In this document: piece after piece, positions 1 to 40,177 of the stretch
Numbering within the stretch: position 1 is the stretch's first letter
Layout of the letters: each line of letters opens with the position of its first letter
Source of the DNA: Acidobacteriota bacterium
Lineage (GTDB): Bacteria > Acidobacteriota > Blastocatellia > UBA7656
Direction of reading: 5' to 3'
NCBI GenBank assembly: GCA_016201275.1
Contig: JACQDB010000124.1
Location: 1 to 40,177, forward strand
Length of the DNA: 40,177 nucleotides
Program-made: the position numbers and the translations under genes
The notes under the pieces: model-generated
Told to the model about the DNA's origin: nothing
The model's input: the letters and a program-made list of their open reading frames with translations, nothing else
The model's database searches: none

Positions 1-35
1 CGTTGCGTGCTATAGACCAGTCGCACCTGCGGCGC

Positions 36-161
36 TAGAGCGGTTTTCATATGTGTGTACTGAACCCCTATTATTGAGCAGCGGTCTTCGACCGCGCGCC
101 GGTCAGAGACCGCCGCTCAACGGGTTTGATATTTCAGTAATCTCAAACCAAAACCGCTCTA
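36..161. repeat. Palindromic MITE-like element
   Basis: The ends are a perfect 12-bp inverted repeat, TAGAGCGGTTTT at 36-47 and its complement at 150-161. Inside, TACTGAA (58-64) pairs symmetrically with TTCAGTA (133-139). A central 14-bp stem with one mismatch runs from 74-87 to 107-120. There is no coding capacity, so a non-autonomous palindromic repeat is the simplest reading. It lies beyond the 3' end of the leftmost gene. Confidence 0.7.
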
Positions 162-262
162 AGTAGGTAGGCAAAAGTTTGTTGAAAAATAATCACAAAA
201 AACCCTTGTTTTTCAGGCTTTTTAATCAGTTTTTTTCAAAAGATATACGCAAACCTACTTAG
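159..262. repeat. Second AT-rich inverted-repeat element
   Basis: CTAAGTAGGT at 159-168 is complementary to ACCTACTTAG near 253-262. Inside, GTTTG and TTGAAAAA on the left face TTTTTTCAA and CAAAC on the right. Its left end overlaps the right end of the preceding palindrome by about three bases, so one may have inserted into or beside the other. The AT-rich centre with T runs could also terminate transcription of the minus-strand gene ending at 319. Confidence 0.5.
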
Positions 263-318
263 GTCAGTGAAATTGCTTATCGGTCGAGTCTCACTTTTCA
301 ACACCGAGCAATCTTCAT

Positions 319-3300
319 CTATTCAACAATCACGCGGTCAGAGCCTGAGCGTCCGAAGGTTTCCGGGTGGTACATCTCTTCGGCCTTTGCTGGCGGCACG
401 ACGAACTCTCCGGGCGTTGTGGCTCTGGCAACATACGAGTAATTGTAAACGCCTTCCCACAACAGAGACGCGAAGGCTTCGACTCGTTCATCGCGCAAAT
501 TCTGATGCTCGTACCAGGTACGCCACCACCACCAATAGCCGCCTTGCGCGCCACTGCCATTAGGGTCTTGCGGAATGCTGCCGGTGACCGCAAGCGCCGG
601 GTTTAACGCTTCAAGCCCCGCCGGAATCGGATCAACCAGGGCGACGTGATAACGCCTTGATTGCGCTACCATCGTCAACTTGACGCGCACTTTCGCCCCC
701 GCCTTGATGCGCCACGTCCCATCGGCATCGCGCTTCACATCGTCGGCCTTGTCTATCGCTTCATACTTGCGCTCAACGGTGAAACCGTAATCCGCCGGGT
801 CTAGTTTCAAACTCGTTGGCGCATACTGCATTCCTACGCGATAGTACAAACGCCCGGCACCTTCTTTGCTGAGGATCAAATTCTGCGCGCCGTTTTGCTC
901 AAGCAAATACTTCATAGGCACATTGAAGTTGAAGCGATTGATTGAGCGACCTTTGAATGTCGTGTCGCCCGCATAAGTTTGCCCAAGCCAAGCGCGAGCG
1001 ATGAAATCAGGCGTCACCTTTTCATAAGTGTTGAAGTATTTGTCTAAGGCCAGCAACACAAAAGCGTTCTCCTGCGTGTTGCCCCAGCGCCCTTCTGTGC
1101 GATGCGCCAACAAGCCGCGCACGACCTTCGGAATCAAATCATTGCTCGGCTGATCTTGTATCAAGGCTTCCAGAATCACGCCATCGGCGCGGCGGTCGGA
1201 ATGCAACAACAGATAGTTGCTGTCAGAGTACGATGTCACGAAATGGGCTGTGGCAGCCTCTTCCGTGGCGCGGTTGTTCAAATGCTGACGCATCGCCGCG
1301 ACTTCCGCACGCGAGTTTGCCTCGTTGCTCAACACCGACAACAACCAGCCGACGGCTTCGAGTGAAAGTTTTTCCAGCGTCGCTTCAGCAATCAAGCGTC
1401 GCGCTCTCGCCGCATCTTTATCGCCTAAGCGATTGCGAACATAGAGCGCGTAGGCAATCAAAGCGCGGCGCGAATCAATGCCGTAATAGCTCGGAATTTT
1501 GCTTTCGATGTTTCGCAGATAATCCTTCGAGCGGTTCAGCATATCGTCCGGCACATCGAAGCCTTTTTCTTTGGCGCGTTGCAAAGCGTGAGCAACGTGT
1601 ATGCTCAGGTACGGCCAAGTTTCGTCGCCGCGTTTCCAGAAGCCAAAGCCGCCATCGCCGTTTTGCATTCCCTGCAAGCGTTTGATGTCGCGCTTCACAG
1701 CCGCAACCATCGCATCGGGACTCGGCAGGTCTTTGGCTTTGAAGGCGGTCAGCACATCTTTCAAAGCGGCTATGGACATGATGCGCGATGACAATTGCTC
1801 CGAACATTCATACGGATAGGCGGTCAAATACAACACCGCGTCAGTCAACTCTTGAAGCTGTGTTGAAGAAGTGGTGACTTCTAGACCGCCGTATTGTTTG
1901 ATAGCGTCCGAAGGCGCTTTGATCGGTTGAATGATTGCGCCGTTGTCCAATTCGCCGTAGGTAGCAAAGGCTTCGGTAGTCGCAGGCGTCCACACCGGCA
2001 AAGAAACTTCCGCCGCGTCCGCCCATTCGCCCGATGCCGCAGCAATTTGAAAACGTGCGGTTCCGGCTTTCATTGCCGAAGTCGGGAAGCGCACCTCTAC
2101 GCGGTCATTAGCGGGAATGGTGACGCGACGACCGCCGCCGTCCGTGAGTTCGGCGTTTGATGCGCGCACCGCTACGGCGACATCCATCGGAAAGTCTGTC
2201 TGATTTTGCAGCACCACAGGCAATTCAAACTTATCGCCGAAATTCAAGAAGCGCGGCGCGGACGGGCGCACCATCAAAGGCAGACGAGCGGTGAGGTTGG
2301 TTTCATTCATGCCGAATTGTTTGCCGCCAGCGACCGCGACCGCCATCACGCGATAGCGCGTCAGGTTGTCCGGCAATTTGACCTGCACCGTGGCGCGGCC
2401 ATCCGAATCAGTCTTCACTGTCGGCGCGAAGATTGCCAGCGGATTGAAATTCTCGCGCACATTGATGGGGGTATCTGTACCGCCATCTTTCTCACCCGGC
2501 GCTTTGGCTTTCATGGCTTTCATAGGCGCTGGCGACGCGGCTGATGGCATACGCATACGATTACTATCTGTGACGATGTAAGCTATATCGCCTGCCAAAT
2601 TGCTTCCCCCATTCTGCTGCAACTGACTAAGCAAATCATCGGGTCTGGCGAGCAACACTCGTTCGCGCAGATGATAAGCACTGGTGTCGGCGCTGCGCTG
2701 TGAATAAAACGTATAAAGCGGGTCGCCTACGCGATAGCCTGTCAGTCCCAAAATCGCTTCATCAACCACGACCAACGCGACTTCGCTTCCAGACACCGCG
2801 TTGCCTTTGTCGTCTTTCACCTCGATGGCAATCGAAGTCTCTTTGCCGGGTTCCGTTGCTTTATCTTTTGGCGTGGCTTTCACCGTGAGCTTTCTCGACA
2901 GCGGCGGAATCGTCAGGTTCAACGAGCCGACGCCATACGCAGGGCGTTTCGGCAAAGTCTCTTTCGGTTTGCCTGCGTCATCGGTTCGCACTGCCGCGCC
3001 GACCACATCAACCTGAACATTGAGGTTCGGCGTGTAGGCATCTTTAATCGGTATCTTCAACGTATGCGAAGCGGTGTTCATCGTGAAGCGCTCGGTCGAA
3101 ATAATTCCAGACCGTTGCAAGGTCAACACCGCTTCGGCAGGAAAGAACGGCGCTTGCACTAAAATTTCCGCCGTGTCGCCGGGCTTGTACTCTTTCTGAT
3201 TTGGTATCAGTTGCACCTCTTCCTGTTCGACATCGCGTTTCGGCAAGACCTTGCCACCCGCTACCCACAAGGTCAACTCGCTTTCGTTGCGGCGTTCGCG

Positions 3301-6300
3301 GTCATCGTAAATGGTCGCGGTAATTTGATACTGTCCGCCTTCTTTGCTCTCGAACTGAGTTTCGACAGCCTCACTGGCGGATTTCAAATCGCGCTCTTGC
3401 GGATTGACTTCTTTTTGTTTCCACTCGCCTTTTTCCTGCACCCAATCGAGCAACACGGCGCGCACTTTGACATTGCGACCGGCGATGGCTTTGCCGTCCA
3501 AATCCGTGACGATGGTTTGGACTACGAGTGGTTCGCCTTTCTGCACGAAGGTGCGCGGACTGCGTATGCCTACATAGAGGTTCGCCGGATGCACCAACAA
3601 ACTTGATGAAGCATTCCACGCTTGGCGATTGACATCGGTGACGCTGGCTTCGGCGGTAATGGTGTACGGCCTGGGCGGGTCTGCCGAAATAAAATCAAGG
3701 TGCAAGCGATGTTTGCCCGCCGCATCGGTTCGCGCTGTGAAGGTTTGCGCCGACGAGGCGTCGCTTTGATTATATGAACGCCACCACGGAATCCATTTGC
3801 CGAAAGTGAAATCGTAACGATTCGGCGGCGTGTAATAAGCGGGTGTCGAACGCACCACCCAATTGACATCGGCATTGGGCAAACCGCCGCCTGCGTAATA
3901 AGCCGCTGTCACCGACACCTCTGCGCCGCCGCCTACGAAGTGCGGGCCTTCGCTGGCTTGCGCCGACACTTCAAATTCCGGGCGACGAAATTCCTGCACT
4001 TGAAATTGATGATTGAAAGTTCTGCCTTCCACGCCGCCGCGACTGCCTTGCGCTTCGAGTTGCAGATTGGTGTAGCCCAAATTCATCGTGCCGGGTAATT
4101 TCAACACCGCATCGAAACCGCCAAGCGCGTTGACTTGCATAATGCCTTTGGTGATTTCGTTGCCGCGTGAATCGCGCAGCACATAACTGATGCTGGTCGC
4201 TTCGCCATCGAGCGCCATCACGTCGCCATCTTTGCCCGCGCCTATGCGCCGTAACCAGCCTTTGAGGTGAACCTCTTCGCCGGGCTTGTACATCTTGCGG
4301 TCATCGAAGACGAACCAGCGCAGCGAATCGGTCAAGGGCTTGCGATACCAGTTGCCGTCATTGTTCCACCAGTAAATATTTTCCGGCAGCATGGCCACGT
4401 CTTTGCCTTTGCGGGCGACCAATAAACCGAAACCATTTTTGCCGCTGCGGTCAGGCAGAGCGATTTTAGCAAGGCCGTTGGCTTGCGTGATGCCGTTGGC
4501 GGTCGAACCGGGCAGCGACAATTGCACATCGTCCAGGGGCTTGCCGTCTTTCAACGAATTCGCCCAGCCAATTAAATCGCTGTTATCAACGAAAGCATCC
4601 AGGCCGATTTGCGTAGCCTGCAACCACGCTTTGATCGTGCGATTTTCCCAGCGATTTTTCGCTTTCACCGGCGGCTCTACGACGATGACGATTTGCCCGA
4701 AGCCGCCATCAAGAGCGGGGGCAAGGTCTATGCGGGTTTCGGCCATCTCATCGGGCTGGGCTTTGACGACTACCGAATTGGCGTAAACCAGTTTGCCGGG
4801 CGGCGGCGCGGGCTTGTTGTCGTTATCGTGCATGAACGCTCCGAACGCCTGCCAGTCTTCGGGCGCAACTTTGTATAGGCGCACTTTCAACGAATCATAG
4901 TTGATGCTGTAAACCGAAAAACGCGGCGTTGCCGTTGGGTCAAGGACTATGAAGTTGCTGCCCGACGAAGCCAATGCCGGAGGTGCGGATTTCACGTTGA
5001 AAGTAATCGGAGCGGTGTTGCCTAGGGTTTGGTCGAATTGATCTTTTATGGTTGGCGAAAGTTGCACGCGATAAGTCGTGCGGCCTTTCTTGATGCCTGT
5101 GATGACCAGGGTGTTGCCATACACCGCAGTCTTCATGCCTTCGATGGCCGGTTCGACTTTTACCTGTGCGGAGTCGAAGGCTTCTGCCTGAATCGGATTG
5201 GTGAAGTTGATCGTCCATTGATCGAAGGGCGAGCAGTTGTCGTTATAACCGCAACGCGATTCGGTGACGCGAAACGCGCCGTAGGTGCGAAACGAAAACG
5301 CTTGCGGCGCGGTGGTTTTCTTTGGCCCTTCGGCAGAAGGCGTACCGGCGGCAACCGTGACATTGACATTTGAATCTACTGGCAACATGGCTTTGTTGCC
5401 ATTGGCGTCAACCACACGAAACGCCAGCCAGCGATTTTTTTCGGCGTACTTCGCCAGGCTGCTGATGGTGTTGTCGCTATTGATTTCAGCTTCGCTGGCC
5501 AGTCTCAATTTGAATGGGGTGCTGCCCGAAGTGACTTTGATATTGGCAAGCACGGCTTCGGGATTGATGCGTTGATCGAAGGACACGAACATCAAAGGGT
5601 CGCGGCGCTGCGGTCCGTCATTGGGAAAATGCGCCTGCATTTGCGGCGGCGGTGTGGCGAAGCGAAAACTCTTTGCCGCCCCCAAACTGGCTCCTGTAGC
5701 CGATTTCGTGCCAGCAGGTATCGTCACCGTGTAATCGGTAGCGGCAGGAAAGCGTTGATCGTCGGCGGCTTCAAAGAGCAAAGTTTTGGTTCCTACCCAG
5801 CGCCATTTGCCCGCTGGTTGCGGCGTTAATTGCACGGGAACATTTTGCGCCGCGTCGCTTTGTGAAGTGACGGCAATCATCGGTTGCGAAAAAGTGACGC
5901 TGACTTGCGGCACCAAAGGCACATTGCCTTCGGGCGCAAAGCGCAACACCTGCAAAGGCACGTTGGGATTGTTATTCGCCTTGACCTCGGGCGGCGCGAG
6001 CGCTGTGGGCGAGGGAAAAGGGGTTTGAAGAGTTTTGCCGGTGCGCGGCGGCGGCAAGGATTTATCGCGTATGGCAAAATCCTGTTCATCGCTGGCGTCG
6101 CTTGTGATGGGTTGCAGCCGCTTCAACAAGTTTTGCGTTTCGTCATCGGCAAGTTTAGCGGCGACCGCTTGCGGCGGTCGGTCTTGCCGCGCAGCATTTT
6201 CGCTGCCTTCACTCAATTTGAATTGTAGTCCATTGGTCATGGGGTTCTGAACTCCTGCGGGGGTTGGGCGGCGCGGCGCTACACGGCGCTGGGCGTAGGC

Positions 6301-6381
6301 GTTTTGCTCTATGGCAAAAAGCGGCACGCATTGAAGTAAAATTAGTAAAGCGCAAAGGGTTTTGTGGTTGCACATCTTCAT
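319..6381 (-). CDS. Bacterial alpha-2-macroglobulin family protein, CSEQ thioester
   Basis: A 2020-residue secreted protein resembling bacterial alpha-2-macroglobulins, which trap proteases in the periplasm or at the cell surface. A signal peptide (about residues 1-31, ending near AYAQ) follows an ATG with GAGGAG about 8 bases upstream. Ig/MG-like domains fill the N-terminal half, including a KMYKPGEEVHLKG stretch near residue 690. A short Ala/Lys-rich segment before residue 1308 sits where the bait region is expected. The thioester motif is C1526-S-E-Q, keeping the Cys and Gln of the bacterial CxEQ pattern, and is followed by an alpha-helical thioester domain and a C-terminal receptor-like domain. 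No PbpC-like partner lies beside it. It is transcribed divergently from the RiPP cluster. Family call is confident; the target protease is unknown. Confidence 0.92.
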   Translation of the reverse strand: MKMCNHKTLCALLILLQCVPLFAIEQNAYAQRRVAPRRPTPAGVQNPMTNGLQFKLSEGSENAARQDRPPQAVAAKLADDETQNLLKRLQPITSDASDEQDFAIRDKSLPPPRTGKTLQTPFPSPTALAPPEVKANNNPNVPLQVLRFAPEGNVPLVPQVSVTFSQPMIAVTSQSDAAQNVPVQLTPQPAGKWRWVGTKTLLFEAADDQRFPAATDYTVTIPAGTKSATGASLGAAKSFRFATPPPQMQAHFPNDGPQRRDPLMFVSFDQRINPEAVLANIKVTSGSTPFKLRLASEAEINSDNTISSLAKYAEKNRWLAFRVVDANGNKAMLPVDSNVNVTVAAGTPSAEGPKKTTAPQAFSFRTYGAFRVTESRCGYNDNCSPFDQWTINFTNPIQAEAFDSAQVKVEPAIEGMKTAVYGNTLVITGIKKGRTTYRVQLSPTIKDQFDQTLGNTAPITFNVKSAPPALASSGSNFIVLDPTATPRFSVYSINYDSLKVRLYKVAPEDWQAFGAFMHDNDNKPAPPPGKLVYANSVVVKAQPDEMAETRIDLAPALDGGFGQIVIVVEPPVKAKNRWENRTIKAWLQATQIGLDAFVDNSDLIGWANSLKDGKPLDDVQLSLPGSTANGITQANGLAKIALPDRSGKNGFGLLVARKGKDVAMLPENIYWWNNDGNWYRKPLTDSLRWFVFDDRKMYKPGEEVHLKGWLRRIGAGKDGDVMALDGEATSISYVLRDSRGNEITKGIMQVNALGGFDAVLKLPGTMNLGYTNLQLEAQGSRGGVEGRTFNHQFQVQEFRRPEFEVSAQASEGPHFVGGGAEVSVTAAYYAGGGLPNADVNWVVRSTPAYYTPPNRYDFTFGKWIPWWRSYNQSDASSAQTFTARTDAAGKHRLHLDFISADPPRPYTITAEASVTDVNRQAWNASSSLLVHPANLYVGIRSPRTFVQKGEPLVVQTIVTDLDGKAIAGRNVKVRAVLLDWVQEKGEWKQKEVNPQERDLKSASEAVETQFESKEGGQYQITATIYDDRERRNESELTLWVAGGKVLPKRDVEQEEVQLIPNQKEYKPGDTAEILVQAPFFPAEAVLTLQRSGIISTERFTMNTASHTLKIPIKDAYTPNLNVQVDVVGAAVRTDDAGKPKETLPKRPAYGVGSLNLTIPPLSRKLTVKATPKDKATEPGKETSIAIEVKDDKGNAVSGSEVALVVVDEAILGLTGYRVGDPLYTFYSQRSADTSAYHLRERVLLARPDDLLSQLQQNGGSNLAGDIAYIVTDSNRMRMPSAASPAPMKAMKAKAPGEKDGGTDTPINVRENFNPLAIFAPTVKTDSDGRATVQVKLPDNLTRYRVMAVAVAGGKQFGMNETNLTARLPLMVRPSAPRFLNFGDKFELPVVLQNQTDFPMDVAVAVRASNAELTDGGGRRVTIPANDRVEVRFPTSAMKAGTARFQIAAASGEWADAAEVSLPVWTPATTEAFATYGELDNGAIIQPIKAPSDAIKQYGGLEVTTSSTQLQELTDAVLYLTAYPYECSEQLSSRIMSIAALKDVLTAFKAKDLPSPDAMVAAVKRDIKRLQGMQNGDGGFGFWKRGDETWPYLSIHVAHALQRAKEKGFDVPDDMLNRSKDYLRNIESKIPSYYGIDSRRALIAYALYVRNRLGDKDAARARRLIAEATLEKLSLEAVGWLLSVLSNEANSRAEVAAMRQHLNNRATEEAATAHFVTSYSDSNYLLLHSDRRADGVILEALIQDQPSNDLIPKVVRGLLAHRTEGRWGNTQENAFVLLALDKYFNTYEKVTPDFIARAWLGQTYAGDTTFKGRSINRFNFNVPMKYLLEQNGAQNLILSKEGAGRLYYRVGMQYAPTSLKLDPADYGFTVERKYEAIDKADDVKRDADGTWRIKAGAKVRVKLTMVAQSRRYHVALVDPIPAGLEALNPALAVTGSIPQDPNGSGAQGGYWWWWRTWYEHQNLRDERVEAFASLLWEGVYNYSYVARATTPGEFVVPPAKAEEMYHPETFGRSGSDRVIVE

Positions 6382-7057
6382 AAAGTTTCTCCTCTACCTG
6401 ATCAACCGGCGACTGCTTCATTCATCCATTCTGTCTCGGCAGAATTTGTTTTCCAAAGGTAAGGAATGATACTGCCGACCGACCTTGTAGCGAAAGTGAT
6501 TTACTGGTCAAGGAGAGCGCCCGTCGAACCTAAGAAAATCGGCTTCGGGTAAGTCGGTAGAAGAATCAGAATCGGCGCAAGAAAAATCATCGTTTCAGCC
6601 GCATAAATCATAAGCTTTTCCTAGAGAATCAAAAAAATCTGTGGAATTCTTTGAACGCCGAAAATAGTACAAGCAGCAGTAGAACCAAACTGGGAAAATT
6701 GCATAGCAGACGTGGTAGTAAAAACGTGAGCCGGGCTGAATAGCGACGCGAAGTTGGTTTACCAAGTGACATTCGGATTTGGCCGGTTGCGCTCAAGCCG
6801 TTGTGGTGAATTTACTGTCGTGGTCGTTGAGACTTTGGCCTGACCGAGCCGGATAACCTTTGACCCTTGATGGAGCGCGCAGATGATAGATAAATCGGCT
6901 TGGGCTGTTCCCGAAATGCAGTCCATATGGTTTCCGGCGTACCTCACAGGCAGTAAAACCCATAGCAACATCTCAAGCAGCCAAGTAATAAAAAGGCAGC
7001 ACCAGCAATCGTGGATTTCACCAGACTACGCGAAAGTTAAGCTGAAGGAAAAGCACT
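6382..7057. other. Divergent intergenic region, 676 bp
   Basis: This gap separates the minus-strand macroglobulin from the plus-strand radical SAM operon and must carry promoters for both. I see no gene with a convincing ribosome site and no strong hairpin. I could not assign a -35/-10 pair with confidence. GAGGAG of the left gene lies at its left edge and GAAGGAA precedes the right gene. Confidence 0.5.
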
Positions 7058-9286
7058 ATGAAAATTGTACTGGTTAATGTCATCGAGTTTGAACCGATTC
7101 ACGAATTCCTGCACGGCAAAAAGCATAACCAATCTACCCAATATCCGCCGATAGGGTTATTGACGCTGGCGGCAGTGTTGGAAGCCAAAGGTTACGAAGT
7201 CGAGGTCGTTGACTTTGGCAATCTGATTTTGAACGCGGCGCTGAAATGCGACGATCACTTGCCCACCCACGCCGCGCAGTATTTACAGAGTCGGCAAGGT
7301 GATGTGGTGGGTTTCTCTTCGCGTTGCGACAACTACCTGCACACCTTACGCATAGCCGAAGAGTTTCATTTGCTGGAACCGCTTGTGCCAATCGTCTTTG
7401 GCGGACCGCAGGCGACCATAACCGACGTAGCCACTATCGAGCAGTTTGGCTTTGTCAATTGCGTCGTGCGGCACGAAGCCGAATACTCGTTTCCGGCGCT
7501 TCTGGAAGCTCTTGATGATGGCAGGCCGTTTAACGATATTCCCGGCGTGGTCTTTCGCCAGCACGGCAAAGTGGTCAAAACTCCTGACCCCTCGTTGATC
7601 TTAGACCTGGATCAAATTCCCATGCCGTCCTTCAAATATTTCCCCATAGACACCCTCAACACCATGCCTGTAGAGGTTGGGCGCGGCTGTCCATTCGGCT
7701 GCACGTTTTGTGTCACCAATCGCTACTTTAATCGGCGCTACCGTTTGAAGAGCGCGGATCGCATCATTGATGAAGTCATCTGGCTACAGGAAAACTACGG
7801 CTTTCAACGCTACACCTTCATACACGATATGCTGACCGCCAGCCGTCAACTGGTGATGCAACTGTGTCGGCGCATGAAAGAACGCGAGGTAAAGATTGAA
7901 TGGTCTTGCAGCGCCAGAACCGATTGCGTGGACCGCGAGTTACTGGAAACCATGCGCGCTGTCGGTTGTCGGGATGTTTATTTTGGCATCGAAACCGGGT
8001 CGCACAGAATGCAGAAAGTGGTCAACAAAAACCTGAAACTGGAGGGTGTCTTTCCGGTGATTGATCTGTGCGCCGAGTTGGGCATAGCAGCGACGACTTC
8101 GTTTATTACAGGCTTCCCAGAAGAACAGGAAGAAGATGTCGAAGCGACGTTGAGAATGATGTTGCAGTTATCGCCGAAAGTGCCGAATGTGCAGTTGCAC
8201 CTATACAGTCCAACCCCCGGCACGCCGCTCAATGATAAATTTTCCGACCGCTTGGTGTTCACCGGCTACATCAGCGACTTCGGTTTCTCTACCACCTTTG
8301 GCGACGACGAGCAGCAGATGATTACCCAACATCCGGACATCTTCACCAACTATTTTCAGGTCGAGCCGCTGCATCTGGATTTTGCTTCACTGCGTGGGCT
8401 TGATGCGTTTGGTTATACGCTGCAAGCCTTCAAACATTTCTTCTTTTACTTGATGCACGAAGCGCAAGCGCCCAGCCTGTTTGAAGTATGGCAGCGAGTG
8501 CGGCGCTGGGCAGATGAGCAGCAGGTTGCCTGGAGCATTGCAACCATGTTGGCGAACGGTTTGACGGACGAGATGGCGGCGTTCATTCAACAGATGCTGA
8601 ATCAAGAGCCGCAGCTTTCGCCGGTTCTCACCGAGGCGTTTAATTTTGATCGCGCTTTGCTCCGTCTGGGAACCGCGACCAATCTGCTGGCAGACGATTA
8701 CAAGAGCGACTTGCAGGCTTTGCGTCGAAGTATGTTGTCATTGAAAACCGATAAGCAAGCCGTACTGCGCTTGCGAACCCCTGTGGTGCTTTCGCAGACG
8801 CGCTGCCCTCTCGCCAAAATGATGGAGGCGGTCAATACCCGCAAGCTCATACCGCTGACGATCAACGAGAAGCCGTTAGACATAGGCATCTATGCTGTCA
8901 AAGACCGCAGCGGTTCGCATGGTTTCACCTTTGCCGTTTTAGAAGTCAACGAGATTTATCAGGCGATTTTGGCGCATTGCGACAAGGCAATTTCGCAGGA
9001 CGATTTACTGATCGAGGTGAGGGCCAGTCTGCGGCAGCAGGGGATCGAGCCACCTCATTGCGAGTTGTTGTGCGAACGCGCCCTTGAACGATTGGTGCGC
9101 CTGCAATTGCTGTCGGTGCGAATGCAAGGCGAGACTTCAACCACCGATGCACTAACCGATTTATCAACCGATTCGCAGCGCCCAGCCTTGATTCGTATGC
9201 AGCCGTTGGCGATGCCTTTACCGGCTTTGCCGCCAGTGGCTTTCCGCGACCAGCACGCCGAAGCCAATCGTCTGGCGGCAAGGTAG
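7058..9286 (+). CDS. Cobalamin-binding radical SAM enzyme with PqqD-like C-terminus
   Basis: A 742-residue protein. Residues 1-150 match a B12-binding Rossmann domain (PPIGLLTLAAVLEAKGYEVE). The radical SAM core follows with C211-PFG-C215-TF-C218 and later GIETGS and TGFPEE strands. In this class, cobalamin usually supports methyl transfer to unactivated carbons or other radical rearrangements. Residues about 608-690 look like a PqqD-type winged helix (EVNEIYQAILAHCDKAIS, then two helices ending in LVRLQLLSV), the usual RiPP leader-recognition fold. ATG at 7058 follows GAAGGAA. It is the first gene of the cluster, 72 bases before a pseudo-radical-SAM gene. Cobalamin dependence and a peptide substrate are inferred; the radical SAM call is certain. 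Confidence 0.88.
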   Translation: MKIVLVNVIEFEPIHEFLHGKKHNQSTQYPPIGLLTLAAVLEAKGYEVEVVDFGNLILNAALKCDDHLPTHAAQYLQSRQGDVVGFSSRCDNYLHTLRIAEEFHLLEPLVPIVFGGPQATITDVATIEQFGFVNCVVRHEAEYSFPALLEALDDGRPFNDIPGVVFRQHGKVVKTPDPSLILDLDQIPMPSFKYFPIDTLNTMPVEVGRGCPFGCTFCVTNRYFNRRYRLKSADRIIDEVIWLQENYGFQRYTFIHDMLTASRQLVMQLCRRMKEREVKIEWSCSARTDCVDRELLETMRAVGCRDVYFGIETGSHRMQKVVNKNLKLEGVFPVIDLCAELGIAATTSFITGFPEEQEEDVEATLRMMLQLSPKVPNVQLHLYSPTPGTPLNDKFSDRLVFTGYISDFGFSTTFGDDEQQMITQHPDIFTNYFQVEPLHLDFASLRGLDAFGYTLQAFKHFFFYLMHEAQAPSLFEVWQRVRRWADEQQVAWSIATMLANGLTDEMAAFIQQMLNQEPQLSPVLTEAFNFDRALLRLGTATNLLADDYKSDLQALRRSMLSLKTDKQAVLRLRTPVVLSQTRCPLAKMMEAVNTRKLIPLTINEKPLDIGIYAVKDRSGSHGFTFAVLEVNEIYQAILAHCDKAISQDDLLIEVRASLRQQGIEPPHCELLCERALERLVRLQLLSVRMQGETSTTDALTDLSTDSQRPALIRMQPLAMPLPALPPVAFRDQHAEANRLAAR

Positions 9287-9358
9287 CGTCAGGCTTGACC
9301 ATCGCGCTGTGGTTGGTGGGCGGAGCCTTGACCACCAAAAAACTCTTACGAGGTAGCG

Positions 9359-10612
9359 ATGAAAAGACCAGGAAACTTACGCATCAGTAGCTACATTAGC
9401 AATTTTCCTTTGCCGGGAGAGCGCTTCGTGTGTTCCGTGCATGGCTATTCTGGCGCGGTTGATATTTTTCACAACACTCTCGCCGAAGCCTTGGAGAAGG
9501 GCGATTTTCAAGCCTGTTTGAAAACCAGCGAGGTTGAACAGATGCTGACCCAAAGAGGCTATCTGACGACGCGCACGGCTGCCGAAGAGACGCAGTTTAT
9601 TTCGCAGGTCAATGAATTGTACTGGAACAAACAGCCGTTTGTTACGGAGTTTGCGCTGACGTTCAAACGCCCGTCCGCCACTGCGGAAAACCGCCTCAAG
9701 GCTCCGGGTTTTATTGATAATCTGCTGCTCGCTTTGAATGAACTGCGCGGCATCAATGCCGGATGTCTGCTGGAAATGGATCTGCGCGAACTCGATGCCG
9801 ATCAATTAGAAGTCATCGAACAGCTTTTCTCGTTAGCCAAAAATTGGGACTTCAATATTCACCTGATGATTAGCGACGCGCAACTTCAAGAGCTTGCCAA
9901 ATTCATACGGCAGGAATTGGTATTGAAGTTGAGTGTGTTCATCGCCCAGCCCGACGCGCTGTGGAGCCGTCCCAGAAGCGCCGAGCAAGCGATGGATTAT
10001 CCTTTCGATTGCCTGCTCGAAATCATAGATAAAGAGGTGCAGGTCGAATGCTTCATCAACGCGGACGACGCCAGTGATGAAACGCTGGGCGATTTTCTGA
10101 GCCATCTGCAGCGCTTACGCCAGCGCATCCAAACCGCTAATGATGCCCAGTTGATTTTGATTCCGCTGACTTCGCAAAACGGCAATCGGCAAGCGCGTAT
10201 GCTGGAGGTGTGGGCTGGCGTCATCCCTTTGCGCGAGGATGAGTTGGCGGATTTTCGCCAACTGGAAACTCATATGTGGTCTAAGCGTATGGTGCGATTT
10301 CGCCCTTGCTTTGCGGTCAGCAATCGCCGCTACGAAGCCTTTTCCAGTGGCGAAATTGATTTGGTGACGGACTTCGGGCGCAACCGCAAAGCCATCGGGC
10401 AGGTCTTTGCAGACCACTATGAACTGGCGTCAACCGATGACGAACCCGCGCCGTCCAAACACGCCTTGCAAGACTTACCGCAAGAGTGCCTGACCTGCCG
10501 ACTCTCTTTGTTGTGCGGCGGCAATTGCAATGTGTGGGACGCCAGTATTGGCGAGCATTTCAAACAGAAGGCGGCACGCTTGTTGACCATACCGTTTCTC
10601 AATCAGCTGTAA
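9359..10612 (+). CDS. Pseudo-radical-SAM protein with SPASM-like C-terminus
   Basis: A 417-residue protein resembling the radical SAM/SPASM enzyme encoded just downstream. Both start with a short beta domain containing an H-G-[VY]-[ST]-G-A motif and a RGYLT helix near residue 65-70. Where the paralogue has its CxxxCxxC cluster site, this protein has no cysteine. The C-terminus keeps C377-x2-C380-x5-C386-x3-C390, the same spacing as in the paralogue. It therefore probably cannot bind the SAM-cleaving cluster but may hold an auxiliary cluster or act as a scaffold or leader-binding partner. Pseudo-rSAM partners are known from GG-Bacteroidales peptide systems (from memory). GAGGT lies before the ATG. 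An independent degenerate family is the alternative. Confidence 0.75.
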   Translation: MKRPGNLRISSYISNFPLPGERFVCSVHGYSGAVDIFHNTLAEALEKGDFQACLKTSEVEQMLTQRGYLTTRTAAEETQFISQVNELYWNKQPFVTEFALTFKRPSATAENRLKAPGFIDNLLLALNELRGINAGCLLEMDLRELDADQLEVIEQLFSLAKNWDFNIHLMISDAQLQELAKFIRQELVLKLSVFIAQPDALWSRPRSAEQAMDYPFDCLLEIIDKEVQVECFINADDASDETLGDFLSHLQRLRQRIQTANDAQLILIPLTSQNGNRQARMLEVWAGVIPLREDELADFRQLETHMWSKRMVRFRPCFAVSNRRYEAFSSGEIDLVTDFGRNRKAIGQVFADHYELASTDDEPAPSKHALQDLPQECLTCRLSLLCGGNCNVWDASIGEHFKQKAARLLTIPFLNQL

Positions 10613-10650
10613 TTTTTTTTGAGCAGGAAACCGTTTCGCAAGGAGGAATT

Positions 10651-12099
10651 ATGGAGAGCTTGAGAAGAAGCCGATACACGCTGATGTCTGACCTAGCCAT
10701 TGGAGGCCAGCGTCTTCTCTTGCATGGCGTGACCGGCGCTATGGATGAAGTCGCCGACCAAGTTGGGGCATTTCTCAAGGACACCTCCTTGAGTGTTGAA
10801 GAAGGCGTACAAAAGTACAACATTTCTCAGGAGACTTTGCGCGTGATGGAGGAGCGCGGCTATCTGACCAAATTGGCAGAAGATCAAGAACGTCAGCGGG
10901 TCGGAAAATACATCACCAAGTTGCACACCCTCAAACTGGAAAATTGCGCTTCCTTCATGATTGTCGTCACTTACTTGTGCAACCTGCGTTGTCATTACTG
11001 TTTTCAAAAACCGTTGGTCGAAGCCGATGGCAAACGCCTCTTCAGCGACCTGATTAGCGTGGAAATGGTAGATGCGGCTTTTGCCGCTATGGCGCAACTG
11101 ATTAAGCAAAAGCGCGCCCGCCATAATCTTGAACTATTCGGCGGCGAGCCTTTGCTGGCACGCAATCGCCCGGTGGTGCAATACATCATAGAGCAAGCCC
11201 GCGAGCGCAATTTCAGCGTCACCGCAACCTCGAATTCGACCGACCTGCATCATTACGAAGACCTGTTGGGCCCCGGCGGCATTGAAAAAATTCAAGTGAC
11301 CATAGATGGCGCGCCGGAAATGCATGACAAGATTCGCATATACCCCAGCGGCAAAGGCTCGTTCGAGAGCATCAGCGATAATATCAGTCGGGCGCTGGAT
11401 CGCGGCGTGGTCATCAATCTGCGAATCAATATCGCCAAATATAATATTCAACAACTGCCCACCATCGTCGAACATATACAGCAGAAGGGTTGGGCGAAAT
11501 ACGAAAACTTTGCCGCTGGCCTGGCAGAGGTGCATTACATAGGCATACAGGATGATCGTTCAAAAGAGTTAAGCCATCTGGAATTGATTGACAGCGTGGC
11601 GGCGCTCGACGCGCCGTACTTCACGAAAAAGGCTTTGGTGCGCGGCGTTTTTGGCAGGCATTTCAACTATTTTCCGGGACAACCTCCGGCTCCGAAATTC
11701 GATACCTGTTTCTGCAATGCGATGCAGGGGCATTATGTTTTCGATCCTTATGGCAACGTCTATACCTGCACGGAAGACGTAGGCTTTGAGCGAGCGCGGG
11801 TCGGCACGTATTACCCCGGTGCGTTGCAGTTTGATGCCTTGCGGCTCAAGGGCTGGCACGAGCGCACGGTGGCGAATCTGCCAGACTGTCCGAGTTGCGA
11901 GTATTTGCAGGTCTGTGGCGGCGGCTGCGCTCGCAATGCTTTGCTCGACACGGGCGATGCTTGGACTTCTTACTGCACGGATTTCAAAGCGTATTTCCAG
12001 AAAGTGCTGACCTTGCTTTATGAAGATTATAAAAGCAGTGATGGCCCAGACCCTGCGGTGCTGGGACTCTCGTCAATGGTGACGGCTTGTAAATCCTAA
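10651..12099 (+). CDS. Radical SAM/SPASM peptide maturase
   Basis: A 482-residue enzyme. The start at 10651 is chosen because AGGAGG lies 4 bases before it; a longer reading would overlap the preceding gene. Residues 1-95 form the N-terminal domain of SPASM peptide maturases (HGVTGAMDE, EERGYLT). The catalytic cluster is C110-NLR-C114-HY-C117, followed by the ELFGGEPLL motif. The SPASM half has CFC and CTED sites and C413-x2-C416-x5-C422-x3-C426, expected to bind auxiliary 4Fe-4S clusters. Such enzymes install thioether, C-C or C-O crosslinks on ribosomal peptides. It sits 38 bases after its catalytically dead paralogue and upstream of the precursor genes, suggesting a two-subunit maturase. 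Confidence 0.93.
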   Translation: MESLRRSRYTLMSDLAIGGQRLLLHGVTGAMDEVADQVGAFLKDTSLSVEEGVQKYNISQETLRVMEERGYLTKLAEDQERQRVGKYITKLHTLKLENCASFMIVVTYLCNLRCHYCFQKPLVEADGKRLFSDLISVEMVDAAFAAMAQLIKQKRARHNLELFGGEPLLARNRPVVQYIIEQARERNFSVTATSNSTDLHHYEDLLGPGGIEKIQVTIDGAPEMHDKIRIYPSGKGSFESISDNISRALDRGVVINLRINIAKYNIQQLPTIVEHIQQKGWAKYENFAAGLAEVHYIGIQDDRSKELSHLELIDSVAALDAPYFTKKALVRGVFGRHFNYFPGQPPAPKFDTCFCNAMQGHYVFDPYGNVYTCTEDVGFERARVGTYYPGALQFDALRLKGWHERTVANLPDCPSCEYLQVCGGGCARNALLDTGDAWTSYCTDFKAYFQKVLTLLYEDYKSSDGPDPAVLGLSSMVTACKS

Positions 12100-12117
12100 G
12101 AAGCTGTTTGAACTGTG

Positions 12118-12222
12118 GTAGCGCCAGCGTCTCGCTGGCTGTAGCGGTGGCATCTTGCCGCCGTTGGGTGTTACAAGGAGTGCAAGATGCACTCCCCACA
12201 GCCGCCAAGCGGGCGGCGCTAC
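12118..12222. repeat. REP-like palindromic element, copy 1
   Basis: Bounded by GTAGCGCC (12118-12125) and its complement GGCGCTAC (12215-12222), with further internal stems (CAGC/GCTG and GCAAGATG segments). Its first 27 bases, from 12116, match exactly those at 17003-17029. It fills part of the 341-bp gap between the SPASM enzyme and the precursor genes. This looks like a dispersed REP-type repeat rather than a gene. Confidence 0.7.
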
Positions 12223-12440
12223 ATTGCAAAAAGCTCAAGCGAGCGCCTGGCCGACACTTTTGCGGAGAACCAGGGTTCGGCTTCGCGCCCCCATCATACC
12301 CGCAGAGCGACGGCGTATGACTGGGCAAAAGTTCTCCGGGCAACCGGAGCGCTGCCTACGCAGCACCTCTGAGAAGACCGTAAACAATACGGGACTCAGT
12401 TTCAACCTCAGTCGCGTGAATCTTAGAAAGGAGGAAAATT
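12223..12440. promoter_or_regulatory. Upstream region of the precursor genes
   Basis: No gene is seen here. A CTCCGG-GCAA-CCGGAG hairpin lies at 12334-12349, and the region ends in AAAGGAGG, an excellent ribosome site for the first precursor at 12441. This 5' region is where a dedicated precursor promoter would be expected, but I could not assign -35/-10 boxes. Confidence 0.4.
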
Positions 12441-12569
12441 ATGGCGGAAAAAGATGTTCAAATCATGCCGATTAACTCAAACATCCTGACAGGCATCACC
12501 ATTGATGAGTTGGAAGATCGCTTGGAGATGCAGTTGCTCGGTTTGTTCGATGTGCTGGCGCTGTCGCAG
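12428..12569 (+). repeat. 142-bp direct repeat, copy 1 (RBS plus leader)
   Basis: Identical base for base to 12726-12867. It contains the AAGGAGGAAAATT ribosome site and codons 1-43 of the precursor. Identity stops exactly at the CAG codon 43, where leader ends and core begins. Zero divergence means recent duplication, gene conversion or an assembly artefact. Confidence 0.95.
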
Positions 12570-12674
12570 CCAAACGGTTTAGCGGAGAATATTTTCGCCT
12601 ACACCGCTTTTCAAGAGGTTCCCAGACCATCTGTGTTAGAGGGTGAGGGCTGGCAACAGGCTCTTATCCTCTAA
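12441..12674 (+). CDS. RiPP precursor peptide, copy 1
   Basis: A 77-residue peptide with a strong AAGGAGG site. Residues 1-43 form an acidic, leucine-rich leader (ITIDELEDRLEMQLLGLFDV), an amphipathic helix suited to binding a PqqD-like domain. Residues 44-77 form the putative core. It is cysteine-free and contains F52, Y54, F57, R62 and W71 and ends in Leu-Ile-Leu. The absence of Cys argues against thioether crosslinks; aromatic-centred C-C or C-O links, epimerisation, methylation or Arg-to-ornithine conversion remain possible. The position between radical SAM genes and a PqqD/M50 gene, and the duplicated leader with a different core, are typical of RiPP precursors. I do not recognise the leader as a named family. 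The leader/core boundary is inferred from the repeat boundary. Confidence 0.8.
   Translation: MAEKDVQIMPINSNILTGITIDELEDRLEMQLLGLFDVLALSQPNGLAENIFAYTAFQEVPRPSVLEGEGWQQALIL
12636..12674 (+). promoter_or_regulatory. 15-bp RNA hairpin ending the first precursor
   Basis: Bases 12636-12650 pair with 12660-12674 over 15 consecutive positions (twelve Watson-Crick, three G-U) around a 9-base loop. The TAA stop is the base of the stem. There is no U tract, so it is more likely an mRNA stabiliser or attenuator that adjusts precursor-to-enzyme ratio than a terminator. Confidence 0.6.
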
Positions 12675-12676
12675 AC

Positions 12677-12725
12677 CAGAGATGTCGGCTTGCGCGCATC
12701 TCTGACATCAACCTGCTGCGGCAGG
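12677..12725 (+). promoter_or_regulatory. Two hairpins before the second precursor
   Basis: CAGAGATG (12677-12684) pairs with CATCTCTG (12697-12704). CCTGC-TGCG-GCAGG (12712-12725) then ends right at the ribosome site of the second copy. Together with the preceding hairpin, the 64-base spacer is almost fully structured, which could limit read-through or translation of the second copy. Confidence 0.5.
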
Positions 12726-12867
12726 AAGGAGGAAAATTATGGCGGAAAAAGATGTTCAAATCATGCCGATTAACTCAAACATCCTGACAGGCATCACCAT
12801 TGATGAGTTGGAAGATCGCTTGGAGATGCAGTTGCTCGGTTTGTTCGATGTGCTGGCGCTGTCGCAG
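12726..12867 (+). repeat. 142-bp direct repeat, copy 2 (RBS plus leader)
   Basis: Exact second copy of 12428-12569, offset 298 bp. Its right boundary lies inside a small palindrome (12859-12879), which may mark the recombination point. Confidence 0.95.
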
Positions 12868-12879
12868 ATGGAGCGACAG
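12859..12879 (+). repeat. Palindrome across the leader/core junction
   Basis: CTGTCGC (12859-12865) and GCGACAG (12873-12879) form a 7-bp stem with a 7-base loop. The junction between duplicated leader and unique core DNA (12867/12868) lies in the loop, so this palindrome may have promoted the rearrangement that produced the frame change. Confidence 0.5.
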
Positions 12880-12890
12880 TTTCAACGACC

Positions 12891-12921
12891 TGGATGAGGG
12901 GATTGCTGAACCCCTCATCCA
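12891..12921 (+). promoter_or_regulatory. Perfect 11-bp hairpin with 9-base loop
   Basis: TGGATGAGGGG (12891-12901) and CCCCTCATCCA (12911-12921) are perfectly complementary. The in-frame TGA of the short reading lies in the left arm. There is no T tract right after it (a run of T occurs only about 25 bases later), so attenuation or mRNA processing between precursor and M50 gene is more likely than full termination. Confidence 0.6.
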
Positions 12922-12996
12922 GCGTTGCGGTTGGGGATTCGGAAAACTTTTTTGGGATGAAAACGGTCATCCTGAGTCTGCCAATGGGGAGTTGGA

Positions 12997-14358
12997 ATGA
13001 GCATAGACCAACTGATGCTATCGTTGCCGGAAGGCTGTTCGCTGTGGCGCATTGATACCAGCTTTGTCGAAACCCAATGGTTGTTGGTGACGCCGAACAA
13101 TCGCAAATTTCAGGTCTCTGCCAAAGCCAGTGATGTGATTTCGGAAATCCTCGACGAGCGCAAATCGCTTGCCGATCTTGCCAATACGCTGTCGGCGAAA
13201 TGGCAGGTTCCGGTCATGTCGGAAGATGTGTTGACCATCATTGAATCGGCTTACTGGCCGCAAGATTTGTTGAGAAAATCAACGCCCTGGGAATCCGAAG
13301 CAGTGTTGGAAGCGTCCATTGCAGAGCGCACAAGCAAATCTCTATTCGGAGATTTTTTTATACGCTTCACGGTACTCCCGGAGGCGGTTGTCCGCCGCAT
13401 AGCCGCACACTTGACCGGACTTTACCATCACGGCATTGCCCTGTTGTTGCTCGTCGCCATTGTCGGCGTGCATTTTTTGCTATTCCGTTATTTGGCCGCG
13501 CAGCCTTCTTGGGCGGCAACCTTGAGCTTGTCGCCTTCGCAATATGTAGCGGCCTTTGGCCTGATGGTCGGCAGCGTGCTGTTTCACGAATTGGGTCACG
13601 CAACGGCTGCCGCTGCCTTTGGGGTTCAGCCGGGAGCCATTGGCTGCGGCATCTATTTTATTTACCCGGCATTTTATACCGAGTTGGGTTTTGCCTGGTT
13701 ATTGCCGCGAGGCAAGCGCATGGTGGTTGATGTAGGCGGCTTCTACTTTCAACTGCTCACCACGCTGCCGCTTTATCTGGCCTTTTTCCTGAGCGGCAGC
13801 CGCGTTACTGTACTGGTTATCTTGTCTATAGATTTTCTGATCGGCTTTTCGCTGATCCCATTTTTCAAGTTTGATGGTTACTGGTTACTAGCCGATTTAT
13901 TGGGCATACCGAATCTGCAAAAGCACGCTATGGAATTGCTCGGCAGTCCGCAAAAGATTGTTCGCAATAAATTTTTCACCACCAAAAAGGGCTTGCAGTT
14001 GCCGCGCTGGTTGTCGTTGTCGTTGTTGGTTTATGGCGCGCTTTTTCTGCTCTTTCAAATCGGCATTGCCTTGTTGATTTTCAAAAATGGTCCGGCCTTT
14101 ATTTTTGCTGCGCCGGTAAAATTTTATACCTTAGCGCAGGAATTGTTTGCGGAGGTGGCTGCCGGACAACTTATGCTTGCCGCCCAACAAGGCATACGAA
14201 TCCTGATGTTGCTGGTCACTACACTGGCACTGATTTTGATATTCAAAAGTTACCTCAGACTTTTTCTTTATTGGGGCAAGAAGTATGGCAATCGCTTATG
14301 GCGTGCGAGCGCAGGCGTAAGCGCATCGGCAGTTTCTGAAGGGAGAAATCACCAATGA
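12997..14358 (+). CDS. M50-family membrane metalloprotease with PqqD-like N-terminus
   Basis: A 453-residue integral membrane protein. Residues 1-95 resemble a PqqD-type winged helix (RKFQVSAKASDVISEIL, then a LADLANTL helix), a RiPP leader-binding module. Several membrane segments follow. One contains the zinc motif H197-E-L-G-H201, and a FDGYWLLADLLGIPN segment with D293 supplies the likely third ligand, as in site-2-protease relatives found in RiPP clusters. The probable job is cleavage of the leader at the membrane, possibly coupled to release. The ATG overlaps the +1-frame stop of the second precursor core (ATGA), and its own stop overlaps the next gene the same way. A purely transport role cannot be excluded. 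Confidence 0.85.
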   Translation: MSIDQLMLSLPEGCSLWRIDTSFVETQWLLVTPNNRKFQVSAKASDVISEILDERKSLADLANTLSAKWQVPVMSEDVLTIIESAYWPQDLLRKSTPWESEAVLEASIAERTSKSLFGDFFIRFTVLPEAVVRRIAAHLTGLYHHGIALLLLVAIVGVHFLLFRYLAAQPSWAATLSLSPSQYVAAFGLMVGSVLFHELGHATAAAAFGVQPGAIGCGIYFIYPAFYTELGFAWLLPRGKRMVVDVGGFYFQLLTTLPLYLAFFLSGSRVTVLVILSIDFLIGFSLIPFFKFDGYWLLADLLGIPNLQKHAMELLGSPQKIVRNKFFTTKKGLQLPRWLSLSLLVYGALFLLFQIGIALLIFKNGPAFIFAAPVKFYTLAQELFAEVAAGQLMLAAQQGIRILMLLVTTLALILIFKSYLRLFLYWGKKYGNRLWRASAGVSASAVSEGRNHQ

Positions 14359-15473
14359 ATTATACCTACACCAAAACCGAATTTGTGGAATTTTACCAGC
14401 AAATAGGCATTGAAATTGGTCGCCTATGCAATGCCCGATGCGAGCATTGCATCACCTATTCCGGCCCCAAGAATAAAGAGAAGATGGAGCCGACCATGTT
14501 GCGGCGCATCTTGAAAGAGGCAGGCTCATTGGGCTTGCCGCACGTCGAAATTACCGGCGGCGAACCCTTTCTCTTTCTCGATGAGTTGGAGGAAATCATC
14601 GCGCTGGCAAAAAGCTATGGGATGCGAACCGGCATCACTACCAATAGCTCTTGGGCGACCAAGCATGAAAGGGCTGTGAAGATTCTGATGCGCCTGAAAG
14701 CTGCCGGGCTGGTGCGCTTGCGTTTCAGCATAGACCAATATCATTTGAATTACATACCGTTGGAACGAGTCGAAACGGCGGTCAAAGCGGCGGCAGAAGT
14801 TGGCATCTATCCGCTGATTGAAGCGGCGGTGGGGCGCAAAGACTATCGCGCCTACGAAGCGGTGCATCGCTTGAAGGCGCTGGCCGTGGAATTGAAGATG
14901 TGTGAATTGCTGCCCTTTGGCAGAGCCGCCGAATTTGCCCCTGAAACTTTTTTCAGCGGCTCGTTTTATCAAGTGGCGCATACGCCTTGTCCTACGGCTG
15001 GGGTTCCGGTCGTCGAAAACGATGGGCGCGTGCTGTTGTGCTGCACCTATCCGGTGGCGCAAGACCCCAACGATATGGAAAGCCCCTTTGTGTTGGGCAG
15101 CACCAAAGAGGAATCCTTAGCCGATATTCTAGCTCGGCATCTCTACAACCCGCTGTTGCGAGTTCTGCGTTATGAAGGGCCGGGCGGTTTGCTGCGGGTT
15201 TTGGAAGAGGGCTATGGCAAGAAACAATATAAACCCAGAGAGCTTTATCCTGGCAGCATCTGCACGCTGTGTGCAGACATGATGGATCATGTGAATCTCA
15301 GAAAACTCTGGCACGAGACGGTTGCCCAGCACGATATGACCGCGTGGTTTACGCCGCCGGTTGATATGGAGCATCGCCCCGTCGAACAAGTCAGGATGGC
15401 AAACGCGCAGAGCAAATCGCGCAGCCTGCCCATCGTCACCTTGAGTTGCGGCGATTCGCACCCGCACCAATGA
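14355..15473 (+). CDS. Radical SAM enzyme with SPASM/twitch-like C-terminus
   Basis: A 372-residue enzyme with C25-NAR-C29-EH-C32, then VEITGGEPFLF as the SAM-contacting GGE motif. C-terminal cysteines (CPTAG, LLCCTYP, CTLC) suggest a SPASM or twitch auxiliary cluster. It lacks the N-terminal domain of the enzyme at 10651 and is closer in size to single-domain peptide epimerases or crosslinking enzymes, though the reaction cannot be told from sequence. ATG overlaps the M50 stop (ATGA), and its own TGA overlaps the start chosen for the next gene, so the three are translationally coupled. Last radical SAM gene of the cluster. Confidence 0.9.
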   Translation: MNYTYTKTEFVEFYQQIGIEIGRLCNARCEHCITYSGPKNKEKMEPTMLRRILKEAGSLGLPHVEITGGEPFLFLDELEEIIALAKSYGMRTGITTNSSWATKHERAVKILMRLKAAGLVRLRFSIDQYHLNYIPLERVETAVKAAAEVGIYPLIEAAVGRKDYRAYEAVHRLKALAVELKMCELLPFGRAAEFAPETFFSGSFYQVAHTPCPTAGVPVVENDGRVLLCCTYPVAQDPNDMESPFVLGSTKEESLADILARHLYNPLLRVLRYEGPGGLLRVLEEGYGKKQYKPRELYPGSICTLCADMMDHVNLRKLWHETVAQHDMTAWFTPPVDMEHRPVEQVRMANAQSKSRSLPIVTLSCGDSHPHQ

Positions 15474-16933
15474 AGCAACGGTTGAGGAGAAATGCGGAAC
15501 AGGCAAACGTCATGGAGACTTTAATTTTTGCCGAACACTCATCGGTGCTGCCTGTGTGGAAGCAGCGCGACCTACGCCAACGAACGCTGGTTTATCTGGA
15601 CGCGCATCTGGACTTGAAGCAGATCAGCGACCTTCGTTTGCAGCGACTACGCAACTGCCAAACGGCTGAGGAAATGGCGCAGTTGGAAAAGCCACATTTT
15701 CTAGTCACAGACGAAGGCTACAGTTTTAGCATTGAAGATTTTTTATACCCTGCCCACCGGCTCGGTTTCATAGAGCGCTTGATCTGGGTATGTCCGGGCG
15801 AACAAGTCCCAGACCTTGCTACGGTTCTCAAACGCGCTTTGCAATTTTTAGAGGGTGTACCGCTGGAAGATTTGCAAACCTTGAAACGCCACGGCGAAGT
15901 TCTGGAAGCCAAGCTCTTCGGCTTGCCTGTGGTCATCGCTTCGTATCAATACCTGAAGCATCTGCAACTGCCGCCCGACAGTTTGATAGACATAGATATT
16001 GATTACTTTATTTCAACCGCTACCGACCGCCCCTGGGTGAACCCGCAAAAAGTTTTTCAAGCCTTACAAGAGTTAGCGCTGCGCTCGGAATTGGTGACCC
16101 TGACGCGCTCGGTCAGCAGTGGCTTCACGCCTCTGCGTTACAGTTTTATTGCCGATTATCTGGCCGCCTTGTTTCGCGGAGATGAGCGCCAGGCAACGCA
16201 TTTTGCGCGCTTGTACGAACTCGATGAACAAGCGCAAAGAGGCGAACTGGCGACAGCCCTGCAAGGTTGTCTGAGCGAAGCCGAACAGTTTGCCGAGTGT
16301 CCAGCGACTTACTATCTGGCGAGTTTGTGCGAAGCCACAGAGGAGCGCCAAGCGGCGGCGCGCAATCGCGCTGTGGCGCTTTGTGCCAGCTATCGTCGGA
16401 GTGTGTTACGGTCGGCTTGCGGCGTTATCAATCGCACCAGAAAATTCGAGCTTGCTAAACTCGTAGCGTTAGAGAACCGTCTGCAACAAGAGGAAAGCAC
16501 AGCGGCGGACGAAGCCGCTTTGACCGATTTGATTATGGGAATGCTGTGCAGTCATCTGGGACTATTGGGCAAAACGCTGGGCTATCATTTCCGTTATAAG
16601 AAGGCCGCCGGACGACACGCCAGATTAAATGCCGCGCTAGGATTGCTGTTAAATGAACAAGGTCAAGCGCGCCGCGCCTTGCCGTTTTTCCGCGCCGCTT
16701 TGTCAGAAGACCAGACCAGACCGCGAGCCTATCTGCACTTGGGTATGCTTTATCTCCAACAGAAAAATTACCAAGCGGCTTTAGAAAATCTTTTGCCAGC
16801 CAGCCAATTGCTACCGGCGTTTCGTGAGCCTGTGCGAATGCTGGCGCACCTGTATGAACGAATCGGCGACCGCGAACAGTATCGCTTCATGCTCAAACGC
16901 TATCAGGAAATGAACCGCATCATTGCCACCTGA
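15470..16933 (+). CDS. UPF0489 (arginase-fold) protein with TPR tail
   Basis: A 487-residue protein. Residues 15-240 match UPF0489: FAEHSSVLPVWKQ, then the metal-binding pair D44-A-H-L-D48 and D174-I-D176-I-D178, the pattern of the ureohydrolase/arginase fold. Residues about 370-480 carry three TPR-like helical pairs. From memory, peptide arginases that turn arginine into ornithine in proteusin RiPPs (OspR type) belong near this family; each predicted core here has exactly one Arg. The start at 15470 makes the same ATGA overlap as the two junctions upstream; ATG 15512, at the beginning of the conserved domain, is the alternative. The peptide-arginase role is inference; the UPF0489 call rests on the two acidic motifs. 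Confidence 0.72.
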   Translation: MKQRLRRNAEQANVMETLIFAEHSSVLPVWKQRDLRQRTLVYLDAHLDLKQISDLRLQRLRNCQTAEEMAQLEKPHFLVTDEGYSFSIEDFLYPAHRLGFIERLIWVCPGEQVPDLATVLKRALQFLEGVPLEDLQTLKRHGEVLEAKLFGLPVVIASYQYLKHLQLPPDSLIDIDIDYFISTATDRPWVNPQKVFQALQELALRSELVTLTRSVSSGFTPLRYSFIADYLAALFRGDERQATHFARLYELDEQAQRGELATALQGCLSEAEQFAECPATYYLASLCEATEERQAAARNRAVALCASYRRSVLRSACGVINRTRKFELAKLVALENRLQQEESTAADEAALTDLIMGMLCSHLGLLGKTLGYHFRYKKAAGRHARLNAALGLLLNEQGQARRALPFFRAALSEDQTRPRAYLHLGMLYLQQKNYQAALENLLPASQLLPAFREPVRMLAHLYERIGDREQYRFMLKRYQEMNRIIAT

Positions 16934-17004
16934 TGCGGCGCAGATCATTGCCGTTTTCAAGAACGATACGTTGAGAGGGTGATGGGAAAATAAAAAAAAG
17001 GTTG

Positions 17005-17054
17005 GTAGCGCCAGCGTCTCGCTGGCTGTCGTGAAGGCAAGATGGCGGCGCTAC
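17005..17054. repeat. REP-like palindromic element, copy 2
   Basis: GTAGCGCC (17005-17012) and GGCGCTAC (17047-17054) bound a 50-bp element. With flanking bases, 17003-17029 matches 12116-12142 exactly and in the same orientation. The two copies bracket the precursor-M50-rSAM-UPF0489 block. Confidence 0.7.
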
Positions 17055-17088
17055 TCGCCTTAAAAACTCACAGTGGTGGTGAATAGGT

Positions 17089-18132
17089 ATGGCAGAGCTA
17101 GAGCTTTTCATCCTTCCGAAAACCCTTTACGTCGAAAGCATACAACGCGGCGACCAGCGCTTTGAGCGCTTCCTGTTTCATCTGATTGTTCGTAATCGTA
17201 GGCCGGAAAGCATCACCGCAGATAGCTTGGAAGTGGTTTTGCAAAACCCTGCGCTTGGGGCAAAACTCTCACAAGTATTTCAAGGCGACTTGCTGGAGCA
17301 ACGCTTTCGGCAGTCGCAGAAAATGATTGATGAAAGCGCAGCGGACGGCCTTGTTATCGCCAGCGACAAAATGCGCGGCATCGTCGGGCAGCGCCTGGAA
17401 GTCGAAGGCGATTGGCAATTCCTTGAAGTCGCGTGTCGCTTCAAAGGACATTGCGCGAGTGGCGTAGTGATTGAGCAGTTGGCGCAGCGTCGCCTTCATC
17501 GTGATGCGCCGCGCACCAAATTCAGCTTGCCGTTGCGCGGCAGATGGTGGATAGCCGGTGGGCATGATAATTTTGAACCGCACGCCAGAAGTTTTCTCAA
17601 CGCGCTGACCTATGCCTATGACTTCATTCAAATCGGCGAGTCTGGCAAGAGCTATCGTAACGCCGGTCAACGCAATGAAGATTATTATGCCTATAGTCAA
17701 GCGGTGTTGGCAGCAGCCGATGGCAAAATCGTGCAGGCGCTTGACGGCATAGCAGAAAATCGCCCTTCGCAAACTCCTGAAAAAAATCCGCAAGTATATC
17801 TGCAACCGGAAGCCATCCCGATGACCGGCAATACGGTGGTGATTGAGCATGGCGAAAATGAATATAGCTGCTATGCCCATTTGCAGCCCGCGTTGTTGGT
17901 GCAGGTGGGCGAAGCGGTCAAGCGTGGGCAACGGCTGGGGCGCGTAGGCAATTCCGGCGAATCAACTGAGCCGCATCTGCATTTTCATCTGGCGGATGGC
18001 GCGAATCTGGCACAAGCGAATGGCATCCCTGTGGCCTTTAGCAACTGGTTTGAGGATGCGTTCAGCATCGCTCCTACGCGGGTTGAAGAAGGCATCCTCT
18101 TGAGTCGAGAGTTTGTCGAGAGCGTTGATTAG
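17089..18132 (+). CDS. M23-like peptidase domain protein, no signal peptide
   Basis: A 347-residue protein. The C-terminal half (about 160-320) is an M23/LytM fold: YAYDFIQIG, EDYYAYSQAVLAAADGKIV, GNTVVIEHG, YAHLQPALLVQVGEAVKRGQ and the zinc pair in PHLHFHL. The usual HxxxD first site is not canonical; the Asp of YAYDF is present, and the nearest His is the one in PHARS some 14 residues earlier, so the zinc site may be altered. The N-terminal 150 residues form an unassigned beta-rich domain. There is no signal peptide, unusual for a wall hydrolase, and the gene follows the RiPP operon after a 155-bp gap holding a repeat. A role in peptide processing is possible but unproven. Confidence 0.7.
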   Translation: MAELELFILPKTLYVESIQRGDQRFERFLFHLIVRNRRPESITADSLEVVLQNPALGAKLSQVFQGDLLEQRFRQSQKMIDESAADGLVIASDKMRGIVGQRLEVEGDWQFLEVACRFKGHCASGVVIEQLAQRRLHRDAPRTKFSLPLRGRWWIAGGHDNFEPHARSFLNALTYAYDFIQIGESGKSYRNAGQRNEDYYAYSQAVLAAADGKIVQALDGIAENRPSQTPEKNPQVYLQPEAIPMTGNTVVIEHGENEYSCYAHLQPALLVQVGEAVKRGQRLGRVGNSGESTEPHLHFHLADGANLAQANGIPVAFSNWFEDAFSIAPTRVEEGILLSREFVESVD

Positions 18133-18159
18133 AGAGCGCGAAAAACCAGGAGAAGATTT

Positions 18160-20757
18160 ATGCATCGCCATCATCATTCATCATCTTTGGCAAAGGCGCT
18201 TGAGACCGTTCAGGCCATGGTTCAGGAGTTAAAAAGCGCGCCAGCCGCAACCCTTGAGGAACGCTTACAACTGCTTGCGGTTGGCGCGTCGCCGACGGTC
18301 ATTGTTGACGGTGAACAAGCCACAGGCAAGACGACGCTGCTAGATTCTTTGGAAACGCTCTACGGTGAGCAAGGCTTGTCGGTCATACGCCTCGCTTGCG
18401 GAGAAGTCGGCACGTCACCGTTTTCCTTAACCGCAGAGGTCATCCGTCAAGCCCAGTTGCGCTACCCGCAGAAGGCCGCGCAAATCGCCGAGCGCTACGC
18501 TCAGGTGTTAGCGGAATTTCAACATCGGCTCTGCCTTGCGGGTGAAACGCAACGCTTGACCTTTACGCAGAGAGACTTCATTTCTTACACCAGAGTAGAT
18601 GAGCAATTATCTATGGAAGCAACCATCGGGTTGATGCTTCACACCATTTATTACCTCTTGGAATTATTGAGTTCCGAATCAAAGACCAGCTTGATTCTCA
18701 TTGATGATCTGCAACTAGCGGACTCTTGGTCTATAGCGTTTCTTCTTCATCTGGTCAGGAAAATCAAAGGACTGCCCATCGCGATTGGTCTAACTCTGGA
18801 TACGAAGGCGAAAGCGCGAGATGAAAAAATTCGCTTTTTTCTGGGCAAGGCCGTGGGTGTGCAAGTGACCTTAAAAAAGCAGCGCGCAAGCAAGCGCGAA
18901 GGTTTGTCTGGCAAGTCATTCCGAGAAGCCATAGGGGTTGCATTTGCAGCCATGCCGTTTTCGCAACAGTTGGTTTTGAGTTATCTATCGGTGTTGGACT
19001 ATGCCATAGGGGAAGCCGCGTTGCGAGCGCGGCTGTGTGAAATTACCGACGACACGGAATGGCAAAATACGTTGCAGGAATTGGAGCGCCTCGGAGCCGT
19101 AGTTCGACTAGAGAGCAACGCCGCAACGCTCTACAAGCTTTCGCATCACGCCTGGCGAGCGGTCGTTGCGCGTAGCGTCCCGACGATGAAAAAGCGCGCT
19201 TATCATTTGCTTACCGCAAGAGCATTGCAACAGGAGATTGCCGCAGCCGCAGACTACGATTGGCAGCTTGGCAAGAAAATCAATGCGGCATATTTTCATC
19301 TGATAAACGGCGGCGATTGGGTGGGCGCATTGGCCTATCACAAACTTTATTACTCTTGCCCGGTCAATACCTATTTGCGCCACGCCAATGACAATCTGGC
19401 AAAGTTGAGTGCCTTGGTGACGACGGAAACCCGTTTCGGCAAACGTGTGAAAGAACAGATGCTGTACCAAATGGCCAGCGATACGGTCAGATTGGCGCGG
19501 GGGCATACAGAAGAGAAACTGCAAGTCTGTCAGCGCTATATTGAGCAGAGCAGCGACGACTATCATCGCGCCCAGATTTACGCCAACCTGGCGGTCTTGC
19601 AAGTCAATCAAAAGATTGCCGAGGCGCAAGAGAAGGCGTTGGCCTATTGCGAGGTCGCTTATCAATGCGCCGAAAACATCAGCGATGCGAACCTTGTCAA
19701 ACACCTCAAGGCGATTATTCACAGTTCAAAAGCGCTGCTCTATTTTCGTGCAAAGGAGGCGACAGCGGCGCTCGAAATGGAACAGGCGGCGCTTGACTGT
19801 CTGGCAGACGCCCAACCCATAGGCAATCGCCAAGTGATTTCCAAGCTGGCGATCCTCGGCGGGATGGCGCAAATTCATGAGAAATTACGGCAAGATGTAA
19901 TGGTTGCAAAAGCGCTTTATCAGGAGTTGATCGAAGAGGCGCGCTGCCGCGCTCACCTGGAAGATTGGGTCGAACACCTCTACAGCCTTGCGAAGATGTT
20001 GTATCGCGCCGGTCAATATGATGAAGCGGCGGCATATTTTCGTGAAGGGATTGCTATCGCCAAAGGCCATCACCGCCTCTTCACTACGCTGATGTACGGC
20101 TACAAAGCTTTGGGAAACTGTGATCGCGGGCTGGGTGATTTGACAAGTTCTAGCAGAAATTTGCAAGCCTGTCTGATGCTGGCGGTGGACATTGCTGAAG
20201 CGGCGGAGATCGCCAGCCTGACCGCCAGCCTTGCGGCCAATTATGCCAAACAACAACAATGGCAGCAGGCCAGCCAGTATTATTCGCTGGCGCTGCACCT
20301 CAGCCAACACGCCCGTTTGAAAGAGCAAGAAGCGTTGTACGCTGTTCACTTGGGATTCTTGCACACCAACGCGGGACAACTCGAAGCCGCCGCCGCCTTC
20401 TTTACCGATGCCGCGCAAATCTATGTTCAGGGCGGCAAACTCGAAGAGGCGTTTAAATATTTCGCGGTCGCCATAGAATGCTGTAGCGCTGTCGGCAAGC
20501 CTTGTCATCAGGGCGTGCTTGAGCAATTGCAAGCGCTGGCGCAAAATTCCAACGCAGCGGTCAGTGAAACGGTGCGTGAGCAATTCATGAAAGCCTGCGT
20601 CAACCAGGCAGGCCTTTTGAAATCGTCTGGCAGCTATGCAGACACCAAGCGCTTGCGGTATGATGCAAAGGATTTTGCCAGACCGGCAAAATCCTTTGCC
20701 ATCCTCACCAAATCAAATCAAGTGTTCGCAAAACCTGGAGGTTCTATCAATGAGTAA
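18160..20757 (+). CDS. STAND-type P-loop ATPase with TPR array
   Basis: An 865-residue protein. The P-loop is G51-EQATGKTT near the N-terminus and the Walker B is LILI-D182-D183, typical of AAA_16/MalT-like STAND ATPases. Residues about 380-820 are a long run of TPR-like helical hairpins. No LuxR-type helix-turn-helix is visible at the C-terminus, which ends in a Lys/Ser-rich tail, so this is not an obvious transcription factor; a signal-integrating scaffold is more likely. AGGAG precedes the ATG. The start is His-rich (M-H-R-H-H-H). It lies 27 bases after the M23-like gene and its last 8 bases overlap the following small exported protein, forming an operon. Confidence 0.75.
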   Translation: MHRHHHSSSLAKALETVQAMVQELKSAPAATLEERLQLLAVGASPTVIVDGEQATGKTTLLDSLETLYGEQGLSVIRLACGEVGTSPFSLTAEVIRQAQLRYPQKAAQIAERYAQVLAEFQHRLCLAGETQRLTFTQRDFISYTRVDEQLSMEATIGLMLHTIYYLLELLSSESKTSLILIDDLQLADSWSIAFLLHLVRKIKGLPIAIGLTLDTKAKARDEKIRFFLGKAVGVQVTLKKQRASKREGLSGKSFREAIGVAFAAMPFSQQLVLSYLSVLDYAIGEAALRARLCEITDDTEWQNTLQELERLGAVVRLESNAATLYKLSHHAWRAVVARSVPTMKKRAYHLLTARALQQEIAAAADYDWQLGKKINAAYFHLINGGDWVGALAYHKLYYSCPVNTYLRHANDNLAKLSALVTTETRFGKRVKEQMLYQMASDTVRLARGHTEEKLQVCQRYIEQSSDDYHRAQIYANLAVLQVNQKIAEAQEKALAYCEVAYQCAENISDANLVKHLKAIIHSSKALLYFRAKEATAALEMEQAALDCLADAQPIGNRQVISKLAILGGMAQIHEKLRQDVMVAKALYQELIEEARCRAHLEDWVEHLYSLAKMLYRAGQYDEAAAYFREGIAIAKGHHRLFTTLMYGYKALGNCDRGLGDLTSSSRNLQACLMLAVDIAEAAEIASLTASLAANYAKQQQWQQASQYYSLALHLSQHARLKEQEALYAVHLGFLHTNAGQLEAAAAFFTDAAQIYVQGGKLEEAFKYFAVAIECCSAVGKPCHQGVLEQLQALAQNSNAAVSETVREQFMKACVNQAGLLKSSGSYADTKRLRYDAKDFARPAKSFAILTKSNQVFAKPGGSINE

Positions 20758-21145
20758 ACCATATCTGAAAATGTTGTGGGTGGTGATACTGATTGGCGCG
20801 CTTCATCTTGCGGCTGCGGCTTTGGAGGAGAAAAAGCAGACTTTCAAAATTGACGCCGACAAGAAAATTTCTTTGATCGTGAAAATGACTCCGGCGGCTG
20901 GCAAACTAATCATCAAAACCGGCAGCAAGCGAGGCGAAGTGCAGCTTCATTATCCCGCCGATAGTCAGATTTCGTTGCACCAAAATGCCAACACCATAAC
21001 CATAGAAGGGCAGCATCAACCGTCAACTTATACGCTCTTGGTGCCGCAGAAAAATACCAGCGTGGCTTTAGATATAAATGGGAAGCCCTACAACTTGAGT
21101 CACGAAAACTCCAAAAACGGAGTCTATGAAATAGATATTCGTTGA
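20750..21145 (+). CDS. Small exported beta-rich protein, unknown
   Basis: A 131-residue protein starting at ATG 20750 (GGAGG upstream), overlapping the ATPase stop by 8 bases. Residues 1-24 form a signal peptide or membrane anchor (MLWVVILIGALHLAAAAL). The mature part alternates charged and hydrophobic residues in short beta-strand-like stretches, with no Cys. I do not recognise it. Its coupling to the STAND ATPase gene suggests a common process. Confidence 0.65.
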   Translation: MSKPYLKMLWVVILIGALHLAAAALEEKKQTFKIDADKKISLIVKMTPAAGKLIIKTGSKRGEVQLHYPADSQISLHQNANTITIEGQHQPSTYTLLVPQKNTSVALDINGKPYNLSHENSKNGVYEIDIR

Positions 21146-21493
21146 CAGGGATTTTCGGCTTTGGTTAAGGAAATCTTGAGGGCGCTGCCCGGCAGTTCAC
21201 CGCACGCTAGAGCGCAGCTGTGCCTCTACGCCGCTGATGAGTGCATGGTATGGCGTTGCCGGAGACCACGGTTTTCGCCAATCACTTGCCGCTGCGCTGA
21301 GGTTGCCAATGACTTTAATGACTTTGCGGCATACAGAAAAATTATTGGACAGGGCTACCGAAATCGGCTAAAACATTAGCATTCAAGCGGGTGATAAATC
21401 TGCTCAATCAGCCTGATACGCAGTCGTTTCATTAGCGCTCAGGCCAAGCAGCAATGAGAAGTGAAACATTCCAATCCATACGGAGGCTTTACA
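21146..21493. other. Intergenic region, 348 bp
   Basis: No gene with a plausible ribosome site is seen; a 72-codon open frame at 21161-21379 has no support. GGAGG just before 21494 is the ribosome site of the permease. Confidence 0.4.
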
Positions 21494-23911
21494 ATGGGAA
21501 ATCTTCTACAAGATATTCGCTACGCAATCCGCACCATGTATAAAAAGCCGGGATTGACTCTTGGCGCTATGGTTGCGCTCATTCTGGCGATTGGCGCGAA
21601 CACGGCGATGTTTACGGTGGTCAATGCGGTTTTGCTGCGCCCTTTGCCTTATACGAATCCTGAAAATCTGGTTATCCTGCGGGAAACCAACCTGCAAAAG
21701 AGCACCGATTCCTTCAACGTCTCGCTGCCTAACTTGCGCGACTGGCAGGAGCAAGGGTCGAGCTTCGAGCAACTGGCCGCCTATAAAAACAAGGTCGTTA
21801 ATCTCTCGACTCAAGGGCAAGCCGAGCGCTTGCAGGGAACCCAGGTTTCCACCAATCTTTTCCCCATGCTGGCCGCCAAGACGGCTCTTGGTCGCCCCTT
21901 TGTCGAAGCCGACGGCCAAGCCTCTAAAGGCAACGTGGTCATCCTGAGCTATAATTTGTGGCAACGAAATTTCGCTGCCAATCCGGCTATCGTCGAGCAA
22001 CCGATTACGCTGGACGGCCAAAGCTATACGGTCATCGGGGTGATGCCCAAAGCCTTTCAATTTCCGCCGGAAAGCCAAAACGTCGAACTCTGGATGCCGC
22101 TGATGTTGGACTCTGCCAATGGCGAAAGAGCCTCCAGACAACTTCAAGTTATTGGCCGACTCAAACCCGGAGTGTCCGCAACTACGGCGCAGGTCGAAAT
22201 GAACACCGTCGCCCAACGCCTGGCCCTACAGTACCCGGATTCAAACAACGGCTGGGGCGTACAGGTAGAAGGTCTGCACGACAATCTGGTTAAAGAAGTG
22301 CGCCCGGCGCTTTATGTCTTGATGGGCGCGGTGGTTTTCGTGTTGCTGATTGCCTGTGCCAATGTGGCCAATCTGTTGCTGGTCAAATCTCTGCAGCGAC
22401 AAAAAGAGATGGCGATTCGCACCGCTTTAGGTGCTAGCCGGTTTCGTATCATTCGCCAACTGCTCACCGAAAATATTTTGCTGGCCTTGGTCAGTAGTCT
22501 GCTCGGTTTGCTGCTGGCGTATATGGGCATAGACCTTCTGCTCACCTTGAATCCCGAAGATGTGCCGCTTTTGCAGCAGGTGAAAATAGACGGCTGGGTT
22601 TTCGGATTTACGCTGTTGCTGTCATTGGTGACGGCGCTGGGATTCGGTTTAGCGCCTGCCCTGATGGTCTCGAAACAGAATCTCAGCCAGACCTTGAAAG
22701 AGGAGAGCGGGCGCGTCAGTCTGAGCGTGCGGCAAAGTCGCGGACGGCAACTGCTGGTCATAGGCGAAATCGCCATCGCGGTGATTTTGTTGATTGGCGC
22801 GGGTTTGATGTTAAAGAGTTTTCTGCAATTGCAAAATGTTGACCCGGGATTCAAGAGCGCCGAGGTGTTGACCTTGCGCGTCTCGCTGCCGGTGTCGAAA
22901 TATGCTACGGCCCCACAGTGGGCAGCGACGTTGCAGCAGATTCTCCAACGACTGGAAACGATGCCCGGCGTGAAATCCGTCGGCGCGATCAGCACCTTGC
23001 CGTTGAGCGGCGATAACATCGTCTTTGATTTTGCCATAGCCGAACATCCGTTGGCGCAAACCAGCGATAAACCTTCGGCGACCTTCAACGCTATCAGCCC
23101 CAATTACTTTCACACTTTGAGCATACCGCTGCAAACGGGGCGGTACTTCGCCGACACCGATGTGGCGGGAGCGAGTCCGGTAATCATCATCAACGAAGCG
23201 ATTGCCAAACGCTTTTTCGGGTCACAGAATCCTTTGGGGCAGCACTTGATTGTCGGCTACGGCGAAGCGGTGCCGCGTGAAATCGTCGGTGTCGTCGGCA
23301 ATGTTCGTCATACGGCGCTGGATGCCGAAGTGCAGCCGCAAGTCTATCTGCCTTACCTGCAAACGCCGCTGCCGTTTATGAGTGTCGCTTTGCAAACCAC
23401 GGTGGAGCCAAATCAATTGATTAGCGCGGCACGCCATCAAGTGACCGCAGTGGACAATGAATTGCCGATCTATCGCGCCATGCCTTTGTCGCAAGTAGTT
23501 GCCAAGTCACTGGGACAACCGCGCTTCCGTGCGCTCTTGCTGGGGCTGTTTGCCTTGGTGGCGCTGGCGATTGCGACGGTCGGTATTTACAGCGTCATGT
23601 CGTATTCGGTCAGCGAACGCATTCGTGAAATCGGCATTCGTATGGCGCTCGGCGCACAACCTCGACAAATCTTTTCAATGGTAATCGGGCAGGCCATGAC
23701 GCTGGTCTTGATCGGCTTGTTATTGGGCATGGTGGCGACGCTGTTGCTGTCGCCAGTGTTAGCGAATTTTCTAGTAGGAGTTGGCAAAATCGAAGCCTTG
23801 CCATTTGTCGGCCTGGCGCTACTGCTGGCCGCTATTGCCTTCATCGCCTGCTGCATACCGGCGCGGCGCGCCAGTCTGGTTGATCCTCTGGTAGCGATGC
23901 GTTATGAGTAG
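21494..23911 (+). CDS. ADOP-type MacB/FtsX orphan ABC permease
   Basis: An 805-residue membrane protein. N-terminal DIRYAIRTMYKKPGLTLGA and AVLLRPLPY motifs are the signature of acidobacterial duplicated orphan permeases. There are two MacB-PCD/FtsX units: the first with a membrane helix near residue 30 and an FtsX block about 270-400, the second with a helix near 420, periplasmic part 450-660 and an FtsX block 690-800 (IREIGIRMALGAQPRQIF). No ATPase gene is adjacent, as usual for this family. Start ATG 21494 is chosen for its GGAGG. It could move peptides or lipids across or out of the inner membrane; a link to the RiPP cluster is positional only. Confidence 0.9.
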   Translation: MGNLLQDIRYAIRTMYKKPGLTLGAMVALILAIGANTAMFTVVNAVLLRPLPYTNPENLVILRETNLQKSTDSFNVSLPNLRDWQEQGSSFEQLAAYKNKVVNLSTQGQAERLQGTQVSTNLFPMLAAKTALGRPFVEADGQASKGNVVILSYNLWQRNFAANPAIVEQPITLDGQSYTVIGVMPKAFQFPPESQNVELWMPLMLDSANGERASRQLQVIGRLKPGVSATTAQVEMNTVAQRLALQYPDSNNGWGVQVEGLHDNLVKEVRPALYVLMGAVVFVLLIACANVANLLLVKSLQRQKEMAIRTALGASRFRIIRQLLTENILLALVSSLLGLLLAYMGIDLLLTLNPEDVPLLQQVKIDGWVFGFTLLLSLVTALGFGLAPALMVSKQNLSQTLKEESGRVSLSVRQSRGRQLLVIGEIAIAVILLIGAGLMLKSFLQLQNVDPGFKSAEVLTLRVSLPVSKYATAPQWAATLQQILQRLETMPGVKSVGAISTLPLSGDNIVFDFAIAEHPLAQTSDKPSATFNAISPNYFHTLSIPLQTGRYFADTDVAGASPVIIINEAIAKRFFGSQNPLGQHLIVGYGEAVPREIVGVVGNVRHTALDAEVQPQVYLPYLQTPLPFMSVALQTTVEPNQLISAARHQVTAVDNELPIYRAMPLSQVVAKSLGQPRFRALLLGLFALVALAIATVGIYSVMSYSVSERIREIGIRMALGAQPRQIFSMVIGQAMTLVLIGLLLGMVATLLLSPVLANFLVGVGKIEALPFVGLALLLAAIAFIACCIPARRASLVDPLVAMRYE

Positions 23912-23929
23912 AGGACCGGATGCCAAGCC

Positions 23930-24007
23930 GTTTGGAGTTTGGCCTTCAAGCGATGGGCTTGCGTTGCGAGACTTGCCGTATGAAGGTTGAACTCCAAACT
24001 GCTTTTT
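23930..24007 (+). terminator. Hairpin terminator after the permease gene
   Basis: Bases 23930-23948 pair with 23981-23999 over 19 positions (GTTTGGAGTT, three G-U pairs, CCTTCA) around a 32-base loop, followed by TGCTTTTTCT. It begins 19 bases after the permease stop and likely ends the upstream transcription unit. Confidence 0.75.
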
Positions 24008-24279
24008 CTGAACTTCTATAGAAAAGCGTGGTTTCGCAAGATTCGCAGGGTATCAAAAAAACTGCCGCATGATTCAAAAATATCACGATAAATTTCCGCA
24101 TTCTCGTCTATCTATCTCTTGCATCTATGCCTAAAATCAGGCTGATTTTTGCGCTGCATTATGAATCTTGAGACGGCAAACGGATTAAGCGCAGCAATGC
24201 AGCGGCGACGCCGTGTTTGAGTTGGTGACTCACTTCAATCCGGCGGTGCGCCGCGCCAGCTTTGCTAGAGGATTCCAAG
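24008..24279. other. Intergenic region before the cupin-like gene
   Basis: AT-rich stretches (24040-24130) could carry a promoter for the next gene, but no box pair is assigned. AGAGGA at 24267-24272 is the ribosome site for 24280. No gene is seen. Confidence 0.35.
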
Positions 24280-25485
24280 ATGCTGAAAGCCTTTGCAGAT
24301 TTGGGCAACACCGTCAACAGGCTCTGGGCCGAACGACACTATGACGAAGCGGTTTTTGCCGAGATTGCTCGCAACGCTTTAACGGAATCGCGAGTGCTTG
24401 AAAACGTAGAGCCGTCGGAGATTATCCATTGGCTGAGTTCCTCTGCGGAAGTCCCGCCACAGGAACTTCGCAACTTCGGGCAACCTCCGATCAATCTTTA
24501 TCTCAGCGAACGATTTCTCATAGAAGCCTTGTTCTGGTTAGACGCGACTACCGCCATTCATCAGCACGCCTTTGCCGGTGCCTTTGGCGTCTTAGCCGGT
24601 TCGAGCGTCCACAGCGAATATCATTTCCAGCAAGAAGAGGCGGTCTCGAAACAACTCAAGCTGGGGGCGGTGAAATTTCGCTCCGCGGAACTTTTGCAAC
24701 GCGGTGACATTCGCGCCATTGCCCCCGGCGAACAATTTATTCACGCCTTATTTCATTTGGACAGACCGTCACTGACGATTGTTATAAGAACCAAATTTCA
24801 AGCGCATCTCGAACCGCAATATGCCTATCTCAAACCGTGGCTGGCGATTGATCCCTTCTATCAACCGACTCTGGCGCTGACCCAAATCCGTTTGCTGGAA
24901 GCGCTCAAACAGACCGACCTACAGCGCTTCTGGCAGACCGCCGAAACGCTTATCGAATCGTGCGATTTGTGGATGGCCTATAAAATACTCGCAATGGTGC
25001 AGCGTAAATTTCAAGCGTCCGAACCGTGGCACCAGTTACTCAAACGCGCTCACAAACGCCACGGCGAGCGGCTGAATTGGTTATTGCCCTGTTTGCAGGA
25101 ACAGAGCCGAGAGATTCAGATTATCGCCCGTCGGGAAATTGTACACGAGGCGGATTACCGCTTTTTTCTGGCGCTACTGTTAAATGTTCCCGACAAAGAT
25201 TTGATATATCAATTGCTCGTCAAACGCTATCCGCACGAAGAGCCGGAGGCGCTGGTCTTAAAATGGTTGCAGGAGTTGTCAGAACGAAAATTGATCGCGC
25301 TGGAATTCAATGCGCTGTCGCTGCGAATGGTGCAACTGGCCCTGCGTGGCTTTTCGTTTGAGCGCGCCCAAGTTGCTGTGAGGCAAGCTTTTTCTTTGGC
25401 AGAGACCGCAGAGGTAGAGAGCAAACTGACCGCCTTATGGAGCGAGCTTCGCAATACGCCGATCTTGCGACCGCTCACGCAATAG
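24280..25485 (+). CDS. Cupin-like domain protein, unknown function
   Basis: A 401-residue protein. Residues 75-185 form a cupin-like beta barrel: H94-Q-H96-AFAGAFGVLAG, then SSVHSEYHF, GDIRAIAPG and FIHALFHL, spaced like cupin motifs 1 and 2 with potential metal-binding His. Residues 190-400 are mostly alpha-helical with no recognised motif. ATG 24280 is preferred over TTG 24262 because AGAGGA lies about 8 bases before it. It follows the terminator and precedes the cluster-end regulator by 460 bases. Substrate unknown; it may be an oxygenase-like or sensor protein. Confidence 0.55.
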   Translation: MLKAFADLGNTVNRLWAERHYDEAVFAEIARNALTESRVLENVEPSEIIHWLSSSAEVPPQELRNFGQPPINLYLSERFLIEALFWLDATTAIHQHAFAGAFGVLAGSSVHSEYHFQQEEAVSKQLKLGAVKFRSAELLQRGDIRAIAPGEQFIHALFHLDRPSLTIVIRTKFQAHLEPQYAYLKPWLAIDPFYQPTLALTQIRLLEALKQTDLQRFWQTAETLIESCDLWMAYKILAMVQRKFQASEPWHQLLKRAHKRHGERLNWLLPCLQEQSREIQIIARREIVHEADYRFFLALLLNVPDKDLIYQLLVKRYPHEEPEALVLKWLQELSERKLIALEFNALSLRMVQLALRGFSFERAQVAVRQAFSLAETAEVESKLTALWSELRNTPILRPLTQ

Positions 25486-25945
25486 AATCCCTCTTGCTTT
25501 TGGTGAAGGTCATAATTTACTATCTCGGTGGAATTTTACGAACGAACTTGTGGGTGAAGCTTGATTTACCAGAAGTTCGTTTTTGTTTTTTGCAGTGGCC
25601 GTAGATCATCACGAATTCGCCGAGGGCTTAGTGCGTAAGGTTTGCAGCCAGCGTATGCCGATAGCGTTGAAAAAAATCTTTAGCAGGTCGGCGTGCTGCT
25701 TAATGAAATGACTGGCGAAACCAGAGTGGCGGTGAATCGTGAGGATTGCCTTCAGAAGGTTGATTCACAACCTTCCTTCTCGAATTCCATCAAGGGCATC
25801 AAGTCCATCAAGAGCGTTTCTGGCCTCACGAAGAATAATGATATGCAGGGCAACAGGGGCATATCAAGCGAGAGTTGAGGAACTCAAAAGGCGAAACGAA
25901 CCAGGGAAAAATATCGCTGAAATTTTGTTATACCAGAGGTGACGG
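25486..25945. promoter_or_regulatory. Intergenic region with hairpin and CATCAAG repeats
   Basis: GAAGGTTG-ATTCA-CAACCTTC (25755-25775) is a perfect 8-bp hairpin. CATCAAG occurs three times at a 9-base period (25788, 25797, 25806). No gene is convincing: the 61-codon frame at 25693-25878 lies over these repeats. The region should contain the regulator's promoter. Confidence 0.5.
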
Positions 25946-27646
25946 ATGTTGGATCAGGCTCAAGACCCTTTGCTTAACTCGCTAATTCCCTGCGGACAAT
26001 TGCTGGCCACGATTGAAAAGGGCGTGCAAGCCATTGAGGAGCGCGCCTCGCCAATGCCGGCTTTCGCGCATTGCTGGGTGTGTTTGAAAACTTCGACTCC
26101 GGCTTATGGCAGTCAGGAGTTTCCGCATATCTTTCTTCATAACGGCAAGATTGGCATACTCTGGCATAGCCCCTGCCAGATGGCCTGTAGCGTATGCGGC
26201 ATCTCTGAGGCAGGGAAGCCCGGCGAATACTTGTTGGTTGAAAACCTTCAGGTGGATCGCAACTACGCGATTGCCTCGCCGCTTCAGGGTTCAGGCATCG
26301 TCATACCTTTGACCTATCAAAAGCAGTCGTTTGCCACGCTGATTTTTGTGGTCGAGCGTCCCGAAGAATTCTCCAAGGTGAATGCGGCGGCCTGTATAGC
26401 GCTGGCTCAGGGCATTGCCTATCATATCAAGCGCTACGAATTCGGCAGGTTGACCCGCGAGCGTTTCGGCAAAGAGTTAATGCTGATTGGCGACAGTGCG
26501 GCGTTACGCGAACAGGATCGCTTCATTGAAAGAGCCGCGCAAACCGATCTTCCGGCGCTCATCATTGGCGAACCGGGATGCGAAAAAGAACCGATTGCTT
26601 ATGCTTTGCATCTGGCCGGATGGCGACGCGATAAAACTGTAATTGCCGTTAATGGTCAGGCGATTAGCGGCGAAAATTATGAAGAGGCTTTGACGGAACT
26701 GTATATCAAAGCGGATCACGGCACGTTGTTCATCGAAAACATTGACGAACTCTCTTATCCGGGGCAACGCTTTCTGGCACATCTTCTGAGCGGCAGAACC
26801 GGGCAATTGAAGGGCATGGAAAAGTTAATCGGGCAGACCGATGTGCGGCTGATTGTCTCGGCGAATCAAGACCTCTATAGGCTGGCGAAAGCGCAGGAGT
26901 TTTACCCGCCGTTGCTGCAAAACTTGGATTTTCTATCAACCAGAATCGCGCCTTTGCGAGATCGCAAAGCCGATCTCAAACCATTGATTGAATATTTTTT
27001 GCAGCGCTATCTCGGCAAACAAGTACGGCGCATTTCCCCAGAAGCTTTGCAATTGTGTGAACGGTATGATTGGCCAGGTAACTTGCCGGAGTTGGAACGC
27101 GTGATTGCCAAACTTACGGTGATGGGCGAAGAAGAGATGATACAGGCGCATGATCTTTACGAATTTGCGCCGCAACTGACGCAGAATTTGCAGCGCCCGA
27201 AACCTAGCAATCATCATCAATCACTGAAGCACCTATACCCTAGTCGCCTGATTGAGCCAAAAACTTTGCGCCTGATTGCCGACTTGCTCAACGGCGAAAC
27301 CGCCGCCATCGCGCCGCTGCACACCAGCGTACAAAAGGCATTGGCCTATCTGGCGAAAAACTTTCAGGAAGAAATCTCTTTAACCAAGATTGCTGAACAA
27401 GCCTGTTTGAGTCCGTCGCATTTATGTTTTCTGTTGCAAACCAGCGTGGGCGCGAGTTTCAAAACTTTGCTGGCGCTCATCCGCATCGAAAAGGCCAAAG
27501 CCCTGTTGACGCAAAAGCCTGCCCTTCGCATCACCGACATTTCAAGCGAAGTGGGGTTCGGCGAGTTGAGCCATTTCGAGCGCACCTTCAAACGTCTCCT
27601 CAACTGCACGCCTAGAGAGTATCGCCTGAGAAATATAAAACCGTAG
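25946..27646 (+). CDS. Regulator: Cys-rich sensor, degenerate sigma-54 AAA+, AraC HTH
   Basis: A 566-residue protein with three parts. Residues 1-170 form a GAF/PocR-like sensor with cysteines at 16, 43, 46, 77, 81 and 84 (C-x2-C and C-x3-C-x2-C), a possible metal or Fe-S site. Residues 175-405 resemble the sigma-54-activator AAA+ domain, but the Walker A reads GEPGCEKEP (a Gly of GxGK is Glu), Walker B reads GTLFIENI and the GAFTGA loop is absent, so it probably neither hydrolyses ATP nor contacts sigma-54. Residues 465-563 are an AraC double helix-turn-helix (LSPSHLCFLLQTSVG, FGELSHFERTFKRLL). It likely controls adjacent genes or the RiPP cluster with the housekeeping polymerase. Confidence 0.85.
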   Translation: MLDQAQDPLLNSLIPCGQLLATIEKGVQAIEERASPMPAFAHCWVCLKTSTPAYGSQEFPHIFLHNGKIGILWHSPCQMACSVCGISEAGKPGEYLLVENLQVDRNYAIASPLQGSGIVIPLTYQKQSFATLIFVVERPEEFSKVNAAACIALAQGIAYHIKRYEFGRLTRERFGKELMLIGDSAALREQDRFIERAAQTDLPALIIGEPGCEKEPIAYALHLAGWRRDKTVIAVNGQAISGENYEEALTELYIKADHGTLFIENIDELSYPGQRFLAHLLSGRTGQLKGMEKLIGQTDVRLIVSANQDLYRLAKAQEFYPPLLQNLDFLSTRIAPLRDRKADLKPLIEYFLQRYLGKQVRRISPEALQLCERYDWPGNLPELERVIAKLTVMGEEEMIQAHDLYEFAPQLTQNLQRPKPSNHHQSLKHLYPSRLIEPKTLRLIADLLNGETAAIAPLHTSVQKALAYLAKNFQEEISLTKIAEQACLSPSHLCFLLQTSVGASFKTLLALIRIEKAKALLTQKPALRITDISSEVGFGELSHFERTFKRLLNCTPREYRLRNIKP

Positions 27647-27789
27647 AGGTGACTGGCAGAACCGTCTGGCGCACTGCATCGTCGAGCAGCGCCTGAACGT
27701 AGGGATGAGACTTTAGCCCACCTCAGCAGAGCGCTTGTTTGCGGTTGTGAAAAAATGCTACCTTCTTCGCTTTATCATATGGAGGTAGC

Positions 27790-28968
27790 TTGTCAAAAGA
27801 GCGAGCGTTCTGGGCGATTTATATCAGCGTCGCCATCAGCTATATGGGCGTCGGCTTGGTCGCGCCGCTGATTTCCATCGTGCTGGCCGAACACGGTGCC
27901 AATAGCGTTATGGTTGGACTGGTGGGAACCACTATGTTTACGGCCTTCACGCTGGCGTCGTTTCCCTTGGGCGCGGCGGTTGATCGCTTTGGCCCGAAGC
28001 CGATTTTGATCATCGGGCTGGCGGTCTATGGCGTGTCGCTGCTGTTGTTCGCTTTCATTAATTCGACGGGGTTGTTTTTTGTTGTGCGCGCCATTGAGGG
28101 CGCAGGCGGGGCGGCGATTTCCGTCGCTACCGAAACCATGATTTCGCAATTGAGCGGCGCACAGGAACGCGCCCGCCGCATGAGCTATTACGCGCTATCG
28201 GTTGGGCTGGGTTGGGCCGCTGGGCCGCTGGCCGGAGCCTTGTTGTTCAAAGTTCAAGTCGGGCTGCCGTTTTACGCTTCGTGCGGTTTCAGTTTACTGG
28301 CGGCGCTGGCGGTGTTGACGTTCGTACCGCGCACGGGTGGCGGTGGCGCGCATCACGTCGAAGGACTGGCGGAAAATTTTTCGACGGCCTTGCTCGTGCC
28401 GCTATCGGCGGGGGCGCTGTACGGCTATTTAATGTCTTCGCTGGTGACCTTGTTTCCGCTTCACTTGAAACACCTGGGAGTCAGCGAAACCCGTATGGGG
28501 AGCGTCATCACAGCGGTTATCATCGGCACGATTCTCAGCCAGATTCCGTTGGGGAAAGCTGCCGATCATTTCGGCAAGCGCAAAGTTCTGCTGGTCTGCG
28601 CGCTGTTGGTCGCCGGAATTTTTGTAGCGATGGCGCAAGGGACGAACTGGCAAAGCTTTCTTGTCACCGGCGCATTGCTCGGCGCAGTGGCAGGGAGTTT
28701 TTATCCCATAGGGCTTTCGATCATCGGCGATGTCGTCAGCGCCAAACGTCTGGGCGCGGCGACCTCTATGTTTACTCTGGTCTTCGGTATAGGCAGTCTG
28801 ATTGGCCCTACGGTTTCCGGCTTTGCCATGAGTCATTTCGGCGACCCTTGGTTGTTTTATCTTCCGGCGATCTTGACCGCCGTATTTTGTCTCGAAGTGA
28901 TTGCCCTGTACCATCGCACCAAAAATAGACAGCGCAAAAAATCTATTGAGCCAGCCGCAAATCAATGA
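27790..28968 (+). CDS. MFS transporter
   Basis: A 392-residue protein with about 12 membrane segments and the MFS loop motif VDRFGPKP between helices 2 and 3, repeated weakly as ADHFGKRK in the second half. It starts with TTG at 27790, preceded by GGAGG. The short variant without large loops is typical of drug or metabolite exporters. Position downstream of the regulator allows, but does not prove, a role in product export or immunity. Confidence 0.88.
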   Translation: MSKERAFWAIYISVAISYMGVGLVAPLISIVLAEHGANSVMVGLVGTTMFTAFTLASFPLGAAVDRFGPKPILIIGLAVYGVSLLLFAFINSTGLFFVVRAIEGAGGAAISVATETMISQLSGAQERARRMSYYALSVGLGWAAGPLAGALLFKVQVGLPFYASCGFSLLAALAVLTFVPRTGGGGAHHVEGLAENFSTALLVPLSAGALYGYLMSSLVTLFPLHLKHLGVSETRMGSVITAVIIGTILSQIPLGKAADHFGKRKVLLVCALLVAGIFVAMAQGTNWQSFLVTGALLGAVAGSFYPIGLSIIGDVVSAKRLGAATSMFTLVFGIGSLIGPTVSGFAMSHFGDPWLFYLPAILTAVFCLEVIALYHRTKNRQRKKSIEPAANQ

Positions 28969-29093
28969 CCGGATTCTGCCGAGTTAGCTTTGAACTTGAA
29001 ATCGTGGTCAGCCGTTTGTGCCTAACCAATCGGCAGATACAACCACCGCTGAACACCGTTGGAACAGTGCCTGAAATATGCGCTCCTTCTATC

Positions 29094-29120
29094 ATCTGTG
29101 TTTATCTGTGTGCATCTGTG
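29094..29120 (+). repeat. ATCTGTG triplet repeat, 10-bp period
   Basis: ATCTGTG occurs at 29094, 29104 and 29114, exactly one helical turn apart. Similar ATCTGTGT-type runs are widespread in intergenic DNA of several bacterial phyla (from memory). It lies upstream of the SDR gene and could be a binding array or a mobile repeat relic. Confidence 0.6.
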
Positions 29121-29256
29121 GTTGGTTCTCTCTGCACGAAAACTTGTCAGCGTTCTGCGCCGCAAAGTTTTACGCGCCGCTATTGCATCGTGTATGATTC
29201 GTGCTTCCCACAAGCAAAGTTTGCAGACCCTCAGCGCTTTTGAAAGGATCATCACC

Positions 29257-30090
29257 ATGTCCGATTTCAGACTGTTAGTAGGCAAATCCGCCATCGTCAC
29301 CGGCTCCGGTCGCGGCATCGGCAAAGCTATCGCCACGCTCTTCGCGCAGCACGGCGCAGAGGTCGTCATCAACGACATAGACGCAGAGGTTGCCGAAGCG
29401 ACTGCTCAAGAAATCACCGACGCCGGCGGCACGGCAACCGTGTGCGCGGGCAGTGTCACCGATGCCGAATTCCCTGACCGTTTGGTGAAGACCGCTGCCC
29501 AGGCGTTCGGTGGCATAGATATTATCGTCAACAACGCGGGTTATACCTGGGACGCGGTGATTCAAAACATGACCGACGAGCAATGGTACGCCATGATTGA
29601 TGTGCATCTGACCGCGCCGTTTCGCATCATACGCGCCGCTACGCCTTATATGCGCGAAGTCGCCAAGAAAGAGATTGAAGAAGGCCGTCGCGTGCATCGC
29701 AAAATCATCAACATCTCTTCAACGTCGGGTGTTGCAGGCAATGCCGGACAGGTGAATTATTCGGCAGGTAAGATGGGCATCGTCGGCGTCACGAAGACCA
29801 TGGCGAAAGAGTGGGGCAGGTTCAACATCAACGTCAACGCGGTGGCCTATGGTTTTATCGAAACCAGATTGACGCAGGCCAAAGAGAAACAGGAGAGCAT
29901 CGAACGCGAAGGCCAACAAGTCGCTTTAGGCATCCCCGAAACCCAGCGCCAGATGGCCGCCAAATTCATTCCGCTCGGTCGCGGCGGTACGCCCGAAGAA
30001 GCCGCCGGGCCAGTGTTGTTTCTGGCTTCGCCCTTGTCGGATTATGTTTCAGGCGCGGTGCTACTCGTGACCGGCGCATCTTATGTTTAG
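29257..30090 (+). CDS. Short-chain dehydrogenase/reductase, FabG-like
   Basis: A 277-residue NAD(P)-dependent oxidoreductase. It has the TGSGRGIG nucleotide motif, NNAG, an active-site Ser in NISSTSG, and YSAGK as the catalytic Tyr-Lys. The ATG at 29257 with GAAAGGA upstream is preferred; an upstream extension would read through the ATCTGTG repeat. A short charged insert (KKEIEEGRRVHR) precedes the catalytic Ser strand. FabG-like, but substrate not predictable. Confidence 0.9.
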   Translation: MSDFRLLVGKSAIVTGSGRGIGKAIATLFAQHGAEVVINDIDAEVAEATAQEITDAGGTATVCAGSVTDAEFPDRLVKTAAQAFGGIDIIVNNAGYTWDAVIQNMTDEQWYAMIDVHLTAPFRIIRAATPYMREVAKKEIEEGRRVHRKIINISSTSGVAGNAGQVNYSAGKMGIVGVTKTMAKEWGRFNINVNAVAYGFIETRLTQAKEKQESIEREGQQVALGIPETQRQMAAKFIPLGRGGTPEEAAGPVLFLASPLSDYVSGAVLLVTGASYV

Positions 30091-30108
30091 ATAGGGAAAA
30101 AATCTTTG

Positions 30109-31020
30109 ATGATGAGCCGAAACTTGCTGAAAAAAATCTTGTGTGCCATAGCCGTTCTCTTGGTTTTCGAGAACGGCTATGCGGTTTCTGTGACCACGAA
30201 CACCAATTGGTTCGCGGAAATCCCCGTCGAGTTTACTGGCCAGCACATACTGATTGCCGTGAAGATTAACGGCCAAGGACCTTATGAAATGCTGCTCGAC
30301 ACGGGCGCAGATTTTTGCCTGATCAAGATGACTGTGGCGCAAGAGTTGGGTTTGCAGATTGATGACAAAGAACTCCTGCTTGGTGGCGTCGGCTTAGGCA
30401 AAGCCAAAGCGCGTTGGACCAAAGTTCAAACCCTTGAAGTCGGAGAAGTGACCGTCAAAGAGTTGAAAATTATGGCTGCGGAGATTACGCCAAAAATCAA
30501 GAACGCTCCGGTGGCGGGCATTATCGGCTTCAATTTCTTTAAAGACAAAATCTTTCAAATAGATTACGCGGCGCAGAAGTTGCGCTTTTATTCTTCTGCG
30601 CCTGTCAAAAAATCGGCAGCGCAAACCGAGCGTCGGGCTATTCTTGCGATGCGTTTCAATGGCACGCGGCGCATCCCTGTCATTGATGTTGTCGTCAATG
30701 ACAAGCGCCTGAGCGCAAGCCTTGATACTGGTTCAGCCTCCGCGCTAGTGCTCTTTCCTGAAACCACAAAGATGCTTAATCTCGAAGCCGAGGCGAACAA
30801 GTTGAAGCCCAAAGTCTCATTCGGTTACGGCGGCGTAACCCTGACGCGAAAAGGCGAAGTGCAGAAATTAGCCATTGAAAAAATGGTGTTAGAAAAAGTC
30901 GCCGCCGAATTCGCCATGCAGGCTTGGGACAAAGACGATTCGCAGGTCGGCAACGGCGTGTTGAAGAATTTTGCCGTGACCTTCGATTACAAAAACAAGC
31001 TCGTGGTTTTTGAAAAATAG
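30109..31020 (+). CDS. Exported retropepsin-like aspartyl protease
   Basis: A 303-residue protein with a signal peptide (about 1-25, LLKKILCAIAVLLVF). It has two pepsin-like half-domains with LLDTGADF (D64) and SLDTGSAS (D206), giving a complete Asp dyad within one chain. This matches the bacterial PDZ-less aspartyl-protease-like family; activity is likely but not shown. It starts 18 bases after the SDR stop, so probably the same transcript. The signal-peptide codons contain a long perfect palindrome (separate entry). Confidence 0.85.
   Translation: MMSRNLLKKILCAIAVLLVFENGYAVSVTTNTNWFAEIPVEFTGQHILIAVKINGQGPYEMLLDTGADFCLIKMTVAQELGLQIDDKELLLGGVGLGKAKARWTKVQTLEVGEVTVKELKIMAAEITPKIKNAPVAGIIGFNFFKDKIFQIDYAAQKLRFYSSAPVKKSAAQTERRAILAMRFNGTRRIPVIDVVVNDKRLSASLDTGSASALVLFPETTKMLNLEAEANKLKPKVSFGYGGVTLTRKGEVQKLAIEKMVLEKVAAEFAMQAWDKDDSQVGNGVLKNFAVTFDYKNKLVVFEK
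30147..30181. repeat. Perfect 13-bp inverted repeat inside signal-peptide codons
   Basis: CATAGCCGTTCTC (30147-30159) and GAGAACGGCTATG (30169-30181) flank the 9-base loop TTGGTTTTC. A 13-bp perfect stem about 40 bases into a coding region is unusual and could act as an mRNA switch or operator. On the minus strand it is followed, ten bases on, by a T run. Confidence 0.8.
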
Positions 31021-31298
31021 GCGCACCGACATCAATCATTCATAACCCTTGCTCACTGTAGAAATGGTTTGCGCTGAGTCTTTTCGCACCGGTTTCTGCA
31101 AGAACTTCTCCGTCTTGTCATTCTTCCGATCAGCAAACCCGTGACATACTTAACCGCTCACTGTGGGAAGAAGCACACGCATTATGAAGATATTGCCCGA
31201 CCGTCTGGCCAGCTAATCCCATACTTTTCTGCCAGCCAATCCAGCGGATGTAGAGGCAAGGTTTCTGAGCCGTGATGGCTTTAGAGGAGGATACGAAA

Positions 31299-34200
31299 AT
31301 GAGAAGTGCCGTTTTACGATGGTTGTTGGTCGTCGGCTGTTTGTCCGTCGCTTTGGTCTTGCCCTTTCTTGCCGCGCCGTTGCCACCTGCGGTAAGGGAA
31401 ACAGAGATGCGCGCAGAACTCAGCCGCGACGGGGTTACTATCCTAGTGCCCATCACGCAACGCAGTGGCGCAACTCCGGCAACCTTGACGCTCGAATTGC
31501 TCGATTCAACAGACCATAAACTCGCCGAAGCAACCACTCGCATCACCCTCAAGCAAGGCGAAAACGTCAGCCGCCTGCGCCTGCTCTGGCCGCAATTTGC
31601 CGAGGCGAAAGATTGGCAAGGGCGCTACGATATGCTCTCTTGGACGCGTGTGCAGTATCGTTTGAGCAGCGCTGAAACGCCGCACGCCGGGGCGCTTGAA
31701 GTGAGCGGCAAGCGCTCGCTCGCCTTGATGTTGAACGAGTGGTTCACGCTCCGAGTCATCGCGCCGAACGACCCGGCGCAACGCCTGCCCGCGCAGGTTC
31801 GCGTCTTTGCTGAAAATCCTTTAACCGGCAAGCCGGTCACCGGCGTTCGCATAGAAGCCAGCCTCACTCGCCAAGATGACGAGGAAAAAAGAATGGACTC
31901 GGTGGTGAAAAGAGGCGTCACCGATGCCGCTGGCAGCGTCGCTTTTGCTTTGTCGCCGCCGACTTTGCCCGACGATGAAAGCGACAAGGAGATCACCTGC
32001 GAGTTGAAAATCATCGCCATGCGCGGCGTCTTGCGCGTGGAAGATGAGCGCGATATTGATTTCCACAATCGCACAGAAGCCATCCTCACCACTGACAAAC
32101 CGCTGTATCAGCCAGGGCAAATGCTCCACCTGCGGACTCTGGTTTACGATTCGTTTTCCCACCTGCCGCGTCCGGCGGAAACCGTCAGCGTAGAGATTGA
32201 AGACGCCGCCGACCAGACCGTTTTTGAACGCCAGTTGGTCACCGACCGTTTTGGTGTGGCCTCTGCTGATTGGGCGATTCCGGCAACTGCGCCGCTCGGT
32301 TCATACCACATCAAAGTGGCGCGCCCGGACGATGACGAAATAGAAAGCGCCAACGTGCGCGTCAGTCGCTACGAATTGCCGACCTTTGTGGTTGACGTTG
32401 AGCCGGATAAATCTTTCTACTTGCCTGAACAAGATGCGAAGGTGAAAGTGACAGCGCGATTCGTGTATGGCGAACCGGTCAAAGCGGGGCGCGTCCGCGT
32501 GGCGCGTGAAGAGAGCCGCAAGTGGGATTTTGCCAAGCAGAAGTGGGAGGTGAAAGAAGGCGCAGTGTGGGAAGGCGAGACCGATGCCAGCAGCGCTTTT
32601 GTCGCGCAAATTCCGCTCGCCGAAGAACACGCCAGTTTCAAAGATGAGGAATATGAAAAGTACCAAGATGTTGAATACGTGGCGCGCTACACCGAAGCGG
32701 CATCGGGTCGCAGCGAAGAGCGGCGCTTTCGTTTGCGACTGACCAAACAAGCGATTCATCTTTATACCTTTTCGACCGACAGTCAGCAAACGCCGGATTT
32801 GCCGCTGCGTTTTTATGTGTTGGCAAATTATGCCGACGGCACTCCTGTGGTTGCCGATTTAGCGATTTCGGCCACCCCGAACAAGACCCGTCCAACGGCT
32901 GAGGCAACCCCGGTTTTCACTCTGCAAGCGCACACCGACCGCCACGGCATTGCTTTGATTGAGACGGCGGCGAAGTTGAACAGCGCCCAAGACCTGCGCC
33001 TTGAAATTCAGGCGCGTGACACGAAACAGGCTACAGGAGCCATTTCTGAGGTGTTGCCGATTTCGGATGACGAAGTTTTGCGAGTGCAGACCGAGCGCTC
33101 GCTGTATCATCAAAATCAGCCGCTGCGCGTAGCGATTCAAGCGTCGGTCAAAAAAATTCCGCGACTCTTCGTTGAACTGTTTGCCGGTGACCGCCTCATC
33201 CGCTCGGAAACGGTCGCCGTGCAGGACGGGCGAGCGAGCGTGGAATTCAAACCGGGAAGCGATTTGCAGGGGCGCATCAACATCATCGCGTATGATCCGG
33301 AAGAGGACACTTCGTACATCTGGCAGGCCAAGCGTTTTGCCATGCTTGCGGTGCTGTATCCGGTGCCGCGCACGCTTGCCATCAAAGCGCGATTCGAGCG
33401 CGACGCGGTGAAACCCGGAGAAGCGGCACACGCTATCTTCACGGCCAACGCGCCAAATGGCGCAGGGCGCGAAACCTCGCTAGGCGTTGTCGTCTATGAC
33501 ACGGCGGTTGAAGAGCGCGAACGCACGGAGTGTGAAACGGGGCAAGGGCGCGATGATTTCCGGCGCTTCTATGCGCGGTTGCTGCAATGGTCGCAAGGGC
33601 TTGCCGATGTTTCCTTGGCGACGCTTGAGCAGCTTGACGAGTCGAAGCCTTTTCCCGCCGACCTGGAATTAATTGCCGGTGCGTTGTTGCAGCGCCTCGA
33701 CTATCGCTACACCTTTCGCTCGTATGCGGCGCGCATAGAGAGCGGCGAGGTGCGTTCCGAGTTTGAAAATTTGCTTGACCCCTTGAAAGCGACCCTCGAT
33801 TTTATTCTCACCCGACCGTCGCCTTCTACTTATCCGCGCACGGCGGAAAGTTTGTTGGCGCTGCTGGCAAAGTACGGCGTGCGGTTGGAGCAGATGACCG
33901 ATTTCTGGGGCAATCCTTATCAAGCGAAGTTTGCCGTGCGCGGCACCAACTACGCGATTACGCTTTCATCCAACGGCCCGGACGAGCAGGCCAACACCCG
34001 CGACGATTTCGATTTGATCGCCCATTCGCGCAGCTTTTTTGAAGAACATTATAAACAGGAAATCGCTGCCGCTATAGACAATTTCAAAGCCCATCACGGA
34101 CGCTTTCCCGGCAATGTTGCGGAAGTGATCGGCGAGTTGAATTTTCGCCGTGCGACGTTTTTACCGGCGAAAGACCCTTGGGGCGAGCCTTATCAACTGC

Positions 34201-37200
34201 GTTATGAAGCGTCGCGCCAGGATTCGTTTTATGAATTGCGCGTAGTGTCTTCGGGGCGCGACCGTCAGTTTGATAAAGAATCTTTCGGTGATGACTTGAC
34301 GCTCTTTGACCTGAAGCGCGATTGGTTTGCCGAGACGCGGGAAGCGATTCGGCAAGCGCTCAATGCGCGCTTTGCGGCAACTCAGGAGTTCCCAGCCAAC
34401 GAAGCGGAGTGGCTTGCTCTGCTTAAATTTTCGAAGATAGATTTTTCCCGTTTGCGCGATGCTTGGGGACAGCCGCTGCGCGTGAGTTTCAAGGAATCTT
34501 CTCGCTACGGCAGGCGAACGCGCATCGAAAAAGTTGCGGCAACGCCGAACGCTCCCGCCGTTGATAAGGTGGTTTCGGAAGCGGTGACGCGGCGCATACG
34601 CACAATCTGGATTCAGGTTGCCACGCCGCCCAGTCTGGCAATGAGGCTTGCCGGATTGAAAGAGCCTGTGAGTTTTCCCCTAGCTACCTACGAACAGGTG
34701 GTCGGCGAAGAATCACAGGACGAGGTGTTGAAAGAGAAGAATTCATCGAATGATGCCAAGCAGGGAAGTGAGGCAAACTCATCAACGTCGCAGCGCCGGA
34801 AAGTTTTTCCAACCGGATTGGCCGGAGCGATCACCGGCGTTGTCTCCGACCCCAGCGGTGCAGTGGTGTTGGGCGCAATCGTGACGCTGACCAATTCATC
34901 AACCGGCGCGGTGTTGACGACGACCACAGATGATACCGGCAACTACTCGTTCACCAGTTTGAGTCCGGGCAAGTATGCCTTGCGGGTGGATCTGCAAGGG
35001 TTCAAATCAAGCACCATCGAGAGCCTTGAGGTGCGGCTTTCCGCAACCACGATTGCTGATGTCACACTTGATGTAGGAGTGACAAGCGAGACCGTGAATA
35101 TCACTGCGGGGAGTGCAGCGTTGTTTCAGACAGACCGGGCAGAAGTTTCTTCAGTGTCGAGTGTTCGTAAAGATGTGGTAAATAATCTGCCGCTGCCGCA
35201 ACGCCCCAATCAAGTCTCAACGCCCAGGCTTAGGCAGGACTTTCCTGAAACATTGGTTTGGCAGCCATCGCTTGTGACCGATGCGTTGGGCAGGGCAGAG
35301 ATTAAATTTAATGTCGCCGATTCGATCACCACCTGGCGCATGGCGGTCATCGGTTCAACCGCAGATGGAATGATTGGCACAGCCACGGCAGAGCTGCGCG
35401 CTTTTCAACCGTTCTTCGTCGAACACCTGCCGCCGCCATCGCTCACCCTTGGCGATGAAATCGAAACCCCGGTCGTGGTTCGCAATTATCAAGAGCGCGC
35501 CGCCGATGTGACAGTGAAACTTGCGCCCGCCGCGTGGATGCAAGTTCTCGGCAGCGCAGAGCAAACTCTGCACGTCGCCGCCAACGATTCCGCCACTGCG
35601 CCCATCGCATTTCAGGCAATAACGGCGGGCGATTTTAAACAAGAAGCGGCGGCTATCGGCAGCACTGACGGCGACCGCGTAGCCAAACCCGTCGCGGTGC
35701 GTTTCGATGGGCGCGACAGTTGGCAGACCCGCGCCGATTTGTTTCAAGGCGAAACGACGATGGTCGTGAACGTGCCGAGCGATGCGCTGACCGATTCGAC
35801 GCGCCTAGAGTTGAAGGTTTATCCCGATTTATTCGCGCACGCGATTGATGGCATCACCGGCATTGCGCGGCGTCCTTACGGCTGCGCTGAACAGGCGACC
35901 AGCGCGGGCTATACGAATTTGATGGTCTTGCAATATCTCAAACGCACAGGCCGCAAGCTGCCCGAAGTTGAAAAAATCGCCAGGCGAAATCTTGAAGAAG
36001 CAATTGCCCGCCTGCGTTCCTTCGCTACCGCAAGCGGCGGCTACTCGTATTTCGGCGAGGCCAATTCGGATATGGCAGTCACGTCTTACATATTGCGTTT
36101 CTATGTTGAAGCCGCCGCCTTCACGCCGGTTGATAATGCTTTGATAGCAGGCGTGCAGCGCTATTTGGCGCACCAACAGCGTGCCGATGGCGCTTGGGAA
36201 TGGAACGGTTATTGGCAACACGAAAAATCAATTGAGCAGACCAACCGACTCACCGCGCTGGTGGCGCAAGCGCTGGCGCAAGCGCAAGCTTCAACAGCGC
36301 CAGCTTCGCCTACTCAAACTTCAACAGCGCCAGGTGCGTCAACATCTGCCGCGAAGCAAGAGGTTGATGAGCCGCAGAAGGCTTTGGCGAAAAGTTTGGA
36401 TTTCCTCGCACGCGCCACCCGCGAGCGTGATGATGCTTACACGCTGGCGCTTTATGTGATGGCGGCGCAACAGGCCGGACGCACAGCAGCGGCGCGTGAA
36501 TCGGCAAAAGCGTTGCTGCCTATGGCGCAAGCCGAAGCAGGCGCGCTCTTTTGGGATGTTGAAAACGTCACCCCTTTTTATGGTTGGGGGCGAGCCGGTC
36601 GCCTGGAGACCACCGGCCTTGTGGTGGAAGCTTTGATGTCGGTCAGTAACCAGCCGCAACCGGCGACCCGTATCAGCGCGCCAGAAGAGTTGGAAGCGGC
36701 GGTGCGGCGCGGCTTGCTCTTCGTGGTGCAGAACAAAGACGAATACGGCGTGTGGTATTCAACCCAGGCCACGGTCAACGCCTTGCGCGCATTGATTGCG
36801 GCTTCTTCTGCGGAAGACTTGGCGCAAACGACCACTCAGCTTGCCGTCAGCGTTGATGGCAGCGCCGCGCAAACGCTTGCGATTCCCTTCGCTGTGGGCG
36901 CGCCGTCAGTATTCGATTTGCAGGCGCTCTTTCCTCAAGCGTTCCATGCAGCGGGCAAACATCGCGTCGTCTTGCGCGCCGATTCATCGCGCCATGTGAG
37001 CGCCACGATTGTCGCACGCAGCGCTTTGGTGTGGAATGATAAAGATGCGAAAGGCATAAGCGACAACGGTGGGCTGCGTTTGCGCGTGAGTTTTGACAAG
37101 ACCGAAATCAAGCAAGGCGAGACCGTCACTTGTACGGTTCACGCCGAGCGCGTGGCGGCTGCAGGGTATGGCATGATGCTGGCGGAAATTGGCTTGCCGC

Positions 37201-37439
37201 CCGGCGTCGAGGTTGATGTAGAGAGTTTGCGTCGCGCTCCCGTGTTGAAGTACGACGCCACCCCTGATCGCGTGATCGTTTATTTGTGGCCAGCGGCAGG
37301 CGGCAGCGATTTCACGTTCACTTTTCGCCCACGCTTGAAAATCAAGGCGAAGGCACAACCGTCGCAACTCTATGATTACTACAACCCGGATGCTCGCGTT
37401 GCCGTTCCACCGGCACGGTTTGTCGTAAGCCAGAAATAG
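31299..37439 (+). CDS. Alpha-2-macroglobulin-like protein with chimeric insert
   Basis: A 2046-residue exported protein; start chosen because GAGGAGG lies 8 bases upstream. Signal peptide at about 1-28. MG-type domains follow (TDKPLYQPGQ near 265). Residues about 805-1090 contain three related units with DFWGNPYQ, KDPWGEPYQ and RDAWGQPLR, resembling the C-terminal domain of type II secretion pseudopilin GspG. Residues about 1174-1300 are a carboxypeptidase-regulatory domain (ITGVVSDPSGAVV) and a RAEV-xx-LPLPQRP segment like the start of acidobacterial TonB-dependent proteins. The A2M core resumes at DFPETLVWQP (about 1312). The thioester is C1529-A-E-Q. An Ala/Ser/Thr/Pro linker (about 1662-1690) with a 15-bp repeat interrupts the thioester domain. 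Confidence 0.9.
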   Translation: MRSAVLRWLLVVGCLSVALVLPFLAAPLPPAVRETEMRAELSRDGVTILVPITQRSGATPATLTLELLDSTDHKLAEATTRITLKQGENVSRLRLLWPQFAEAKDWQGRYDMLSWTRVQYRLSSAETPHAGALEVSGKRSLALMLNEWFTLRVIAPNDPAQRLPAQVRVFAENPLTGKPVTGVRIEASLTRQDDEEKRMDSVVKRGVTDAAGSVAFALSPPTLPDDESDKEITCELKIIAMRGVLRVEDERDIDFHNRTEAILTTDKPLYQPGQMLHLRTLVYDSFSHLPRPAETVSVEIEDAADQTVFERQLVTDRFGVASADWAIPATAPLGSYHIKVARPDDDEIESANVRVSRYELPTFVVDVEPDKSFYLPEQDAKVKVTARFVYGEPVKAGRVRVAREESRKWDFAKQKWEVKEGAVWEGETDASSAFVAQIPLAEEHASFKDEEYEKYQDVEYVARYTEAASGRSEERRFRLRLTKQAIHLYTFSTDSQQTPDLPLRFYVLANYADGTPVVADLAISATPNKTRPTAEATPVFTLQAHTDRHGIALIETAAKLNSAQDLRLEIQARDTKQATGAISEVLPISDDEVLRVQTERSLYHQNQPLRVAIQASVKKIPRLFVELFAGDRLIRSETVAVQDGRASVEFKPGSDLQGRINIIAYDPEEDTSYIWQAKRFAMLAVLYPVPRTLAIKARFERDAVKPGEAAHAIFTANAPNGAGRETSLGVVVYDTAVEERERTECETGQGRDDFRRFYARLLQWSQGLADVSLATLEQLDESKPFPADLELIAGALLQRLDYRYTFRSYAARIESGEVRSEFENLLDPLKATLDFILTRPSPSTYPRTAESLLALLAKYGVRLEQMTDFWGNPYQAKFAVRGTNYAITLSSNGPDEQANTRDDFDLIAHSRSFFEEHYKQEIAAAIDNFKAHHGRFPGNVAEVIGELNFRRATFLPAKDPWGEPYQLRYEASRQDSFYELRVVSSGRDRQFDKESFGDDLTLFDLKRDWFAETREAIRQALNARFAATQEFPANEAEWLALLKFSKIDFSRLRDAWGQPLRVSFKESSRYGRRTRIEKVAATPNAPAVDKVVSEAVTRRIRTIWIQVATPPSLAMRLAGLKEPVSFPLATYEQVVGEESQDEVLKEKNSSNDAKQGSEANSSTSQRRKVFPTGLAGAITGVVSDPSGAVVLGAIVTLTNSSTGAVLTTTTDDTGNYSFTSLSPGKYALRVDLQGFKSSTIESLEVRLSATTIADVTLDVGVTSETVNITAGSAALFQTDRAEVSSVSSVRKDVVNNLPLPQRPNQVSTPRLRQDFPETLVWQPSLVTDALGRAEIKFNVADSITTWRMAVIGSTADGMIGTATAELRAFQPFFVEHLPPPSLTLGDEIETPVVVRNYQERAADVTVKLAPAAWMQVLGSAEQTLHVAANDSATAPIAFQAITAGDFKQEAAAIGSTDGDRVAKPVAVRFDGRDSWQTRADLFQGETTMVVNVPSDALTDSTRLELKVYPDLFAHAIDGITGIARRPYGCAEQATSAGYTNLMVLQYLKRTGRKLPEVEKIARRNLEEAIARLRSFATASGGYSYFGEANSDMAVTSYILRFYVEAAAFTPVDNALIAGVQRYLAHQQRADGAWEWNGYWQHEKSIEQTNRLTALVAQALAQAQASTAPASPTQTSTAPGASTSAAKQEVDEPQKALAKSLDFLARATRERDDAYTLALYVMAAQQAGRTAAARESAKALLPMAQAEAGALFWDVENVTPFYGWGRAGRLETTGLVVEALMSVSNQPQPATRISAPEELEAAVRRGLLFVVQNKDEYGVWYSTQATVNALRALIAASSAEDLAQTTTQLAVSVDGSAAQTLAIPFAVGAPSVFDLQALFPQAFHAAGKHRVVLRADSSRHVSATIVARSALVWNDKDAKGISDNGGLRLRVSFDKTEIKQGETVTCTVHAERVAAAGYGMMLAEIGLPPGVEVDVESLRRAPVLKYDATPDRVIVYLWPAAGGSDFTFTFRPRLKIKAKAQPSQLYDYYNPDARVAVPPARFVVSQK

Positions 37440-37492
37440 GTTGTTGCTTGTTGGCAAAGTCGGCGACTACAATAGCGAACCAGGAGAGTCTT

Positions 37493-37783
37493 ATGAATTC
37501 CATAACGATTGCCGAATTAGAAAGCGATGTGCGCGGCTATCTGAAAAAAGTCCGCCAAGGCGAAGAGGTGTTGATCAAAGTTCGTAATCAACCAGTCGCC
37601 AAGATTGTCCTGCTGACGAAGGCTGATGAATTGACCGAAGCCGAACTGGAAGAGCATATGCAGAAACTCGCGGCGCAAGGCCGATTGCGACTGCCCGAAA
37701 TTGAACCTGATGATGAGTTCTGGGAAAAATTTTGGGCGGAATACGCAACCTCGGATAATGAACCTTGCGTCTCTTCGGAGTAA
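37493..37783 (+). CDS. Phd/YefM-family antitoxin
   Basis: A 96-residue protein. Residues 1-50 match the Phd/YefM DNA-binding fold (SITIAELESDVRGYLKKVRQG, then PVAKIVLL), and the acidic C-terminal half (EPDDEFWEKFWAEY) would bind the toxin. AGGAGA precedes ATG 37493. The PIN gene follows 28 bases later, making a type II pair likely to repress its own promoter. Confidence 0.85.
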   Translation: MNSITIAELESDVRGYLKKVRQGEEVLIKVRNQPVAKIVLLTKADELTEAELEEHMQKLAAQGRLRLPEIEPDDEFWEKFWAEYATSDNEPCVSSE

Positions 37784-37811
37784 ATGATGGAAGCTGTCAG
37801 GTGGGCGCGTG

Positions 37812-38252
37812 ATGAAGACTAATGTTGCTTTTGGGGACACCAGTGCAATCGTGCCTTTGTGCATTTTTCAGGAGACCAGCCTTCAAGCGCGGCAAATTCA
37901 ACGAGCTTTCCCAAAATCTGTTGTCAGTTGGGAGACTCTTGTAGAAGCTTTTAGCGCCTTCAATCGCGCTTTGCGGAAGGGCGCGTTGACCCAAGCCAAA
38001 TATGGTTTGGCGAGCAAGCAAATTCTGGCGCTGCAAAAATCGTGGTTTGAAGTTCCGCCTGACAGCCTAGTGAAAAGTCAGGCAGTTGAGTTGCTGGAAA
38101 GCTATCCTTTGCGAACCGGAGATGCGTTGCAACTGGCCGCCGCAATGATGCGGTGCAAAGGCAAACCGCGCCATCGCGCCTTTGTCTGTTTTGATCTATT
38201 GCTGGCCGAGGTCGCAACGCAAGTCGGCTTCACCGTCGTCGGCTTGCAATGA
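37812..38252 (+). CDS. PIN-domain toxin (VapC-like)
   Basis: A 146-residue putative ribonuclease. The acidic PIN residues are visible in FGDTSAIVPL, WETLVEAFSAF, RTGDALQLAAAM and VCFDLLLAEVA. It directly follows the antitoxin gene. ATG 37812 is chosen; GTG 37809 is equally possible and neither has a strong ribosome site, consistent with translational coupling. Confidence 0.83.
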   Translation: MKTNVAFGDTSAIVPLCIFQETSLQARQIQRAFPKSVVSWETLVEAFSAFNRALRKGALTQAKYGLASKQILALQKSWFEVPPDSLVKSQAVELLESYPLRTGDALQLAAAMMRCKGKPRHRAFVCFDLLLAEVATQVGFTVVGLQ

Positions 38253-38410
38253 ATCTGCGCCTACCTTCCCAACTTTTTCTGCGCTGTGCTATATTGCTGG
38301 TCTTTTGCAAACGCAAAACCGAGGTCAGATACTGGCTGCTGAAGGTGCGTAAAAATTTCTGAAAACCGGCATCTGACATCCGACACTGGACATTTTTCTA
38401 GGAGATTAAC

Positions 38411-39283
38411 TTGAGCATACTGGTTGATAAAAATACTCGCGTGGTGGTGCAAGGCATCACCGGCAAAGAGGGAACTTTTCATACTAAACAAATGGTCGCC
38501 TATGGCACCAACATCGTCGCCGGTGTCACCCCAGGCAAAGGTGGCACGACGCACGAAGGCATACCCATCTTCAACACCGTTGAAGACGCCGTGAACGCTA
38601 CGGGCGCAAACGCCAGCGTCATCTATGTGCCGCCGCCGTTTGCCGCCGATGCGGTAATGGAAGCCGCCGCCGCCGGATTGCCGCTGGCGGTCTGCATCAC
38701 CGAAGGCATACCGGCACTCGATATGGTCAAAGCTTTCGCCTATTTGAAAGGCCGCTCGACGCGGTTAATCGGCCCCAATTGTCCGGGCATTATTTCTCCG
38801 GGCAAATGTAAAATCGGCATCATGCCCGGCCACATTCATTCCGAAGGCCGCATCGGCGTGGTCTCGCGCAGCGGCACCTTGACCTATGAAGCCGTGCATC
38901 AATTATCGCTCGCCGGTTACGGTCAATCCACCGCCATAGGCATAGGCGGCGACCCTGTGATTGGTACGACGCACACCGATGCCTTGCGTTTGTTTAACGC
39001 AGACCCCGACACCGACGCGGTGATTATGATTGGCGAAATCGGCGGCACTGCCGAAGAGACCGCTGCCGCTTATGTTAAAGAGCATATGCAGAAGCCGGTG
39101 ATCGGTTTTATCGCTGGACAGACTGCGCCTCCCGGTCGGCGTATGGGACACGCAGGGGCGATCATTGCCGGTGGCAAAGGTACGGCGGCAGAGAAAATGG
39201 CGGCGATGACCGACGCCGGAATTCACGTTGTCAATAGCCCCGCCGACATGGGCGCGAAAGTCGCCGAAGTGCTGGGCAAATAA
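38411..39283 (+). CDS. sucD: Succinyl-CoA synthetase alpha subunit
   Basis: A 290-residue TCA-cycle enzyme subunit that carries the phosphohistidine and binds CoA. Visible motifs are [44 protein letters not shown] and the active-site His247 in RRMGHAGAI. Full length for the family. TTG start at 38411 with AGGAG upstream. The beta subunit gene sucC is not adjacent; a toxin-antitoxin pair lies upstream instead, so it must be elsewhere. Confidence 0.97.
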
Positions 39284-39348
39284 TCGGCAAGCGCCAGCGC
39301 ACGTCGGCAAATGTTTAATCCATAAAGTTATCGCCTCAAGTAGAAGTT

Positions 39349-39714
39349 ATGAAAGAGAAAGACTCGCCAACTCCTGATGCCACGAATGCGAACCTATCCG
39401 TAGAAGACGGCTCCGGGCAAGCGAAGAAGAAGAAAAACGCCCGCATTGTCTGCGCCAACGACAAAGAATTTTGGACGACGCAAAAACAGTTCTGGGTGTG
39501 GGTGCGCGAGGGGTTGGTGGATGTCACCGGGCAGAGGCCGCTGACCGGTAGATTCGCCGGAAAGCGGGAACGCTTGTTGGTCATGGTTCGCCACGTCATT
39601 TTGGATAACGCCAACCCGATTCATAAAGGGGCAGTGCTGGACGCCTATGCGAAACTGCCCCCGCATACCACTAAGATGCGCGACGAAGACCGCAAGAAAC
39701 CGGAAAACCGCTAA
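39349..39714 (+). CDS. Hypothetical basic protein
   Basis: A 121-residue hydrophilic protein, unrecognised. Its first 30 residues are low-complexity and end in a lysine run, and residues 35-100 contain a compact Trp-rich part (EFWTTQKQFWVWVREG, then a basic RFAGKRERLLVMVRHV helix). No signal peptide. The ribosome site before ATG 39349 is weak. It follows sucD by 65 bases. Codon-like composition supports it being a gene, but moderately. Confidence 0.5.
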   Translation: MKEKDSPTPDATNANLSVEDGSGQAKKKKNARIVCANDKEFWTTQKQFWVWVREGLVDVTGQRPLTGRFAGKRERLLVMVRHVILDNANPIHKGAVLDAYAKLPPHTTKMRDEDRKKPENR

Positions 39715-39825
39715 GTGAGTAGCCAAAAGTTATGTCAATCAAGATTTTATTTTAGCCTGTATTTATTAACCGATTGACAATTATTTTGTCACTACCCAGC
39801 GTGGTTGAAAATTGCTGGTCGCTTC

Positions 39826-39932
39826 GTTTTTGCGCCAGAGGCGCACAGGAGAGTAGCCCGTGGTAGCGCCACGGGAATTAGTTTTTGCGCCAGAGGCGCA
39901 CAGGAGGTTAGCCCGTGGTGAAGCCACGGGAA
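39826..39932. repeat. Tandem double-hairpin repeat, 55-bp period
   Basis: Two near-identical units begin with GTTTTTGCGCC at 39826 and 39881. Each holds a TGCGCC-AGA-GGCGCA hairpin and a CCCGTGG/CCACGGG hairpin; the differences sit mainly in the second hairpin's loop. This is a REP-like intergenic repeat, not CRISPR. Confidence 0.8.
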
Positions 39933-40177
39933 GGCGCAGGCGGCTTGACGGTCGCGCTCTGAAGGAGCGCCGGAGGCTGGCGTCGCCTCTCCTGCACCCT
40001 TTCAGGGCGCGCCGCGTTTGCTCAACCTGATTCCAGTGCCTGCAGCACTGGCTACCCTCCTACACCCCTGCGGGGCAAAGCTTACTTTTACCCATATCTT
40101 GTGCGCTTGTGATTAACAATTGATCCGTTAGTCCGCGAAGCGGGCGATAGCATATAGCCCAGGGTGACGCACAGCGG
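39933..40177. repeat. Mosaic of palindromic intergenic repeats
   Basis: No gene is seen. Short inverted repeats follow one another, including CCAGTGC/GCACTGG (40033-40051). The right edge has a CCGCGAAGCGGGC segment and ATAGCCCAGGGTG, resembling REP-type repeats and continuing beyond the window. Confidence 0.5.

What the first reader, a model, noticed from the sequence alone, without database searches (positions are those of the whole stretch)
7058..16933. Unfamiliar RiPP-type cluster with three radical SAM enzymes, a pseudo-rSAM and a UPF0489 protein
The set combines a B12-type radical SAM with a PqqD-like tail, an inactive rSAM paralogue, an active SPASM enzyme, tandem leader-duplicated precursors, a PqqD-M50 membrane protease, another radical SAM and a UPF0489/TPR protein. 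Each part has RiPP precedents, but I do not recognise the combination or the leader. The product would be a heavily modified peptide not based on thioethers.
Basis: partly seen in the sequence, partly recalled or inferred. Interest (0 to 1): 0.9.

Follow-up and report, generated by a model that had tools for sequence, protein, structure and literature searches.

The report
Ornithine-forming radical-SAM RiPP gene cluster
This stretch encodes a complete, uncharacterised factory for a small modified peptide, with three radical-SAM enzymes, a degenerate radical-SAM helper, an arginase that probably turns arginine into ornithine, and a membrane protease, all apparently guided by a peptide leader that no searched database lists; it is a new combination of known enzyme types rather than a new kind of system.

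Summary
Window 7058-16933 encodes a B12-type radical SAM enzyme (rSAM), a degenerate rSAM/SPASM paralogue, an active rSAM/SPASM enzyme, two tandem precursors with identical 43-aa leaders, an M50 protease, a YydG-like rSAM and a UPF0489-TPR protein. The UPF0489 protein is now assignable: a profile of it and 10 relatives finds the peptide arginase OspR (8brp) at E=1.8e-15, and all six Mn ligands are invariant. It should convert Arg to ornithine. The third rSAM is closest to the peptide epimerase YydG and keeps its Cys motifs. The cluster recurs, rearranged and at 23-43% protein identity, in one genome of another genus (L019), so precursor-enzyme linkage is conserved. The leader was found in 3 genomes among all 162 held for the class plus a 396-genome phylum sample, and matches no Pfam or NCBIfam model. 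Biphenomycin clusters pair a UPF0489-TPR arginase with a B12-rSAM; landornamide pairs an epimerase with an arginase. No paper found describes all of these with this leader. Best reading: an orphan RiPP cluster, new variant of a known kind, whose Cys-free product should carry ornithine, probably D-residues and a B12-rSAM modification. No product or activity has been shown.

The parts
7058..9286 (+). B12-binding radical SAM enzyme (742 aa), ApyD-like
   Evidence: PF02310 E 1.2e-12, PF04055 E 8e-24; best NCBIfam ApyD E 2.7e-120, 403 bits, cut-off 750; CxxxCxxC at GRGCPFGCTFC; 40% identical to L019 7057-9195
9359..10612 (+). degenerate rSAM/SPASM paralogue (pseudo-rSAM, 417 aa)
   Evidence: no Pfam hit; hhalign to the SPASM family E 1.2e-16; no CxxxCxxC, keeps Cx2Cx5Cx3C; homologue in L019 2768-4138
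10651..12099 (+). active radical SAM/SPASM maturase (482 aa) with an N-terminal domain shared with the pseudo-rSAM (possible leader-binding domain)
   Evidence: PF04055 E 5.8e-11; geopeptide/TIGR04463/PapB-like maturases E 3e-37 to 2e-33, all below cut-off; 35% identical over nearly full length to L077 8508-9956; N-terminal domains of B and C families align at E 9e-18
12441..12674 (+). precursor 1 (77 aa): leader 1-43, core PNGLAENIFAYTAFQEVPRPSVLEGEGWQQALIL, no Cys, one Arg
   Evidence: leader shared with L019, L014 and L077; ribosome-binding site AAGGAGG
12677..12704 (+). hairpin after precursor 1
   Evidence: RNA fold of 12672-12725 z -3.8
12739..12897 (+). precursor 2 (52 aa): identical leader, short core MERQFQRPG, no Cys, two Arg
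   Evidence: 143-nt identical copy of leader and ribosome-binding site; length and 3' hairpin match the 51-aa L019 precursor
12889..12922 (+). strong hairpin straddling the stop of precursor 2; an alternative frame stays open through here to 13000
   Evidence: fold z -4.4, 1 of 200 shuffles as good; alternative-frame codon score about equal to precursor 1 core
12997..14358 (+). membrane M50-type metalloprotease (453 aa), HELGH and KFDGYW, possible PqqD-like N-terminus
   Evidence: daptide intramembrane protease E 7e-29, YydH/LiaK family E 1e-11; motifs conserved in L019 and L014
14355..15473 (+). YydG-like radical SAM enzyme (372 aa), likely peptide epimerase
   Evidence: TIGR04078 E 8e-27, below cut-off; YydG structures 8ai1/8ai6 E about 2e-17 over residues 15-312; CNARCEHC, C212, C229-C230 and C303/C306 conserved in L019
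15470..16933 (+). UPF0489-TPR peptide arginase (487 aa)
   Evidence: profile of 11 homologues hits OspR 8brp E 1.8e-15; invariant H, DxHxD, DxD metal ligands; TPR C-terminus

Best explanation
A leader-guided RiPP cluster. Two short precursors with a shared 43-residue leader (centred on ELEDRLEMQ) are made in the cytoplasm. The leader is recognised by small N-terminal domains on the SPASM enzyme and on the pseudo-rSAM, which probably acts as a non-catalytic leader-binding or electron-transfer partner (inferred). The SPASM rSAM makes a bond in the Cys-free core, the B12-rSAM methylates or cross-links a residue (type unknown), the YydG-like rSAM epimerises one or more residues to D (inferred from homology), and the UPF0489-TPR arginase hydrolyses core Arg to ornithine (strongly inferred). 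The membrane M50 protease then removes the leader, as its YydH-like relatives are thought to do. Shown by sequence: gene content, motifs, leader conservation, conservation of the set in a relative. Inferred: all chemistry, order of steps, product and its bioactivity.
For: Gene content and motifs. Six-gene set conserved in L019 of another genus: pseudo-rSAM, precursor, M50, YydG-like, B12-rSAM, arginase-TPR. Leader found beside homologous SPASM and M50 genes in L014 and L077. Arginase: only significant PDB hit is OspR, E 1.8e-15, with all six Mn ligands invariant and motifs as published (PMC12703449; PbsE His10/Asp31/His33/Asp35/Asp165/Asp167, PMC12257519). YydG: E 2e-17 with Cys residues aligned. 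Cores of L019 (EIREFREFVIKAV) and precursor 2 (MERQFQRPG) are rich in Arg and Phe, as an arginase needs Arg.
Against: No product or activity is shown. Each of the enzymes with a named nearest NCBIfam family falls below that family's cut-off. Precursor 1 has a single core Arg. Only two clusters of this exact type were found, and the active SPASM is absent from L019. No dedicated exporter lies inside the cluster.
Confidence: 0.72

Rival explanations
1. A biphenomycin-like pathway: B12-rSAM cross-links two Phe-derived rings flanking an Arg that the UPF0489-TPR arginase turns into Orn, giving a small biaryl ring.
For: Biphenomycin clusters pair a TPR-containing UPF0489 arginase with a B12-rSAM acting on an FRF motif (PMC12257519, PMC12707348); L019 core has FREF and precursor 2 has RQFQR.
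Against: No MNIO gene among the cluster genes scanned, no FHAFRF motif in any precursor, and the B12-rSAM is nearest to ApyD, a Tyr C-beta methyltransferase (PMC10635010).
Confidence: 0.15
2. A thioether (ranthipeptide or sactipeptide) pathway like the Cys-rich sister clusters L014 and L077, with accessory enzymes added.
For: SPASM enzyme is 35% identical to the L077 enzyme next to Cys-rich precursors and related to PapB and Cys-rich maturases.
Against: No Cys in either in-frame window precursor or in the L019 precursor.
Confidence: 0.06
3. A degraded or transitional cluster: precursor 2 is a frameshifted remnant (alternative frame WSDSFNDLDEG...NGELE, open to the ATGA overlap with M50), and the locus may no longer make its full product.
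For: Alternative frame is open for 43 codons with codon scores like the precursor 1 core and overlaps the M50 start; leaders are 100% identical with wholly different cores, a sign of very recent recombination.
Against: A strong hairpin straddles the in-frame stop (z -4.4), the L019 precursor has the same length and a hairpin after its stop, and all enzyme frames are intact.
Confidence: 0.07

Closest known systems
Biphenomycin / pbs cluster (PMC12257519, PMC12707348)
   Same: UPF0489-TPR arginase plus B12-rSAM acting on one RiPP precursor
   Different: no MNIO, no FHAFRF motif; adds a YydG-like rSAM, SPASM rSAM, pseudo-rSAM and M50 protease; different leader
Landornamide (OspR) and other peptide-arginase RiPPs (PMC12703449)
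   Same: peptide arginase of UPF0489 type; landornamide also combines epimerisation with Orn formation (epimerase part from background knowledge)
   Different: proteusin (NHLP) or DD(I/V)LF precursors; window precursors match neither; TPR fusion here
Epipeptide YydFGHIJ system (PMC7026026)
   Same: YydG-family rSAM with an M50-type membrane protease and a short precursor
   Different: no YydF-like precursor; extra B12-rSAM, SPASM, pseudo-rSAM and arginase; no ABC transporter in the cluster
Aminopyruvatide cluster, ApyD (PMC10635010)
   Same: B12-rSAM of the same broad subfamily (E 2.7e-120, sub-threshold)
   Different: no P450, MNIO or methyltransferase gene among the cluster genes
Sister loci L014 (G005) and L077 (G065), no matching family in the libraries searched
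   Same: same leader motif, SPASM rSAM and M50 protease
   Different: Cys-rich cores, squalene-cyclase-like protein and (L014) an MGT-type glycosyltransferase; no arginase, epimerase or B12-rSAM alongside

Membership tests
Peptide arginase (UPF0489, PF12640) | six Mn ligands in H, DxHxD and DIDxD motifs | tested here: met
   invariant H10, D31, H33, D35, D161, D163 in 11 sequences including the window protein
Peptide arginase (UPF0489, PF12640) | sequence homology to OspR | tested here: met
   profile hits 8brp, E 1.8e-15; the single window protein reaches PF12640 only at E 0.0011, below cut-off
Peptide arginase (UPF0489, PF12640) | Arg in the core of the cognate precursor | tested here: met
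   one Arg in precursor 1 core, two in precursor 2 core and two in the L019 core
Peptide arginase (UPF0489, PF12640) | Arg-to-Orn activity on the precursor | not testable with these tools
   needs co-expression and mass spectrometry
Epipeptide (YydG epimerase) system | YydG homologue with rSAM motif and second-half Cys residues, including the CC aligned to the YydG H-donor region | tested here: met
   which residue is the H donor is from background knowledge
Epipeptide (YydG epimerase) system | passes the curated TIGR04078 cut-off | tested here: not met
   94.5 bits against a cut-off of 300
Biphenomycin class | MNIO gene and FHAFRF-type precursor | tested here: not met
   no MNIO among the scanned cluster genes; no such motif in the precursors
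DD(I/V)LF orphan RiPP family (FlmA/OhkA) | C-terminal DD(I/V)LF in the precursor | tested here: not met
   absent from window and L019 precursor C-termini (definition PMC12703449)
Proteusin / Nif11 / SCIFF precursors | match to NHLP, Nif11 or SCIFF leader models | tested here: not met
   no Pfam hit at E<=1, no NCBIfam hit at E<=5
Aminopyruvatide ApyD equivalog | score above 750 bits | tested here: not met
   402.7 bits
Daptide or YydH/LiaK M50 protease | HExxH and DG motif in a multi-pass membrane protein; curated cut-off | tested here: inconclusive
   motifs present, scores 101 and 45 bits under cut-offs 300 and 225
Ranthipeptide / sactipeptide | Cys donors in the core | tested here: not met
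   no Cys in either in-frame precursor

The most novel reading that the evidence does not exclude
A separate RiPP class defined by the ELE(D/E)RLEMQ leader, in which a pseudo-rSAM serves as a dedicated leader-binding partner, and a B12-rSAM, a YydG-type epimerase and a UPF0489-TPR arginase jointly turn a Cys-free Phe/Arg core into a D-residue, ornithine-containing and possibly cross-linked peptide without an MNIO.
Probability: 0.2. Interest if true: 0.75.

Novelty: new variant of a known kind. Interest (0 to 1): 0.5.

Why it matters
If the chemistry is as predicted, one precursor would receive epimerisation, ornithine formation, a B12-rSAM modification and a SPASM-rSAM modification, a set not found together in the papers searched. 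It would add a new leader-recognition system, a test case for what pseudo-rSAM proteins do, and a possible source of cationic D-residue peptides. UPF0489-TPR proteins also occur as stand-alone genes in this phylum, so characterising one here would help annotate them.

Tried and rejected
AlphaFold2 from single sequences of the arginase-TPR and the pseudo-rSAM gave pLDDT 38-40, so no fold search was run. The one genome-contig scan with the B12-rSAM returned only unrelated B12-rSAMs, so relatives carry no organism names. Phylum-wide hits to the arginase profile are mostly stand-alone UPF0489-TPR proteins or plain TPR proteins, not this cluster. Class-wide best B12-rSAM relatives (L062-L067) lie in other contexts. 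Phylum YydG relatives (L087-L091) lack the arginase, M50 and leader, though L090 has a distant B12-rSAM. A PqqD-like tail on the B12-rSAM was not detected by profile comparison or Pfam. Plasmid searches gave no arginase match and only distant B12-rSAMs. Treating the cluster as a biphenomycin or DD(I/V)LF member was rejected on defining motifs.

Full report
What is there. The window holds, on the + strand, an uninterrupted set: B12-rSAM 7058-9286, pseudo-rSAM 9359-10612, SPASM rSAM 10651-12099, precursors 12441-12674 and 12739-12897, M50 protease 12997-14358, YydG-like rSAM 14355-15473, UPF0489-TPR 15470-16933. The last three genes overlap by 4 nt each. The upstream neighbour is a long ORF on the other strand and the next gene downstream is an M23 peptidase; neither has an evident RiPP role.

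Precursors. The two leaders are identical over about 143 nt from the ribosome-binding site through codon 43, after which the cores share nothing. Neither in-frame precursor has a Cys. Both are followed by stable hairpins (z -3.8 and -4.4), and so is the L019 precursor (17-bp stem, z -2.7), but not those of L014 or L077. For precursor 2 another frame remains open to 13000 with coding-like codon scores, so its core is not certain; the near-equal length of the L019 precursor (51 against 52 aa) favours the short form.

Conservation. The own genome has one such cluster. In G005 (same family, other genus) contig C251 (L019) carries pseudo-rSAM, precursor, M50, YydG-like, B12-rSAM and arginase-TPR in that order, at 23, 43, 32, 33, 40 and 29% identity; it has no second SPASM enzyme, so the pseudo-rSAM does not need that partner there, at least not inside the cluster. 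A leader profile found only G000 and G005 among all 162 genomes held for the class, and in a 396-genome phylum sample one more, G065, with no other in G065's class. Two loci, L014 (G005 C196) and L077 (G065 C35), have leader, SPASM and M50 but Cys-rich cores and a squalene-cyclase-like gene. Thus a leader family with at least two product branches exists; the window has enzymes of both.

Arginase. PF12640 scores the window protein only weakly, but a profile of 11 homologues finds OspR as the sole significant PDB sequence (E 1.8e-15), and the six metal ligands named in PMC12703449 and PMC12257519 are invariant. TPR-containing UPF0489 arginases are the form reported in biphenomycin clusters.

Radical SAM enzymes. 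The third rSAM is nearest to YydG, sub-threshold, with its Cys residues aligned. The B12-rSAM is nearest to ApyD, which makes beta-methyltyrosine (PMC10635010), also sub-threshold. The SPASM enzyme resembles several maturases with none above cut-off. The pseudo-rSAM is a degenerate SPASM paralogue.

Comparison with the known. B12-rSAM + UPF0489-TPR arginase is published for biphenomycins, with an MNIO and an FRF core; the motif and the MNIO are not found here. The DD(I/V)LF family defined in PMC12703449 has a C-terminal motif absent here. Searches of the literature for arginase-epimerase-rSAM combinations and for RiPPs from Acidobacteriota (a guess at the phylum that no tool confirmed) gave no matching cluster; that library lacks most subscription papers.

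Verdict. Ordinary in principle, unusual in combination: a new leader family carrying a known toolkit. Interest 0.5. The chemistry is inferred throughout; the simplest decisive test is precursor plus arginase in E. coli.

Noticed in passing
12116-12142 and 17003-17029: A 27-bp identical direct repeat, found only these two times in the 6.84-Mb genome, flanks the block precursors-M50-epimerase-arginase. Related copies are dispersed, some in inverted pairs, in a few other genera of the class, so the block may have been gained together with a REP-like element.
   Followed up: partly
L014 4234-11896 and L077 8508-15268: Two sister loci in distant genomes join a Cys-rich RiPP precursor, SPASM rSAM and M50 protease to a squalene-cyclase-like protein; L014 also has an MGT-type glycosyltransferase at 14751-16100.
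   Followed up: partly
L047 8384-17083: Another locus (G163) has a UPF0489-TPR gene whose ORF runs on into a PqqD-like stretch, next to several radical SAM genes: a possible separate ornithine RiPP cluster.
   Followed up: no
L039-L046: UPF0489-TPR proteins also occur elsewhere in the phylum, some with lipoprotein-like N-termini and without evident RiPP genes alongside.
   Followed up: no
12677-12704 and 12889-12922: Stable RNA hairpins follow each precursor; neither is followed by a clear U run, so they may stabilise or attenuate transcripts rather than terminate them.
   Followed up: partly

Follow-up and report, generated by a model that had tools for sequence, protein, structure and literature searches.

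Two tandem genes in the window (the whole 40,177-nt stretch of DNA that was analysed) begin with the same 142 bp, covering the ribosome site and the leader, and continue into unrelated cores. We give a probability of about 0.7 to the reading that they are tandem RiPP precursors with common maturation enzymes, and that their ribosome sites and leaders were recently made identical by confined copying. A recent copying event limited to the ribosome site and leader is required, since whole-gene duplication followed by divergence could not leave 43 codons without a synonymous difference next to cores that cannot be aligned.

Extent and limits of the exact repeat

By direct reading and by repeat search, positions 12428-12569 and 12726-12867 (both + strand) are identical at 142 of 142 bases, with a spacing of 298. 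The first copy contains the ribosome-binding site (aaggagg) and codons 1-43 of precursor A, and the second the ribosome-binding site and codons 1-43 of precursor B. The repeat therefore runs from the Shine-Dalgarno sequence, 13 bases 5' of the ATG, to the end of codon 43. A single mismatch (12427/12725) lies directly 5' of it, and in-register matches per 30 nt are 30/30 within the repeat against 2-11/30 outside, so that similarity is at background level beyond both ends. The duplication with different cores reported in the original prediction is thus confirmed. Abrupt ends combined with identity far above that of the flanks, as expected of leader-limited gene conversion between paralogues, were found in this 142-bp pair.

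A chance origin is excluded by the length of the repeat, which is the only exact one of at least 45 nt in the window. The source genome (6.84 Mb, 98.7% complete, draft of 162 contigs) yielded no third leader copy, and the 156-bp spacer (12570-12725) had only short chance matches in the rest of it. Between the two copies, no promoter or terminator was detected above chance, and neither an exact 30-mer search against viral contigs nor an Rfam search gave a match. Another exact repeat, REP-like, 27 nt long and containing GTAGCGCCAGCGTCTCGCTGGC, occurs at 12116-12142 and 17003-17029; the genome search returned these two sites only, each of them intergenic within the cluster.

It had also been claimed that identity ends exactly at the leader/core boundary. 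The end is indeed abrupt, but this boundary had been placed where identity stops, with no independent evidence for it, and the claim is circular because identity itself defines the boundary. The leader part conserved in relatives stops about 11 codons before the end of the repeat, at ...RLEMQ(L/V/I)L.

Precursor genes and their hairpins

Precursor A (12441-12674, + strand) is an ORF of 77 aa, composed of the leader MAEKDVQIMPINSNILTGITIDELEDRLEMQLLGLFDVLALSQ, homologous to the precursors of the related genome G005, and the core PNGLAENIFAYTAFQEVPRPSVLEGEGWQQALIL. The translation of precursor B (12739-12897, + strand) gives 52 aa, the leader of A being followed by MERQFQRPG. The cores are very unequal in length, 34 aa in A and 9 aa in B, and the nine core codons of B have no coding signal of their own.

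A stem-loop with a perfect 8-bp stem (12677-12704, + strand) lies 2 nt 3' of the stop of A. At the stop of B there is a second one (12890-12922, + strand), with a perfect 12-bp stem and a 9-nt loop, whose 5' arm contains the in-frame stop codon (12895-12897); when the region was shuffled 200 times, such a stem arose twice. Considering the window together with the related loci described below, 23 of 76 family precursors, where 2.6 would be expected, have a perfect stem of at least 8 bp just 3' of the stop. These hairpins possibly stabilise the mRNA or act in attenuation.

As expected for RiPP precursors, A and B are short ORFs with a ribosome site adjoining genes for peptide-modifying enzymes, and their conserved leader is common to precursors beside homologous enzymes in the G005 loci and the M50-linked loci. 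Gene neighbourhood and leader family thus support A and B as a putative tandem RiPP precursor pair. The hairpin at its stop and the 51-aa length of a G005 precursor argue for B as a short precursor, and we regard its being a remnant as possible, though somewhat unlikely.

The surrounding enzyme cluster

Both precursors are directly upstream of a gene for a protein with a PqqD-like N-terminal region and an M50-type HELGH intramembrane metalloprotease (12997-14358; NCBIfam daptide_HExxH 7e-29, LiaK 1e-11 and PqqD 0.01, all below curated cut-offs). This PqqD/M50 protein is a candidate leader-binding or processing partner. On the same strand (+), the upstream side encodes a B12-binding radical SAM protein, ApyD-like (7058-9286; 2.7e-120, below the equivalog cut-off), a protein with weak SPASM similarity and no radical SAM match (9359-10612), and a radical SAM/SPASM peptide maturase-like protein (10486-12099), whose true start is probably downstream of 10486. 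Downstream, also on the + strand, are a radical SAM protein resembling the YydG epimerase (14355-15473; 8e-27, below cut-off) and a peptide-arginase-like (UPF0489) domain fused to TPR repeats (15446-16933; FlmR/OhkR-type 4e-6, UPF0489 0.0065, TPR). This last protein has a G005 homologue at 29% identity.

The enzyme names are given by similarity only, because NCBIfam equivalog scores fall below the curated cut-offs. The cluster could not be assigned to the YydF epipeptides or daptides (daptide_HExxH 101 of 300 bits, YydG 94.5 of 300 bits), nor to the aminopyruvatides (Apy), with ApyD at 403 of the 750 bits of the equivalog cut-off. Further away, an ABC-permease-like gene (21461-23911), of MacB/FtsX type by eye, is a candidate exporter, and homologues of it are also near the M50 gene in four related loci (L018, L020, L021 and L056). 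Two ORFs of about 2000 aa, alpha-2-macroglobulin-type by eye, flank the cluster (319-6381 on the - strand and 31272-37439 on the + strand).

Related loci and the precursor family

From 162 genomes of the class and a sample of 396 genomes of the phylum, the leader was found only in G000 and G005. The latter, from the same family and a different genus, is the sole close relative. Variable numbers of leader copies had been anticipated in related genomes; G005 does contain two related loci matching the leader, but with one copy each, each beside a homologous M50 gene, so that they give no evidence of recurrent copy-number change. One of these loci has four cluster enzymes in common with the window, at 29-39% identity. 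The region upstream of A (GAATCT-TAGAAAGGAGG) resembles the region upstream of a G005 precursor (G005a), and the region upstream of B does not. This similarity has a p of about 0.0005 with the Shine-Dalgarno sequence included and is not significant without it, and it was set aside as a marker of the ancestral copy, being only weak in this role.

When 84,980 species genomes were scanned with an M50 alignment, 80 loci (L018-L097) were retrieved. Short ORFs with the leader motif ...ELExRLE(M/T)... are present in 49 loci including the window, 13 of which have at least 2 such ORFs; for the leaders tested, neither Pfam nor NCBIfam yielded a model. As in the window, the leader motif is encoded upstream of a homologous M50 gene in these metalloprotease RiPP clusters, often in tandem precursors. 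Among 56 within-locus precursor pairs, 46 are more similar in their leader DNA than in their core DNA. The window pair stands at the far end of this range (leader 1.00 vs core 0.41), the nearest comparable pair being that of L032 (0.90 vs 0.54), and unlike the window, no other locus has a pair combining an identical leader with unrelated cores. L032 and L056 (Acidobacteria) share the layout of the window, but with synonymous differences, and their similarity is concentrated from the ribosome site or ATG to the end of the leader.

In L043 (a Prevotellaceae MAG, about 7361-7573), one ORF reads leader-leader-core with a period of 108 nt and two silent differences; this is an independent leader-only duplication. 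The arrays of L046 and L074 are whole-gene duplicates. The reverse pattern, with cores at 0.94 and leaders at 0.79, was observed in L082 (Shewanella sp. NIFS-20-20, 936-1241).

Origin of the repeat

We suggest that the copies were most likely made identical by gene conversion, or by a crossover between alleles, with homology only in the ribosome site and leader. Ordinary recombination between paralogues sharing just this stretch would yield the observed limits. In this reading, the PqqD/M50 protein and the radical SAM enzymes would recognise the leader as a tag, and the differing ends would serve as alternative cores, with a product presumably made from B as well. Complete identity with an abrupt collapse on both sides favours this explanation, as do the homology of the leader to single G005 precursors beside homologous M50 genes and the hairpin after each copy in the window, a feature of far more family precursors than expected. 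Further support comes from the 46 family pairs in which leaders exceed cores in similarity, from the leader-centred similarity in L056 and L032, and from the leader-only duplication of L043. Against it counts the core of B, which has only 9 aa in frame and lacks coding signal, so that B may be a remnant. We infer both the direction and the route of copying; an alternative route would be a partial duplication setting a leader copy before another core, and by its bases this genome would bear an identical trace of gene conversion and of partial duplication. The original prediction had proposed a mechanism that reuses a leader cassette to present new cores. Of this, the need for leader-limited copying, by gene conversion or partial duplication, holds, given the 43 codons free of synonymous changes. 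A special mechanism is unsupported, since leader conservation with core divergence, in a milder form, is already the rule in the precursor family (46/56 pairs), and special machinery is not needed: if the two genes had only this stretch in common, ordinary gene conversion or crossing-over would stop where it stops.

Among the other explanations, partial duplication in which B consists of a leader fused to non-core DNA or to what remains of a core is possible but unlikely; the leader would have been inserted before or between unrelated sequence, and B would encode a non-functional short peptide. The nine codons without coding signal fit this proposal, L043 shows that a leader alone can be duplicated, and the upstream region of A, not that of B, is the one resembling the G005 precursor, although this resemblance is not significant without the Shine-Dalgarno sequence. 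On the other hand, B ends at a strong hairpin, as family precursors often do, and at 52 aa it matches in length the single precursor of G005 (51 aa). It seems quite improbable to us that B is frameshifted and that its true core is WSDSFNDLDEGIAEPLIQRCGWGFGKLFWDENGHPESANGELE, read in the +1 frame up to where it overlaps the M50 gene at an ATGA. That frame has 43 open codons, and the overlap would be like the one between the M50 and epimerase-like genes; however, this 43-aa core was rejected, since most of its apparent coding signal is contributed by the hairpin palindrome, and 3' of the hairpin the codons score below zero.

Whole-gene tandem duplication, followed by fast core divergence under selection on the leader, is hardly credible here, even though conservation in RiPP precursors generally resides in the leader and duplicates of this kind are seen in other arrays of the family (L046, L074). 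Cores, spacers and upstream regions are unalignable beside 43 codons and a ribosome site with 0 synonymous differences, and synonymous sites are beyond the reach of protein-level selection, which makes this route insufficient by sequence, a later homogenising event being still necessary. We also consider very improbable an assembly artefact, by mis-joining or collapse of similar leader copies. In its favour, the assembly is a draft (162 contigs) and 142 bp comes close to the length of a short read, but none of the cores, hairpins and 156-bp spacer is repeated, and the genes are ordered as in an operon; moreover, mis-assembly normally drops short tandem copies rather than adding them, and related arrangements occur with synonymous differences in L043 and L056. 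Equally improbable is a broader version of the copying explanation, by which the precursors of the M50-linked family would have diversified through recurrent copying of ribosome site and leader before new sequence, with the hairpin as module boundary and cores captured rather than evolved.

Comparison with known systems

Common leaders allow one enzyme set to mature many peptides. How an old leader acquires new cores is something that the passage of time usually obscures, and the event in the window is recent enough for its limits to be read at the base level. It concerns a precursor family represented in many phyla, and searches gave no curated model for that family. Our literature search on leader-limited gene conversion in RiPPs returned general precedents only. 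In the pat/tru cyanobactins of Prochloron, nearly 100% identity of the leader and the DNA around it goes together with short core stretches that are unrelated (PMC3062557). Near-identical leaders with hypervariable cores are thus shared with the window pair, but in Prochloron the identical DNA comprises whole pathways between strains or loci, whereas in the window it amounts to 142 bp shared by two tandem genes, and the maturases and leader are different. In the prochlorosins (Nif11-type leaders, ProcM), many precursors with a common leader and diverse cores are served by one enzyme set, and recombination has been suspected (PMC10783134); cores are likewise diverse behind a shared leader in the window, although the leader and chemistry are unrelated. 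The FlmR/OhkR peptide-arginase clusters have an arginase-like enzyme alongside several precursors (PMC12703449), as does this multi-precursor cluster, but the DD(I/V)LF motif of their precursors is absent from A and B. The window pair works like the cyanobactins and prochlorosins, yet it lies outside those families and belongs to the M50-linked precursor family. Conserved leaders with divergent cores are already known in such peptides, and the pair described here is a real, very clean and fresh instance of that pattern.

What the first reader, a model, noticed from the sequence alone, without database searches (positions are those of the whole stretch)
31299..37439. Macroglobulin with pseudopilin-like repeats and a TonB-protein-type domain at the bait region
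Between the MG domains and the A2M core there are about 450 extra residues: three GspG-C-like units (x-WGxPYQ motifs, about 90-residue period) and a carboxypeptidase-regulatory domain plus RAEV/LPLPQRP segment. The other macroglobulin here has only a short bait segment at this point. This would be a new kind of protease bait or adhesion module.
Basis: partly seen in the sequence, partly recalled or inferred. Interest (0 to 1): 0.75.

Follow-up and report, generated by a model that had tools for sequence, protein, structure and literature searches.

The report
Protease trap baited with receptor fragment
This soil-bacterium gene encodes an alpha-2-macroglobulin, a protein that covalently traps proteases, whose cleavable bait is made from the inner end of an outer-membrane nutrient receptor and stands behind three secretion-pilin-like domains; the same build recurs across the phylum Acidobacteriota and may mean that the trap imitates the cell's own gates.

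Summary
ORF 31299-37439 is an exported thioester alpha-2-macroglobulin (A2M). At the bait position it carries three GspG-type pseudopilin modules (the third degenerate in this copy), then a CarboxypepD_reg domain, a TonB box and a short piece of TonB-receptor plug, directly before the conserved alpha'NT/MG7.

The last three elements together are the periplasmic N-terminus of an Oar-type TonB-dependent receptor. A profile built from 28 receptors of the same genome matches all 79 family members found in Acidobacteriota, most of them from the first CPD residue onward. The plug part is disordered in the AlphaFold model (pLDDT about 33), hypervariable (median 37 residues, 19-108) and often eroded. 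The TonB box is as invariant as in real receptors. A second A2M class of these genomes, without CPD or GspG, also has plug/TonB-box fragments in its bait; control A2M classes do not.

Best reading: a normal snap-trap whose bait is an exapted half-domain of a TonB receptor. Whether the TonB box makes it a receptor mimic or docks it to TonB is open. No published description was found. It is a new variant of a known kind.

The parts
31299..37439 (+). A2M gene, 2046 aa from ATG (alternative GTG at 31272)
   Evidence: Shine-Dalgarno-like GAGGAGG 31284-31290
31299..31388 (+). probable Sec signal peptide (MRSAVLRWLLVVGCLSVALVLPFLAAPLPP)
   Evidence: read from sequence; homologues start with clearer AxA signal peptides; no predictor was run
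32079..32363 (+). MG2 domain
   Evidence: Pfam PF01835
33078..33509 (+). A2M_BRD (MG5/MG6 first half)
   Evidence: Pfam PF07703, weak (21.1 bits, cut-off 22.7)
33723..34037 (+). GspG-like module 1 (DFWGNPYQ; loop GPDEQANTRDD)
   Evidence: Pfam T2SSG 853-912; model; VIA 3g20 Z 5.9, rmsd 3.4 over 93 residues
34038..34325 (+). GspG-like module 2 (DPWGEPYQ; loop GRDRQFDKESFGDD)
   Evidence: T2SSG on its own 20.7 bits; model
34326..34715 (+). GspG-like module 3 (DAWGQPLR), Ca-loop lost in this copy but kept in most homologues
   Evidence: alignment A1; model
34716..34823 (+). variable linker
   Evidence: 15% mean pairwise identity
34824..35078 (+). CarboxypepD_reg domain = N-terminal extension of Oar-type TonB receptors
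   Evidence: Pfam PF13620 E 8e-21; VIA 5aq0 Z 11.1, rmsd 1.2 over 80 residues
35085..35108 (+). TonB box SETVNITA
   Evidence: TBDR profile columns 87-94
35109..35219 (+). bait proper, 37 aa, plug-derived (GSAALFQTDRAEVSSVSSVRKDVVNNLPLPQRPNQVS)
   Evidence: TBDR profile match to column 123 of 169; pLDDT about 33
35220..35261 (+). alpha'NT TPRLRQDFPETLVW
   Evidence: about 81% identity over residues 1317-1332, fixed length; same R..F as human A2M R732/F735 (PMC9352918)
35250..35522 (+). MG7 (Pfam A2M)
35844..36794 (+). thioester domain
   Evidence: Pfam TED_complement E 2e-29
35880..35894 (+). thioester motif GCAEQ
   Evidence: Cys-x-Glu-Gln in 56 of 56 near-full-length members
37170..37397 (+). 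receptor-binding / MG8 domain
   Evidence: Pfam A2M_recep
319..6381 (-). comparison A2M (bMG10 type) with ordinary short bait
   Evidence: no TonB-box/plug motif

Best explanation
It is an exported, thioester alpha-2-macroglobulin protease trap whose bait was built from the periplasmic N-terminus of an Oar-type TonB-dependent receptor. Shown by sequence: the receptor's CPD_reg extension, TonB box and start of the plug lie immediately before the alpha'NT, behind three GspG-type modules. Inferred: cut off from the rest of plug and barrel, the plug piece cannot fold and serves as the exposed bait. A protease cuts it, the alpha'NT slips out of its channel, the thioester is released and the protease is caught covalently. 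The GspG and CPD domains are folded, possibly calcium-stiffened spacers that hold the bait out. The conserved TonB box suggests, but does not prove, that the bait is also recognised as a receptor end, either as a decoy for proteases that act at the outer-membrane gates or by TonB itself.
For: All 79 members carry CPD, TonB box and a plug stub; most are matched from column 1-2 of a profile made from 28 TBDR N-termini of the same genome (best E 1e-48; the fragments L123, L124 and L121 and the weak L094 start later, L068 and L113 at column 5). Pfam CarboxypepD_reg in 69 of 69, T2SSG in 57 of 69. C-terminal ends of the receptor match fall in classes: 6 reach the DGxD box, 18 reach LxPGV, 13 the helix, 42 the TonB box region; 8 keep a VTKSG-like far plug end close behind the near end, so an originally longer plug was probably deleted internally. 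55 baits hit TBDRs at E < 1e-3, every one starting within residues 50-150 from the CPD start, none in the following ~475 residues. Stretch pLDDT about 33; 20.6% identity and length sd 17 against about 81% and sd 0 for the alpha'NT. Median bait 37 residues; human A2M bait 39 (own knowledge). Thioester 56/56. alpha'NT R and F match the human plug-in-channel residues. A2M CPDs fit one clade (p-AU 0.885).
Against: No protease inhibition, cleavage or TonB binding was measured. The TonB box VxV could be structural although the model shows no order there. A neutral history (one fusion, then erosion) explains the plug remnants without any mimicry. The CPD tree has 116 columns and mostly unresolved forks.
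Confidence: 0.72

Rival explanations
1. Receptor mimic or TonB-docked trap: the bait was kept as a receptor look-alike. Its TonB box binds the C-terminal domain of TonB, or lures proteases that pass through or attack TonB receptors and the type II secretion machine; Oar in Myxococcus and T2SS in general both export proteases.
For: TonB box columns V90 and V92 are V/I in 79 of 79 A2Ms (IC 3.98 bits against 3.5 in 57 receptors) although predicted disordered; the box is more conserved (42%) than the folded CPD (37%) and the bait (21%). A second A2M class without CPD has LPxNGR in 8 of 21 baits (shuffles 0.01) and TonB boxes in 11 of 21 (0.86); controls 0 and 1 of 22; 6 of 21 score above all 5000 shuffles with a receptor-only profile, controls none. 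The genome has 13 TonB_C matches and about 32 Oar-type receptors. Oar NTE plus plug binds TonB CTD and Oar contacts protease PopC (PMC6434023).
Against: E88 of the box is weaker than in receptors (52/79 against 49/57). No binding data. Deleting the Oar NTE did not stop PopC secretion. The motif patterns were written after seeing the second-class baits, and that class was retrieved with a bait-containing query.
Confidence: 0.35
2. Neutral passenger: one ancestral in-frame fusion with a very common gene family; domains persist because the site tolerates inserts, and function is the ordinary trap.
For: Receptors are a large family (about 32 in this genome); one clade of A2M CPDs is compatible; plug remnants erode.
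Against: CPD, TonB box and three GspG modules persist across families at 30-40% identity with little length change; the same receptor region turns up in a second A2M class, also in genomes that showed no first-class A2M.
Confidence: 0.25
3. Adhesion or surface-display module.
For: CPD/SdrD_B-like folds also occur in adhesins.
Against: Closest relatives by sequence are TonB-receptor N-termini and GspG; the position is inside the A2M trigger region; no anchor was found.
Confidence: 0.04

Closest known systems
Eukaryotic-type alpha-2-macroglobulins (human A2M, A2ML1, CD109) and complement C3/C5
   Same: MG fold, bait/ANA position, alpha'NT R..FPET, GCxEQ thioester, TED and receptor domain
   Different: Human bait is a short unrelated peptide; C3 carries an anaphylatoxin domain there; none has GspG, CPD_reg or TonB box (own knowledge)
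E. coli/Salmonella YfhM (ECAM) bacterial A2M
   Same: bacterial, exported, thioester protease trap; A2M_BRD region aligns
   Different: ECAM is an inner-membrane lipoprotein with extra N-terminal MG domains and an ordinary bait (own knowledge); here a signal peptide and eukaryotic-type TED/receptor domains
Oar subclass of TonB-dependent receptors (PF13620 + Plug + PF25183)
   Same: CPD_reg, TonB box and plug start in the same order, up to 47% identity
   Different: no barrel and no complete plug in the A2M; sits inside a protease trap
GspG/EpsG/PulG major pseudopilin
   Same: globular fold with DPWGxPY and acidic Ca-loop (motif PMC3396595)
   Different: no prepilin N-terminal helix; three copies in tandem inside another protein

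Membership tests
Alpha-2-macroglobulin superfamily, thioester type | MG domains, A2M/MG7, TED and receptor-binding domains | tested here: met
   Pfam over cut-off for MG2, MG3, A2M, TED, A2M_recep
Alpha-2-macroglobulin superfamily, thioester type | thioester C-x-E-Q | tested here: met
   GCAEQ in the window; 56 of 56 members
Alpha-2-macroglobulin superfamily, thioester type | exposed flexible bait directly before the alpha'NT that threads the channel | tested here: met
   pLDDT about 33 before the invariant R..FPET; prediction, not structure
Alpha-2-macroglobulin superfamily, thioester type | protease cleavage triggers covalent trapping | not testable with these tools
   needs biochemistry
Oar-type TonB-dependent receptor | CPD_reg N-terminal extension and TonB box | tested here: met
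Oar-type TonB-dependent receptor | complete plug and beta-barrel | tested here: not met
   plug stub ends at column 123 of 169 of the receptor profile, then MG7
GspG major pseudopilin | globular pseudopilin fold with DPWGxPY and acidic loop | tested here: met
   Pfam T2SSG; VIA top rows 3g20, 3gn9, 4lw9
GspG major pseudopilin | N-terminal prepilin cleavage site and hydrophobic helix | tested here: not met
   modules follow MG6 directly; no prepilin helix in sequence or model
GspG major pseudopilin | calcium binding | tested here: inconclusive
   strict GxDGxx[GN][TN]xDD in 29 of 69 members, relaxed form in 66 of 69, two imperfect loops in the window

The most novel reading that the evidence does not exclude
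The bait keeps a working TonB box: the trap is docked to TonB, or acts as a decoy of the outer-membrane gates (TonB receptors and the type II pseudopilus), so it catches proteases that travel through or attack those gates. Two A2M classes reached the same solution.
Probability: 0.3. Interest if true: 0.87.

Novelty: new variant of a known kind. Interest (0 to 1): 0.68.

Why it matters
Bait regions are usually seen as featureless, fast-evolving peptides. Here members across a whole phylum use an identifiable half-domain of their own import receptors as bait, with an invariant TonB box. If the box works, it links a protease trap to the Ton system and gives a first hint of what bacterial A2Ms guard. 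If not, it still shows how bait arises: take a domain fragment that cannot fold alone.

Tried and rejected
Chance or low complexity: rejected by Pfam cut-offs and profile hits in 79 proteins. Assembly artefact: rejected, intact in many independent genomes. Repeated recent recruitment of receptor pieces from each genome's own TBDRs: not favoured; A2M CPDs cluster (5 label changes against 42 in shuffles) and one clade is not rejected. Random capture of receptor DNA: rejected, all significant hits lie in the plug start. Conserved gene partner: the upstream aspartyl-protease gene (30106-31020) has no tblastn match in the fetched related loci. Foldseek on the GspG triple alone gave no match at E <= 0.001, whereas VIA ranks pseudopilins first. 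Literature searches found no paper on this architecture in the open-access library. A Pfam search for T2SSG over the own genome reported one other protein and not the A2Ms, so that scan is not sensitive to these modules.

Full report
WHAT IS THERE. The ORF 31299-37439 (+) encodes 2046 residues with an N-terminal signal-peptide-like stretch and the full A2M order MG2, MG3, A2M_BRD, A2M/MG7, TED with GCAEQ, A2M_recep. Residue numbers here count from the in-frame GTG at 31272. Between A2M_BRD (ends 746) and A2M (starts 1327) lie 580 residues; the other macroglobulin of the window has 103 there. The genome has four A2M genes, two in the window and two on contig C11.

THE INSERT. AlphaFold models made with alignments of homologues (63 and 67 sequences) show three alpha/beta modules in tandem (818-1148), a transthyretin-like domain (1185-1269) and then a stretch 1271-1323 with pLDDT about 33 before MG7. 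The modules are GspG pseudopilin globular domains: Pfam T2SSG above the cut-off, the PDB profile search finds only GspG proteins, and the best VIA rows are GspG, EpsG and PulG (Z 5.9 to 4.2, rmsd 3.4-4.2, about 90 residues). These Z values are modest, but sequence and structure agree. The prepilin helix is absent. The calcium loop described for 3g20 as GxDGxx[GN][TN]xDD (PMC3396595) is present in strict form in 29 of 69 members and in relaxed form in 66. The CPD domain matches the transthyretin-like domain of carboxypeptidase D at rmsd 1.2 over 80 residues.

THE BAIT IS A RECEPTOR END. CPD_reg followed by [ST]ETVxVxA and QTxxAEVSxV...NLPLNGRNxxxLLxLxPGV is the N-terminus of Oar-type TonB receptors, which in this genome carry CarboxypepD_reg and the PF25183 barrel. 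A profile of 28 such N-termini (169 columns) matches all 79 A2Ms, nearly all from column 1-2; exceptions are the fragments L123, L124 and L121, a weak match in L094, and L068 and L113 at column 5. Six run to the DGxDNN box (for example L053, L103, L125), 18 to LxPGV, 13 to the helix, 42 end in the TonB-box region; eight hold a VTKSG-like far plug end close behind the near end. So the ancestor probably had most of a plug, later shortened from inside. 55 baits hit receptor ORFs at E < 1e-3, all starting in the first 150 residues and none in the barrel part.

HOW IT SHOULD WORK. In human A2M the segment after the bait, the alpha'NT with R732 and F735, threads a channel and retracts when the bait is cut (PMC9352918). 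The family keeps this as TPRLREYFPETLLW: about 81% pairwise identity over residues 1317-1332, with no length change, while the residues just before it have 20.6% identity and lengths of 17 to 106 in the alignment, median 37 counted from the TonB box. The thioester is kept in 56 of 56. The trap chemistry is therefore inferred from conserved parts; nothing here measures it.

WHY THE TONB BOX IS ODD. The box is in the disordered stretch, yet its two valines are V or I in 79 of 79, slightly more uniform than in 57 receptors, and the 11-residue block is more conserved than the folded CPD next to it. That points to a binding motif, with the reservation that the E is weaker than in receptors and that beta-pairing in the real protein cannot be excluded.

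A SECOND CLASS. Another A2M class (bait after an FYYGxKR block, alpha'NT VRNDFRSTVIW) has no CPD or GspG, but its baits hold NLPLNGRKFNEISELKPGV, TESVTVTAGA, NYMMDGADV and similar pieces. With a profile made only from receptors, 6 of 21 exceed all 5000 shuffles and none of 13 control baits does; motif counts agree. Caveats: the motifs were chosen after looking, and this set was fetched with a query that contained one such bait; the first, domain-based sample already showed it in five members. On contig C11 the two classes are tandem neighbours 1.1 kb apart, so exchange between them is possible, but some genomes with such second-class baits (for example G001, G016) gave no first-class hit.

DISTRIBUTION AND HISTORY. 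The 80 best loci of the species-wide scan come from records labelled as Acidobacteriota groups, apart from two (L066, whose scaffold name says Acidobacteria, and L117); they include the isolates Bryocella elongata and Granulicella rosea. In a draw over the phylum 16 of 297 genomes (13 genera) hold the GspG modules, so it is patchy. On a tree of CPD plus TonB box the A2Ms need 5 label changes against 42 by shuffling; with one long branch removed, 2; one clade is not rejected. A single old acquisition is the simplest account.

INTERPRETATION. I hold the exapted half-domain bait as most likely. The receptor-mimic or TonB-docked version is a serious addition that the TonB box conservation and the second class speak for; Oar is required for export of the protease PopC and its NTE plus plug binds TonB (PMC6434023), and T2SS also exports proteases (general knowledge), so both borrowed parts come from protease gates. 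That link is suggestive only.

Noticed in passing
G000:C11 = L005:11072-17095 (and L214-L229): Second A2M class with TonB-box/plug fragments in its bait but no CPD or GspG domains.
   Followed up: partly
L005:3760-9924: Paralogue in the same genome with the same GspG x3 + CPD + TonB box architecture, in tandem with the second-class A2M.
   Followed up: partly
G105:C23:4546-5844 and 10650-11939: Two reading frames of a distant acidobacterial genome with several GspG-like units each, possibly more than three in one A2M.
   Followed up: no
window 37448-38252: PhdYeFM-like antitoxin followed by a PIN-domain protein directly after the A2M gene: a likely toxin-antitoxin pair.
   Followed up: no
window 30106-31020: Retropepsin-like aspartyl protease, with a signal-peptide-like start, just upstream; no tblastn match in the related A2M loci.
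   Followed up: partly
window 7058-15473: Three radical-SAM proteins (one with B12-binding, one with SPASM) interleaved with ORFs of 417 and 453 aa without Pfam match; possible peptide-modification cluster.
   Followed up: no
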